A program made the position numbers and the translations under genes. Of a DNA stretch of 45,344 nt, positions 1 to 45,344 are shown one piece after another; position 1 is the stretch's first letter, and every line of letters starts with the position of its first letter. The stretch is from the IMG/VR virus record IMGVR_UViG_3300044712_001537, positions 1 through 45,344 of that record; one strand, 5' to 3'. A model generated the notes under the pieces. It was given only the letters and a program-made list of their open reading frames with translations, was not told where the DNA came from and ran no database searches. Source of the DNA: a virus.

Positions 1-54
1 TGCCGCTCACTGACCGGGAGTGAGATAAGTCCAGCCCGAGAGTGAGATAAGTCC
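1..54. repeat. Phage left terminus with two transposase-site-like direct repeats
   Basis: The sequence begins TGCC, matching the TG end typical of Mu-like phages. An identical 15-base repeat, GAGTGAGATAAGTCC, occurs at 18-32 and 40-54, exactly 22 bases apart. At the right end, counted inward from 45270, GCGCGATA elements start at the same distances (18 and 40). The two ends share the core GNGNGATAA. I read these as binding sites for the transposase encoded at 6409-8178. Base 1 as the exact end is inferred from this symmetry, because no host DNA to the left is visible. Confidence 0.7.
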
Positions 55-121
55 CGGAAGAGGACGGATGAAACGGGAGAAAAACGGACCCCGGATGAAA
101 ACGGCTTGCAGCGGGTGAAAC

Positions 122-137
122 AGCGCCTGATGGCGCT
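122..137 (-). terminator. Small hairpin at the end of the early operon
   Basis: AGCGCC and GGCGCT form a 6-base stem with a 4-base loop, directly after the mor stop codon on the minus strand, followed by a short GTTT. It could end the leftward early transcript. The T-run is weak, so the call is tentative. Confidence 0.3.
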
Positions 138-529
138 CAGCCACCGGTGTTTTCGGGGTCCTCGAGGCCGGGCAGGACGCCCTGGCGGGAAGCGAATTCA
201 GCCTTGCGGTCGGCTTCCAGGATGCTGTAGATCTGCCGCCAGGTCAAGGCGTACTCGGCGGCCAGTTCCTTGATGCGCTCGGGCGTGTTGGCGCGCGCCG
301 AGCGGGTGTGCTCGCGGTACTTGCGGGCGATCTCGCGGTTGCGCGGATCGTAGGCCACGGGCACGTAGATGTGCCGGCGGGCGTACTCGATGCAGACCGC
401 GTCGGCGACCTGGCGCATGGCCCGGTCGGCCGACTGGGGGTCGATCTCCAGCACCGACATCAGCTCACGCACGCCGATGCGCACTAGGTCGCCGACGAAC
501 TCGCCCACCTCGCCGTCGGGCCTGCTCAT
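137..529 (-). CDS. mor: Mor-family middle/late transcription activator
   Basis: This 130-residue protein is close in length to Mu Mor. Members of the Mor/C family bind dyad sites as dimers and recruit host RNA polymerase to middle or late phage promoters. A helical dimerisation region comes first, then the short strand around IYVPVA (residues 54-59), then the C-terminal helix-turn-helix (about 80-112, NTPERIKELAAEYALTWRQI). The ATG at 529 overlaps the stop of gemA (ATGA), so the two are probably translationally coupled; a longer upstream extension in this frame would overlap gemA. It is the last gene of the leftward early operon, as in Mu. No second C-type activator is visible, so this protein is the natural candidate for acting on the dyads at 14073 and 26672. 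Confidence 0.88.
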   Translation of the reverse strand: MSRPDGEVGEFVGDLVRIGVRELMSVLEIDPQSADRAMRQVADAVCIEYARRHIYVPVAYDPRNREIARKYREHTRSARANTPERIKELAAEYALTWRQIYSILEADRKAEFASRQGVLPGLEDPENTGG

Positions 530-981
530 CCTGCCGCTCCGCGCTTGAGCCATTGCTTGAGGCTCAGGATCACCAAGTCCTGCTGCGGCTTGTTGAGCCA
601 CTGGATCCGCTCCACGCCCGTCTGGCGGCAGGCGAAGGCCTCCAGCGACCGCATCGTGCGATCGCCCACCAGGCCGGCGTCGGCCAGGCGCATCCACAGC
701 GACCACATCAGCCGCTGCGGCGGCGTCAGCGAGCCCTTGACGTGCCGGCCCTGCCCGTGCCCCGGCTGCTGCCGCAGGCAGGCCTGCAGGTGGGCCAGGA
801 AGCGCCGGCGGCCGGTGAAGTCCAGCTCGGCCGCCGACCGCACGCCGGCGCAGACCGTGGCCATCAGGTCGCGGTACTCGTCGTCGCTGAGCTGCAGCTG
901 CGCCTTGGCCATGTGGATGGCCGCCAGGTCACCGTTGCGGGCGGGGTTGGCGGCCTGGGCGCGCGGGGCTGACCTGGTCAC
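526..981 (-). CDS. gemA: GemA-like regulatory protein (gp16 family, DUF1018)
   Basis: The 151-residue protein matches the Mu GemA/gp16 family. The typical N-terminal core (IHMAKAQLQLSDDEYRDLM followed by RSAAELD) lies at residues 22-55, and a helical C-terminal part contains MWSLWMRLADAGL. In Mu, GemA modulates host gene expression and DNA supercoiling during early growth; its exact activity is not settled. It sits directly before mor and overlaps it by four bases, the conserved Mu order. Its start overlaps the preceding small gene. Family assignment is firm; function in this host is inferred. Confidence 0.85.
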   Translation of the reverse strand: MTRSAPRAQAANPARNGDLAAIHMAKAQLQLSDDEYRDLMATVCAGVRSAAELDFTGRRRFLAHLQACLRQQPGHGQGRHVKGSLTPPQRLMWSLWMRLADAGLVGDRTMRSLEAFACRQTGVERIQWLNKPQQDLVILSLKQWLKRGAAG

Positions 982-1172
982 GGCCGGGCCGCCCCCTCGT
1001 CGGCGATCATCGAGACCGCAACCTCTTCAACCTTGTCGGCCAGGTCGGTCAGCTCCGACAGGTTGAACTGGTCGACGCCGTCCCACTCGTTGGCCATCTC
1101 GAGCAGCCGAGCGCGCATCTTGCGCAGCGTGCGGCGCTGGTTGCCGGCCAGCTGCTTGTCGGTCAGGCTCAC
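978..1172 (-). CDS. Small early protein of unknown function
   Basis: A 64-residue, charged, mostly helical protein (SLTDKQLAGNQRRTLRKM near the start). I chose the GTG at 1172 because it overlaps the stop of the upstream gene as GTGA, an arrangement used repeatedly in this operon. An ATG at 1202 would add ten residues inside the previous gene. The gene overlaps gemA by four bases. No family recognised; small proteins of this kind are common just upstream of gemA in Mu-like phages. Confidence 0.6.
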   Translation of the reverse strand: MSLTDKQLAGNQRRTLRKMRARLLEMANEWDGVDQFNLSELTDLADKVEEVAVSMIADEGAARP

Positions 1173-1438
1173 GCCGGCTCTCCCGTCACCGCATCCCGCC
1201 ACCCGCCCTCAAGGCTCCAGCGCAGCAGCACCTGCTGCTGGGCGTCGTCCACCGACACGCGCAGCGTCGGGCAGCGCCTGGGATCTTCGCTGTTGTGCAG
1301 GGTCTTCACCAGGTCCTCGGCCGCGTCCAGCACCAGGCTGGTCTGCTCGTCGTCGGCCGCGTCGAATCGGCCCAGCACCTTCCAGGCGCCCGAGTTGTTG
1401 AGCTCGAGGCGCACGGGCTTCTTTATCCCGGCCTTCAT
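1169..1438 (-). CDS. Small early protein of unknown function
   Basis: An 89-residue protein beginning MKAGIKKPVRLELNN. The start at 1438 overlaps the stop of the upstream gene, and its own stop is shared with the downstream GTG start. The sequence alternates strands and helices: a beta-like N-terminus (VRLELNNSGAWKVLGRF), a helix (SLVLDAAEDLVKTLHN) and a final beta segment (LRVSVDDAQQQVLLRWSL). I do not recognise a family. Operon position suggests a non-essential early function. Confidence 0.6.
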   Translation of the reverse strand: MKAGIKKPVRLELNNSGAWKVLGRFDAADDEQTSLVLDAAEDLVKTLHNSEDPRRCPTLRVSVDDAQQQVLLRWSLEGGWRDAVTGEPA

Positions 1439-1737
1439 CGCGGCGATCCCTGGCTGAAAAGGTCTGCGGTGTGCTCCCCGACATCGACCCACAGCATCGC
1501 CGTCGCCGCCAGTACCTCGATGACCGGGATCAGCCACGCCGGCGCACCGATCGGGATCAGGCACTCGATGATCTCGTCGCGCGTCGGCATGTCGCCGGTC
1601 CTCTTGACCATCGGCACCGGATGGCTCTGCACCGTCAGCGTCCAGCGCCGCTCGCTGGTGCGCGTCCCGAACGAGAGCACCAGCGGCGCGAAGCTGACCG
1701 AGTCGATGGCTGAAAACCTTGCATGGATCGCGTCCAT
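1435..1737 (-). CDS. Small early protein with a hydrophobic C-terminal half
   Basis: A 100-residue protein starting MDAIHARFSAIDSV at 1737, in ATGA overlap with the HD hydrolase gene. Residues about 59-84 (CLIPIGAPAWLIPVIEVLAA and following) are hydrophobic enough for a single membrane segment or buried helix. The first half contains basic and aromatic residues (RTSERRWTLTVQSHP). No known family. It ends four bases inside the next gene, so it is expressed as part of the coupled early operon. Confidence 0.6.
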   Translation of the reverse strand: MDAIHARFSAIDSVSFAPLVLSFGTRTSERRWTLTVQSHPVPMVKRTGDMPTRDEIIECLIPIGAPAWLIPVIEVLAATAMLWVDVGEHTADLFSQGSPR

Positions 1738-2270
1738 CACCGCTCCCCCCCCAGCTGCTCGAACCGCCGCAGGAACAGCGCCTTGGCCACGAAGCTCGGC
1801 AGCGGCTCGAGCGTCCACGGCAGCGGCTCGATGCCCTCCAGGCACGACCATTCGGCCTTGCCGCGCGGCGGCATCAGGTCGCGCTGCTCGGTGGCCAGCA
1901 TGACCAGGTCGGCGTGCTTGACGGCCGCCCGCGCATCCGGTCCCCACAGACCGAATCGGGCCAGCACCGCGTGCTCCACGCGGCTCTCGATCGACTTGTA
2001 GTCGCGCAGCAGCTGCTTGAGCGGGCTGCTCACGTCGCCGACGAAGGCCTCGGCCGCGTCGTGCAGCAGGCCGTGCATGGCGAACTCGTCGGGCACCAGG
2101 TAGCTCACCAGCACCGAATGCTGCGCCACGCTGTAGTGCACGCGGGTGTGGCCGGTGAAGCGGCAGATGTGGGCCAGCGCATGCGCGATCTCGTCGATGC
2201 CGAAGCGGCTGGTCTGCGGCTCCAGCAGGTCGAAGTAGCGACCGGCGGCGGTGATGATGGTCGGCGTCAC
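1737..2270 (-). CDS. HD-domain phosphohydrolase (YfbR/5'-deoxynucleotidase-like)
   Basis: The 177-residue protein has the HD-superfamily layout: a conserved helix with HYSVAQHSVLVS (metal-ligand His about 51), the HGLLHDAAEA signature with the HD pair at 70-71, and a third helix with VKHADLVMLATEQRDLM. Relatives of YfbR type remove phosphate from deoxynucleoside monophosphates, so a role in altering nucleotide pools during replication is likely but unproven. I place the start at the GTG at 2270, which overlaps the lipoprotein stop (GTGA); an ATG at 2300 would lie inside that gene. Genes of this type recur in early regions of transposable phages. Confidence 0.78.
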   Translation of the reverse strand: MTPTIITAAGRYFDLLEPQTSRFGIDEIAHALAHICRFTGHTRVHYSVAQHSVLVSYLVPDEFAMHGLLHDAAEAFVGDVSSPLKQLLRDYKSIESRVEHAVLARFGLWGPDARAAVKHADLVMLATEQRDLMPPRGKAEWSCLEGIEPLPWTLEPLPSFVAKALFLRRFEQLGGER

Positions 2271-2470
2271 GGCCGGTCCTTGGGCAGCTGGTCGAAGCAC
2301 TGCTGCGGCAGCGGACCGACGAAGGCGGCCGGGTCGATCGGGCAGAAGGGCTGCGCGGCGGGGCCGACGTAGGCCAGGCCGACCTGGTCGTCAGCGTCGC
2401 CACCGCCGCAGGCGGACACGCCGGCCGCAGCGGCCAGCACGATCAGGATGGAAACGAAGCGCTTGCGCAT
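2267..2470 (-). CDS. Small early lipoprotein
   Basis: A 67-residue protein with a classic lipoprotein signal: positive N-terminus (MRKR), hydrophobic stretch (FVSILIVLAAAAG) and lipobox VSAC, giving a predicted lipidated Cys about 20. The mature part is only about 48 residues (GGGDADDQVGLAYVG and a Pro-rich tail with two further Cys). The AAGGGAG ribosome site before 2470 is strong. It is co-transcribed with the HD hydrolase. A lipoprotein in an early or prophage-expressed region could serve superinfection exclusion, but that is inference only. Confidence 0.72.
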   Translation of the reverse strand: MRKRFVSILIVLAAAAGVSACGGGDADDQVGLAYVGPAAQPFCPIDPAAFVGPLPQQCFDQLPKDRP

Positions 2471-2667
2471 GTGGAACTCCCTTGCAAAGGTGCCGGGGCG
2501 ATAGGCCCGCCCCGGCGAGGGCCAGACGCGCTGCCGGGAAAGGTTGACCCGGCCCACGCCCTGAAGCGGTTGTTCGCTGACGGTCGATCGGCTCCGTCAG
2601 CCTGGGACACTCGCCCCTTGTCCCACCGGCCTGTCGCGCCCATGCCCGGCCGGCGCGCGGTGATTCC
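2471..2667 (-). promoter_or_regulatory. Non-coding gap with two adjacent perfect inverted repeats
   Basis: This is the only sizeable gap in the left operon. It holds GCTGACGG (2576-2583) paired with CCGTCAGC (2594-2601) around a 10-base loop, and right next to it TGGGACA (2603-2609) paired with TGTCCCA (2619-2625) around a 9-base loop. Neither is followed by a clear T-run. They may form an attenuator, an mRNA-processing element or operators for an internal promoter between the Gam-like gene and the lipoprotein gene. I see no convincing gene in the gap. Confidence 0.5.
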
Positions 2668-3231
2668 CTATGCCGCCTCTTCGGCCTCATCGGCCTGAGC
2701 GGCCGTGTCGGCGTCCAGCTTGGCCTCGTCGCCCAGGCTCTTCAGCAGCGCCGTGACGAGCTTGTCCACCGCGCTGTCGACCGCCTTGACGATCACCAGC
2801 TCGCCGGCCTCGGTGACCTGGCAGCCGATGGACTTGAGCTGCTGCACCGTCAGCTGGGCGAGCGCGTCCTTCACAGGCACTTCCTGGGTCTTGATCAGCA
2901 CGTCGGCCTGCTCGGGCAGCTTGCGCTTGATGAGCTTGACGACCTGGTCGGCGTCCTCGAAGCGGATCGAGCCCTTGCCCTTCTGGAAGCCGAGCTTGAT
3001 GCCGTACAGCACCACCGTCTTGGGCTTGGTGAACAGGTGCGGGTTGGCCTCCACCAGCTCGCGCAGCTCGTTCTCGTGCCTGAACGCGGCGTTCAGATGG
3101 CGCTTGATGGTCGGCAGGTGCTCGCGGTGCAGCGCGGTGATGGCGTCCTGCAGCGCGTTGACGCTGAGCTGCAGCCGCTCGCGCGCCTCGGCGTACACGC
3201 GGGCCTTGCCGTCGATGTGGGACATGCTCAT
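2668..3231 (-). CDS. gam: Mu Gam-like host-nuclease inhibitor
   Basis: A 187-residue protein resembling Mu Gam, which binds DNA ends and protects linear phage DNA from RecBCD-type exonucleases. An N-terminal helical pair (residues about 8-60) leads into the beta part YGIKLGFQKGKGSIRF (about 76-92), then VKLIKRKLPEQADVLIKTQE and the typical ending around KSIGCQVTEAGELVIV. The order 'IKTQE...VKDAL...GCQV...LVIV' parallels Mu Gam. The tail after 165 is acidic and Ala-rich. The start at 3231 is supported by GGAGAAG upstream. The assignment rests on pattern similarity, not a search. Confidence 0.68.
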   Translation of the reverse strand: MSMSHIDGKARVYAEARERLQLSVNALQDAITALHREHLPTIKRHLNAAFRHENELRELVEANPHLFTKPKTVVLYGIKLGFQKGKGSIRFEDADQVVKLIKRKLPEQADVLIKTQEVPVKDALAQLTVQQLKSIGCQVTEAGELVIVKAVDSAVDKLVTALLKSLGDEAKLDADTAAQADEAEEAA

Positions 3232-3261
3232 GGGCTTCTCCGGTGGATTGGCGGGGTTGGG

Positions 3262-3594
3262 TCAGCCGTCTGCCAGCAGCAGCTGCCCGGCCAGGGTGGG
3301 CATGGACACGCCCAGCATCACGCTCATCAGGTGCAGCGAATGCAGCGCGCGCTTGCGCAGGAAGCCGCAGGCTTCGGCGATCTCGTCGGCCGTGACGGCG
3401 ATGTAGTAGCCCGTCGACGGCGTGCCGCAGATCGGGATGCCCTGTCGGCGCGCCTGCGTGATCAGGTGGCGCACGCGCCGCTCGGGCATGGCCAGCTCGG
3501 CGGCAAGCGCGCGCACGCCCACGCCCTTGTCGCGCCCGAGGTGGGTGGACATGATGTTGACCAGGCCGGGATGCGGCGCGCTGTGCTTGCTCAT
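3262..3594 (-). CDS. Winged-helix-like small protein
   Basis: A 110-residue protein starting MSKHSAPHPGLVNIMSTHLG at 3594, in ATGA overlap with the upstream gene. Residues 22-70 look like a winged helix: GVGVRALAAELAMPERRVRH (turn and recognition helix) followed by the wing-like GIPICGTPSTGYYIA. The C-terminus is helical (RKRALHSLHLMSVMLG). DNA binding is likely; the target is unknown. It may regulate early genes or assist transposition. Similar small HTH proteins are frequent in early regions of BcepMu-type phages. Confidence 0.68.
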   Translation of the reverse strand: MSKHSAPHPGLVNIMSTHLGRDKGVGVRALAAELAMPERRVRHLITQARRQGIPICGTPSTGYYIAVTADEIAEACGFLRKRALHSLHLMSVMLGVSMPTLAGQLLLADG

Positions 3595-4226
3595 GAGGCG
3601 GTGCCCTCCTGCGGTTGATCGGCGCCGGCCTCGCGGCGCTGGCGCGCGGCCTCGATGCGCGCACGCTGCTCCAGCGCCGCGCGGCTGGGCCGGCTGTAGT
3701 CGCCCGGCGGCGTGGTGGTGGCCACGGCGGCCGGCGCGGCGATGTCGGCCGCCAGCGCGGCCAGGTCGCGCGGCATGGCGTCGCGCGCGCCGGCGTTGCT
3801 GCGCTGGCGGCGCTCGGCCTCGCGCTGGGTCTCGACCTTGGACTCGGCGCGCTCGACCAGGCCGACCATCACCTCGTGCAGCAGCGCGTGGCTGGTCAGC
3901 GGCAAGCGCAGGTCGCCGGCGTCGCGCTTGGCCAGGATGACATCGATCGCGGCCGTCCACACCGCCGCCGGCGCCGGCCAGTCGCGGCCCTTGCGCTCGA
4001 TGAAGCCACGCGCGATGTCGGTGTGAAGCTCCTCCACCAGCGTGGCGATGCGGTCGAAGCTCAGCGCCCGGCTGGCCGGCTTGAACAGCGCGATGTACTG
4101 GATCGACAGCGCGCCGAACGGCAGGCTGATGCGCACCAGCCGCGCCACCGCGGCGCGCGCCAGCTGGTGCGTCACCAGCGTGTCCAGGCCGAACTCGGCA
4201 TGGCAGGTCGGGCAGCTCACGCGCAT
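3591..4226 (-). CDS. Early protein with N-terminal CPTC motif
   Basis: About 211 residues from the ATG at 4226. A GTG at 4220, overlapping the upstream stop as GTGA, is an alternative start. The N-terminus carries a single CxxC (CPTCHAEFGLDTLVTH), half of a zinc-ribbon-like site with a nearby His. A helical core follows (LVRISLPFGALSIQYIALFK), and the C-terminus is long, charged and low in complexity (residues about 130-211, Arg, Ala and Pro rich). I do not recognise a characterised family. A DNA-associated early function is plausible from the metal-binding-like motif and the operon. Confidence 0.62.
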   Translation of the reverse strand: MRVSCPTCHAEFGLDTLVTHQLARAAVARLVRISLPFGALSIQYIALFKPASRALSFDRIATLVEELHTDIARGFIERKGRDWPAPAAVWTAAIDVILAKRDAGDLRLPLTSHALLHEVMVGLVERAESKVETQREAERRQRSNAGARDAMPRDLAALAADIAAPAAVATTTPPGDYSRPSRAALEQRARIEAARQRREAGADQPQEGTAS

Positions 4227-4435
4227 GCGGGCCGCTCCATCCACTGCGCGCCGACCACCTGACCGGGCAGGCCGAAGAACAGAACGCAGTGGCCCTGGCT
4301 GTGCATGTCAGCCAGCACGCAAAGGACGGCGTGCTCGGACACGGCGGCGTACTCCGCCAGCTCGCACACCGCCACGCGCTCGGCGGAGCGACGCTCCAGC
4401 TCGATGACGATGGTGGCAAACAGCGCCAGGCTCAT
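4217..4435 (-). CDS. Small helix-turn-helix-like protein
   Basis: A 72-residue protein (MSLALFATIVIELERRSAER...). Residues about 20-60 (VAVCELAEYAAVSEHAVLCV then GHCVLFFG) have the helix-turn-helix plus wing rhythm of compact winged-helix proteins. The start at 4435 overlaps the upstream stop as ATGA; the end overlaps the next start by ten bases. Likely a DNA-binding accessory factor; nothing visible identifies its site. Confidence 0.58.
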   Translation of the reverse strand: MSLALFATIVIELERRSAERVAVCELAEYAAVSEHAVLCVLADMHSQGHCVLFFGLPGQVVGAQWMERPACA

Positions 4436-4932
4436 GGCTGCGGCTCCTGGCCTGGCGCTTGGCGCGCGGCGGCGTTGGCCTTGATGCGCTCGGCGTTGCG
4501 GTGGTAGTAGGCGCGCTGCGCCGCGCGCGACGCCTCCAGGTCGCTGTAGTAGCGGCGCTTGAACTGCGCGGCGGCCATCTCGGCCAGCTTCTTGCCCTGG
4601 CGCTTGCGCCAGTCGGCCTTGTACTGGGCCATGCGCTCGGCGTTCTGTTCGACCCAGGCCTTGCGCCGCTCCTTCACCTCGGGCTTGGCGCGGTAGCGGG
4701 CATCGGCGGCGCGCTTGCGGGCCTTCTTCAGCTCCGCGGCCAGCTTGCGCGCCTCGGCGATGGCGCGGTCGTCGTCGCGCTCGTCGTCGACCAGCGTGCG
4801 CTCGACCTCGTCGACGCGCTGCACCACCTTGCCCGCCACCACCAGCGTGACGGTCTGCGCCGGCGGCGGCTTGCGCGGCGGCAGGCCGAGCAGCTGCGCG
4901 AACGGGCTGGCCGCTGGCTTGGTGCGGCTCAT
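4432..4932 (-). CDS. Highly charged repetitive early protein
   Basis: A 166-residue, Arg/Lys/Ala-rich protein. After an N-terminal Pro-rich part, residues 55-160 are long charged helices with an imperfect repeat: RYRAKPEVKERRKAW and EQNAERMAQYKADWRKR resemble RYYSDLEASRAAQRAYYHR and NAERIKANAAAR. Such repeats occur in small phage proteins that bind nucleic acid, some linked to HNH endonucleases, but no HNH motif is present. A DNA- or RNA-binding role is inferred from charge only. Overlaps both neighbours by four bases. Confidence 0.6.
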   Translation of the reverse strand: MSRTKPAASPFAQLLGLPPRKPPPAQTVTLVVAGKVVQRVDEVERTLVDDERDDDRAIAEARKLAAELKKARKRAADARYRAKPEVKERRKAWVEQNAERMAQYKADWRKRQGKKLAEMAAAQFKRRYYSDLEASRAAQRAYYHRNAERIKANAAARQAPGQEPQP

Positions 4933-5210
4933 GGCGCATCGCCTTCCAGCGCCGCCAGCCGGCGCTGTTCCTGGAACAGCTCGCGCTCGCAGCCCTGGTC
5001 CAGGCCCTCCAGGTAGGCGGCCCGCGCGGCGTCCAGCGCGTGGTTGCGCGCAGCGTGCAGCGCGTCTTCGGCCTCGGCGGCGCGATCGATGGCGTCACCG
5101 ATGCCCAGCAGCAGCACCAAAACCAGCGTCAGCAGCACGGTCCACAGCACGTCGGTCAGCGCGTTGCGCGGGCACTCGATGCGGGGCAGGCGGCGGCGGG
5201 GTTTGAGCAT
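4929..5210 (-). CDS. Small single-pass membrane protein
   Basis: A 93-residue protein with a basic N-terminus (MLKPRRRLPRIECPRN), one clear membrane helix at about 20-38 (DVLWTVLLTLVLVLLLGIGD) and a charged helical C-terminal domain (residues 43-90). The positive-inside rule puts the N-terminus in the cytoplasm. It lies 14 bases after the AAA ATPase gene. Function unknown; membrane proteins in early phage regions sometimes act in superinfection exclusion, which is only a guess here. Confidence 0.62.
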   Translation of the reverse strand: MLKPRRRLPRIECPRNALTDVLWTVLLTLVLVLLLGIGDAIDRAAEAEDALHAARNHALDAARAAYLEGLDQGCERELFQEQRRLAALEGDAP

Positions 5211-5224
5211 GGCGTCGCCCCCGC

Positions 5225-6412
5225 TCAGACGGCCGCGATCACGTCGCGCGTGACCACCGGCACACCGATCGACGCGGCCTCGTTCAGCGCGCGCGTCACC
5301 AGGTTGTTCACCGCCAGCGGGTAGCACATGCTCACCGCCGCGCCGCCCATCTTGCGCGTCAGCCGCGTGCGCAGCTGCTCCACCGCGGCGTCGTCGATCA
5401 GCGCCTGCAGCCGCACGTTCACCGCCGCTGCGCGCCGCTCGAGGTAGGGCTTCAAGTCGGCGTCCAGCGGCAGCAGCTCCACCAGTTCGCAGCGCTGCGC
5501 CACCTCGCGCAGCGCGCCGCTGCGCAGCCCGGCGGCCAGGCGCAGCTTCAGCTCCGGCTGGCCCAGCAACAGGATGCCCAGCAGCGGGCGCCGCCCCTCG
5601 CGCAGCTCGTGCAGCCGCTTCAGGTGCTTGAGCGTGGCGTCGGGCATGCTGTGCGCCTCGTCCACCACCAGCAGGTGCGTGTTGCCGGCCTGGGCGCTTG
5701 CGGCCAGCAGCTTGCGTGCGCGCACCGTGCGCGCCTGCAGCGACTGCGGCACCGTGTGCTGCGCGTCGAGCTGGGTGATGATGGCGTGCAGGATGTCGGT
5801 CGACTTCAGCGTCTTGCCGGCGTTGTCCGACTCCTCCATGCCCAGCACGCTGGGCTTGATGACGATGACGCCGCGCGGGTCGCGCTCCAGCCGCGCCTCG
5901 AGGTCGAGCAGCACCGTCGTCTTGCCCGCGCCGCTCTCGCCGCACACCGCGACGAAGCCGCCGGTCTGGCTGCACTGCCACGCCGCCTCACGCACGTAGG
6001 CGAAGTCGTCGCCGGTGAACATCATCTCGTCGCTGGTCACCTCGCCGTCGAACGGGTTGGTGAACAGCTTGAAGTGGCGCCGCGCCTGCGGCGACAGGGC
6101 TTGCTTGGGCAGCAGCATGTCGAGGTCCTCTTGAGTGGTGGCCGTCGCGCCAGCCGCGGGGCCACGCGATCGGCGTTGAACGTTGGGCGCCGCGTCGAAC
6201 AGGTCGGCCAGGTCGTGCGCCGGAACGCCCTTTTCCTGCAACACCTTGCGCAGCCGCTGCTGCAGCACGTCGGGGTCGCTGCGGGCGGGCCAGATGCCGT
6301 GCGTGGCCAGCGAGTACAGCGCGCTGCGCGACAGGCCGGCCTCGCGCGCCAGGGCGCTGTAGCTCACCTCGTGCGCCTGCATGACAACCGACAGGATCAG
6401 CCTGGACATCAT
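5225..6412 (-). CDS. AAA+ ATPase, transposition target/activator protein (MuB/TniB/ExeA-like)
   Basis: The 395-residue protein has an N-terminal helix-turn-helix (about 14-40, VSYSALAREAGLSRSALYS) and an AAA+ domain of ExeA/TniB type. The Walker A is GESGAGKTT (158-166), the Walker B LLVVDEAH (247-254), followed by a sensor-like LLGILLLGQPELK. This is the second subunit of BcepMu-type transposition, doing the job of MuB: binding target DNA with ATP and stimulating the DDE transposase. The ATG at 6412 overlaps the transposase stop (ATGA), so the two are tightly coupled. It is close to full family length with no visible damage. Confidence 0.9.
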   Translation of the reverse strand: MMSRLILSVVMQAHEVSYSALAREAGLSRSALYSLATHGIWPARSDPDVLQQRLRKVLQEKGVPAHDLADLFDAAPNVQRRSRGPAAGATATTQEDLDMLLPKQALSPQARRHFKLFTNPFDGEVTSDEMMFTGDDFAYVREAAWQCSQTGGFVAVCGESGAGKTTVLLDLEARLERDPRGVIVIKPSVLGMEESDNAGKTLKSTDILHAIITQLDAQHTVPQSLQARTVRARKLLAASAQAGNTHLLVVDEAHSMPDATLKHLKRLHELREGRRPLLGILLLGQPELKLRLAAGLRSGALREVAQRCELVELLPLDADLKPYLERRAAAVNVRLQALIDDAAVEQLRTRLTRKMGGAAVSMCYPLAVNNLVTRALNEAASIGVPVVTRDVIAAV

Positions 6413-8178
6413 TCGCTGCCCCCGACGGCGCGCAGCTGCGGGCCCGCCGCCTGACCGGCGTCGGCCGCGCCGCTGAACAGGGCGGCGATCGCGCCCAGCT
6501 CGTCCTCGGGCACGCCGTCGGCGAAGTGCTGCGCCAGGTGCGCGTACACCTGCGGCGTGTAGGCCGCGCCCAGCAGCTCGCGCAGCCGCTTGGCCGCGTC
6601 CACGGTGTTCAGGCGCCGCGCCTGCAGGTTGCGCTCGGGCAGCGCCAGCTCGGTGCTGCGGCGCGGCAGGTAGGCCGGCACCGGCGTGGCCTTGACGTCG
6701 GCCATCGGGTCGACGAGGCCGGCGAAGGCCTGGGCGTGCTGCTTGCGGGCGCGCTGCGCCTCTTCCAGGCTGGGCAGACCGTCGCCGACCTTGTAGGCGC
6801 GGCGGGTCAGGTCGTTGCGGTTGCGGTCCACGTCGCTGTAGGCGGCGGTGCGCATGTCCTCGCCCCACACCGGGCCGCCGGCGCGGAAGCCCCATTCGGT
6901 GGTCTGCGCCGGCGCCACCACGTGCCAGCTCTGCTCGCCGGTGTCGGGGCAGATGAACTGCACGTCGATGTCCGGCGCGCGGAACACGTTCACCTGCAGG
7001 GTGACCTTCAGCCCGGCCACCACGCCCGGCACCTGGCTCAGGTCGTAGGTCCGGGTACCGTCCTTGTGGGCGAAGGTGATGGTCTTGTCGTTGGCCACGC
7101 GGCGGGTCTCGGGCTCACGCACCGCCGCCTCGCGCAGCGCCTCCAGGCTGGCCGGCACGCGCAGCTGCGCGGGCGTGATGGCCATCCACGCGCCGAAGCG
7201 GGTGCGGCCGTGGCGGGTGTGCACGCGGGTGGCGCAGTAGCTCACCGTCCAGGCGTCGATGCGCTCGTTCAGCGCGTCCAGCGTCACCTCGCGCGGGTCG
7301 GTGAAGCGAAAGCGCGTTTCGAAGTGCATGCGCACCAGGTCGTGCACCTTCTCGACGCTGCCCGTCACGCGCGCCGATCCGGCCGCGTGGTGGCGCAGCT
7401 CGAAGCCGGCCGAGCGCTCGAAATTGCGCATCACCTGGCTCTTGTTGGCGCCGCCCGGGTCCATCACCAGCATGAAGGGCACGCCGTGCATGGGGTTGGC
7501 GTCCTGCCGCCACATGGCCCAGGTCACGAAGTCCAGCAGGTTCTCGATCGACTCGCCGCCCAGGTAGTAGCGGCACTTGAAGGCGTGGCTGGCGTGGTCG
7601 GTGGCGGCGTAGCGCGTCAGCAGGTCGCTGCTGGCCTTGACCAGGTTGTCGACCTTGTTCTTGTAGAACTGGTCTTCGGGCATCCAGCGCAGCCGGCCGC
7701 CGGGCAGGTAGTAGTAGGCGCCGGTGGTGCTGTCGACCTGCCACACGTGGTTGGGATGCAGGCTGACCATCTGCACGCTGGGCGTGGGCAGCGCCAGCTG
7801 CTCGGGGTGCATGCGGTGGGCGTAGAGCTGGCGGCTGACGGTGCTCTCGTGCACGTCGGCGCGCAGCTGGCCGCTGGCGCGCAGCATGTCAAGCGCCGTG
7901 GCCACCGGCATGCGCTGGCCCTTCTGGTTGAGCGACGCGGCCAGCACGCCGGCCACCAGGCGCAGCTCGGCGTCGTCGAGCAGGCTGTCGCCGGCGTCGC
8001 GGCGGCGCTTGCGCCCGCTGTCCAGCCCGGCCTGGCCGAGCTTGCGGTAGGCCGTCTGCGGGCTGCAGCCCAGCGCGCGCGCCACCCGGTCCACGATGGC
8101 GGCCTTGGCGCCGTGCGGCGCGCGCAGCAACTGGTCGCGGGCGCCGGCCAGCACGTCGAATTCGGTGGCTGTGAGCAT
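6409..8178 (-). CDS. DDE transposase (Tn552/BcepMu type)
   Basis: The 589-residue protein is the phage transposase/integrase that cuts and joins phage ends for integration and replicative transposition. An N-terminal HTH region (about 24-60, AIVDRVARALGCSPQTAYRK) precedes an rve-type core: first Asp in WQVDST (D149), second in LVMDPG (D240) and the Glu in VTGSVEKVH (E276). The last two are separated by 35 residues, the DD35E spacing. A Mu-transposase-like C-terminal part follows (TYDLSQVPGVVAGLKVTL). I chose the ATG at 8178, preceded by GAGG; a longer upstream frame to 8328 lacks a matching site and overlaps the next gene. Confidence 0.93.
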   Translation of the reverse strand: MLTATEFDVLAGARDQLLRAPHGAKAAIVDRVARALGCSPQTAYRKLGQAGLDSGRKRRRDAGDSLLDDAELRLVAGVLAASLNQKGQRMPVATALDMLRASGQLRADVHESTVSRQLYAHRMHPEQLALPTPSVQMVSLHPNHVWQVDSTTGAYYYLPGGRLRWMPEDQFYKNKVDNLVKASSDLLTRYAATDHASHAFKCRYYLGGESIENLLDFVTWAMWRQDANPMHGVPFMLVMDPGGANKSQVMRNFERSAGFELRHHAAGSARVTGSVEKVHDLVRMHFETRFRFTDPREVTLDALNERIDAWTVSYCATRVHTRHGRTRFGAWMAITPAQLRVPASLEALREAAVREPETRRVANDKTITFAHKDGTRTYDLSQVPGVVAGLKVTLQVNVFRAPDIDVQFICPDTGEQSWHVVAPAQTTEWGFRAGGPVWGEDMRTAAYSDVDRNRNDLTRRAYKVGDGLPSLEEAQRARKQHAQAFAGLVDPMADVKATPVPAYLPRRSTELALPERNLQARRLNTVDAAKRLRELLGAAYTPQVYAHLAQHFADGVPEDELGAIAALFSGAADAGQAAGPQLRAVGGSE

Positions 8179-8225
8179 GATCCTCGGGGCGGGAGTTGAG
8201 ACGGGGTCTTGAATGCGTGACGCAA

Positions 8226-9161
8226 TCAAGTGCGGCGGTGCTTGGCAATGCCCTCGTTCATCTCGCGGCGCCAGCCGGGTTCGATGCGCTCGCCCATCAG
8301 GTCGATGCCGATGTTCGCTTCGGCGCACAGGTCGGCGAAGCGCTGGCCGATGAACTCCAACGTCTGACGCGCCTGCAGTTCGGTTGACTCGGTCGGCGGG
8401 TCGCGGAAGACCTCCACCGCCTCGGCCACCAGCTGCTGCAGCGCGATGTCAGCGGCCACGCCCAGGTCGCGCAGAAGGCCGATGTGGATCGACTCCCTTT
8501 CGTTGCGCGTGCCGTTCAGGCGGGCCTCTTCGGCCTCGGCCAGCTTGTTGAGCTTTTCGTCCTTCTTGGCGATGACCTTGTCCTTGGCGGCCATCGACTT
8601 CTCGGCCTCGTCGAGCTTGGTCTTCATCGCGCTGGCACGGCTGGCAAGCTCGCACATCAGCTCGACGGCCGCATCCTTGCTGCCTTCGGCGATCGCGGCC
8701 TTCACCTGGGCCTGCATGTCGGCAGGCAGCGCCTTCAGCGACTGGTAGTCGCGCGACGAGAAGCCGATCTGCTGCGCCTGCTCGTACAGGTCGGGGCCGA
8801 GGGTCTCGTAGTTGTTGGCCAGTTCCTGCATCCGGCGGTAGCTCTTGCGGAAGAACAAGAGGCAGAACTCGTCCAAATCTGCGACGCGTCGCAGATCGCC
8901 GTCAGGGCCCCTTACAAGCAAGTCCTTGAATTCATTGGATTTCTTGAGCCGGATGTACGTCTGCGCCAGTGCGACGTCTGCGACGCTGCGTTGAAAATCG
9001 AGCGCCTGGATGCGACCGACGTCCATGTACAGGCCGGCCGAGTTGATGGCGCCCATCTCCGCGGCCGATACCTCGTTGATCGCGGCAGAGACTGCTTTCA
9101 CGGCCGTGGTCGACAGCTCGTCGACGAGGGCCGGAACACCTGGGGTCTTGGGGCGGGCCAT
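8226..9161 (-). CDS. Coiled-coil early protein upstream of the transposase
   Basis: A 311-residue protein of unknown function. It has an N-terminal part rich in small residues, a central helical region (YIRLKKSNEFKDLLVRG, DEFCLLFFRKSYRRMQELA) and a strong coiled coil at about 180-225 (ASAMKTKLDEAEKSMAAKDK and following, heptad Leu/Ala). GGAGGG before the ATG at 9161 supports the start. Proteins of similar size just upstream of the transposase occur in BcepMu-like phages. A structural or DNA-organising role is possible, but nothing catalytic is visible. Confidence 0.7.
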   Translation of the reverse strand: MARPKTPGVPALVDELSTTAVKAVSAAINEVSAAEMGAINSAGLYMDVGRIQALDFQRSVADVALAQTYIRLKKSNEFKDLLVRGPDGDLRRVADLDEFCLLFFRKSYRRMQELANNYETLGPDLYEQAQQIGFSSRDYQSLKALPADMQAQVKAAIAEGSKDAAVELMCELASRASAMKTKLDEAEKSMAAKDKVIAKKDEKLNKLAEAEEARLNGTRNERESIHIGLLRDLGVAADIALQQLVAEAVEVFRDPPTESTELQARQTLEFIGQRFADLCAEANIGIDLMGERIEPGWRREMNEGIAKHRRT

Positions 9162-9164
9162 GTC

Positions 9165-9491
9165 TCAACCCTCCTCGCCGTCGATGGGGCCGAAGAGCTG
9201 CTGCATGTGCAGCGCGACCAGGCGCTTGCCGTTCTCGTCGCGCATGGCGGCGCGGATCGCTGCCGACACGCTCTTGAGGGCGGCCACGTGAATGCGCACG
9301 TCCTCGGCGTACTCCAGCATCAGCTTGCGCACCAGGTCGTTTGCGCAGGCCAGCCTGGCGCCAGCTTCGTCGCCGGCCGCGACCATCTGCTCGATCTGCT
9401 CGGCCGTGACGAGCAGCGAAATGCCGAGCATCAGCAGTGCCGCATCAGCCTTGGCGACGGCTGCCGCCTGTTCGTAGGTGTTTTCAGACAT
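9165..9491 (-). CDS. Small helical early protein
   Basis: A 108-residue, Ala-rich, almost wholly helical protein (MSENTYEQAAAVAKADAALL...). It ends QLFGPIDGEEG three bases before the next gene. No family recognised. It overlaps its upstream neighbour by eight bases and probably works with the coiled-coil protein that follows, given the tight spacing. Confidence 0.6.
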   Translation of the reverse strand: MSENTYEQAAAVAKADAALLMLGISLLVTAEQIEQMVAAGDEAGARLACANDLVRKLMLEYAEDVRIHVAALKSVSAAIRAAMRDENGKRLVALHMQQLFGPIDGEEG

Positions 9492-9810
9492 CGGTGAGGT
9501 TCCTCGTGAAGCGGTTCTTGATCTCGGCGAGCCGTGACTCGGCGCGCTCGAAGGCGGTCAGGATGCGCAGCCCGGTCTGGCCGAACTGCGGGCCCAGGCG
9601 CCAGCGGCTGGTGGACTGGATCTGCTCGGCCCAGCCGAAGTGGCGGGCGTTGGCCAGGTCGCGCGTGACCTGGCTCGGGCTGTGCCCGCACTGCTTGGCG
9701 ATGTCGCCCGGGGCCAGGCCTTCCAGCTCGTGGCCGGCCAGGGCCAGCAGCATGCGCATCAGGCGCTGCTGCGGCTCGCACAGGTACTTGGAGTCGGCGG
9801 CGTCGTTCAC
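9484..9810 (-). CDS. IclR-like winged-helix DNA-binding protein
   Basis: A 108-residue protein with a winged-helix domain at about 14-75: MRMLLALAGHELEGLAPGDI, then the recognition part AKQCGHSPSQVTRDLANARH, then a wing (AEQIQSTSRWRLGP). This resembles the N-terminal domain of IclR regulators without the ligand-binding domain. The C-terminal helix (LTAFERAESRLAEIKNRF) may dimerise. The start is GTG at 9810, one base after the preceding stop. Probably a phage regulator or a transposition accessory. Confidence 0.68.
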   Translation of the reverse strand: MNDAADSKYLCEPQQRLMRMLLALAGHELEGLAPGDIAKQCGHSPSQVTRDLANARHFGWAEQIQSTSRWRLGPQFGQTGLRILTAFERAESRLAEIKNRFTRNLTDV

Positions 9811-9811
9811 G

Positions 9812-10060
9812 TCAGCCCCCCTCGCTCAAGTCGACCTCGGGGTACATCGCCTGCATCAAGCGCGTGCCGAGCTGCGGCTGCAGCCGGTCCAGCGCGTCGG
9901 CGATGTCGCCGGCCACGGCGGTGCGGTGGTCGTGCAGGTCGTCGGCCTGCGCCGCCTTGCTGAAGGTGCGCGCCAGCTTGGCGCGGGCGGCGGCGGCGCG
10001 CTGCTCGGCCTTGGCCACAACCAGCACCAGCTCGGCCTGGGTGTTGGTGAGCGGGTTCAT
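9812..10060 (-). CDS. Small early protein of unknown function
   Basis: An 82-residue helical protein (MNPLTNTQAELVLVVAKAEQ, then KLARTFSKAAQADDLHDHR). The start at 10060 overlaps the upstream stop (ATGA). No motif recognised. The Ala/Arg-rich first half suggests an amphipathic helix. Confidence 0.58.
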   Translation of the reverse strand: MNPLTNTQAELVLVVAKAEQRAAAARAKLARTFSKAAQADDLHDHRTAVAGDIADALDRLQPQLGTRLMQAMYPEVDLSEGG

Positions 10061-10488
10061 GCGCGCGCCGCCCGGGTGCGCCTGGTGGCCACTTGAAGGG
10101 CCAGCCCGGCCAGCTCGATGTCTTCCTCGAGCTTGCGCATCGCCGCGCAGTCCTGCGCCTGCAGCAGCCGCTCGAGCGTGCGCGGCGAGACGAGCATCAG
10201 CGTGCGGTTGGGGTCGCACCAGGTGGTGCTGTAGTCGCCGTGGCCGACCTCGAACAGCAGCGCCTCGTGGTCGGCCGAGCGCACGTGGGCCCACACGCCG
10301 AGCATCTGTTCCTCGGTGCGCAGGTCGGCGACCTCGATCGAGCGCGCCGGCGTCCACCAGACGAGCGAGAGCATCGAGCGCAGCTCGCACTGCGGGTGCG
10401 TCAACGGCGGGGCTTCGAAGAACACGTGCACGCCGGGGTCGGTCGACCCGCGAACGCTGGCCACGGCGCGGTACAGCAGTCCATTCAT
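10057..10488 (-). CDS. Early protein of unknown function
   Basis: A 143-residue, mixed alpha/beta protein with several aromatic positions (LSLVWWTPARSIEVADL, VWAHVRSADHEALLFEVGHG, STTWCDPNRTLMLVSPRTLE) and a basic C-terminus. It ends four bases into the next gene. The putative start at 10488 has a poor, C-rich upstream region, so translation may depend on coupling or a weak site. I recognise no family. Confidence 0.58.
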   Translation of the reverse strand: MNGLLYRAVASVRGSTDPGVHVFFEAPPLTHPQCELRSMLSLVWWTPARSIEVADLRTEEQMLGVWAHVRSADHEALLFEVGHGDYSTTWCDPNRTLMLVSPRTLERLLQAQDCAAMRKLEEDIELAGLALQVATRRTRAARA

Positions 10489-10516
10489 GGGGGGGGCTTT
10501 CGGTTGGGGGGTGGGG

Positions 10517-10840
10517 TCAGGCGGCCTTGCGGGCGCGCCGGTCGGGCTTGGCGATCGCGCGGCGGTTGGTCGCGCTGCGCCGGTCGGGCTGGTCGCTGGT
10601 GCGGCGGTCGGGCCTGGGCGCCGCGGGCTTGAAGTCGGCCGCGGCGATCACGTGGCCGACCTTCATTCCAAGGGCCACGGCGGCGCGGTGCGCCTCGCCG
10701 CGCAGGCCCTGCTGGGTGCCGCGCAGCAGGTCGACCACCGTCATGCGGTTGAAGCCGTGCAGCCGGCACCACTCGGCCACGCTGACGCCGGCGGCTCGGA
10801 ACTCGGCGCGGACCTGTTCGGGGGTCTTGGGCTTTAGCAT
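10517..10840 (-). CDS. BcepMu gp16-family phage-associated HTH protein (Ner-like position)
   Basis: The 107-residue protein matches the BcepMu gp16 family. Its core at residues 12-60 (EFRAAGVSVAEWCRLHGFNR, MTVVDLLRGTQQGLRG, EAHRAAVALGMK) is a helix-turn-helix with the family's 'G-x-S-V-A-E-W' and 'LRG-x-x-H' signatures. The basic C-terminus has repeated DRR motifs (RPDRRTSDQPDRRSATNRR). It is the first gene of the leftward early operon, facing the repressor, the place of Ner in Mu. It therefore probably regulates the switch region, though this has not been shown from sequence. Confidence 0.8.
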   Translation of the reverse strand: MLKPKTPEQVRAEFRAAGVSVAEWCRLHGFNRMTVVDLLRGTQQGLRGEAHRAAVALGMKVGHVIAAADFKPAAPRPDRRTSDQPDRRSATNRRAIAKPDRRARKAA

Positions 10841-11002
10841 GGGAAGATGTGGGAAACCGCCAAAGTCAGGCGAGGTGAACGACGACGACCGTGTCAACAG
10901 TCGAGGGGACGAAATGCGTGTGCATGTGGTGCGGTGTGGTGACGCGGCTGATACCGTGGGAGCGAGTATGGGACAAATTAGTCGCATGTGCAAGGGCTTT
11001 TG
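10841..11002. promoter_or_regulatory. Divergent early/repressor switch region
   Basis: This gap separates the leftward early operon from the rightward repressor gene. On the minus strand TTGCAC (10993-10988) and CATACT (10970-10965) are 17 bases apart and form a good sigma-70-type early promoter. A second minus-strand TTGACA lies at 10897-10892 without a convincing -10. TGTGGTG occurs twice, at 10925-10931 and 10935-10941, one helical turn apart, and could be an operator half-site. The repressor's own promoter is not obvious. Confidence 0.6.
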
Positions 11003-11491
11003 ATGTCGCATCCTGAAGACATCGAGCTCTCTGTCGGGCAACGCATCACGAAGCTGTGCGGTGAAACGCCGCGCGTGCAGATCGCCGCCTTGCTGGGGAT
11101 GGACCGAAAGACCATCGGCCGATGGGAGGCCGACTTGGCCTTGCCCGACGGCAAGTCGCTGTTGCTGATGTGGGAGAGGCTGCGCGCCAGCCCGGATTGG
11201 GTGCTCACCGGCAGCGGGTCGCCCCCGCCTTTGAACGATCGGGAGCTGCGGCTGTTGGCTTGCTTCAATGCCGCGCCGCGATCAGTTCAGGAGGCAGTGC
11301 TGCGAGCGCTCGAATTGGGCGAGCCGTTGAAGACCAGGACGACGGGCAAGCAGGTGTTCCACGCGGCAGTCAGCCAGGTCGTGCAGGGCGACAGCAACAT
11401 AACGGCCGGCCGATTCACGATGCAAGACGCGGGCGGCGTCTACCCGGTTACGTCAAAGAAGTCGCCGAAGAAGCCCCCGGGCAAGCCCTAG
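11003..11491 (+). CDS. XRE-family phage repressor
   Basis: A 162-residue protein with an N-terminal XRE helix-turn-helix at about 11-60 (VGQRITKLCGETPRVQIAAL, then MDRKTIGRWEADLALPDGKS) and the SPDWVLTGSG segment typical of phage CI-like repressors. The C-terminus has an unusual tail, including QVVQGDSNITAGRF, and ends in a basic Lys/Pro run. No Ser/Lys self-cleavage domain is evident, so control may not be of LexA type. The ATG at 11003 has AAGGG upstream; a GTG at 10988 is less likely. Divergent position makes it the lysogeny repressor. Confidence 0.82.
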   Translation: MSHPEDIELSVGQRITKLCGETPRVQIAALLGMDRKTIGRWEADLALPDGKSLLLMWERLRASPDWVLTGSGSPPPLNDRELRLLACFNAAPRSVQEAVLRALELGEPLKTRTTGKQVFHAAVSQVVQGDSNITAGRFTMQDAGGVYPVTSKKSPKKPPGKP

Positions 11492-11593
11492 CCTGCAAGC
11501 TCTTACACCCGCAATCGAAGGGTCCGAGCCGCGCGCGCATCCGCAAGAATCAGGACGGGCGCGGGGCGGCCCGCGACAACGGGATCAACACCA

Positions 11594-11830
11594 ATGCAAC
11601 ACTTCGAGGCGCCGGTGACGCACGTGGCCGGCAACGATCTCCACGTGCATCAGTACGGCCCTGACTCGGCGCCGCCGGACGATCCGGCCCTGTCGGTGCA
11701 GTGCTGGCAGTGCAGGCGGCCAACCTGGCGCTACACGTCAGCGTGCATGCACTGCGGCGTGCGGCTCACGGCTCGATGGTTCGCCCGGCTGATGGTCAGG
11801 CTGGCGCATGGGATGGGAGGTGGGAGATGA
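11594..11830 (+). CDS. Small zinc-ribbon protein
   Basis: A 78-residue protein. Two Cys pairs, CWQC (about 37-40) and CMHC (about 51-54), form a likely zinc ribbon. The N-terminus THVAGNDLHVHQYG resembles a beta-hairpin motif (VAG-D-hxhxh) seen at the start of small phage proteins near repressors; the preceding repressor has a related QGDSNITAG segment. The last part is basic. The upstream ribosome site is weak. Its stop overlaps the next start (ATGA). Function unknown; nucleic-acid or protein binding is likely. Confidence 0.6.
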   Translation: MQHFEAPVTHVAGNDLHVHQYGPDSAPPDDPALSVQCWQCRRPTWRYTSACMHCGVRLTARWFARLMVRLAHGMGGGR

Positions 11831-12258
11831 GCGCATCAGTTCGGATTACATCGGTCCTGACGATCGCAGCGCTTGCCGGCGGATGCGCAACGACCCAGGT
11901 TCCGCCTGGCCAGGCTCGACCGGTGCCGCAAGAGCGCTTACTTTCTGCGCCCAGCGTCGGCCAGGCCGACATCGTGGTGGTGCGCGACAGCGGGCTCATG
12001 GGCGGGGGGTGCTACTACCTGTTGTCCGTCAACAAGGCGCCGGCGGCTCGCATGGACACCGGCGAAAAGGTGTCGCTGCGCGTTCCGGCGGGCGACCTGC
12101 TGTTGACCGTGGGGCGCGATCCCGACGGCAAGGCGCTGTGCGGGCTCGAACCAGACCACAAGGTGCAGCGGGAGTTCAGTATCAGGGCCGGTGAGGTGAA
12201 ACACTTTCGCATGCTGATAGGCAATGGCGGGATGGATGTCATGAGGTCGGACTACTGA
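11827..12258 (+). CDS. Lipoprotein in the repressor-side accessory region
   Basis: A 143-residue protein with a lipoprotein signal: MSASVRITSVLTIAALAGGC, lipid attachment at Cys20. The mature part is beta-rich: QADIVVVRDSGLMGGGCYYL, VSLRVPAGDLLLTVGRDPDG, REFSIRAGEVKHFRMLIGNG. The layout resembles small envelope lipoproteins of the DUF2846 kind, which I suggest with low certainty. GGGAGGTGGGAG before the ATG is a good ribosome site. Because it lies beside the repressor it could be expressed from the prophage and change the host envelope, for example in superinfection exclusion. Confidence 0.68.
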   Translation: MSASVRITSVLTIAALAGGCATTQVPPGQARPVPQERLLSAPSVGQADIVVVRDSGLMGGGCYYLLSVNKAPAARMDTGEKVSLRVPAGDLLLTVGRDPDGKALCGLEPDHKVQREFSIRAGEVKHFRMLIGNGGMDVMRSDY

Positions 12259-12276
12259 CGCTGCAAAGGTCGCGCA

Positions 12277-12696
12277 ATGGCTTTCATGATTTCCCGGTTT
12301 GGGCAGCATGTCGAAGCTGACGAAGCATTCTTTGCCGCAGGTGATGTCGATCTGGACGCCAAGCGTGCCGCGCTTTCAGTCAAGACCAACCCCGTCGACA
12401 GACACTACCTGCTTCAGTCACTCGTTGAGGAACTGGCTCGCGCCGTGAGGAGCCAGAAGGCCCATCCGGCACAGCTGATCGAGGTCGCAGAGCGCCACAT
12501 GAGCGAGCTGCCGCAATTGCTGCGTGACCTCGAGCATCACGAACGCGAATCACGGCGCGCGCGCGGGCAGACGGCGCAGGCTTACTCGCACCCGGCGGTT
12601 AGCACACCTGGTCTTCTCGCTGCTGCCTATCGCCGCAGCGGAGATGAGGGCGCCGCTCGGCGCGTCGAAGCTCACGCGGCGGCAATGGGGATCTGA
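12277..12696 (+). CDS. Helical protein of unknown function
   Basis: A 139-residue protein, mostly helical and acidic in the first half (GQHVEADEAFFAAGDVDLDA), with a central helix pair (YLLQSLVEELARAVRSQKAH, LPQLLRDLEHHERESRRARG) and an Ala/Arg-rich end. No motif recognised. It lies 18 bases after the lipoprotein gene and probably shares its transcript. Base composition is a little less GC-extreme than in the structural genes, as for the whole 11.5-14 kb region. Confidence 0.55.
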   Translation: MAFMISRFGQHVEADEAFFAAGDVDLDAKRAALSVKTNPVDRHYLLQSLVEELARAVRSQKAHPAQLIEVAERHMSELPQLLRDLEHHERESRRARGQTAQAYSHPAVSTPGLLAAAYRRSGDEGAARRVEAHAAAMGI

Positions 12697-12759
12697 GACA
12701 TGACTGCAAACGCCTTCGGCGGCCATCCGCCCGCCCACTCTTGACCCGCGGGAGACTGC

Positions 12760-13602
12760 ATGTCGGCAAAGCCGTTCAAGGTCCACTTCACTCGTTCGTC
12801 CATCGGTGACGATGGCAAGGGCAAGCTCGGCCAGTCCCTTGCTGCATGGTTTGCATCGCACGGCGCCCACTTGCCAAAGTGGCAACTGGAGTCAGAGTGG
12901 TACCAGGTGCGAGACCTCAAACTGGTTGGTGAGGTCTGGATGGGCACATTCGCGCACCTTCGACCCGACGCCCCGCACGTTGTCGATGAAGGGGACAGGG
13001 AGCGCGAGATCCTCCTGGGTCCGCAAGACCATGTGCTCGACAAGTGCCACTTCATCTACCGGTCGAGCAGCGACGTGCTCGTGTGGCAGGTCAGCCGGTC
13101 CGCAGGCAGCCTGACAAAGCTGGCTCAGTATTTGAGCGAGCTGGGTGGGACGATTGCGAATCTGCCGTACATCTGCGACCTGGAGCGCCTCGAACAAATC
13201 CTCGGGGGGCAGGTCTATGAGATCCAGTTCTCCTATGCGCGGCCACTTGTCAAGCAGGAGTCCGCCCCGCAATGGACAAACAGGATCTTCGATACGTTGT
13301 CAGACGTGCATGGCGCGCGGGCACAGGTGAGGTTGACCGCGGAGCGCAGAGGCGCGCTAAGCGATCGCGCCAAGCAGTGGATTCACTCCATGATCGGTGG
13401 ACCGGGCTTCGAGCATGTCAAAGTACGGCTGTCCGACGAAACAAGCCTGGTCGATCTGGTGATGGCCCCCATGAAGGAACGGATTCAGGTCCCGCTGATC
13501 GGGCGCTACCCTGCGCCTGGCCAGGTTTTTGTGGAACTGGAGGCAGCCTATGACCGCAAGCGCGAACAGATTCAACGTCAGAGCGACACCGGGGACTTCT
13601 GA
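12760..13602 (+). CDS. DUF6731-like accessory protein
   Basis: A 280-residue protein beginning MSAKPFKVHFTRSSIGDDGK. The pattern of an N-terminal strand, a midsection that ends in a strand with 'DVLVWQVSRSAGSL', a helix LTKLAQYLSELGG, and a final strand-rich part with 'EHVKVRLSDETSLVDLVMAP' resembles the uncharacterised DUF6731 family found in phages and genomic islands. No catalytic signature is visible. A membrane-protein gene starts ten bases downstream and the pair looks like one cassette. Function unknown; an accessory role such as host defence or exclusion is inferred from position and composition. Confidence 0.55.
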   Translation: MSAKPFKVHFTRSSIGDDGKGKLGQSLAAWFASHGAHLPKWQLESEWYQVRDLKLVGEVWMGTFAHLRPDAPHVVDEGDREREILLGPQDHVLDKCHFIYRSSSDVLVWQVSRSAGSLTKLAQYLSELGGTIANLPYICDLERLEQILGGQVYEIQFSYARPLVKQESAPQWTNRIFDTLSDVHGARAQVRLTAERRGALSDRAKQWIHSMIGGPGFEHVKVRLSDETSLVDLVMAPMKERIQVPLIGRYPAPGQVFVELEAAYDRKREQIQRQSDTGDF

Positions 13603-13612
13603 AGGTGCAGCC

Positions 13613-14044
13613 ATGCGCCCTGGCATCTTCCCCCTGGCAACCAGCGCAGTCGCAGGGCTGCTCGCATGGCAGCTCGAGATCAAGCCGGTGCTCGAGACTG
13701 CAGCCGATCGCATCGCCTTTGCCAGCGCGATCGCCTCGGTATCCGTAACGATGCTGGGCTTCATGCTGGCTGCGCTGGCAGTGCTGGCCAGCATCAACCA
13801 TACGCACCTGGTCGGCATGATGAAGAAGACGGGGCACTACCTCGATCTGTTGAAGACTGCCTTCGTCGGCGCGTCCTTCTTTCTGTTATGCGCGCTGAGC
13901 GGCTATCTGGTGCTGTTCGGCTATGAACCAACGAGCCGCGCCTGGTATGTGCTGGCCGGCGTTCATGTCGGCGCGCTGGTTGCCTTGCTCGACCTGGCCA
14001 GGAAGCTCTGGATGGTGCTGGAGAACCTGCGGCAGCAGTCCTGA
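13613..14044 (+). CDS. Multi-pass membrane protein
   Basis: A 143-residue protein with four likely membrane helices: residues about 5-20 (IFPLATSAVAGLLAW), 35-62 (IAFASAIASVSVTMLGFMLA and following), 80-105 (FVGASFFLLCALSGYLVLFG) and 110-130 (WYVLAGVHVGALVALLDLAR). I chose the ATG at 13613, supported by GAAGGTG upstream; a longer frame would overlap the preceding gene. It is the last gene before the late promoter at 14073. With the DUF6731-like gene it makes a soluble-plus-membrane pair, a layout common among exclusion and defence modules, but no domain proves that. Confidence 0.62.
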   Translation: MRPGIFPLATSAVAGLLAWQLEIKPVLETAADRIAFASAIASVSVTMLGFMLAALAVLASINHTHLVGMMKKTGHYLDLLKTAFVGASFFLLCALSGYLVLFGYEPTSRAWYVLAGVHVGALVALLDLARKLWMVLENLRQQS

Positions 14045-14072
14045 TTGAGCCGAGGGGCCACCGGCATCTCCT

Positions 14073-14120
14073 GAAGTTCTTCAACTTCCGCGCCGCGCGC
14101 GCGCGGGCCAAAGTGCCCGC
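14073..14120 (+). promoter_or_regulatory. Predicted activator-dependent late promoter (Plys-like)
   Basis: GAAGTT (14073-14078) and AACTTC (14083-14088) form a perfect 6-base dyad around CTTC. A -10-like CAAAGT lies at 14109-14114, and the endolysin ATG is at 14121. The same arrangement, at identical internal spacing, occurs at 26672-26713 before the protease gene. No -35 box is present, as expected for promoters that need a Mor/C activator. I infer that Mor binds the dyad. The predicted start of transcription falls on or near the ATG. Confidence 0.68.
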
Positions 14121-14696
14121 ATGTCGCAAGCGCCTGCCACCGCTGCCAACGCCTTCCCCGCCCGCACGATCGACCTTATCGTGGTGCACTGCTCGGCCAC
14201 GCCGTCGGGCCAGGCGCTGGCCACCGGGCTGGGCAACCGGCGCCGCACCGCCGCGCAGATCATCGACCACTGGCACATGCAGCGCGGCTTCGCCCGCGCT
14301 GCGGCTGCCGTGGCCAGCTACAACCCCGGCCTGCCGCACATCGGCTACCACTACGTGATCGACCTCGACGGGTTGATCCAGGGCGGCCGCCGCCTGGCCG
14401 AGGTCGGCGCCCACGTGGCCGGCCACAACGCCCACAGTGTGGGCATCTGCCTGGTCGGCGGCGCCGAACTCAAGGCGCGCTACAGCCGCGCGCAGTGGGG
14501 CTCGCTCAAACAGCTGGTGGGCACGCTGAGCATCCAGCGCCCCGGCATCCGCGTGCTGGGCCATCGCGACCTGTCGCCCGACGCCAATGGCGACGGCACC
14601 GTGACGCCCGGCGAATGGCTCAAGACCTGCCCCGGCTTCGACGTGGGCCTGTGGTGGTCTCTGCACGGCGCGCCGCCGGCAGACCAGGTGCTGTGA
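14121..14696 (+). CDS. Endolysin: N-acetylmuramoyl-L-alanine amidase (Amidase_2/T7-lysozyme type)
   Basis: A 191-residue zinc amidase that cuts the bond between muramic acid and the stem peptide. It has the first zinc ligand in IVVHCSAT (H23), the GYHYVI strand (74-80), GHRDLSPDANGDG with H148, and TCPGF with C170 as third ligand, as in T7 lysozyme-like amidases. There is no signal peptide, so release needs the downstream holin. It heads the lysis cassette and directly follows the late promoter; there is no ribosome site before the ATG. Confidence 0.92.
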   Translation: MSQAPATAANAFPARTIDLIVVHCSATPSGQALATGLGNRRRTAAQIIDHWHMQRGFARAAAAVASYNPGLPHIGYHYVIDLDGLIQGGRRLAEVGAHVAGHNAHSVGICLVGGAELKARYSRAQWGSLKQLVGTLSIQRPGIRVLGHRDLSPDANGDGTVTPGEWLKTCPGFDVGLWWSLHGAPPADQVL

Positions 14697-15013
14697 TGCC
14701 CCACGCCACGCCCGTGCTGCCGCCGGTGCTGCAGGTGCAGCTGATGCCCAACGCCAAGCCCTGGTGGACCAGCCGCACGCTGATCGTCAACGCCATCGCC
14801 CTGGCGCTGGCCGCAGCCGAAAGCCAGTTGCACCTGCTGCAAGCGGTGCTGCCGGTCAACGTGTTCGCGCTGCTGGCCTTCGTGCTGCCGGTGCTCAACG
14901 CCGGGCTGCGTCTGGTCACCACCACGTCGGTGGCGATGGGCGTGCCGCGTTCGACCGCACCCGCCGTGCCGCCCGCCGAACCCCCCACCGTCAACGAGGA
15001 GAGTCGACCATGA
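14696..15013 (+). CDS. Holin-like membrane protein
   Basis: A 105-residue protein with two hydrophobic helices, about 26-44 (RTLIVNAIALALAAAESQL) and 52-76 (LPVNVFALLAFVLPVLNAGL), joined by a short loop, and a Pro-rich tail. Its ATG overlaps the endolysin stop (TGATG). Size, topology and position next to the amidase gene make it the likely holin that lets endolysin reach the cell wall. The sequence pattern with AKPWWTSRTL is common in Mu-like phages of this group. Confidence 0.75.
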   Translation: MPHATPVLPPVLQVQLMPNAKPWWTSRTLIVNAIALALAAAESQLHLLQAVLPVNVFALLAFVLPVLNAGLRLVTTTSVAMGVPRSTAPAVPPAEPPTVNEESRP

Positions 15014-15270
15014 CTCGACTGATCGCCGTGCTGCTGGCCCTGGTGCTGGGCCCCTCGCTGGCGGGCTGCTCGGCCAGCCTGCAGGGGTTGCTGACCAACC
15101 GCGTGGTGATCAACGTCGCCCAGGACGGCTGCGCCACCAACAGCCGCTGGTTCGGGCTGTCGATCGGCGCCGACGTGGATGAGCGCGACTGCCGGGTGAT
15201 CGTCGATGCGCTGCGGCTGCGAACGGCGATGGAAGCGCTGGCCGCCGCGCAGGCCGCCGGCGCAAGGTAG
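15010..15270 (+). CDS. Lysis-cassette lipoprotein
   Basis: An 86-residue protein with a lipoprotein signal (MTRLIAVLLALVLGPSLAGC; Cys20 lipidated). The mature part has two more Cys (DGCATNSRW, ERDCRVIV) and a helical Ala-rich end. It overlaps the holin-like gene by four bases. Position suggests a spanin-like outer-membrane component, but it lacks the Pro-rich body of typical Rz1 proteins and no inner-membrane Rz partner is plain; the next gene, with an N-terminal helix and coiled coil, could be one. Confidence 0.62.
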   Translation: MTRLIAVLLALVLGPSLAGCSASLQGLLTNRVVINVAQDGCATNSRWFGLSIGADVDERDCRVIVDALRLRTAMEALAAAQAAGAR

Positions 15271-15276
15271 GTGGTG

Positions 15277-15609
15277 ATGCCGGACATCAGAGACCTCGTG
15301 CTCTTCGCGCTCACCCTGGGCAACCTCGTGGCCAACATCGCGCTGTGGTTGAGGAAGCCCGGGGAGGACGCCGGCCAGGCCGTGCAGACGCTGCGCAGCG
15401 AGACGCGCGAGTCGATCTCCAGCCTGCGCGGGCGCGCCGACGTGATGGAAGAGCGTGTCAAGCACATGCCGACCACCGACGAGCTGACCGAGCTCGAGGG
15501 CCAGTTCAGCGCCATCCGCGAGCGGTTGGTGGGCCTGGACGACACCACCAAGAACACGCGCGCTGCGGTGCAGCGCATCGAGGACTACCTGCGCCGCAGC
15601 GGCAAATGA
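15277..15609 (+). CDS. DUF2730-type phage protein (Mu gp25-like)
   Basis: A 110-residue protein with an N-terminal membrane helix (RDLVLFALTLGNLVANIALW, about 4-23) followed by a long coiled coil (QAVQTLRSETRESISSLRGR and on). This matches the DUF2730/Mu gp25 family, found between the lysis genes and terminase in Mu-like phages. I place the start at the ATG at 15277, after AGGTAGGTGG; GTG codons six bases earlier are alternatives. Function unknown; its topology would also suit an inner-membrane spanin-like partner of the preceding lipoprotein. Confidence 0.72.
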   Translation: MPDIRDLVLFALTLGNLVANIALWLRKPGEDAGQAVQTLRSETRESISSLRGRADVMEERVKHMPTTDELTELEGQFSAIRERLVGLDDTTKNTRAAVQRIEDYLRRSGK

Positions 15610-15908
15610 CGAGCATGAACTTCGCCCAAGCCGAGACCGAAGACCGCCGCCTGGTGATGCTGCGCGGGCTGCAGGCTGCTGCGCACTACCGTGCCAACGC
15701 CTACCTGCTGCGCCGCTACTGCGAGAGCCTGGGCCACACCGTGAGCGCCGACCGCATTGAGCAGGACATCGCCTGGCTGGCCGAGCAGGGCCTGGTCGAC
15801 CGCAAGGCGCCCGAGGGCGTGACCGTAGCCACTCTGACGCAGCGCGGGCAGGACGTGGCCGACGGATCGGCGTGCGTGCCGGGCGTGGCGCGGCCGCGTC
15901 CCGAGTGA
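15606..15908 (+). CDS. Mu gp26-like small protein (VpaChn25_0724 family)
   Basis: A 100-residue protein with a winged-helix-like body: RRLVMLRGLQAAAHYRANAY, then VSADRIEQDIAWLAEQGLVD, then a wing (VTVATLTQRGQDVADG). This fits the VpaChn25_0724/Mu gp26 family, regularly found just before the small terminase gene. Its start overlaps the DUF2730 stop. Role unknown; a packaging or regulatory DNA-binding function is possible. Confidence 0.75.
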   Translation: MTSMNFAQAETEDRRLVMLRGLQAAAHYRANAYLLRRYCESLGHTVSADRIEQDIAWLAEQGLVDRKAPEGVTVATLTQRGQDVADGSACVPGVARPRPE

Positions 15909-15915
15909 GCGGCAG

Positions 15916-16512
15916 ATGCCCCCGGTTGCCAAGATCGCCAAGCTGCCGCCCGAGCTGCGCAAGTGGCTGCACGAGACTTTCGTGCAGCGCGCCTTCGGCG
16001 ACATCGAGGGCATCACCGCGGAGCTGAACGCGCTGATGAAAGAGGCCGGCGTGGCCATCACCATCGGCAAGAGCGCGGTGGGCGCCGAGAGCCTGAAGGT
16101 GCGCCGCGCGCAGGAGAGCATTGCCGCCACCACGCGCGCCATGCAGCTGATCGCCGACACCGCGCCCGACGAGGCCGACAAGCGCGGCGAGGCGCTGAAC
16201 GCGATGGTCAGCCAGGGCGTGTTCGAGGTGCTGCTGGACGTGCAGCAGGCCGGCGAGGAAGACGACCCCGCCGCGCGCATGCACCTGCTGAACAAGGCCG
16301 CGCTGGCGGCCGGGCGCCTCACCACCACCAGCGTGCGCCAGCGCCAATGGCGCGCCGAGGTCGAGACCAAGGCCAAGGCCGCCGCCGACGCCGTGACCAA
16401 GATCGCCCACGGCGGCGGCCTGACGCCGCAGCAGGTGCGTGAGATCCGCGACCAGATTCTGGGCATTGCGCGGCGCGATGGTGCGCCGGCAGTGCCCACC
16501 CCCGCAGCCTGA
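15916..16512 (+). CDS. Small terminase subunit (Mu gp27-like, DUF3486)
   Basis: A 198-residue helical protein matching DUF3486/Mu gp27: LPPELRKWLHETFVQRAFGD near the N-terminus (an HTH-like region), IGKSAVGAESLKVRRAQESI, and a long C-terminal helix. It recognises phage DNA for packaging and works with the large subunit. In Mu the large subunit gene follows directly; here five other genes (16575-20509) are inserted between them, the main oddity of this region. Confidence 0.85.
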   Translation: MPPVAKIAKLPPELRKWLHETFVQRAFGDIEGITAELNALMKEAGVAITIGKSAVGAESLKVRRAQESIAATTRAMQLIADTAPDEADKRGEALNAMVSQGVFEVLLDVQQAGEEDDPAARMHLLNKAALAAGRLTTTSVRQRQWRAEVETKAKAAADAVTKIAHGGGLTPQQVREIRDQILGIARRDGAPAVPTPAA

Positions 16513-16574
16513 TCGAGCGCGCCCAAGGGCCGCTCGATGGTGCGCACGACGCAACCGCAACCCTGGAGCCCAAC

Positions 16575-17114
16575 ATGCTCACTCTGACCAACATCCTCAC
16601 CCGTGTGCGCAGCCTGGTGCTGGGCGAGAGCCGCGCGGACGGCGCATTCAGCGCCTCGCGGCGTCTGCTGCTCGGCGCCACGGCGGCGCTGGCACTGGCA
16701 TCGCTCGGGCTGCCGACCCCGGCCGATGCGACGCTGACCATCAGCACGGCGTCGCGTCAGAACATGGCGACGGCGCTCCTGGCCGACATTTCCGGCGGCA
16801 CGATCAAGCTCTACAACGGATCGAAGCCGGCCGCGCTGGGCACGCCTGCGGGCACGCTGCTGGCCACGCTGAACCTTGGGGCGCCGGCAGGCACCGCAAC
16901 CAACGGCGTCATCACCATCGGCTCCGTGACGCAGACCAACACCAGCCACGTGAACGGCACGCCGACCTTCATCCGCTTCAGCGACAGTGGCGGCACTGCG
17001 GTGGCTGACATCGACATCGGTGCGGGCGCAGGCAACGTGCAGTTTTCGGGCACGGTGGTCAACGGCCAGAACGTGACCGTGACCGGACTGACGCTGACCA
17101 TGCCCAACGCCTGA
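16575..17114 (+). CDS. Phage structural-like beta protein with signal-like N-terminus
   Basis: A 179-residue protein. Residues about 54-179 follow a pattern widespread in phage structural regions: 'RQNMATALLADISGGTIKLY', then TLLATLNLGAPAG, TPTFIRFSDSGGTAVADID and a beta-rich end. The first 53 residues are unusual: a basic stretch, then LLLGATAALALASLGL and PADA, which looks like an export signal or membrane segment. GGAG before the ATG supports this start. It is the first gene of the block inserted between the terminase genes. Function unknown; virion decoration or fibre attachment is likely. Confidence 0.65.
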   Translation: MLTLTNILTRVRSLVLGESRADGAFSASRRLLLGATAALALASLGLPTPADATLTISTASRQNMATALLADISGGTIKLYNGSKPAALGTPAGTLLATLNLGAPAGTATNGVITIGSVTQTNTSHVNGTPTFIRFSDSGGTAVADIDIGAGAGNVQFSGTVVNGQNVTVTGLTLTMPNA

Positions 17115-17144
17115 CGGCAGCCTGCGGCAACCCCAGGCATTGCC

Positions 17145-18551
17145 GTGGCAATCCCCGCGCTCACCGTCTATAGCGTCGCGGCCGGTCAGCCAATCCACGC
17201 CGGGCGCTGGCCTGGCGGGCGGCTGACGGGCGATGCTGCGCTGTCTGCTGTCGAGGCGGCGGGGGCGATGCTGTCACAGCCCTCAGACGTGACGGGTGAC
17301 ATAGTTCTGTCGCCCGTGCTGCCGGTTGGGTCGCTGCGTGGAGCCGATCCTGCCCCATACCAGATTGCGTCAGATGGCATGTGGACGTGGTTCACATCGC
17401 CGGTCGCCGTGTTCCACAACGGAGCGACGTACTGCGGTTATGTCAAGGCAAATGGTAGGCAGGGGATTGCCAAGTGGGTGCATGAGACAGATAGTGGGTC
17501 CGTCTTCGAGTTGTCGACCTCGTTTCAGGTTGACGATCACAACAACGCGGCCGTGCTCGTCAGAGAGGACGGCAAGATCGTCGCTGTGTACTCGGACCAC
17601 ACAGAAAACACGTTTCGCTATCGCGTGTCGTCTAACGCTGAGGACATATCGGCGTGGGGCGCAGAGCAGTCGCACTACCCATCTGACCCAGACCCACACA
17701 GCTACCAAAACCTGTTGTACCTGTCGACGCCGGGGCGCTATTACGTCTGGTATCGAGAAGGCCAGTCGAAGCGTCGTGCGGTTTCGACCACCGATTGGTC
17801 GACCTGGGATGCTGAGCGCACGTGGGTGCAGAGCGGTGCAACAGGAAATCTGAACGCTTATACCAAGACCATCCACAACGGCATCAATCGAGTCGATTTC
17901 GTCTTCACGGACCAGGCGCCAAATTCGGACGGCACGACTTCGTTGCCGTCGTCGGTGTTTCACGGGTACATGACGGTGGATAGCGCCGGCAATGAGAGCT
18001 TCTTCAACAGTAGTGGGGCATCGCTCGGTGGGAACGGTTCGCTGACAAACACGACCGGCACGAAGATTCTCGATTACGCCGAAGCACGTGGGAATTTCTG
18101 GATCTGGGACATCACCTACGGCGCAGGCGGCGAGCCGCAGGTGCTGATGGTTGGATTCGCGGACCACAACGATCACATCTACGTCCACGGTCGGTGGAAC
18201 GGCTCCGCGTGGGTCTGCACAACGATTACGACAGCCGGCCCAGGGCTGTACACCGGCAACGACTTCTACAGCGGAGGCATGTGTTTCGACAGCCAGGACG
18301 CGACGAAGGTCTACCTGTCGAAGCAAGTCGGGAGTGCCTGGGAGCTGCAGGAGTGGCGGACACCGGACAACGGTGCAACGTGGTCGAAGTACCGCGACAT
18401 CACAAGCGGGTCGGCGGCTGGAGTCAAGAATTGCCGCCCAATGAGTCCGCGCAATCACGACGGCCGCGCCGCGGTCGTGTGGTGGTCGGGGACGTACACC
18501 AACTTCAACTCGTGGAGCACCTCCGTTAAGGCGGTAGCCGGGATGGCGTGA
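17145..18551 (+). CDS. BNR_4-type beta-propeller protein, possible polysaccharide-acting fibre
   Basis: A 468-residue protein from a GTG start. Residues 27-66 hold two copies of a repeat (LTGDAALSAVEAAGAM, VTGDIVLSPVLPVGSL) shared with the next two proteins. From about 75 on it looks like a BNR_4 propeller, the fold of some sialidases and polysaccharide lyases: VDDHNNAAVLVREDGKIVAV at 129-148, SYQNLLYL...RYYVWYREG, then further blades. The fold suggests binding or cutting of a host surface glycan. Codon use is less GC-extreme than in the head genes, suggesting separate acquisition. No catalytic residues can be assigned safely. Confidence 0.68.
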   Translation: MAIPALTVYSVAAGQPIHAGRWPGGRLTGDAALSAVEAAGAMLSQPSDVTGDIVLSPVLPVGSLRGADPAPYQIASDGMWTWFTSPVAVFHNGATYCGYVKANGRQGIAKWVHETDSGSVFELSTSFQVDDHNNAAVLVREDGKIVAVYSDHTENTFRYRVSSNAEDISAWGAEQSHYPSDPDPHSYQNLLYLSTPGRYYVWYREGQSKRRAVSTTDWSTWDAERTWVQSGATGNLNAYTKTIHNGINRVDFVFTDQAPNSDGTTSLPSSVFHGYMTVDSAGNESFFNSSGASLGGNGSLTNTTGTKILDYAEARGNFWIWDITYGAGGEPQVLMVGFADHNDHIYVHGRWNGSAWVCTTITTAGPGLYTGNDFYSGGMCFDSQDATKVYLSKQVGSAWELQEWRTPDNGATWSKYRDITSGSAAGVKNCRPMSPRNHDGRAAVVWWSGTYTNFNSWSTSVKAVAGMA

Positions 18552-18559
18552 GGTACTAA

Positions 18560-19546
18560 ATGAGCTTCGCATCAGACACCTTCAGCGGCAGCGCGGGCAC
18601 AGAGCTGAGCGCGTACAGCGCCTCCTGGGCAAAGCAATCCGGGTACACGCAGAACGGGCTGATCGGAAACGACGGACAGTACGCCTACCACGCTGGGACG
18701 GGCGGGTACGCCGTATACCAGCACTCTGGTGCGCCCGCGAGCGCGGACTATTCCGTATTCGCAAGCCTATTCAGGAAGGCTGGAACACCAGCGGCCACTG
18801 GGCCGCAGATGGGGGTGTGCGGGCGGATGCAGGCGGGGGCTGGCACGTTCTACGCCGTCCTCTACGAGCACGGCAATACGCGATTCAGTCTGTACCGATT
18901 CAACGCGACGACGCCGACGCTGCTGGGGACGCGCTGGACACATACGCTCACGACGACGCCAGAGACTGTCGAGCTTCGGATGTCCAGCAGCGACATCAGC
19001 GTCTACGTGGATGGCGTCTTGCGAATCGGCCCGGTCACCGACAGCTCGCCGATCTCAACGGCTGGCAAGGCCGGGATCATCCTGTTCGACATGAGGCAGA
19101 CCGGCGTCAACGACACCGGGGGCCTGGACAACTTCGATGCCGTCGATGCCGCGATACTGAGCGACCTCAGTGGCAACGTCACCCTCGATGCTGTTGCGCC
19201 CGCCGGCACCCTGGCCGACGCCGGCCCCACTGCGCTGACTGGCAACGTCACCCTTGACGTGGTGGCGCCGGCAGGATCACTCGGCCTGCAGCCCGGTGTC
19301 GTCACCGTGCCTGCGCTGCGCAACTGGTCTGGCAGCCTGCAGACCAGCGTGACGATCCCGGTTGTCACCGTTCTCTCGATGACCACAGGCGCTCAGGTGC
19401 TGGCGTTGACCGACCAGGTGACTGACGGCACCACTGCCGATCTGACCATCACCGATGTCGCGCTGGTCCCGGGCACGGCCTACATGGTGGCCGGCTGGTC
19501 CGCTGATGGGTCGCAGCGCTTCGCGGTGCCGATCACTGCCGCCTGA
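18560..19546 (+). CDS. Lectin-like (LamG-type) protein with shared repeat
   Basis: A 328-residue protein. Residues 1-195 resemble a concanavalin/LamG-type beta-sandwich (FSGSAGTELSAYSASWAK, DISVYVDGVLRIGPV, AGIILFDMRQTG). At 203-241 it carries two repeats, LSGNVTLDAVAPAGTL and LTGNVTLDVVAPAGSL, of the kind found in both neighbours. A beta-rich end follows (NWSGSLQTSVTIPVVTVLSM). It probably binds carbohydrate or decorates the virion. It lies nine bases after the propeller gene; codon use is again less GC-extreme. Confidence 0.65.
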   Translation: MSFASDTFSGSAGTELSAYSASWAKQSGYTQNGLIGNDGQYAYHAGTGGYAVYQHSGAPASADYSVFASLFRKAGTPAATGPQMGVCGRMQAGAGTFYAVLYEHGNTRFSLYRFNATTPTLLGTRWTHTLTTTPETVELRMSSSDISVYVDGVLRIGPVTDSSPISTAGKAGIILFDMRQTGVNDTGGLDNFDAVDAAILSDLSGNVTLDAVAPAGTLADAGPTALTGNVTLDVVAPAGSLGLQPGVVTVPALRNWSGSLQTSVTIPVVTVLSMTTGAQVLALTDQVTDGTTADLTITDVALVPGTAYMVAGWSADGSQRFAVPITAA

Positions 19547-19548
19547 CT

Positions 19549-20175
19549 ATGAGCACCAGCTACGGCGCCACGCCGCCCGGCATCACCGGCACCCACTACG
19601 GTGGTCCGGGCCTGGGCGTGCTCGGGTCCCAGGTGCCGTCTGGGGGCCTGGATGGCACCGGCTACTTGTACGCTGGTCTGAACCTGCCGGCTGATGCCAA
19701 CAAAGAGGTCCGGGGTCCGATCACGCGCTGGCCGAGCGGCGCGCTGACTGTTTACGAGGACAGCAGCTTCAGCTACACCGGTTCGAGCGACTACGCGCTC
19801 TATGCGCTGTACGTCGATGGCGTTGCGAGCACCGATGACATCGGCTACGGGGCGGGTATCGGGAGGATCGAACTCGCTGTGGGCGGCGGGCTTTCCGGCA
19901 ACGTCGACCTCGATGCCGTCGCCCCTTCGGGCGCCCTGGCCACATCCGGCGCCAGCGCGCTGTCAGGCGACGCCGCGCTCGAGCCTGTCATGCCAGCCGG
20001 CACGCTGGCCGACGCTGGGCCCAGCGGGCTGTCGGGCGGCATCACGCTGGGCAACGTCGCACCCGGCGGCAGCCTCACCGGTGACGTGTCCGCGGCGCCG
20101 ACCCTCATCCCCAGCCTCAGCCGCGGCGTCGACTACGTCATCCGCCTGCACGGCGTCGACTGCTTCCCCATGTGA
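19549..20175 (+). CDS. Repeat-containing small structural-like protein
   Basis: A 208-residue protein. The N-terminal half is a compact beta domain (residues 1-110, Gly/Tyr rich). At 115-177 there are three copies of the shared repeat: LSGNVDLDAVAPSGAL, LSGDAALEPVMPAGTL and LSGGITLGNVAPGGSL. The C-terminus (SRGVDYVIRLHGVDCFPM) is short. It starts two bases after the preceding stop. The common repeat suggests these three proteins assemble together or arose by exchange of modules. Confidence 0.62.
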   Translation: MSTSYGATPPGITGTHYGGPGLGVLGSQVPSGGLDGTGYLYAGLNLPADANKEVRGPITRWPSGALTVYEDSSFSYTGSSDYALYALYVDGVASTDDIGYGAGIGRIELAVGGGLSGNVDLDAVAPSGALATSGASALSGDAALEPVMPAGTLADAGPSGLSGGITLGNVAPGGSLTGDVSAAPTLIPSLSRGVDYVIRLHGVDCFPM

Positions 20176-20182
20176 GGGCCCC

Positions 20183-20509
20183 ATGCGCCGCCTGCCCCCC
20201 ACCCCCCAGACCCCGTTCGTGATTGGCGAGGTGCACGACATACCGTTCCGCTTCGGCCGCGAGATGACCGCCGACGAAACCGTGGCCAGCGTCACCGTCG
20301 ACTGCGCGTCGGTCGGCGCCGTGGTCGATCCCGACCCGGATGCATCGGTGGCCACGCCTTACGCCTTGTCCGGCACAACGGTGCTGCAGCGCTTTGCGGC
20401 GCTGGTGGAGCAGACGCGCTACGTCGTGTCCGTCACGGCCACCATGTCCAGCGGCCGCGTCTTCATCGGCCAGGCGCTGGTGATGGTGCTGCCCAAGATC
20501 CGGTCATGA
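20183..20509 (+). CDS. Small beta-sandwich phage protein
   Basis: A 108-residue protein of alternating strands (FVIGEVHDIPFRFGREM, ASVTVDCASVGAVVD, TRYVVSVTATMSSGRVFIGQ). It resembles small phage proteins thought to adapt fibres to the virion, a weak identification. Its stop overlaps the large terminase start (ATGA), so it is translationally coupled to packaging genes although its likely role is structural. Confidence 0.6.
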   Translation: MRRLPPTPQTPFVIGEVHDIPFRFGREMTADETVASVTVDCASVGAVVDPDPDASVATPYALSGTTVLQRFAALVEQTRYVVSVTATMSSGRVFIGQALVMVLPKIRS

Positions 20510-22128
20510 CCGACCCCACCCTCGCGCTGCGCACCGACGCCGCCGACCCCGACGCGCCGCCGCCGGTGCTGCTGGCCTACCAGGCCGACTGGGTGGCCGA
20601 CGAGGCGCAGCTGAAGGTGGGCGAGAAGGGCCGCCGCATCGGCCTGACCTGGGCCGAGGCGTCAGACGACGTGCTGATCGCCAGCGCCGCCGGCGGCTCC
20701 AAGGTGTTCTACATCTCGGCGACCCAGGACATGGCGCGCGAGTACATCGAGGCCTGCGCGCTGTGGACGCGCGCCTACCACGTGGCCGCCAGCGCGATGG
20801 GCGAAGGCCTGTACGACGACGGCGACGACGGCGACGGCAAGAAGCGCGTGATCAAGACCTACGAGATCGCTTTCCCGCACTCGGGCCACCGCATCGTCGC
20901 GCTCAGCAGCAGGCCCACCAACCTGCGCGGCAAGCAGGGCGTGATCGTGATCGACGAAGCGGCGTTCCACGGCGACCTGCAGGCGCTGCTGAAGGCCGCG
21001 ATGGCCATGCTGCTGTGGGGCGACAAGGTGCGCATCATCAGCACCCACGACGGCGTGGAGAACCCGTTCAATGCGCTCGTGATGGAGGTGCGCGCCGGCA
21101 AGCGCGGCGGGCCGGCCAAGGCCAGCGTGCACCGCATCCCCTTCCAGCGCGCGGTGGCCGACGGCCTGTACAAGCGGGTGTGCCTGCGCAAGGGCAAGAC
21201 CTGGACGCAGGCGGCCGAGGACGAGTGGGTGCGCGACGCCTACGCCTTCTACGGCGACAACGCGGCCGAGGAGCTGGACGCAGTGCCGTCGGCCAGCGCC
21301 GGCGCCTACCTCAGCCTGGCGCTGATCGAGCAGCGCATGGTGCAGGCCTGGCCGGACAACCCCGCGGGCCCGGTGATCGTGCGCGGCAAGTGGGACGACG
21401 GCTTCGCCTACCTGCCCGAGGAGGTGCGCCGCCACGCCGTCAAGGGCTGGATCGCCGAGGCGCTGCAGCCGCACCTGGACCGGCTGAACAAGGCCCTGCG
21501 CCACGCCTTCGGCGAAGACTTCGCGCGCAATCGCGACCAGGCCGTGACGGTCTTGGGCGAGGAAGACACCGACCTGACGCACCGCCCGCGCATCGTGATC
21601 GAGCTGAGCAACTGCCCGTTCAGCAGCCAGCAGCAGATCCACGAGCACGTGGTCGACAGCCTGCCGCGCTTTCGCGGCGGGGCGATGGACGCCACCGGCA
21701 ACGGCGCGGCGCTGGCCGAGGCGATGGCGCAGCGCTACGGCGTGGAGATGGTCGAGCAGGTCAAGCTCAACGATTCGTTCTACCTGGCGCACATGCCCAA
21801 GCTCAAGGCCGGGCTGCAGGACGGCACGCTGCGTGACCTGCCGCGCGACGAGCAGCACCGCGACGACCTGCGCGCCATCAAGCTGGTGCAGGGCGTGCCC
21901 AAGGTGCCGCGCCAGGCCACTCAGACCGCCGGCCAGAAGGCCGCCGCGGCCGAGGGCGGGGAGCGGCTGCAGCGCCACGGCGACTACGCCATCGCTCTCT
22001 TCCTGATGGAGTACGCGTTCCACCGCGAGGCCGGCGAGATCGCCTGGACGCCGGCGCCGGGACGGCACTCCAGCTTCGACGAGGCCACCGGCGGCGGCGC
22101 CGACTGGGCCAGAAAGGCGGGCTGGTGA
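20506..22128 (+). CDS. Large terminase subunit (Mu gp28-like)
   Basis: The 540-residue packaging motor and headful nuclease. The N-terminal ATPase has a Walker A variant GRRIGLTW (42-49), as in Mu-type terminases, and Walker B GVIVIDEAAF (D150, E151), then a coupling-like IISTHDG. The C-terminal nuclease region contains RIVIELSNCPFSS and GAMDATGNGAALAEA with a conserved acidic residue. Length fits the family. The gene starts in overlap with the previous small gene and is separated from the small terminase gene by the inserted block. Confidence 0.9.
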   Translation: MTDPTLALRTDAADPDAPPPVLLAYQADWVADEAQLKVGEKGRRIGLTWAEASDDVLIASAAGGSKVFYISATQDMAREYIEACALWTRAYHVAASAMGEGLYDDGDDGDGKKRVIKTYEIAFPHSGHRIVALSSRPTNLRGKQGVIVIDEAAFHGDLQALLKAAMAMLLWGDKVRIISTHDGVENPFNALVMEVRAGKRGGPAKASVHRIPFQRAVADGLYKRVCLRKGKTWTQAAEDEWVRDAYAFYGDNAAEELDAVPSASAGAYLSLALIEQRMVQAWPDNPAGPVIVRGKWDDGFAYLPEEVRRHAVKGWIAEALQPHLDRLNKALRHAFGEDFARNRDQAVTVLGEEDTDLTHRPRIVIELSNCPFSSQQQIHEHVVDSLPRFRGGAMDATGNGAALAEAMAQRYGVEMVEQVKLNDSFYLAHMPKLKAGLQDGTLRDLPRDEQHRDDLRAIKLVQGVPKVPRQATQTAGQKAAAAEGGERLQRHGDYAIALFLMEYAFHREAGEIAWTPAPGRHSSFDEATGGGADWARKAGW

Positions 22129-22265
22129 TGCGCCGCAATCGGGCTGCCAGCCCAGGAACACCGTTTAAAAACGTTTTAAACGGTCGCACCCATACCCACG
22201 CCGCGGCGGCGGGCCTTCAGGGCCGCCACGGGGCGATTTTCCAATCCGATCCGGAGCAGGCATGA
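22128..22265 (+). CDS. 45-codon linker ORF between terminase and portal genes
   Basis: The reading frame starts with an ATG overlapping the terminase stop (TGATG) and stops with a TGA overlapping the portal ATG (ATGA). It encodes 45 residues (MRRNRAASPGTPFKNVLNGR, then THTHAAAAGLQGRHGAIFQS, DPEQA). No ORF-like conservation can be judged from one sequence. The precise overlap at both ends suggests it is translated and passes ribosomes to the portal gene. An AT-rich perfect inverted repeat lies inside it. Confidence 0.42.
   Translation: MRRNRAASPGTPFKNVLNGRTHTHAAAAGLQGRHGAIFQSDPEQA
22160..22184. repeat. Perfect 11-base inverted repeat
   Basis: ACCGTTTAAAA (22160-22170) and TTTTAAACGGT (22174-22184) are perfectly complementary around ACG. 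It is strikingly AT-rich for this genome and sits in the only sizeable gap between terminase and portal genes. It could be a hairpin in the late mRNA, a protein-binding site or the trace of a small mobile repeat. There is no T-run for a terminator on either strand beyond the arms themselves. Confidence 0.6.
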
Positions 22266-23977
22266 ACACCCTCGTCGACGCCAGCGGCCGACCGATCGAC
22301 ATGGCCGCCATCCGCGAGCCGCAGACCGCGCGCGTGGCCCATCTGCAGCGCGAGTTCGACGCGCACCCGAGCCGCGGGCTGACGCCGGACCGGCTCAACC
22401 GCATCATGCAGTCGGCCGAGCAGGGAGACCTGGTCGGACAGATCGAGCTGGCCGACGACATGGAGGAGCGCGACGCGCACCTGTACGCCGAGCTGGGCAA
22501 GCGGCGCGGCTTCGTCACCGCGCTGGACTGGTCGGTGGAGCCGCCCGAGGGCGCCACGCCGGCCGAGGAGAAGCTGGCCAAGCAGGTGCACGAGTGGCTG
22601 GAGATGATCCAGGCCGAGGCCAACGGCGTGACCGGCGGCATGGCCGTGCTGCTGGCCACCATGACCGACGCCATCCTCAAGGGCTTTGCGCCGCAGGAGC
22701 TGGTGTGGGACTACGTCGGCGACGGCTCGGGCCGCAAGGTGATGCTGCCGCGCGCCACCTGGCAGCCGCAGCGCTGGTTCACCACCAGCGCCGACCGCCG
22801 CCGCTTCCTGCTGCGCAGCCGCAGCATGACCGAGGCCACCGCCGAGCTGCCCGCGGTGATGGGCGAGGAGCTGCTGCCGTACGCCTGGCTGATGCACGTG
22901 CACCCGGCGCGCAACGGCTATCTGGCGCGCGGCAGCCTGGCGCGGGTGCTGTTCTGGCCCTACCTGTTCAAGAACTACTCGGTGCGCGACCTGGCCGAGT
23001 TCCTGGAGATCTACGGCCTGCCGCTGCGCCTGGGCAAGTACCCGGCCGGCGCCGGCGACAAGGAAAAGCTCGCGCTGCTGCAGGCCGTGACGCAGATCGG
23101 CCACAACGCCGCGGGCATCATCCCGCAGAGCATGCAGCTCGAGTTCCAGGCCGCAGCGGCCGGCACCGAGGTGCCTTTCGCGGCCATGTGGGACCGCATG
23201 GACGCGGCCGAGAGCAAGGCGATCCTCGGCCAGACGCTCACCGCCAGCGAGGGGCAGCATGGCACCCAGGCGCTGGGCAACGTGCACAACGAGGTGCGGC
23301 ACGACATCGGCGAGGACGACGCGCGCCGCATTGCCGAGACCATCACGAGCCAGCTCATCCGGCCGCTGGTCACGCTCAACGTGGCCGGCGCCGACCTGCG
23401 CCGGCTGCCGCGCTTCGTGTTCGACACCGGCGAGGCCGAAGACCTGGCGCTGTTTGCCGATGCGCTGCCCAAGCTGGCCAAGAGCGGCATGAAGATCGGC
23501 CGCAAGTGGGCGCAGGAGAAGCTGCGCATCCCCGAGCCCGAGGACGGCGAGGACGTGCTGCAGGGCCCGCCGGACCCCCAGCCCGCGCCGCCCCCGGGCG
23601 CGCCGGGACGGCCCGGGCAGATCCCCAAAGACTCTCCAGTTCCGCCACCGCCGGCCGACGCGAAGGTGGCGCTGGCCGCGCTGGCTGCCGCGCTGAATGC
23701 GCAGGTGGCGGCGCCGGCACCGCCGCGCGACCTGATCGACGAGCTGGTGGCCGAGCAGGCCGCGCAGTGGCAGCCGCTGCTGGGCCCGCTGGTGCAGCCG
23801 CTGCTGGCCGAAATGCAAAAGGCGCTTGCTGCCGGCGAAAGCCTGGAAGCCTTCGCGGCGCGGCTGCCCGAGCTGATCCCCCGACTCGATGCGCAGCCGG
23901 TCACGGCCGCCATCGCCCAAGCTGCGTTCGCCGCCCGCCTGGCGGGCGAGGCGGGCGTGGACCTCAACCAGGAGTGA
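22262..23977 (+). CDS. Portal protein (Mu gp29-like, DUF935)
   Basis: The 571-residue portal forms the dodecameric DNA channel at the capsid vertex. It carries the DUF935 features: RLNRIMQSAEQGDLVGQIEL, DMEERDAHLYAELGKRRGFV, ALDWSVEPPEG near the start, FAPQELVWDY, and the PVGAGDKEKL-like 'KYPAGAGDKEKLALLQAV'. A Pro-rich linker (about 430-465) separates a C-terminal helical domain. The ATG at 22262 has CGGAGCAGGC just upstream. No sign of truncation. Confidence 0.9.
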   Translation: MNTLVDASGRPIDMAAIREPQTARVAHLQREFDAHPSRGLTPDRLNRIMQSAEQGDLVGQIELADDMEERDAHLYAELGKRRGFVTALDWSVEPPEGATPAEEKLAKQVHEWLEMIQAEANGVTGGMAVLLATMTDAILKGFAPQELVWDYVGDGSGRKVMLPRATWQPQRWFTTSADRRRFLLRSRSMTEATAELPAVMGEELLPYAWLMHVHPARNGYLARGSLARVLFWPYLFKNYSVRDLAEFLEIYGLPLRLGKYPAGAGDKEKLALLQAVTQIGHNAAGIIPQSMQLEFQAAAAGTEVPFAAMWDRMDAAESKAILGQTLTASEGQHGTQALGNVHNEVRHDIGEDDARRIAETITSQLIRPLVTLNVAGADLRRLPRFVFDTGEAEDLALFADALPKLAKSGMKIGRKWAQEKLRIPEPEDGEDVLQGPPDPQPAPPPGAPGRPGQIPKDSPVPPPPADAKVALAALAAALNAQVAAPAPPRDLIDELVAEQAAQWQPLLGPLVQPLLAEMQKALAAGESLEAFAARLPELIPRLDAQPVTAAIAQAAFAARLAGEAGVDLNQE

Positions 23978-23981
23978 CGAC

Positions 23982-24209
23982 ATGAAAGTGCGAGCCAAGT
24001 TCCTGTGCAACAGCAAGATGGACCTGCCGGACGGCGGTGTCACCGTGTGGATGTCGCCGGTGTACAGCAGCGACCCAGCGAGCGAGAACAAGGCGTTCTG
24101 CGACGCCACGCCGGCCGGCGTGCTGCAGATGCAGATCAGCAAGGGCAAGCCGGCGGCGGATGTCTTCGTGCAGGGCAAGCAGTACTACGTGGACATCCTG
24201 CCCGTCTGA
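23982..24209 (+). CDS. Small head-region protein of unknown function
   Basis: A 75-residue, beta-rich protein (MKVRAKFLCNSKMDLPDGGV, then TVWMSPVYSSDP and KQYYVDILPV). CAGGAG before the ATG supports translation. It lies between the portal and F genes, a place where Mu has none. Possibly a small virion component; no family recognised. Confidence 0.62.
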   Translation: MKVRAKFLCNSKMDLPDGGVTVWMSPVYSSDPASENKAFCDATPAGVLQMQISKGKPAADVFVQGKQYYVDILPV

Positions 24210-24225
24210 CGCCGCCTGACGCCCC

Positions 24226-25482
24226 ATGCCCGCCACCATCACCCTGGGCGCGCTCGCGCCCGAAGACAGCTTCGCCGCCTTTGCGGCGCGCGGGCTGCTG
24301 CGGCCGAGCTTCCGCTGGCAGGAGGTGTGGCAGGCCGAGCATGCGCGCGCCTTCGCCGTGGCCGGGGTGATGCGGCTGGACGTGTTGCGCACCATCCGCG
24401 ACCAGGTCGACAGCGCCGTGGCCAACGGCACCGGCTTCGAGGAGTTCCATCAAGCCCTGAAGCGCCAGCTGGTGGCCAAGGGCTGGTGGGGCAACCTCGA
24501 GATCACCGACCCGAAGACCGGCGAGGTGCGCACCACCAAGTTCAACGACGCGCGGCTGCAGCTGATCTTCGACGTCAACATGCGGCAAAGCCACGCCGCC
24601 GGGCGCTGGGCGCGCATCATGCGCAGCCGCAGCCAGACCCACATCGTCTACCGCACCATGCGCGACGAGCGCGTGCGCGCCAGCCACAAGCCCTGGGACG
24701 ACGTGGTGCTGCCCCGGGACCACCCCTGGTGGGCCACGCACTACCCGCCCAACGGCTGGCGCTGCCGCTGCACCGCCTTCGGCATCGACGAGCGTGGCAT
24801 CGAGCGCATGCGTGCCGCCGGCGCCAGGATCAAGACCGAAGCGCCGGCCACGCAGTGGGTCGAGTTCGAGAACAAGTCCACCGGCCAGGTCGAGCGGGTG
24901 CCGCGCGGCATCGACCCCGGATTCGCCTACAACCCCGGCCAGGTGCACGTGGCGCAGGGCATCGAGCAGCTGGCGCGCAGCCTGGCCGCGGTGCGCGGCG
25001 CCAGCGTGCGCCCGGCCGGCGCCGCGGCCAACGATGCCGGCAGCGCCCTGCAGCTGCAGCGCGCGGCCATCGCGCGCGGCCGGCGCGAACAGGCCTTCCG
25101 CGACTTCCTGGCCGACCCGCCGCCCAAGGTCGACACCGGCCTGCCGGTGGCGGCCGTGCCCGCGCCACGCGGCGAGCCGGCGGTGGCCAGCGTGCGCGCC
25201 GCCGACCTGCTGCGCCAGGCGGGCGACCCGGCCTACCCGCGCGCGCTGCCCACCGTGGCAGCCGACTGGGCGATGGCGCAGGCCGTGATCGACCGCGGCC
25301 AGCGCCTGGACCTGGCCGGCGGCCGCGTGCTGTGGTGGTGGGCGCGCGGCACGGGCGATGCGCGGCGCGTGCACGTGCTCGAGCTCGAGCGCGGCGCGCT
25401 GGTGTGGTGGACGCGGCAACTGGCCGCATTGAGCGTCGACGAAGCGCGCACGCGCTACCCGGCGCTGGAAGGACTGCTGTGA
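24226..25482 (+). CDS. Minor head/morphogenesis protein F (Mu gp30-like)
   Basis: The 418-residue protein has the phage minor head domain of Mu F/SPP1 gp7 type: FEEFHQALKRQLVAKGWWG, RLQLIFDVNMRQSHAAGRWA, RDERVRASHKPWDDVVLP and the signature HYPPNGWRCRCTAFGID at about 168-184. It is needed for head assembly and DNA packaging or ejection. The C-terminal third is variable and Ala-rich. Its stop is overlapped by a GTG start of the next gene. Confidence 0.88.
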   Translation: MPATITLGALAPEDSFAAFAARGLLRPSFRWQEVWQAEHARAFAVAGVMRLDVLRTIRDQVDSAVANGTGFEEFHQALKRQLVAKGWWGNLEITDPKTGEVRTTKFNDARLQLIFDVNMRQSHAAGRWARIMRSRSQTHIVYRTMRDERVRASHKPWDDVVLPRDHPWWATHYPPNGWRCRCTAFGIDERGIERMRAAGARIKTEAPATQWVEFENKSTGQVERVPRGIDPGFAYNPGQVHVAQGIEQLARSLAAVRGASVRPAGAAANDAGSALQLQRAAIARGRREQAFRDFLADPPPKVDTGLPVAAVPAPRGEPAVASVRAADLLRQAGDPAYPRALPTVAADWAMAQAVIDRGQRLDLAGGRVLWWWARGTGDARRVHVLELERGALVWWTRQLAALSVDEARTRYPALEGLL

Positions 25483-25724
25483 ATCATCACGCCGACAAGC
25501 CGGCGCCCGCCGTCAATCCCTGGGGCCTGACCGAGGTGGAGGCGCGCACGATGGACGCGTTCATCGAGGCGGGCAGCCACAAAGGGGTGGCCCGCAAGAT
25601 CAACCGCTCGGTCAAGACGGTCGAAGCGCACTGCGCCCGGGTCAAGCGCAAGATGTCGTCGCGCAACAAGATCGACTTCCTGCTGCAGTGGGACCGCTGG
25701 CGCCGTGGCCAGGGTGCGGCGTGA
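25479..25724 (+). CDS. LuxR/GerE-type HTH protein inside the head operon
   Basis: An 81-residue protein from a GTG that overlaps the F stop (GTGA). Residues about 18-70 match the LuxR-family HTH: LTEVEARTMDAFIEAGSHKG, then VARKINRSVKTVEAHCARVK and KMSSRNKIDFLLQW. There is no receiver or ligand domain. Such a regulator within Mu-type head genes is unusual, since Mu has none here. It could fine-tune late transcription or act on host genes. Its stop overlaps the next start. Confidence 0.78.
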   Translation: MNHHADKPAPAVNPWGLTEVEARTMDAFIEAGSHKGVARKINRSVKTVEAHCARVKRKMSSRNKIDFLLQWDRWRRGQGAA

Positions 25725-26122
25725 GCAGCTTCACCGATCCGCTCGAGGTGGTGCAGCAGGGCGAGCGCTGGCGCACCCTGCGCGCCATGCACTACTGGAC
25801 CGGCTGCCGCGACGGTGGCGAGCCGCTGGCGCAGCGCTGCGTCATGCTGGTGGTGGTGCCGGCCGGCTTCGTGACCGACTTCGCCAGCATCCCGCGCCTT
25901 TTCTGGACGCTGGTGGGCCACCCCGCCGGCCGCTACGCGCAGGCCGCGGTGCTGCACGATTTCCTCTACAGCAGCCGCGCCGTGCCACGCGGCGAGGCCG
26001 ACCGCATCTTCCGCGAGGCGATGCAGGTGCTGGGTGTGCCGGCCTGGCAGCGCTGGGCGATCTGGGCCGGCGTGCGCCTGGGCGGGCGGCTGGCCTTTCA
26101 GCCGCAGACCGGAGGGGCCTGA
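25721..26122 (+). CDS. DUF1353 phage protein
   Basis: A 133-residue protein from the GTG at 25721, overlapping the HTH stop. It shows the DUF1353 pattern: VVVPAGFVTDFASIPRLFWT (about 46-65), RYAQAAVLHDFLYSSRAV (about 72-89), then ADRIFREAMQVLGV and IWAGVRLGGRLAF. The conserved Asp and His residues suggest a metal or peptidoglycan-related function, but the family is uncharacterised. Commonly found among phage structural and lysis genes. Confidence 0.85.
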   Translation: MSSFTDPLEVVQQGERWRTLRAMHYWTGCRDGGEPLAQRCVMLVVVPAGFVTDFASIPRLFWTLVGHPAGRYAQAAVLHDFLYSSRAVPRGEADRIFREAMQVLGVPAWQRWAIWAGVRLGGRLAFQPQTGGA

Positions 26123-26622
26123 TGGACGAGCTGCAGATCACGCTGGACAACGCCGCGCTGCTGCGCGCCATCGACGGCGCGATCGAGCTGCTGGCCAGCC
26201 CGCGCCAGCTGATGGAGGAGATCGGCGCCAAGCTGGAAAGCAACGCCAATCTGCGCTTCGACAGCAAGAAAGACCCGGCCGGCGTACCGTGGCCGCCGCT
26301 GTCGCAGGTGACCATCGACTACTGGTACGCCAAGAAGTACCCCAAGGGCATCCCCGGCACGCTGATGGAGCGCACGCGCCAGCTGCGCAACAGCCTGGGG
26401 TACAACGCGGCAGATGACTCGGTGGTGCTCGGCACCAGCCGCCGCGTGCCGGGCAAGAGCCAGCCCTACTGGGAGGTGGGCCAGCTGCACGAGTGGGGCA
26501 CTGTGATCATGCCGCGCCGCGGCATCTTCACGGCCGACCCGAAGACTGGCAAGCTGGGCGGCGACGACGAAGCCGACGTGCTGCAGATCGTCAACGACGC
26601 GGTGCTGGGCGCCTTCGGCTGA
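26122..26622 (+). CDS. Virion morphogenesis protein G (Mu gp31-like)
   Basis: A 166-residue protein of the phage virion morphogenesis family (Mu G): MEEIGAKLESNANLRFDSKK, PWPPLSQVTIDYW, LMERTRQLRNSLGYNA, QLHEWGTVIMPRRGIF. In Mu, G is needed for head-tail assembly. The ATG at 26122 overlaps the DUF1353 stop and has GGAGGGG upstream. It is the last gene before the second late promoter. Confidence 0.88.
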   Translation: MDELQITLDNAALLRAIDGAIELLASPRQLMEEIGAKLESNANLRFDSKKDPAGVPWPPLSQVTIDYWYAKKYPKGIPGTLMERTRQLRNSLGYNAADDSVVLGTSRRVPGKSQPYWEVGQLHEWGTVIMPRRGIFTADPKTGKLGGDDEADVLQIVNDAVLGAFG

Positions 26623-26671
26623 GTGCCGTGGCAGCTGCAAAGTAGCTGCAAGTTAGCGCCATCCATCTGCT

Positions 26672-26721
26672 GAAGTTCTTCAACTTCCGCGGCTCGCGCG
26701 AGGCGCCCACAGTGGCGGCTT
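26672..26721 (+). promoter_or_regulatory. Predicted activator-dependent late promoter (PI-like)
   Basis: GAAGTT (26672-26677) and AACTTC (26682-26687) flank CTTC, identical to the dyad at 14073. CACAGT at 26708-26713 is in the same place as CAAAGT in the first copy, and 20 bases around the dyad are identical in both. The protease ATG at 26722 follows with no ribosome site. An AGCTGCAAAGT/AGCTGCAAGTT tandem repeat (about 26632-26653) lies upstream. In Mu, promoter PI lies before gene I, the same position. Confidence 0.68.
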
Positions 26722-27804
26722 ATGCGCTTGCTCACCGCCTTGTTGTCTGCCTCGCTGCCGCTGCTGGCCAACGGCCAGGCGCAGCTGCTGCCGGCCGGTG
26801 AATTCAGCGCCCGCGACGGCCGGCCCGGACCCGGCAAGACCTGGAGGGTCAGCGATGCACAAGGCCTGAAGCTTGCCGCCGCAATGAACACGACGATCGC
26901 GGCCACGCCCATCGTCATCGACTACGAGCACCAGACGCTGCACAAGGAACGCAACGGCCAGCCCGCGCCCGCCGCCGGCTGGATCAGGAGCGTGACCTGG
27001 CTGACAGGCAAGGGCCTGCTCAGCGACGTGGAGTGGACCGACAAGGCCCGCGCCGCGATCAACGCCGGCGAGTACCGCTACATCAGCCCCGTGATCACGT
27101 GGGACCAGGACAGCGGCGCCGTCACCGGCGTGCACCTGGCCGCGCTGACCAACTTCCCCGCGCTGCTCGGCATGGACGCCGCCGTGGCCGCGCTTTCCAC
27201 CCTCAACGACCACGCCCCCCAGGAGACCCCCATGAAGCTGCTGCTTGCTGCCCTTGCCACCATGATGGGCCAGGCCTCCTTGGCCACGGCCGACGAAGCC
27301 ACTGCCGTGGCCGCCGTGCAGGCCTGGAAGCCCCCGCCGGCACCGCTGCCCGAGGCGCTGACCACCGCGCTCGGCCTGGCTGCCGGTGCGGACGCCACTG
27401 CCGCGCTGTCGGCCGTGGCGGCGCTGAAGGCGCCGAGCACCGCCACCGTGCAACTGGTCACCGACCTGCAGGGCCAGCTGGCCACGCTCACGGCGCAGAT
27501 CAACGGCGCCGCGGTTGACCGCGCGGTCGACGGCGCGATCGAGGCCGGCAAGCTGACGGCCGCGCAGCGCGAGCAGTACGTGGCGCTGGGCAAGAAAGAC
27601 CTGGCCATGCTGACGGCCATCCTGGCCGCCGCACCGGTGATCCCCGGCCTGGCGGGCCAGGGCGCTGCGGCCAAGGTCGCGGCGTCGGGTGCCGACACGC
27701 GCCAGGCCATCACTGCGCTGACGACCGACCAGCAGGCCATCGCCGCGCAGCTGGGCATCGCCCCGGCGGACTACCTGAAGTCGCTGCAGGCCGCCGCGGC
27801 CTGA
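26722..27804 (+). CDS. Head maturation protease/scaffold (Mu I-like, gp32)
   Basis: The 360-residue protein fits Mu gpI: an N-terminal protease with PIVIDYEHQTL (catalytic-type H70), AAGWIRSVTWL, LLSDVEWTDKARAAI and GEYRYISPVI (S122), and a C-terminal helical scaffold (about 171-360). The protease trims the scaffold after prohead assembly. It follows the second predicted late promoter immediately, and no Shine-Dalgarno lies before the ATG. The first 20 residues look signal-like (LLTALLSASLPLLANGQA), probably by chance of composition. Confidence 0.9.
   Translation: MRLLTALLSASLPLLANGQAQLLPAGEFSARDGRPGPGKTWRVSDAQGLKLAAAMNTTIAATPIVIDYEHQTLHKERNGQPAPAAGWIRSVTWLTGKGLLSDVEWTDKARAAINAGEYRYISPVITWDQDSGAVTGVHLAALTNFPALLGMDAAVAALSTLNDHAPQETPMKLLLAALATMMGQASLATADEATAVAAVQAWKPPPAPLPEALTTALGLAAGADATAALSAVAALKAPSTATVQLVTDLQGQLATLTAQINGAAVDRAVDGAIEAGKLTAAQREQYVALGKKDLAMLTAILAAAPVIPGLAGQGAAAKVAASGADTRQAITALTTDQQAIAAQLGIAPADYLKSLQAAAA
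27232..27804 (+). CDS. Internal in-frame scaffold protein (Mu Z-like)
   Basis: An ATG at codon 171 of the protease gene is preceded by AGGAGA (27221-27226) at ideal distance. Initiation here would give a 190-residue protein containing only the scaffold domain, as Mu gpZ is made from within gene I. The domain is Ala-rich and helical, ending PADYLKSLQAAAA. The start signal is clearly better than that of the full-length gene, so the free scaffold may be the major product. Confidence 0.7.
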   Translation: MKLLLAALATMMGQASLATADEATAVAAVQAWKPPPAPLPEALTTALGLAAGADATAALSAVAALKAPSTATVQLVTDLQGQLATLTAQINGAAVDRAVDGAIEAGKLTAAQREQYVALGKKDLAMLTAILAAAPVIPGLAGQGAAAKVAASGADTRQAITALTTDQQAIAAQLGIAPADYLKSLQAAAA

Positions 27805-27838
27805 GCACGCCAGCACCCCCACACCAGGAGCGCAAACC

Positions 27839-28246
27839 ATGACCGCACTCGCCGCTGACCGCCCCACGCCCCGCCGCTCAGGCCAGGACCTTTCACTGCC
27901 GGTGGCAGCCAGCACCAAGATCTACGCCGGCGCGCTGGTGTGCGTCAACGCGTCGGGCTACGCCACCAAGGGCGCCGTGTCCACCACGCTCAAGGCGGTG
28001 GGCGTGGCGCAGGAACAGGTGGACAACAGCGCCGGCGCCAACGGCGACCTGCGCATCAACGTGCGCCGCGGCGTGTTCCTGATGGGCAACTCGTCGGCCG
28101 GCGACCTGATCGCCCTGGCCGACGTGGGCAGCACCTGCTACATCGTCGACGACCAGACGGTGGCCAAGACCAACGGCACCAGCACGCGCAGCGCCGCGGG
28201 CGTCGTGCGCGACGTGGACGCCTCGGGCGTGTGGGTCGAGTTCTGA
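27839..28246 (+). CDS. Capsid decoration/cement-like protein
   Basis: A 135-residue beta-rich protein (TKIYAGALVCVNASGYATKG, LRINVRRGVFLMGNSSAGDL, DLIALADVGSTCYIVDDQTV) resembling small phage head decoration or cement proteins encoded between scaffold and major capsid protein. CAGGAG precedes the ATG. It would bind the outer face of the expanded capsid. The identification rests on position and fold pattern. Confidence 0.72.
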   Translation: MTALAADRPTPRRSGQDLSLPVAASTKIYAGALVCVNASGYATKGAVSTTLKAVGVAQEQVDNSAGANGDLRINVRRGVFLMGNSSAGDLIALADVGSTCYIVDDQTVAKTNGTSTRSAAGVVRDVDASGVWVEF

Positions 28247-28297
28247 CCCGCCGCCCACGCTGACCCCACCCCCTTCGACTGAACCGGAGAACCCCCG

Positions 28298-29188
28298 ATG
28301 CTGATCAACCGAGCCAACCTGGCCGACATGTTCCGCGGCTTCCAGACCATCTACCAGGACGCGTGGAACCAAGCCCCGAGCATGTACGAAACGGTGGCCA
28401 CCGTGATCCCGAGCACCGGGGCCGAAGAGCACTACGCGTGGCTGGGCACGATGCCGCGCTTTCGCGAGTGGCTCGGAGACCGCGTGCTGCAGAGCCTGGC
28501 CAGCAGCGACTACACGATCAAGAACAAGGATTTCGAGCTGACGGTCGAGGTCGACCGCAACGCGATCCTGGACGACCGCCTGGGCGTGTACCGGCCGATG
28601 ATGCAGATGCTCGGCCAGGAGGCCAAGACGCACCCCGACGAGCTGGTGTGGAGCCTGCTGGCGGCGGGCTTCAGCACGCTGTGCTACGACGGGCAGTTCT
28701 TCTTCGACACCGACCACCCGGTGATGGCGGCCGACGGCTCGATGACGACCTGGTCGAACTTCGGCGGCGGCGCGGGCACCGCGTGGTATCTGCTGGACCT
28801 GAGCCGGCCGATCAAGCCGATCATCTTCCAGAAGCGCAAGGAGTACGAGTTCGTGGCGATGGACTCGCCCACCGACGAGCAGGTGTTCATGCGCAAGAGC
28901 TTCCGCTACGGCGTGGACTCGCGCTGCAACGTGGGCTATGGCCTGCCGCAGTCGGCTTACGCCAGCAAGCAGACGCTGGACGCCACGGCCTACGCCGCGG
29001 CGCGCGCGTCCATTGCCACCGTGACTGGCGACCGCGGCAAGCGGCTGGCCTTCCGCGGCACGCACCTGGTGGTGCCGCCCAGCCTGGAGAAGGCAGCTGC
29101 CGAGATCCTGACCGCTGCGCGCACCACCTCGGGCGCCGACAACGTGATGGTGGGCACCGCCAAGCTCGTCGTCTGCCCGTGGCTGTGA
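28298..29188 (+). CDS. Major capsid protein (Mu T-like, gp34)
   Basis: The 296-residue protein follows the Mu gpT pattern throughout: MLINRANLADMFRGFQTIYQ, VATVIPSTGAEEHYAWLG, LASSDYTIKNKDFELTVEVD, RNAILDDRLGVYRPMMQMLG, YDGQFFFDTDHPV and the C-terminal HLVVPPSLEKAAAEILTAAR. It forms the icosahedral shell with an HK97-type fold. Length is normal for the family. It lies just after the scaffold and decoration genes. Confidence 0.92.
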   Translation: MLINRANLADMFRGFQTIYQDAWNQAPSMYETVATVIPSTGAEEHYAWLGTMPRFREWLGDRVLQSLASSDYTIKNKDFELTVEVDRNAILDDRLGVYRPMMQMLGQEAKTHPDELVWSLLAAGFSTLCYDGQFFFDTDHPVMAADGSMTTWSNFGGGAGTAWYLLDLSRPIKPIIFQKRKEYEFVAMDSPTDEQVFMRKSFRYGVDSRCNVGYGLPQSAYASKQTLDATAYAAARASIATVTGDRGKRLAFRGTHLVVPPSLEKAAAEILTAARTTSGADNVMVGTAKLVVCPWL

Positions 29189-29211
29189 AGCTGAGCTGAA
29201 GGAGAGCGACG

Positions 29212-29424
29212 ATGGCAACGAGCAAGAAGTCCGTCCAGGCCGGCCCCGCCGGCAAGGGCCTGCAGGTGACCGCCAGGCGCGCGTCGTTCTGGCGTGGCGG
29301 CTACCAGTTCAGTGCCGAGCCGCGCGTGCTGGCGCTGGCCGACCTGACCCCCGAGCAGGCGCAGGCGATCCGCGACGAAGGCGACGGCGGCATGCTGGTC
29401 GTGGCCGAAGTCGACCTGGACTGA
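29212..29424 (+). CDS. Mu gp35/HI1506-like small protein (copy 1)
   Basis: A 70-residue protein (LQVTARRASFWRGGYQFSAE, then LALADLTPEQAQAIRDEG and LVVAEVDLD). It fits the small FluMu/HI1506-type domain encoded after the major capsid gene. GGAGAG stands upstream. The following gene encodes a related copy. Role unknown; possibly a capsid-associated protein. Confidence 0.72.
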   Translation: MATSKKSVQAGPAGKGLQVTARRASFWRGGYQFSAEPRVLALADLTPEQAQAIRDEGDGGMLVVAEVDLD

Positions 29425-29437
29425 AGGCAGGCGACCG

Positions 29438-29647
29438 ATGGCCAAGTCCCCCGCCCCCCGCAAGGAGCGCCGCATCCGCGTCGTCACCGACCCGGCGCGC
29501 GTGTGCTTCGCCGCCGGCGCCTTCTGGGCCGGCATCAGTGAAGTGCCGGCCGAATCGATCAGCGCCGCGCAACTGCTGGAGCTGAAGAACCACCCGAAGC
29601 TCGAGGTCAGCGAGGTCGATGTCGACGTCGCTGCGGCCGAGGGCTGA
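29438..29647 (+). CDS. HI1506-like small protein (copy 2)
   Basis: A 69-residue protein (RRIRVVTDPARVCFAAGAFW, then ISAAQLLELKNHPKLEVSEV). Its layout of strand, aromatic turn, helix and acidic end parallels the preceding protein (RASFWRGG/RVCFAAGAF; LTPEQAQAI/ISAAQLLEL; VVAEVDLD/VSEVDVD), suggesting an old tandem duplication. AGGCAG lies before the ATG. Confidence 0.7.
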   Translation: MAKSPAPRKERRIRVVTDPARVCFAAGAFWAGISEVPAESISAAQLLELKNHPKLEVSEVDVDVAAAEG

Positions 29648-29680
29648 ACGAATACACCCCCGCCGCGCAGGGGAGTCGAT

Positions 29681-29707
29681 CGGTGGCAGGCCGGAGCCCT
29701 GCCACCG
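29681..29707. repeat. Strong hairpin between head and tail gene groups
   Basis: CGGTGGCAGG (29681-29690) pairs perfectly with CCTGCCACCG (29698-29707) around a 7-base loop, with GGGGA and TCCCC flanking as a possible outer stem. A GGCGCC repeat follows. There is no T-run. It lies in a 118-base gap at the head/tail junction and may attenuate or stabilise late mRNA. Confidence 0.5.
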
Positions 29708-29765
29708 GGATCCCCGCAGGGACAAGGCGCCGCCCGGGGCGCCCCCCGCAGCGAAGGACACCGCC

Positions 29766-30086
29766 ATGCCGCAACGCGAAATCAAGCTCTTCCCGACGCC
29801 CAAGAACTACTTCAACAACGGCAGCGCGCCGCAGCCCTGGCCGGTGTCGCGGCTGATCGCCTTCCTGCAAGACCAGCAGAAGAAGGTCCCCGAGGCCGAG
29901 CGCGAGTCGCTGGTGGCCGAAGGCTGCGACGGCATCACGCTGAAGCACCAGACCACCATCACGCCCGAACAGCTCGACCAGGAGAAGCTGCAGCTGCTGC
30001 TCAAGGCGCTGGCCGGCGCCTCACGAGACGGGCTGACCCGCGACGAGGTCGAGGCGCTGCTGCGCCGCGTGGCCCTGCTGAGCTGA
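29766..30086 (+). CDS. Phage protein of unknown function at the head/tail junction
   Basis: A 106-residue protein (REIKLFPTPKNYFNNGSAPQ, PVSRLIAFLQDQQKKVPEAE, then a helical LDQEKLQLLLKALAG). GAAGGA precedes the ATG at 29766; a longer upstream frame crosses the hairpin and has no ribosome site. No family recognised, but similar small genes occur before gp36 in Mu-like phages. Confidence 0.62.
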   Translation: MPQREIKLFPTPKNYFNNGSAPQPWPVSRLIAFLQDQQKKVPEAERESLVAEGCDGITLKHQTTITPEQLDQEKLQLLLKALAGASRDGLTRDEVEALLRRVALLS

Positions 30087-30101
30087 CCGGGCCCGGCCGC
30101 C

Positions 30102-30533
30102 ATGCCCTACGCCACCGTCACCGACCTGCAGGACCGCCTGGGCGAGGCCCGGCTGATGCAGCTGACCGACCTGGCCGATCCGCCAGTCGGCCTGGTCGAC
30201 GCCGCGGTGGCGCAGAAGGCGCTGGACGATGCCGAGGCCGAGATCGACGGCTACCTGGTGGGCCGCTACCTGCTGCCGCTCTCGCCCGTGCCGGGCGTGC
30301 TGCGCGTGCACGCCTGCACCATCGCCCACTACCGGCTGCTGGGCAGCGCGGTGGACGAGGCCACGCGTGACGACTACAAAGCCGCGCGCGCCTACCTGAT
30401 GAGCGTGGCCAAGGGCGACGTGCTGCTGACCGCCCCCGACCAGACCGCCGCCCCCAGCGGCGCCGGCACGGTGCTGTTCAACGGCGGCGCCAAGGTCATG
30501 AGCCGCAGCGCCTACAGCGGCGAGGACGACTGA
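30102..30533 (+). CDS. DUF1320 protein (Mu gp36-like), head-tail connector
   Basis: A 143-residue protein with the DUF1320 start MPYATVTDLQDRLGEARLMQ and the core KALDDAEAEIDGYLVGRYLL, then VHACTIAHYRLLG. The family sits at the head-tail junction in Mu and many siphophages and is thought to act as a connector or adaptor. Position and spacing match Mu. Confidence 0.88.
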   Translation: MPYATVTDLQDRLGEARLMQLTDLADPPVGLVDAAVAQKALDDAEAEIDGYLVGRYLLPLSPVPGVLRVHACTIAHYRLLGSAVDEATRDDYKAARAYLMSVAKGDVLLTAPDQTAAPSGAGTVLFNGGAKVMSRSAYSGEDD

Positions 30534-30534
30534 G

Positions 30535-30984
30535 ATGGGCCTGCCCGCGCTCGAGGCCGACTACCTCTTCCTGGCCCCGCTGATCGAAGCCCGGCTGCTC
30601 GACCAGGTGCCCGACATCCCGGTGGACGTGTGCGAGACCGCCGACCAGGTGCTCAAGGCCGACACCCGCCAGCGCGTGCTGATGGTGCTGTGGGCCGGCG
30701 ACCGCATCGACACCGCCGACGGCGGCAACGCCCGCGCCGGCGCCAGCCAGCTGGTGCACCAGCGCTGGCTCGTGATGCTGGGCCTGAAGAACGTGGGCCG
30801 CGCGCCCGATGCACGCAACACGCGGGCCGGCCCGCTGCTGAGCAAGGTGCACAAGGCGCTGGCCGGCTGGACCCCCGACGGTGCCGCGCGCGCCATGCGC
30901 CGCACCAACGCACCGCTGCAACCGACTTTCACCGAGAGCAAGGCGGTCTACCCGCTGGGCTTCGAGATCACCCTGTCACTGTAG
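30535..30984 (+). CDS. Gp37-family protein (Mu gp37-like), probable tail terminator
   Basis: A 149-residue protein following DUF1320 as in Mu. It has LEADYLFLAPLIEARLLDQV, QRVLMVLWAGDRI, HQRWLVMLGLKNVG and a C-terminal strand VYPLGFEITLSL. The shape suits tail-terminator-like proteins that cap the tube. In Mu the sheath gene follows; here a siphovirus tube gene follows, so the switch to the lambda-type tail occurs after this gene. Confidence 0.82.
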   Translation: MGLPALEADYLFLAPLIEARLLDQVPDIPVDVCETADQVLKADTRQRVLMVLWAGDRIDTADGGNARAGASQLVHQRWLVMLGLKNVGRAPDARNTRAGPLLSKVHKALAGWTPDGAARAMRRTNAPLQPTFTESKAVYPLGFEITLSL

Positions 30985-30993
30985 GAGGCAGAC

Positions 30994-31746
30994 ATGCCCG
31001 GTTTTTCAGGTCAAGGCAAGGTTCGCGTCGGCACCCGCTTGGTCACGGGCCTGCCCGGCCCGTCGCGCTGGCTCGGCAACGCCAGCGTGTTCAGGCTGGC
31101 GCAGAACGAGGATACCGTCGAGCGCAAGGAGAGCTACACCGGCAACCGGCTGCCCAACCGGCGCATGACGCGCGGCCGCGGCGGTGAGCTGACCATCACC
31201 TTCGACGAGTACAGCAAGGAGAGCATGGCCTGGGCGCTGCTGGGCGCGACCACGGCGCTGGCCGGCGCCGGCGCGGTGACCAACTGGGTGGCGCCCACCG
31301 GCTTCGTCGTCGGCGACACCATCATTCTGCCGGACAAGAACGTGAGCGCGGTGACGGTGACCGACTCCACCGGCAGCCCCAAGACGCTGCCCAGCGGCCA
31401 GTACACGCTGGACGCCTTTGCCGGCACCATCGAGCTCAACGACATCACCACCGGCGGGCCCTACGTGCAGCCGTTCAAGGTGAGCTACACCGCCGGCGCG
31501 GTGAACGTGATCGGCGGCTTCAAGCTGTTGGCGCCCGAGGTGTACGTGCGGCTGGACGGCATCAACACCGACGACAACAGCCGCGTGATCGTGGACGTGT
31601 TCCGCGCCCGGTTGAGCCCGGCGCGCCAGGTCGACTTCATCAGCGACGACTTCGCCGACTTCGAGCTGGTGGGCGCCACGCTGGCCGACCTGACGCGCAG
31701 CACCTCGAGCGCGGGCGGGCAGTTCTACAGCATCACGCAAGCCTGA
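30994..31746 (+). CDS. Major tail tube protein
   Basis: A 250-residue, beta-rich protein (RKESYTGNRLPNRRMTRGRG, GELTITFDEYSKESMAWALL, VNVIGGFKLLAPEVYVRLDG, DVFRARLSPARQVDFISDDF). The final FADFELVGATLADLTRS is typical of siphovirus tube proteins. AGGAGG lies ideally before the ATG, fitting high expression. No sheath gene is present, so the tail is non-contractile. Confidence 0.85.
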   Translation: MPGFSGQGKVRVGTRLVTGLPGPSRWLGNASVFRLAQNEDTVERKESYTGNRLPNRRMTRGRGGELTITFDEYSKESMAWALLGATTALAGAGAVTNWVAPTGFVVGDTIILPDKNVSAVTVTDSTGSPKTLPSGQYTLDAFAGTIELNDITTGGPYVQPFKVSYTAGAVNVIGGFKLLAPEVYVRLDGINTDDNSRVIVDVFRARLSPARQVDFISDDFADFELVGATLADLTRSTSSAGGQFYSITQA

Positions 31747-31751
31747 CGGGC

Positions 31752-32216
31752 ATGAGCCCGCCCGAATTCATCGTGCCGCTGGAGGTGCCGCTGCAGCTGG
31801 GCGGCGCCGCCCTGACGGTGCGCCCGGCCACGGTCGGCCAGATCGCGCGGCTGATGCACCTGGCCGCCCCCGTGGTGCGCGCGCTGATGACGCTGCCGCC
31901 GAGCCTGCTGGACCGCGTGCAGGATGGGCAGATCGACGCCGACGACGTGCGCGACCTGTTCGAGCTGCTGAACGACCAGCCCGACAACGTGCTGCGCATG
32001 GTGGCCATCGCCACCGGTCTGCCGCAGGCGCAGGTGGACGCGCTGCCGCCGGACCAGTTCGCCTACCTGTTCGCCGTCGTCATGCAGGTGAACGCCGATT
32101 TTTTTTCCCGCGCGACCCCCGTGTTCGCCGCCGCGGGTCGCGTGCTGCGCCAGGTGCAAACACCCACGCCCACGCCGACGCCGAGGCCGAGTGGGCCCGG
32201 GCCTTTGGCCTGCTGA
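31752..32216 (+). CDS. Tail assembly chaperone G
   Basis: A 154-residue protein between tube and tape measure genes, the place of lambda G. The body is helical (VGQIARLMHLAAPVVRALMT, FELLNDQPDNVLRMVAIATG). The unshifted end is low complexity (TPTPTPTPRPSG). Codons 116-118 run through eight T bases (32099-32106), where some ribosomes probably slip to make GT. The normal product ends at 32216. Confidence 0.82.
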   Translation: MSPPEFIVPLEVPLQLGGAALTVRPATVGQIARLMHLAAPVVRALMTLPPSLLDRVQDGQIDADDVRDLFELLNDQPDNVLRMVAIATGLPQAQVDALPPDQFAYLFAVVMQVNADFFSRATPVFAAAGRVLRQVQTPTPTPTPRPSGPGPLAC

Positions 32217-32410
32217 GGGCGGCGGGCCACACCTACCAAGAGGTGCTGGGCTACAGCTGGGCCGTGTTCACCATGTACCTGCGCCAGGCCCGCAAGACCG
32301 AGGCGCAGCGCCAGGCCGTTGAGCTGGTGATCGCCAACCAGGCCTTTGCCGGCGGCGACGGCGCCAGGAAGCTGCTGCAGGACCTGAACCGCCAAGCCGA
32401 GGAGCCCTGA
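31752..32410 (+). CDS. GT tail chaperone by -1 frameshift
   Basis: At T TTT TTT (32099-32105) the zero-frame codons fit the X XXY YYZ slippery rule. A -1 slip continues in a frame that is open from 32105 to a TGA at 32408-32410, overlapping the tape measure ATG. The T part encodes about 101 residues, including RAFGLLRAAGHTYQEVLGYS, WAVFTMYLRQARKT and LVIANQAFAGGDGARKLLQD, a convincing protein. The fusion would be about 219 residues. It recruits tube subunits to the tape measure, as in lambda. This frame has no start codon of its own at a sensible place. Confidence 0.82.
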
Positions 32411-35346
32411 TGGCCGGCAAGACGATCGAAGCGACGCTGCGGCTGGCGAGCGACTTTGCCAAGGCGCTGGCCGACCTGCGCGCGCTGCGCAAGGAGGCGG
32501 CCGAGACCAAGACCGAGCTGCAGGGCGCCACCCCGGGGTCGGCCGCCGCGCGCGTGCCGCCGGCCGCGAGGAAGGCCGCCACCGACGACCATGCCCAGCT
32601 GGCCGCCGACAAGCTCAAGATCGACAAGGCCGCCGCGGCCGAGGCGCTGGCGCAGCAGAAGGCGACCCTGGCCGCGCAGCGCGAGGCCGAGCGCAAGGCC
32701 GCGCGCGAGCGACGCCAGGCCGAGGACGAAGAGCGCCGCGCCCGGCGCAAGGCCGCGGCGCAGGCCGAGCGCGAGGACCTGGCCAGCACGGCAGCCAAGG
32801 CGCGCGCCGAGCGCGAGGCCAGGCGCAAGCTGACGCTGATCGCGCCGCAGGTGACCGACATCGTCACCGGCCTGGCCAGCGGGCAGAACCCGGGGCTGGT
32901 GGCGATCCAGCAGGGCGGGCAGCTGCGCGACCTGTTCGGCGGCTTCGGCAACGCCGCGCGCGCGGTGCTGAGCACGCTGACGCTGACGCGCGTGGTGGTC
33001 GGCGGCATTGCCGCCGGCATGGCGCTGGTGGTGACGCAGATCGTGTCCGGCCACCGCGAGAGCGAGCAGCTGCGCCGCACGCTGGCGCTGACGGGCAACG
33101 CCGGCGGCACGAGCCTGGGGCTGATCAGCAGCCAGGCCCGGGCCATCGCCAGCGAGATGGCGGTGGGCATCGGCACCGCGCGCGAGGCGTTGGCGTCGCT
33201 GCTGACGGTCAGCGGCCAGACCGCCAGCACGATGGGTGCGACGGGCCGCGCGGTGGTGGCGATCACCAGGCTGACCGGCCAGTCGGCCGAGGAGGCGGTG
33301 AAGCAGTTCGACAACCAGGCCGACGGCGTGACCGACTGGTCGATCAAGGCGAACAAGGCCTACAACTTCCTGACCGAGGCGCAGGTGGCCTACATCCGGC
33401 GCCTGGAGTCGCAGGGCCGCACGCAAGAGGCGATCCGCTTCGCCAACGACCGGCTGGCCGACACGCTCAAGCAGCGCACCGCGCCCGCGCTGGGCACGCT
33501 CGAGCGCGGCTGGGCCGCGGTGACGCGGGCGATGAGCAACTTCCTCGACAAGCTCAAGGAGATCGGGCGCGACACCACGGCCGAAGACCGGCTCAAGGCG
33601 CTGGACGAGCGCGTGGCCTTCCTGCGCGCGCAGCTGGCCAAGCCGCAGACGCCGCTGAACCGCCAGCGCCTGGAGGCCGGCGTGGCCAACGCCGAGGGCG
33701 AGCAGAACACCCTGCGCCGCGACCAGGCGCGCCAGGCCGAGGCGGCAATCAGCTTGCAGGCGCAGCAGGACGCAATCCTGCAGCACAGCAAGGAGATGCA
33801 GGCCTCACTCACGGCCGTGACCCTGGCCGAGGCGCAAAAGCGCGTGGCCGGGCAGATGGCCGCGTTGGACCGGCTGCAGTCGGCCGTGGAGCTGGCCGAC
33901 GCGCAGGGCCTGCTGAGCGAGCGCGCCAAGGCGACGGCGCTGAACCGCATCGACCAGGACCGGTTGCGCGCGCAGGTGGCGCTGGGGCAGAAGCAGCTCG
34001 AGGCGGCGCGCGCCGCCGTCGAGCTGGAGGCCCGGCCGCAGGACCGGCGCGCTGCCGAGGCGCGCGTGCTCGAGGCGCAGGCGCAGCTGGTCGGGCTGCA
34101 GAGCCGGCTGCAGGTGGCCATCAGCGACGCGCAGCGCATCGTCGAGGCCGACAACCTGGCCAAGTCGCGCGAACGCGCGCAGGCCTGGGCCGACATCTGG
34201 CTGCGCGCCGACCAGCAGGTGCGCGACGCGGCGCGCGACAACGCGCTGACCGACGCCGCGAACATCCCCGACCCGGCCGCGCGCGCCGCCGCCGAGGCGC
34301 AGGCCCGCGTGCAGGAGCTGCGCCGCCAGCTGGACGAGACCGTGCGCGACCTGCGCGTGCAGATCAGCCTGGCGATCAGCCCCGAGAGCCGCAACGAGTT
34401 GCACCAGCAGCTCGGCGCGCTGCTGCAGGAAGGCTTTGCGCAGATCAACGAGGCCACCCGCCGTGCGCAGCAGGACTCCGTGAGCCAGCAGATCGGCGAG
34501 CAGCTCGACACCCTGCGCCTGGCCGAGCAGGGCCTGAGCCAGGAGGTCGAGCGCGGCGCGCTGACCACCGAAGAGGCTGAGCGCCGCAAGTTCGCCGCCC
34601 GCGCCGCGGCGCTGCCGCAGCTGCGCCAGATGTTCGAGCTGCTGCAGGGCCTGGCCACCACCGACGCCGAGCGCAACACCGTTGCAGGGCTGCTGCTGCA
34701 GCTGGACCGGCTGGCCGACAAGACGGCCGAGGTCGAGCGCACGCTGAAGGGCTCGATCGGCGCGGGCTTCGGCGACCTGTTCGAGAGCGTGATGACCGGC
34801 GCCGAGCGCGCCGACCGGGCCTTTGGCAGCTTCCTGGCGAGCATCGCCCGCTCGATGCTGAACCTGATCGGCAAGCGCCTGGGCGAGCAGCTGGTGAACA
34901 GCCTGTTCAACAGCTCGGGCAACGGCGCCGGCAACGGCCTGGCGTCGTTCCTGTCAAGCCTGTTCGTCGCCACCAAGCACAGCGGCGGCCTGGTCGACGG
35001 CGCGGTGACGGCCGGGCGCAGCGTGGCGCCGTGGGTCTTCAGCGCCGCGCAGGTGCTTCACAACGGCGGCATCGCCGGGCTGGCGCCCGACGAGCAGCCG
35101 GCCATCCTGCGCAAGGGCGAGGAGGTGCTGACGGCCGACGACCCGCGCCACATCAACAACCTGCGCGGCGGCGGCCCGCTGATCGGCGCGCTGCACGTCA
35201 CGGTCAGCACCGACGGCACCGGCACCGCCGCCGGCGACGCCGCGCTGGCTCGCAGCCTGGCCGGGATGCTGAAGTCGACCATCGAGCAGAAGCTGGCCGA
35301 GGAACTGCGCCCCGGCGGCATGCTGCAGAACGTGCGGCGGGGGTAG
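32410..35346 (+). CDS. Tail length tape measure protein
   Basis: The 978-residue protein sets tail length. It has a charged coiled-coil N-terminus (about 20-145), a TMP core with GQNPGLVAIQQGGQLRDLFG at about 158-177, hydrophobic segments (VVVGGIAAGMALVVTQIV, about 195-212), long coiled coils (350-740), and the lambda-type C-terminus with KHSGGLVDGAVTAGRS and LRKGEEVLTADDPRH. By the usual rule of about 0.15 nm per residue the tail would be near 150 nm. The start overlaps the GT stop. Confidence 0.92.
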   Translation: MAGKTIEATLRLASDFAKALADLRALRKEAAETKTELQGATPGSAAARVPPAARKAATDDHAQLAADKLKIDKAAAAEALAQQKATLAAQREAERKAARERRQAEDEERRARRKAAAQAEREDLASTAAKARAEREARRKLTLIAPQVTDIVTGLASGQNPGLVAIQQGGQLRDLFGGFGNAARAVLSTLTLTRVVVGGIAAGMALVVTQIVSGHRESEQLRRTLALTGNAGGTSLGLISSQARAIASEMAVGIGTAREALASLLTVSGQTASTMGATGRAVVAITRLTGQSAEEAVKQFDNQADGVTDWSIKANKAYNFLTEAQVAYIRRLESQGRTQEAIRFANDRLADTLKQRTAPALGTLERGWAAVTRAMSNFLDKLKEIGRDTTAEDRLKALDERVAFLRAQLAKPQTPLNRQRLEAGVANAEGEQNTLRRDQARQAEAAISLQAQQDAILQHSKEMQASLTAVTLAEAQKRVAGQMAALDRLQSAVELADAQGLLSERAKATALNRIDQDRLRAQVALGQKQLEAARAAVELEARPQDRRAAEARVLEAQAQLVGLQSRLQVAISDAQRIVEADNLAKSRERAQAWADIWLRADQQVRDAARDNALTDAANIPDPAARAAAEAQARVQELRRQLDETVRDLRVQISLAISPESRNELHQQLGALLQEGFAQINEATRRAQQDSVSQQIGEQLDTLRLAEQGLSQEVERGALTTEEAERRKFAARAAALPQLRQMFELLQGLATTDAERNTVAGLLLQLDRLADKTAEVERTLKGSIGAGFGDLFESVMTGAERADRAFGSFLASIARSMLNLIGKRLGEQLVNSLFNSSGNGAGNGLASFLSSLFVATKHSGGLVDGAVTAGRSVAPWVFSAAQVLHNGGIAGLAPDEQPAILRKGEEVLTADDPRHINNLRGGGPLIGALHVTVSTDGTGTAAGDAALARSLAGMLKSTIEQKLAEELRPGGMLQNVRRG

Positions 35347-35349
35347 GCA

Positions 35350-35700
35350 ATGGCAGTCTTCGATTGGGTCGAGAGCCCCGGCACCCAGCTCAGCGAAGAG
35401 CCGGTGATCAGCAGCACGCGCTTCGGCGACGGCTACGAAGAGCGCGCCCCGGCCGGGCTCAACCCGGTGCGGCAGGAGTGGAACCTGCAGTTCCGCGCCA
35501 TCGACAGCGAGGTGGCCGACGCGATCGTGGCCTTCCTGCGCGCGCGGGTCAGCGCCACGCTGGGGCTGGAGGCCTTCGACTGGACGCCGCTGTGGGCCAC
35601 CACAGCGATCCGCGTGACGTGCAAGGCGTGGAACCGGTCGCATGACGAGACGCCGGGCGAGAGCACGGTGGTGGCCACCTTCCGGCAGGTGTTCGAATGA
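35350..35700 (+). CDS. M: Minor tail protein M
   Basis: A 116-residue protein typical of lambda M: FDWVESPGTQLSEEPVISST, RFGDGYEERAPAGLNPVRQE, WNLQFRAIDSEVADAIVAFL, and the end ESTVVATFRQVFE. It forms the junction between tube and tail tip. It starts three bases after the tape measure gene and overlaps L (ATGA). Confidence 0.88.
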   Translation: MAVFDWVESPGTQLSEEPVISSTRFGDGYEERAPAGLNPVRQEWNLQFRAIDSEVADAIVAFLRARVSATLGLEAFDWTPLWATTAIRVTCKAWNRSHDETPGESTVVATFRQVFE

Positions 35701-36398
35701 CGGCCAGCATCGCACTGCAGACGGTGCTGCTGAGCCAGAGCGCGCCGGTGGAGCTGTGGGAGCTGGACCTGACGCCGTTGGGTGGCACGGTGTACCGGCT
35801 GAGCAACCAGCTCAACGAGCTGGGCCAGGCGGTGGTGTGGCAGGGCAACACCTACGCGCCGATGCCGATCGAGGCCACGGGCTTCGATCGCCGCGCCAAC
35901 GGGCCGTTTCCGCGGCCGCGGGTTCAGGTGAGCAACGTGCTGGGCACGCTGGGGCAGCTGATCCGCGACTACGACAACCTGCGCGGCGCCAAGCTGCTGC
36001 GCCGGCGCACGATGGCGCGCTACCTGGACGCAGCCAACTTCGCCGCCGGCAACGCCGGCGCCGACCCGCTGGCCGAGTTCGCGCCCGAGGTGTGGATGGT
36101 GGACCAGTGCACCGGGCGCAACCGGCTGACGGTGCAGTGGGAGCTGCGCAACCCGCTCGACTTCGACGGCGTGATGCTGCCGGCGCGCCAGGTGCAGCCC
36201 AACTACTGCCCGTGGCTGTACCGCGGCAGCGACTGCGGCTACGCCGGCGCCGCGGTGGCCAAGGTCGACGACAGCGCCACCGCGGTGCTGGCCGAAGACC
36301 GCTGCAGCAAGCGGCTTTCAGGCTGCAAGCTGCGCTTCCCCAACCAGCCGCTGCCGTTCGGGGGCTTCCCGGGCGTCGGCCGCGTGCGCGAGGTGTGA
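35697..36398 (+). CDS. L: Minor tail protein L with iron-sulfur-type cysteines
   Basis: The 233-residue tail-tip protein matches lambda L (VELWELDLTPLGGTVYRLSN, GNTYAPMPIEATGFDRRANG, PRVQVSNVLGTLGQLIRDYD). In the C-terminal domain C171, C180, C203 and C210 have the spacing C-X8-C-X22-C-X6-C, the arrangement that holds a [4Fe-4S] cluster in lambda L. The cluster is therefore likely here. Coupled to M by a 4-base overlap. Confidence 0.9.
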   Translation: MTASIALQTVLLSQSAPVELWELDLTPLGGTVYRLSNQLNELGQAVVWQGNTYAPMPIEATGFDRRANGPFPRPRVQVSNVLGTLGQLIRDYDNLRGAKLLRRRTMARYLDAANFAAGNAGADPLAEFAPEVWMVDQCTGRNRLTVQWELRNPLDFDGVMLPARQVQPNYCPWLYRGSDCGYAGAAVAKVDDSATAVLAEDRCSKRLSGCKLRFPNQPLPFGGFPGVGRVREV

Positions 36399-36403
36399 CG
36401 ACC

Positions 36404-37162
36404 ATGAAGCTGATCGACTGGCTGGGCCCCGAGCTGCGCCAGGCCATCCTGGGGCACGCGCTGGCCGAGGCGCCGCGCGAGAGCTGCGGGCTGCTGCTGG
36501 CCGACCCGCAGGACGGCGCGGGCTACTACCTGCCGGCGCGCAACCTCGCCGGCGCCGATGCCGGCCGCGACGCCTTCAAGCTCGACCCGCAGGCCTGGCT
36601 GGACGCCGAAGAGATCGGCCGCGTGGTGGCGGTGGTGCACAGCCACCCCAACGCCAGCGCCAACCCGAGCATGGCCGACCGGGTGATGTGCGAGCGATCG
36701 GGCCTGCCGTGGCTGATCGTCGGCACGCCATCCGGTGTGATGGTGCAGCTCGACCCCGAGGGCTGGAGCGCGCCGCTGGAGGGCCGCACCTTCACGCACG
36801 GCGTGCTCGACTGCTACACGCTGGCGCAGGACTGGTACCGGCGCGAGTGGGGGCTGGAGCTGCCCGACTTCGAGCGCGAGGACGGCTGGTGGGAGCGCGG
36901 CAAAGGCCTGGACCTGTACCGCGACGGCCTGATCGAGGCGGGGTTCGCGGTGGTCAACACCACCGAGCCGCAGCGCGGTGACGGGCTGCTGATGCGCGTG
37001 GTGAGCCACGTGGAGAACCACAGCGCGGTGTACCTGGGCGACGGCATGATGCTGCACCACCTGTACGGCCAGCTGAGCCGGCGCGAGCGCTGGGACTGGA
37101 ACTGGCAGCGCCGCACCAGCTGCATCGTGCGCCACCGCTCGCGCCTGGAGGCGCCGGCATGA
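36404..37162 (+). CDS. K: Tail assembly protein K (JAMM + NlpC/P60)
   Basis: The 252-residue protein joins two domains. The N-terminal JAB/MPN metalloprotease-type domain has E26 and the motif H79-x-H81-x7-S89-x2-D92 intact. The C-terminal NlpC/P60 domain has the catalytic Cys in LDCYTLAQDW (C137) and His in NHSAVYLGD (H206). As in lambda K it acts in tail-tip assembly and perhaps in cutting peptidoglycan at DNA entry. The start is five bases after L; the end overlaps I. Confidence 0.9.
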   Translation: MKLIDWLGPELRQAILGHALAEAPRESCGLLLADPQDGAGYYLPARNLAGADAGRDAFKLDPQAWLDAEEIGRVVAVVHSHPNASANPSMADRVMCERSGLPWLIVGTPSGVMVQLDPEGWSAPLEGRTFTHGVLDCYTLAQDWYRREWGLELPDFEREDGWWERGKGLDLYRDGLIEAGFAVVNTTEPQRGDGLLMRVVSHVENHSAVYLGDGMMLHHLYGQLSRRERWDWNWQRRTSCIVRHRSRLEAPA

Positions 37163-37836
37163 CGGCGCCGGCGATGCAGCGCCTGGTGCAGGTGCGGCTG
37201 CACGGCGGCCTGGGCGAGCGCTTCGGCCGCGTGCACGAGCTGGCGGTGCAGTCGGCGGCCGAGGCGGTGCACGCGCTGTGCACCATGCTGCCAGGGCTGC
37301 GCCAGGCGATCGAGGGCTGGCGCGGGCCGGGCTTCCGCGTGCGGGTGGGTGAAGGCGAGCGCGCGCAGTGGCGCGACGAGCACAGCATGACGCTGGGCAT
37401 CGGCAGCGCCGAGCGCATCGACGTGGTGCCGGTGATCCACGGCCGCAAGCGCAACGGCATCGGCCAGGTGATCGTGGGCGCGGTGATCGCCGCCGTGAGC
37501 TACTACTTCGGCTTCCAGCCCGGCGTGCAGTTCGGCGTCAGCCTGATGATCGGCGGCGCGATCGCGCTGCTGTCTCCAGTGCCCAAGGGCAGCGACAGCA
37601 AGGCCAAGGAAGAGGGCAGCCGCGCCATCAACGGCCCGCCCAACATCACGGCCGCGGGCGGGCCGGTGCCGCTGGTGATCGGCCGCATGCTGGTGGGGTC
37701 GGTGACGATCAGCGCAGGACTGAGCACCGACATGATCGAGATCGCCAACGCCGACCCGGGCGCGCCGACGCTGCCGCCAGAGGAGCCGGCCGACTGGAAC
37801 AGCCTGCCCGGCGGTGGCGACGGGGGTGATGCGTGA
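37159..37836 (+). CDS. I: Tail assembly protein I
   Basis: A 225-residue protein of lambda I type: RLVQVRLHGGLGERFGRVHE and VQSAAEAVHALCTMLPGLRQ (ubiquitin-like N-terminal domain), a hydrophobic Gly/Ala section at about 100-138 (IGQVIVGAVIAAVSYYFGFQ), then INGPPNITAAGGPVPLVIGR and a Pro/Gly-rich end. Needed to build the tail tip with J. Overlaps both K and J by four bases. Confidence 0.88.
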   Translation: MTAPAMQRLVQVRLHGGLGERFGRVHELAVQSAAEAVHALCTMLPGLRQAIEGWRGPGFRVRVGEGERAQWRDEHSMTLGIGSAERIDVVPVIHGRKRNGIGQVIVGAVIAAVSYYFGFQPGVQFGVSLMIGGAIALLSPVPKGSDSKAKEEGSRAINGPPNITAAGGPVPLVIGRMLVGSVTISAGLSTDMIEIANADPGAPTLPPEEPADWNSLPGGGDGGDA

Positions 37837-40800
37837 GCGGGCACAGCACGGCGCTGGCGCTGCGCGGCGCCAAGGGGTCGAGCGCACCCTATGACGCGCC
37901 GGATTCGCTGCGCAGCACGCAGCGCGCAGAGATCGTCGACCTGCTGGGCGAGGGGCAGATCGGCGGCCTGGTCAACGGGCTGAAGAGCATCTACCTGGAC
38001 GGCGTGCCGGTGGAGAACGCCGACGGCACGCGCAACTTCGCCGAGTTCGTGTACCAGCTGACGCTGGGCGGTCCGACGGGTGAGACGCCGCACGTGTTCG
38101 GCGACGTGCAGACCGAGATCGGCGTGGGCGTGACGGTTCTGGCTGCGGTGCCGGTGGTGCGCACGGTGGCCGACACCACGGCCGATGCAGTGCGGGTGAC
38201 GATCACGATCCCGCAGCTGACGCAGCAGCAGCCCAACGGCGACCGCGTGGGCGCCAGCGTCGAGTACAAGATCGAGGCGCAGAGCGCCGGCGGCGGCTAC
38301 CAGCCGCGCTGGACCGAGACCATCACCGGCAAGGCCACCAGCCCCTACTCGCGCGCGGTGATCATCCCGCTGACCGACCTGGGCCCGGCGCCGTGGGACA
38401 TTCGCCTCACGCGCATCACCGCCGACAGCGCCAGCAGCGACCTGGTCAACGCGCTGGCCTGGTCGAGCTACACGGTGATCAGCGGCGTGAAGATGCTCTA
38501 CCGCAACAGCGCGGTGGCGCGCATCGTGTTCGATGCCAAGAACTTCAGCTCGATCCCGAGCCGGTGGTACGACGTGATGGGCGTGAGCGACTGGGACATC
38601 CCGGTCAACTACGACCCGCGCGCGCGCACGGTGGCCGGCAGCTGGAACGGCACCTTCAAGCAGGACTGGACGAACAACCCGGCCTGGGTGGTCTACAACC
38701 TGGTGCAGCACCCGCGCTACGGCCTGGGCCAGTACGTGGCGCAGCTGCCCGACAAGTGGACGCTGTACCAGCTGGCGCTGTGGTGCGACGCGCCGCTGCC
38801 AGACGGCCGCGGTGGAACCGAGCCGCGCTACAGCGTCAACGCGGTGATCCTCGAGCAGAGCGAGGCGCTGCGGCTGCTGCAGGAGATCTGCAGCGTGTTC
38901 CGCGGCGTGCTGATGCACGGCGGCGCCACGCTGACGGTGACGTGGGACGCGCCTGGCACGCCGGTGGCCAGCTACGCGCCGGCCAACGTGGTGGACGGCC
39001 TGTTCACCTACGCCGACGGCAGCAGTGCGGCCAAGAAAACCTCTTGCACCTGCTGGTACACCGACCGCAGCCAGGCCGCCAGGCGCATCCCGGTGACCTG
39101 GGACGACAACGACCTGGTGGCCAAGTACGGCCTGCGCAACTTCGAGATCAACCCGATCGGCGTGGCCACGCCCGGCCAGGCGCTGCGCATGGCCAAGTGG
39201 GCGCTGTACACCAGCCACTACGAAGAGCAGACGGTCTCGTTCCGCGTTGGGGCCGAGGGGCCGGTGCGCCGGCTGGGCGAGATCTTCCAGGTGACGGACC
39301 CGGCCGAGACCGGCGAGCGCCTGGGCGGCCGGCTGCAGGCCGCCACCACGACCGCGGTGACGCTGGACGCGCCGGTGACGCTGGTGGGCGGCGAGACCTA
39401 CACGCTGTGGGTGACGCAACCGCATGCGACCGACCCGGCGCGCCTGGTGACCGAGGGCCGCACGGTGACGACCAGCGCCGGCACCACGGCGGCGCTGACC
39501 GTCAGCCCCGCCTTCAGCGCCGCGCCGGTGGTGGGCACGGTGTGGCTGCTGGAGGGATCCAACGTAGCGCCCACGCTGTGGCGCTACGTGGCGATCACCG
39601 AGACCCGGGGCGAGAACGGCGGCGTCGAGTACGACGTGCTGGGCGTGCGCCACGAGCCGGGCAAGTTCGACCTGATCGAGGCCAACCAGCCGCTGACGCC
39701 GCGGCCGACGCGGCGGCTGCCCTATGGCGCGCCGCCAGTGGCCAGCATCACGATCACCGAGACGGTCTACTTCGATGGCCAAGGCAATGCGCATGCCCGG
39801 GTTACGGTGAGCTGGCCGATGCCGGCGCAGGGCCTGCGCTACGTGCTGACCTGGCGGGTGGACAACGGCCCGTGGTCGACGCTGCCGCCGACGAGCGCCA
39901 ACACGCTCGACTTCGACGACCTGCAGCCGGGGGTGTACGAGGTCCAGGTGCAGAGCCTGAACGCGCTGGGCCAGATCAGCCTGCCGACGACGGCCACGGC
40001 CATCCTGGTGGGTGACCAGAGCCGGCCGGACGACGTGGCGGGGCTGGCCTATCAGATCGTGCCGGGCGGGCTGCGCCTGTCGTGGCAGCCAGACACGCAA
40101 CCGGGCTACTCGCGCACGCGGCTGAGCTACGGCGCGACGTTTGGCACTTCGGTGTTCTTCTGGGAGGGCGCCAGCACCGACTTCGTGGTGGTGCCGCCAG
40201 CCGACGGCACCTACATGGTGTGGGCGGTGCACGTGAACCGGCGCGACGTGCCGAGCCTGGTGCCGGCGTCGATCGAGGTGCCGTATGTGGCGCTCGCCAC
40301 CGAGCCCGAGACCGTCTATGTCGAGTATTCGGTGGACGGCGCCACGCTGTGGCACACGACCTTCACGACCGGCGACCTGTTTGCGCGCTGGAAGGTGGGC
40401 GTGGCTGGCGCCTGGCAGGGGCCGTTCAGGATCGTCGGCGAGACGGGGGCTGGCGGCGATTACGTGGACTTCATCTTCCGCCGCAGTGCCACGCAGCCGG
40501 CGACGCCGACCGGGGACAACCCGGCGCTGTGGTTCGACGCGCCGCCGGCGGCCAACGGCGATCCGCTGTGGGCCAGCACGGGCACCAAGACCGCGGCTGG
40601 CGTGCTGGTCGGCGTTTGGAGCACGCCGGTGCAGATCGAGGGGGCGGCGGGGGCACCAGGAACGGCCTACTGGCTGCTTGCAAGCGCTGGCGCTGTAACC
40701 AAGAGCATTGCCAACACATTCACGCCGTCGGTGCTGACGCTGCAGGGCGTATCGCAGTCGGGCGCAGGCGCCCCGGTCCTCTACGCGGGCCGCTTCACCA

Positions 40801-42281
40801 TCGCGCTGTCAACGGACGGCAGCACCTATGGCGCCGATGTCTACACCAGCGCCGGCGACGAGACTTCAACCACCTACACGGTCACCGGCTCGACCACCAA
40901 GCTGATCCGCGTCCGGCTGTGGCAAGCCGGCGGCACTACGGCGGGACTGGACGAGATGGTCATCCCGATCGTCAGCGACGGAGCCGCGGGGTCCGCCGGC
41001 TTGGACGGCCTGACATTCGTCTTCCCGAATGCGTCGCACACGCTGCCGGCAGACAACAGCGGCAACGTCACCAGCTACGGGGGTTCGGGATCGACGCTGC
41101 AGGTCTACGAAGGCAGCACCCCGCTCATCTACAACACCTCGCTGGGGCTGGGCAACGGACGCTTCGTGCCCGGCACACCGACGGTCAGCCCCGCCGCCTC
41201 GATCACGGTCGGTTCGTTCAGCGGCGCGGGAAGCACCACGCTCACGATGGGCCAGCACGCGGGGGCATCGGCCGCGCAGGATGTGATTCAGGTAACCATC
41301 CCATTGACGATCCGGCGGCTGAACGGAACGGACGTCACCGCATCGGTTACGCAGACGCTGAGCAAGAGCAAGCAGGGCGCGCCCGGGTCGACGGGCGGCA
41401 CGGGGCAGACAGGGCAATCCAACCACCGGGTGTACAAGGCTGTCACGATCGGCAGCCCGCCAGCGACGCCAGGCAACACGACGAGCGGCGCCACGCCCGC
41501 CGGGTGGAGCGCCACGCCCCTGACTCTGACAAGCGGACAGGAGCAGTACCAAAGCGACGGCACGACACCCGCGGGCAGCACGACCACCACCTGGTCGACG
41601 CCATACCCTTCATACCTGAAGGTGGGCAGCCTGAGCGCCATCACGGCCAACCTGGGATCGGTGACGGCCGGGAGCATCACGGGCACGGCGACCATCAACA
41701 TCACCGGGTCGGCCAAGTTCGACGGCGTCAATTCGGCGATCAGCATTCCTGACCCGTTCAACAGCCCGAGCACGCTCAGCCGCACGATCGCCACCATTGT
41801 CAACAGCGGTGGCTCATCCCAGATCGGGTTGTACGGCGTGAGCACGACGTCCGGGTCATGGGGGGTCTACGGCTACAACTCGAGCGCTGGCGCCGGCAGT
41901 TCTGGCGTCCAGGGGTTTGGCTACTACGGCGTGCGAGGCGTGTCCAGTGCGGCCGGCGCCGGGGTCTACGGTGGGACCACAGGCACGAGCGGATCGAGCG
42001 GCGTGCACGGCGATGCCGGCGGGACTGGCTCGTGGGCTGTCACCGCGAAGGCGGACGGATTTGGGCAGGGCGGGGACGCGCTGCGCGTGCTGGGCCGCGC
42101 CCAGTTCAGCGACCGGATCACCAGCACGCTTTCCGGGAATGTGGTCCCGATCGTGCTGCCTGTCGTGTCCGCCAAGCCGGCCGCGATCGCAGGCGGGGTT
42201 TGCATCCACAACACACTGGGACTCATCTTTTCCGACGGCACGTCGTGGTACGGCCCGTCGGGCGGGATCGTCGTTGTTTAA
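37833..42281 (+). CDS. J: Central tail tip / host specificity protein J
   Basis: The 1482-residue protein starts with GTG overlapping I. The N-terminal two fifths are conserved J (YDAPDSLRSTQRAEIVDLLG, PRARTVAGSWNGTFKQDWTN-like segment, PAWVVYNLVQHPRYGLGQYV). Fibronectin-III-like modules lie about 640-810. The C-terminal part (from about 950) is Gly/Ser/Thr-rich, with a collagen-like GAPGSTGGTGQTGQ and a final SGGIVVV; this region should contact the receptor. From about 40680 codon use becomes less GC-extreme, suggesting that the receptor-binding end was exchanged by recombination. Confidence 0.92.
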   Translation: MSGHSTALALRGAKGSSAPYDAPDSLRSTQRAEIVDLLGEGQIGGLVNGLKSIYLDGVPVENADGTRNFAEFVYQLTLGGPTGETPHVFGDVQTEIGVGVTVLAAVPVVRTVADTTADAVRVTITIPQLTQQQPNGDRVGASVEYKIEAQSAGGGYQPRWTETITGKATSPYSRAVIIPLTDLGPAPWDIRLTRITADSASSDLVNALAWSSYTVISGVKMLYRNSAVARIVFDAKNFSSIPSRWYDVMGVSDWDIPVNYDPRARTVAGSWNGTFKQDWTNNPAWVVYNLVQHPRYGLGQYVAQLPDKWTLYQLALWCDAPLPDGRGGTEPRYSVNAVILEQSEALRLLQEICSVFRGVLMHGGATLTVTWDAPGTPVASYAPANVVDGLFTYADGSSAAKKTSCTCWYTDRSQAARRIPVTWDDNDLVAKYGLRNFEINPIGVATPGQALRMAKWALYTSHYEEQTVSFRVGAEGPVRRLGEIFQVTDPAETGERLGGRLQAATTTAVTLDAPVTLVGGETYTLWVTQPHATDPARLVTEGRTVTTSAGTTAALTVSPAFSAAPVVGTVWLLEGSNVAPTLWRYVAITETRGENGGVEYDVLGVRHEPGKFDLIEANQPLTPRPTRRLPYGAPPVASITITETVYFDGQGNAHARVTVSWPMPAQGLRYVLTWRVDNGPWSTLPPTSANTLDFDDLQPGVYEVQVQSLNALGQISLPTTATAILVGDQSRPDDVAGLAYQIVPGGLRLSWQPDTQPGYSRTRLSYGATFGTSVFFWEGASTDFVVVPPADGTYMVWAVHVNRRDVPSLVPASIEVPYVALATEPETVYVEYSVDGATLWHTTFTTGDLFARWKVGVAGAWQGPFRIVGETGAGGDYVDFIFRRSATQPATPTGDNPALWFDAPPAANGDPLWASTGTKTAAGVLVGVWSTPVQIEGAAGAPGTAYWLLASAGAVTKSIANTFTPSVLTLQGVSQSGAGAPVLYAGRFTIALSTDGSTYGADVYTSAGDETSTTYTVTGSTTKLIRVRLWQAGGTTAGLDEMVIPIVSDGAAGSAGLDGLTFVFPNASHTLPADNSGNVTSYGGSGSTLQVYEGSTPLIYNTSLGLGNGRFVPGTPTVSPAASITVGSFSGAGSTTLTMGQHAGASAAQDVIQVTIPLTIRRLNGTDVTASVTQTLSKSKQGAPGSTGGTGQTGQSNHRVYKAVTIGSPPATPGNTTSGATPAGWSATPLTLTSGQEQYQSDGTTPAGSTTTTWSTPYPSYLKVGSLSAITANLGSVTAGSITGTATINITGSAKFDGVNSAISIPDPFNSPSTLSRTIATIVNSGGSSQIGLYGVSTTSGSWGVYGYNSSAGAGSSGVQGFGYYGVRGVSSAAGAGVYGGTTGTSGSSGVHGDAGGTGSWAVTAKADGFGQGGDALRVLGRAQFSDRITSTLSGNVVPIVLPVVSAKPAAIAGGVCIHNTLGLIFSDGTSWYGPSGGIVVV

Positions 42282-42303
42282 CCGAGCAGCCTAGGCCCGA
42301 CGA

Positions 42304-42495
42304 ATGACCCCTCAAGAGCAGTTCAACACCCTGCACGCCCTGGATCAGATCCTGCGAGACAACGCCGGCAACCGCATCACGCTGGCGCTGATAGTCGGCA
42401 TCGTCAGCGCGCTGCGGGAGCACATGCCGGTGGTGGCGCCAACACCGGCTGCTGAGCCCCCAGCCGGCCCCGCGTGGCTCCCAATGAAGGCTTGA
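42304..42495 (+). CDS. Small protein after J
   Basis: A 63-residue protein (MTPQEQFNTLHALDQILRDN, then AGNRITLALIVGIVSALREH and a Pro-rich end). It lies 22 bases after J and before a good terminator, the usual place of small tail-tip accessory proteins. The ribosome site is weak. Possibly a fibre-assembly or decoration protein; unknown. Confidence 0.58.
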   Translation: MTPQEQFNTLHALDQILRDNAGNRITLALIVGIVSALREHMPVVAPTPAAEPPAGPAWLPMKA

Positions 42496-42508
42496 GGCCG
42501 GGCCATCG

Positions 42509-42534
42509 TTTCAGCCTGCGCTGAAAGTCTTTTG
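42509..42534 (+). terminator. Rho-independent terminator of the late operon
   Basis: TTTCAGC (42509-42515) and GCTGAAA (42520-42526) form a perfect 7-base stem with loop CTGC, followed by GTCTTTTG. It lies 14 bases after the last rightward gene and before the convergent leftward accessory operon. Confidence 0.75.
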
Positions 42535-42598
42535 TATGGGTACGGAGGGGGAGCCCCTGCTGTGCCGGCCTTTTGCACGGGTGCGGAGGGGGTGCCCC
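42528..42598. repeat. Tandem pair of about 30-base repeats (A and B)
   Basis: Two related 30-base units, 42528-42557 and 42569-42598, share the pattern CTTTTGCACGGGTRCGG followed by NGGGGGWGCCCC (unit A has GTATGGG in place of GCACGGG). They lie between the terminator and the end of the XRE gene. A second pair with the same orientation lies at 42951-43014, beyond that gene. The G-run/C-run end could fold into a small hairpin. Confidence 0.65.
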
Positions 42599-42621
42599 AC
42601 CGCGACCGGTTGCGCGGCCGG

Positions 42622-42888
42622 CTAGGCGGCACGGGCGCGGCCGGCGGCTGCCCCAGCCCGCGGGCTGGCGCTGGCGGCGGGGTGTTGCCCCGTCGCCAGC
42701 AGGAACAGCGCCCAGCGCGCCGCGTCGATCGAGCGCACGCCGCGCTCGTATTCGCTCCACCGGGTGCCTGAACCCAGGCCCGCCAGCGCGGCCGCGCCGG
42801 GTTGATCGAGCCCGGCAGCCGTGCGCGCGGCAAGCACCGCAGCTGGGGTGGGTTCGGGCAGGCTGGACAGCAAGCGAAGTGGGGTCAT
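42622..42888 (-). CDS. Small XRE-like HTH protein
   Basis: An 88-residue protein whose residues 12-70 resemble an XRE helix-turn-helix (PTPAAVLAARTAAGLDQPGA, LGSGTRWSEYERGVRSIDAA, RWALFLLATGQHP). The Ala/Arg-rich tail is probably disordered. ATG at 42888 with GAGG upstream. It lies seven bases after the Aca2-like gene and is flanked by the two repeat pairs. Likely a regulator of the accessory operon. Confidence 0.68.
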   Translation of the reverse strand: MTPLRLLSSLPEPTPAAVLAARTAAGLDQPGAAALAGLGSGTRWSEYERGVRSIDAARWALFLLATGQHPAASASPRAGAAAGRARAA

Positions 42889-42895
42889 GGTGCTT

Positions 42896-43501
42896 CTATC
42901 CTCGGATTGGTTGATGCGGCAAGCCTGCTCGGCGTCGATCTTCAACCCCGGTCTTCTGCACGGGTACGGCGGGGGAGCCGCCGGCCCTTTGCACGGGCAC
43001 GGTGGGGGAGCCCCCATCGGCCGCCTGGGCGCACGGCTGCGCTGACGCCCACGCGGTGCGCGTGGCGGCATCGTCAGGGCGGCCGGGCTGGCCGGAGAGC
43101 CACGCGCGATAGGCGCGGGCATCGAACGGCACGAGGCACAGCGCATCGGGTCCCAGCTCGGCCAGAAGCGCGGCGGCCGCAGACTGCGCCGGGCGCCACA
43201 GGGCGCCATGCTCGGGCCAGTCGTCGCCGTCGTCGTACCAGACCAGCAGGGCGGGCGCGCCAGGCGCGGCACCGCGGGCCAGCTGGCGCGCCGCGTCCAG
43301 GGCGCGCCGGCGCCAGGCGACCAGCTCGAGCGCCCGCGCGGCGATGTTGGGGGGGACGGGGCGCGCGCCGGACTCCCATCGGTTCCAGGTGCGTTCCTCG
43401 ACGCCCTGCGGGCGCTCCCGGTCGGCCGCGATCCAGCGGGCTGCCTCGGGGGCGGAGTAGTGAAGCAGGCGCCGAAGCGCTGAAAGCTGTTGGGGGGTCA
43501 T
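42896..43501 (-). CDS. Aca2/YdiL-like (DUF1870-type) transcriptional regulator
   Basis: The 201-residue protein begins with an HTH, LSALRRLLHYSAPEAARWIA then RTWNRWESGARPVP (residues 6-50), and a C-terminal domain with VWYDDGDDWPEHGALWRPAQ and SAAAALLAELG. This parallels the YdiL/DUF1870 family, which includes Aca2, the autorepressor encoded with some anti-CRISPR genes. After about residue 140 there is an extra low-complexity tail (GGSPTVPVQRAGGSPAVPVQ) created by repeats C and D at 42951-43014. It lies directly after an unknown gene and may repress it. That relation is inference. Confidence 0.68.
   Translation of the reverse strand: MTPQQLSALRRLLHYSAPEAARWIAADRERPQGVEERTWNRWESGARPVPPNIAARALELVAWRRRALDAARQLARGAAPGAPALLVWYDDGDDWPEHGALWRPAQSAAAALLAELGPDALCLVPFDARAYRAWLSGQPGRPDDAATRTAWASAQPCAQAADGGSPTVPVQRAGGSPAVPVQKTGVEDRRRAGLPHQPIRG
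42951..43014. repeat. Tandem pair of about 30-base repeats (C and D) inside the Aca2-like gene
   Basis: Units 42951-42980 and 42985-43014 match the A/B pair (TGCACGGGTACGG or TGCACGGGCACGG, then GGGGGAGCC). They fall in the 3' end of the Aca2-like gene and encode its repetitive tail (GGSPTVPVQ, GGSPAVPVQ). Together the pairs bracket the XRE gene. Confidence 0.65.
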
Positions 43502-44117
43502 CGATTCCGGGCTCCTCGCATGTTGCCCCGCGTTCCTCGGGGGTGGCAACCGCCGCAGGCGCGGGCCCAGCATCGACCGCGGGCGGCGCGGTGCCGATGG
43601 TATCGGGCGGCGGATCCGCGGGTGCGACGCTGGGCGGCGGTGCCGGGTCGACAGGATCGGAAAGCTCAGAGAACAGCACGCCGTCGACCAGCTCTCCGCC
43701 CTGCACGTCAGCCAGGTTGCCGGCGTCGAAGTCGGCCATGAGCCGATCGGTATCGACCCGCTCTCGCACAATCTGGCACATGCCATCGGGCCGGGTGATC
43801 ATCAGCGCCGGCCCATCGGGCCCCCAATCGGCGGGGACAGTGGCCGGGCGACTGTTCAGGTGCGGGCCGGCCCAGCTGCTGAGCTGGATTCGGTTGTGGC
43901 TCTCATAAGCGCGCACGTAGTCGGCCGTCGACGTGCCAGGCGCCCACTGCGGGTATTCGCGGCGTTCAGGGGCGCGCCAGGCGCGGCGACGCTGGTCCAT
44001 GAGCAGGCGCACCGAATGCGCTTGTGTGCGGCCGGGCTTGGCCTGGCAGCGGTCCTCGGATCGCTCATGCAGCGCGGCGGCAATGCGCGCGTGCTGTTCG
44101 GGGGTGATGGTTCGCAC
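43074..44117 (-). CDS. Unknown accessory protein; 3' part overlaps the Aca2-like gene
   Basis: From a GTG at 44117 with GAGGGA six bases upstream, the frame encodes 347 residues. Only the first 205 lie before the Aca2-like gene. They look like a real protein: ITPEQHARIAAALHERSEDR, HSVRLLMDQRRRAWRAPERR, DYVRAYESHNRIQLSSWAGP, ALMITRPDGMCQIVRERVDT, then a Pro-rich acidic segment. The remaining 142 residues run out of frame through the neighbour and are Arg/Pro/Ala rich, like a shadow frame. The true stop may have been lost by a frameshift near 43510. No family recognised; as neighbour of an Aca2-like gene it is a candidate anti-CRISPR or other counter-defence protein. Confidence 0.5.
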   Translation of the reverse strand: MRTITPEQHARIAAALHERSEDRCQAKPGRTQAHSVRLLMDQRRRAWRAPERREYPQWAPGTSTADYVRAYESHNRIQLSSWAGPHLNSRPATVPADWGPDGPALMITRPDGMCQIVRERVDTDRLMADFDAGNLADVQGGELVDGVLFSELSDPVDPAPPPSVAPADPPPDTIGTAPPAVDAGPAPAAVATPEERGATCEEPGIDDPPTAFSASAPASLLRPRGSPLDRGRPGAPAGRRGTHLEPMGVRRAPRPPQHRRAGARAGRLAPARPGRGAPAGPRCRAWRARPAGLVRRRRRLARAWRPVAPGAVCGRRASGRAGTRCAVPRAVRCPRLSRVALRPARPP

Positions 44118-44136
44118 GAAGGGTCCCTCAAGGGTT

Positions 44137-44197
44137 CGGGCCGGCCCGAGCCGGCCCCGATGCGTGGCGGCATCCCAGAGCCCCGCGCGCGGGGCTC
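44137..44197. promoter_or_regulatory. Two perfect palindromes before the unknown accessory gene
   Basis: CGGGCCGGCCCG (44137-44148) and the 20-base palindrome GAGCCCCGCGCGCGGGGCTC (44178-44197) lie in the 91-base gap between the DUF932 gene and the unknown gene. The first is 20 bases before the GTG start. They could be operators for the Aca2-like protein, or a terminator-like stem after DUF932. No T-run is present. Confidence 0.5.
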
Positions 44198-44208
44198 GGC
44201 GGATGGCG

Positions 44209-45075
44209 TCAGGCGCTGGTCTTGAGCTTGCGCATTTCGTCGGCAAGGGTCCAAAGGGCTCGATTCAGCTTCACGTCCTGGTCGATGCCCGTGATGGCGC
44301 GCGTCGATTGGCGCGCCCCGTTGGCCGACCGGCCGCGCAGACCGCCGCGCACGAGGTTCTCTTGCGTCCGGTTGAAGGTGGTCCAAAGGTCACTGGCGCG
44401 GTCTTCAATCCGGCGCGGGCGTAGGACCTGCGCGGGTTCGATCGGCGCCGGCTTGTCGTCGTCATAGCGCAACTGCAGAGCGGCGCTTGCGAAGATGCGG
44501 GCTTCGTCGTCGCTGAGCGTAAGCGCGCGCATGGCGTCGCGGTCGTCGATGACTCGGGTCAGCCCGTCCAGGATGGTGTACGCGCCCTCGGTCACGTCGT
44601 CCAGGACCCGGCCCTTGTGCTGGACCTTGATCGACTGGCAGACCCCATCCGGCACGATCAGCCCATTCGCGCAGACCATGCGGAACACGCCGCCCATCAT
44701 CTGGTAACTGCTGGTGCCGTCGTGGCTGTTCAGGATCACGAGTTCAGGCGAACTGTCGCCGGTGGCGCGCGCCAGTTGTGAAGCGTGGCGCAGGCGAAGC
44801 AGGTGCTTGGTATGGTCGCGCTTGTCCTCGTCGCGGGCCCGCGCTTGGGTGGCCGAGTAGACCTCGAACCCCTCACGGCGCAGGCCGTGCAGGATGTCGA
44901 TGGTCGGGATATAGGCGTATCGCGCGCTGCGCGATTCGTGCGCCGCATCGGCAAAGACCGACGGCGCCACGCGGCGCAGCTGGTCGTCGGTCAGGGGCTC
45001 GCGGCCGGTGATGTGGGCGGCGCCGCGGCTGAAATTGCGGGTGTAGCGGGTGGAAGCGGTGAACGTCGAGAACAT
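44209..45075 (-). CDS. DUF932 (phage/plasmid-like) protein
   Basis: A 288-residue protein matching DUF932: PLTDDQLRRVAPSVFADAAH, SARYAYIPTIDILHGLRREG, PELVILNSHDGTSSYQMMGG and VFRMVCANGLIVPDGVCQSI. The family is widespread on plasmids and phages but its biochemical role is not settled. AAGGAG before the ATG at 45075 is ideal, and a sigma-70-like promoter lies upstream, so this gene heads the leftward accessory operon at the right end of the phage. Confidence 0.85.
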   Translation of the reverse strand: MFSTFTASTRYTRNFSRGAAHITGREPLTDDQLRRVAPSVFADAAHESRSARYAYIPTIDILHGLRREGFEVYSATQARARDEDKRDHTKHLLRLRHASQLARATGDSSPELVILNSHDGTSSYQMMGGVFRMVCANGLIVPDGVCQSIKVQHKGRVLDDVTEGAYTILDGLTRVIDDRDAMRALTLSDDEARIFASAALQLRYDDDKPAPIEPAQVLRPRRIEDRASDLWTTFNRTQENLVRGGLRGRSANGARQSTRAITGIDQDVKLNRALWTLADEMRKLKTSA

Positions 45076-45123
45076 GGTGAGCTCCTTGGGAGTTCGCCCG
45101 GCCCAGTGCCAGGCGATGACTGA

Positions 45124-45153
45124 ATCCTAACGCAATGCGTGAGTGCGCCGCAA
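45124..45153 (-). promoter_or_regulatory. Predicted promoter of the accessory operon
   Basis: Read on the minus strand, TTGCGG (45153-45148) and TAGGAT (45129-45124) are 18 bases apart, a fair sigma-70 promoter about 50 bases before the DUF932 ATG. It overlaps the inner repeats of the right end, so transposase binding could influence it. It would allow expression from the prophage independent of the late genes. Confidence 0.5.
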
Positions 45154-45165
45154 GCCCCCGGCGCA

Positions 45166-45270
45166 ACTATTTTTGCTGCCCGCAATTTTGTTGCCCCACG
45201 CGCAAGCCGCGGTGCGCTTCAAATATCGCGCAAACGGCCGGCATTTATCGCGCGGCGCTTCACCGGGGCA
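45166..45270. repeat. Phage right terminus with transposase-site-like repeats
   Basis: TATCGCGC occurs at 45224-45231 and 45246-45253, 22 bases apart. Counted inward from CA at 45270 these begin 40 and 18 bases from the end, the same as the left repeats. Further inward TTGCGCG-like elements recur on the minus strand (from 45205, 45185 and 45166). No gene is seen between 45076 and 45270. The end at 45270 is inferred from repeat symmetry and from where host coding similarity begins. Confidence 0.68.
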
Positions 45271-45344
45271 CGCTGCAGCGCGCCGGCGGCCATCGCCCGC
45301 GCCACCGCCTCGCTGACGGCACCATGCGCCTGCAGCAGCGCATC
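45271..45344 (-). pseudogene. cinA: Host cinA/pncC-type gene fragment, interrupted by the phage
   Basis: On the minus strand the frame from 45344 reads DALLQAHGAVSEAVARAMAA then GAL, matching the 'AHGAVSE-VA-AMA-GAL' stretch of the C-terminal nicotinamide-nucleotide amidase domain of CinA/PncC. The match stops at the phage end; what follows (QRAPVKRRAINAG) is phage-derived, with a stop soon after. CGCTG (45271-45275) is the predicted 5-base target duplication. The rest of the gene should lie to the left of base 1. Only 24 codons are visible, so the assignment is moderate. Confidence 0.62.

Follow-up and report, generated by a model that had tools for sequence, protein, structure and literature searches.

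Matching dyads before the endolysin and protein I genes of a Mu-like phage as candidate late promoters for a Mor-family activator

Phages Mu and T4 are among the closest known parallels to the arrangement considered here. In Mu, Mor acts at the middle promoter Pm from a dyad centred at -43.5 (PMC4390567, PMC4287176). In T4, longer transcripts of genes e, soc and 49 carry a hairpin that blocks the start region; the late promoters of e begin inside this hairpin, and the late RNA escapes it (PMC3014915). Beyond Mu itself, little work has been done on late control in the Mu-like phages, and we found no paper on it in D3112 or DMS3. For Fc02, a phage of the B3 type, RNA-seq has revealed sequential forward-strand late clusters, the first of which starts at the holin-endolysin genes (PMC9936078). 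The window analysed here is the whole 45,344-nucleotide stretch of IMG/VR virus record IMGVR_UViG_3300044712_001537. Its genes are ordered as in phage B3, and the minus strand carries mor and gemA at the left end. Judging from its sequence, this phage seems to switch on its lysis and head genes via two matching sites read by a protein of its own.

The site pair and its start codons

A 22-bp block, CTGAAGTTCTTCAACTTCCGCG, is identical at 14071-14092 and 26670-26691 and precedes the endolysin and protein I genes, and over CATCTxCTGAAG...CCGCG the two sites agree at 27 of 28 bp. An earlier note on this DNA had described the dyad GAAGTT-CTTC-AACTTC at 14073-14088 and 26672-26687, each copy followed exactly 20 bases 3' by a box (CAAAGT at 14109-14114, CACAGT at 26708-26713). 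These positions and the gap were confirmed, with start codons at 14121 and 26722, as was the claim that there is no further copy: none was found at up to three mismatches on either strand of the whole window, where chance would give 0.05 copies and 0 of 100 shuffles contained two. A looser scan of the window for dyad, box and start codon likewise returned no good site besides the lys and I sites. The 20 additional identical bases said to surround the dyad, on the other hand, shrink to an identity of 22 bp in total, and the dyad as named is 3 bp off, the conserved one being YTGAAG-TT-CTTCAA at 14071-14084 and 26670-26683. This 5-2-5 core was preferred, and the 6-4-6 dyad dropped, because in two relatives, L071 and L162, only the core is intact, the right arm of the larger dyad being gone. 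The features of the two sites are as follows.

14071..14084, plus strand: putative activator dyad of the lysis promoter (CTGAAG-TT-CTTCAA), centre 14077.5, at -43.5 from the predicted +1 (14121); core identical at 26670
14085..14108, plus strand: spacer of 24 bp, starting CTTCC, as at many sites of the family
14109..14114, plus strand: -10-like box CAAAGT (xAxxxT), A2 and T6 kept at homologous sites
14121..14696, plus strand: endolysin (Amidase_2) with its start codon at the predicted +1 and without a Shine-Dalgarno
26670..26683, plus strand: putative activator dyad of the I promoter (CTGAAG-TT-CTTCAA), centre 26676.5, at -43.5 from the predicted +1 (26720)
26708..26713, plus strand: -10-like box CACAGT
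26722..27804, plus strand: protein I (Mu-like protease/scaffold) with its start at the predicted +3, an N-terminus that relatives conserve and no Shine-Dalgarno

At both sites the dyad centre falls at -43.5 if +1 is placed 7 bp past the end of the box. The lysis spacer has no -35 match, TTCCGC at that place sharing 2 of 6 positions with TTGACA, and the -10 boxes of the sites are of the form xAxxxT, a poor fit to TATAAT, A2 and T6 having been demanded when distant sites were collected. In 39 collected sites the start codon lies 6-10 nt past the box, and 14 of the 21 lysis-side sites have it at 6 nt; a Shine-Dalgarno 4-mer occurs at 1 of the 39 compared with 10 of 16 other window genes. Since the start codon follows the box so closely and almost never with a Shine-Dalgarno sequence, it is fairly likely that the late mRNAs of endolysin and protein I are leaderless. 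The predicted leaderless start, like the repeat around the box described below, is a feature that the earlier note did not contain.

Paired dyads in relatives and the Mor-family protein

Four relatives carry the site before protein I and two before the lysis gene, at identical spacing, with the dyad 24 bp 5' of an xAxxxT box and the start codon just beyond the box; close relatives thus do have the dyad ahead of these two genes, and its absence there, which would have refuted the earlier reading, was not observed. At first impression it was absent from relatives found via terminase, most of which do lack the window's exact sequence; this is explained by dyads that are specific to each phage but match internally. 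In distant relatives the dyad sequence differs between phages, yet both copies within one phage match (TTGAAATTTTTCAC at both sites of one phage, GTAAACCGGTTTAG at both of another), and the two positions and the geometry are retained while a phage's two dyads change together. The dyads of D3112 are TTGAACCCCTTCCG/C, and those of L200, which was found outside the paired-dyad search, are TGAAATTTTTCA, a symmetrical change in both arms and at both sites. That search covered 128 loci and required equal spacing to xAxxxT with a start codon close 3'; it returned 11 records on the coding strand, the window included, against one weak case on the reverse strand, and missed B3 because the B3 dyad has a 6-bp centre. 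Distant sites were gathered by xAxxxT, palindrome and nearby start codon, which partly predetermines these three features; such selection bears less on the paired-dyad and inverted-repeat tests. The lysis-side ATG of L200 opens only an 18-codon reading frame, with a holin-like gene after it; the corresponding first gene of L205 is not an endolysin. A DNA-level search of known phages gave short matches only, mostly in endolysin, and an exact search of bacterial genomes with a 20-bp block returned apparent coding sequences only and no comparable prophage site. Because the dyads match within each phage while varying between phages, one trans-acting factor would appear to read both sites, and such paired, co-changing dyads are what would be expected of binding sites for a single phage-encoded activator. 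The best candidate for this role, as far as the sequences indicate, is the Mor-family protein encoded at the left end.

137..529, minus strand: Mor-family protein and proposed activator; its recognition helix begins at residue 97 and includes Arg98, and its start overlaps the gemA end
526..981, minus strand: gemA homologue, next to mor on its upstream side in the early operon

The family assignment of 137-529, made in the earlier note, holds (PF08765, 38.8 bits against a cut-off of 24.9). A search of the window at E values as high as 10 gave no second PF08765 gene, in a record that is possibly incomplete, and this single Mor-family gene fits the suggestion that the phage manages without a C protein. 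The records with assigned dyads in which a Mor-family gene was found have one such gene each, many of these records being fragments. A profile of 137-529 matched the Mu C and Mor structures 9l0x, 9vw8 and 1rr7 at E about 1e-20, and a single-sequence search of the PDB with Mor gave nothing useful. A model of the protein has C-terminal helices at 83-92 and 97-115 (helix-turn-helix), and its top three Foldseek matches are C and Mor, weak ones at E 0.06-0.17. A residue of the recognition helix tracks base 2 of the half-site, Arg occurring with G and Val, Met or Gln with A in 24 of 24 phages, and among all Mor alignment columns only this recognition-helix Arg column predicts that base without error in the 24. 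Five of the phages (D3112, L085, L090, L110 and L125) joined this test after the rule had been noticed; L123 and L089 were omitted for ambiguous dyads and G003 for a mor gene frameshifted by a short tandem repeat. The correlation is suggestive rather than proof, because it amounts to only two changes on the Mor tree. Taken with the conserved sites and the matching of dyads within each phage, this co-variation of helix and base supports the earlier prediction of a Mor-family activator of both sites, and we regard it as quite likely that the two are late promoters, Plys and PI, driven by that protein.

A repeat around the -10 box and the mechanism it suggests

More than half of the collected sites have a further inverted repeat on either side of the box; at some sites, the window's I site among them, it is weak or absent.

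14103..14120, plus strand: GCGGGC-CAAAGT-GCCCGC, an inverted repeat with the -10 box inside it and its end directly at the ATG; read-through transcripts are predicted to fold it as an RNA hairpin
26704..26717, plus strand: short inverted repeat CGCC-CACAGT-GGCG around the I box; weak, no better than shuffles at this single site

The repeat score reaches at least 6 at 56% of sites as against 7% of 198 control starts, and its sum, 208, exceeds both the mean (122) and the maximum (144) of the shuffles. The centre of the repeat and its loop length vary (loop 1-12 nt), and the right arm stays beside the start codon. A predicted start-region hairpin with its 5' arm ahead of the proposed late start, the layout of T4 gene e, is found at the window's lys site and at over half of the sites. 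Read-through into lys is plausible, because the repressor-side genes of the window lead into lys with nothing resembling a terminator detected between 14044 and 14121.

Comparison establishes the conservation, the spacing, the within-phage match of the dyads, the start-codon position, the excess of repeats and the helix-base correlation; from these we infer Mor binding, the +1 positions, leaderless translation and, most conjecturally, the read-through lock. The Mor-family protein, the last gene product of the early operon, would bind YTGAAG-TT-CTTCAA at -43.5 as a dimer or higher form and substitute for the absent -35 contact, allowing host sigma70 RNA polymerase to use the weak CAAAGT or CACAGT box. 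Transcription would begin at the start codon, or within about 2 nt of it, to give leaderless endolysin and protein I mRNAs. Read-through RNA of lys from the upstream repressor-side genes would fold the hairpin against an ATG that has no Shine-Dalgarno and be translated poorly, whereas RNA initiated at Plys would lack the 5' arm of the repeat and present an open start codon. To the repeat as a lock on read-through RNA, akin to that of T4 lysozyme, we give a little short of an even chance. Somewhat more tentative still is the extension to a broad Mor-only Mu-like group: self-locking leaderless late promoters, in which the box sits in a hairpin loop ending at the start codon and only RNA from the activated promoter is translated, and private late regulons specified by one Arg/Val-type Mor contact that changes with both dyads.

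The repeat could instead act on DNA, as a second protein site or a melting aid at promoters that are themselves real, and this is a serious possibility, though one we rather doubt. The repeat encloses the -10 box at many sites, and such a role does not require read-through RNA; yet its varying centre and loop are unlike a fixed dimer site, the constant feature is the right arm beside the start codon, and read-through is plausible in the window. It is very improbable that the dyad and the second repeat are both leader RNA hairpins controlling translation, with the promoters elsewhere. Both do fold as RNA and the region adjoining the start codon is constrained, but in L071 and L162 the first hairpin is without its outer arm while the TGAAG-TT-CTTCA core persists, and the 2 nt at the centre of that core are too few for an RNA loop; moreover, the fixed spacing to xAxxxT and the missing Shine-Dalgarno suit a promoter, and the dyads of distant phages match only inside one phage.

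If the dyads are late-activator sites, they could still be read by another phage protein or by a host factor, and the phage does encode other small DNA-binding proteins, for example at 9484-9810 and 10517-11041 on the minus strand. We consider this unlikely, as a conserved host factor is argued against by dyads that vary between phages and match within them, and a non-Mor activator by the recognition-helix column, the only one in the Mor alignment to track base 2 without error, with two co-changes on the tree, and by a geometry that is that of Mu Mor at Pm. Recent duplication or a chance coding motif is scarcely credible: the motif also lies by chance inside unrelated host and phage coding sequences, but the identity here ends at 22 bp, both sites fall between genes, and spaced pairs of dyads with other sequences recur in other phages, where their co-variation within each phage already contradicts such an origin. 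The reading of the two sites as Mor-driven promoters, whose layout with phage-specific matched dyads recurs across many related phages, laboratory ones among them, offers a concrete promoter model with exact predicted start sites for a large group of Mu-like phages. It would also correct the start of protein I in DMS3, B3 and probably D3112, supply natural Mor-dyad pairs from which to work out how Mor/C proteins recognise their sites, and suggest a second, independent safeguard against premature lysis, as in T4.

Comparison with Mu, T4 and the Pseudomonas phages

Among the Pseudomonas Mu-like phages, D3112 and DMS3 (Casadabanvirus) have TTGAACCCCTTCC-type dyads followed by 24 bp, the box and an ATG 6-7 nt on, with the sites just after mor and before protein I and with the Mor helix Arg paired with a half-site G; they differ in the dyad sequence and in having the early genes on the opposite strand. 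The predicted start of I in DMS3 is 126 bp upstream of the annotated one. B3 and Fc02 share the gene order of the window, but the B3 dyads, TTTTCG-N6-CGAAAA, stand before the lysis genes and I and in a third copy, as against two in the window, and have a 6-bp centre, as in Mu Pm, where the window core has one of 2 bp. At the lysis-side site of B3 no ATG of a recognised gene falls at +1, and by this reading its start is not leaderless.

With Mu Pm the window shares a Mor-family protein, here the proposed activator, a dyad centre at -43.5 from the predicted +1, and a mor gene right after gemA with an overlapping start; Pm has a -10 without a -35, and the -10-like xAxxxT boxes of the window would fit that plan. 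The arm spacing differs, the Pm dyad being 5-6-5 (two 5-bp arms, 6 bp apart) and the window core 5-2-5, and Mu Mor serves one middle promoter leading to C, whereas the window sites precede lys and I. Two of the C-dependent promoters of Mu, which are Plys, PI, PP and Pmom (PMC4461284), stand at these positions, and the late role is proposed here too, but the window has only two sites and no second Mor/C-family gene, nor, in this possibly incomplete record, the separate C protein of Mu's three-step cascade of Mor and then C. Mu lys, moreover, has a Shine-Dalgarno-like AGGGA ahead of its start, while the window starts look leaderless. T4 gene e is alike in placing a hairpin over the start region of a lysis gene on longer transcripts, which in the window is predicted from sequence, yet T4 relies on a late sigma factor of its own and its start has a Shine-Dalgarno, where the window phage is predicted to combine host sigma70 and Mor with a leaderless mRNA.

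The promoter pair in the window and its relatives

The two sites before the endolysin gene (lys) and the gene of protein I (protease/scaffold) are, on present sequence grounds and with high confidence, real late promoters that are conserved as a pair; the kind is already known, the details are new. Their dyads, their xAxxxT (-10-like) boxes and the genes downstream all lie where the earlier note had placed them, as does its Mor-family gene, the sole one in the window. The window covers the IMG/VR record in full, 45,344 bp.

Genes associated with the promoter pair
14121-14696: endolysin, Amidase_2
26722-27804: protein I, Mu-like
137-529, minus strand: Mor-family protein, behind gemA

That note had seen no further copy of the dyad, and its 16 bp indeed occur at two places only, with up to three mismatches allowed (chance expectation, 0.05 copies; two copies in no shuffle). 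The identity around the dyads is also real, but the fully identical stretch measures 22 bp in all rather than the dyad plus 20 surrounding bases. No -35 match was found at either promoter. A tendency to CTWCC in the five bases 3' of the dyad (14085-14089 in the window) forms an asymmetric extra conserved element among the 39 collected sites.

Scanning viral contigs for close relatives, with exact and degenerate patterns, gave many chance matches and five real ones, before protein I in L041, L043, L071/L157 and L162 and before another endolysin type in L070. The record behind L162 (G004; 46,778 bp), largely collinear with the window at ~32-76% protein identity, shows the site twice: TTGAAGTTCTTCAA precedes I and TTGAAGTTCTTCAC precedes the endolysin gene. 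The site is thus present before the same genes in close relatives, on which the earlier note had made its proposal depend, and in each of the eight sites 24 bp separate TGAAGTTCTTCA(A/C) from the box. The left part of the dyad as first drawn is kept, but L071 and L162 show its right-hand AACTTC to be dispensable; the constant part is therefore YTGAAG-TT-CTTCAA.

A search baited with the terminase added 80 loci, and in each of them the region before I was compared with the remainder. Matching dyad pairs stand at the same two places, and the dyad differs from phage to phage.

Dyads in distant loci
L200: TTGAAATTTTTCAC, twice
L201: CTAAAYCCGTTTAA
L204/L205: GCAAACCGGTAGGC, twice
L206: GTAAACCGTTTTAG, twice
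L207: GTAAACCGGTTTAG, twice
L211, L238, L241: dyad pairs, spacings 23 or 25 bp

A paired-dyad search of 128 loci gave 11 records on the coding strand, the window included; the reverse strand yielded a single weak case. L200 carries a symmetric change of both arms (GAAG..CTTC has become GAAA..TTTC) at each of its two sites, which lie 15.8 kb apart; matched pairs with such a change look like the targets of a single co-evolving protein.

By visual inspection of the sequences, the endolysin type differs behind the same promoter position in L070, L206 and L238, where the lysis gene appears to have been swapped while the promoter stayed. In L200 (1452-1508), the site opens an 18-codon ORF whose end is 2 nt ahead of a holin-like gene's ATG, possibly a leaderless leader peptide with translational coupling.

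Predicted leaderless starts and a putative read-through lock

The start codon lies 6-10 nt past the box, most often 6, at the 39 collected sites, the distant ones of which were gathered by requiring xAxxxT, a palindrome and a nearby start codon, so that these features are partly built in. A Shine-Dalgarno 4-mer is present at 1 of the 39 sites versus 10 of 16 other window genes, and the N-termini of protein I match across relatives from residue 1 on. There is fair reason to predict leaderless lys and I mRNAs. In the known phage DMS3 (L318) the same rule puts the start of I at 19037 where the annotation gives 19163; this start is in frame and yields an N-terminus of the expected kind. D3112 (L308, 19793) has the same ATG, and the frame in its record is broken between the predicted start and the remaining gene, apparently a frame error within protein I. 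The annotated starts of protein I seem to be in error, lying too far downstream in DMS3 and upstream in B3 (L309, 19887).

At lys, a second inverted repeat, GCGGGC...GCCCGC, encloses the box and ends at the ATG. The summed repeat score over the 39 sites is 208 (shuffle mean 122, maximum 144; 200 shuffles), and scores of at least 6 are reached at 56% of sites versus 7% of 198 control starts; the repeat is weak at some sites, the window's I site among them. Its arms vary between phages (GCAGGC/GCCTGC, GCTGCCCA/TGGGCAGC, GCGCGGCAG/CTGCCGCGC). Its centre shifts between sites, as would suit an RNA hairpin better than a site for a protein. In the window, lys follows a repressor-like gene and accessory genes that point the same way, and no terminator-like site was found between 14044 and 14121; a block against read-through would therefore be useful. 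In phage T4 the lysozyme gene is under a block of this type (PMC3014915), which lys resembles in its hairpin-type repeat at the start; for the window we only infer the block itself, in which the hairpin would hinder translation of read-through RNA, and our confidence in this lock is modest.

A candidate activator and comparison with known phages

The window's single Mor-family protein is, with fair confidence, the predicted activator of both promoters. Each dyad-assigned record with a PF08765 match carries a single gene of this family (where a match is split, its parts share one frame), and a profile search ties the family to the solved Mu C and Mor. Alignment of the proteins with their dyads suggests a rule for one position of the recognition helix: phages with Arg there have G at half-site base 2, and those with Val, Met or Gln have A. 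This position, Arg98 of the window protein and residue 2 of its modelled recognition helix (97-115), is the sole perfect predictor among all alignment columns (24 phages: 14 Arg-G, 10 other-A; five, D3112, L085, L090, L110 and L125, joined after the rule was seen). The weight of this rule is limited, because the label needs just two changes on the Mor tree, one of which falls on the branch that leads to the clade of the window, itself nested among Val-A phages.

In G003, the record behind L192, a short tandem repeat beside the recognition helix (L192 15800-15860) puts mor out of frame; this is either an assembly artefact or a broken copy. Repeats GAGTGAGA / TCTCACTC, probably transposase-binding, lie near the phage end adjoining mor, at 1-130 in the window and at the right ends of G003 (L192 15950-16089) and G004 (L191 16640-16720).

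Among known phages, D3112 and DMS3 possess the promoter architecture. B3 has the window's gene order, and its TTTTCG-N6-CGAAAA dyads, whose centre is 6 bp, precede the lysis genes (11566) and I (19835); a third copy (26818) stands before the tape measure gene and possibly marks another late promoter. RNA-seq of the B3-type phage Fc02 found three forward clusters on after induction, the first beginning at holin-endolysin (PMC9936078), which fits the late-promoter model at the level of gene clusters rather than of start sites. With a predicted +1 at 7 bp past the end of the box, both window promoters would have their dyad centred at -43.5, like that reported for Mor at Pm of Mu (PMC4390567, PMC4287176). 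In Mu, however, lys and I are acted on by C, not Mor (PMC4461284; PMC4287176), whereas in the window one Mor-family protein seems to act directly at both.
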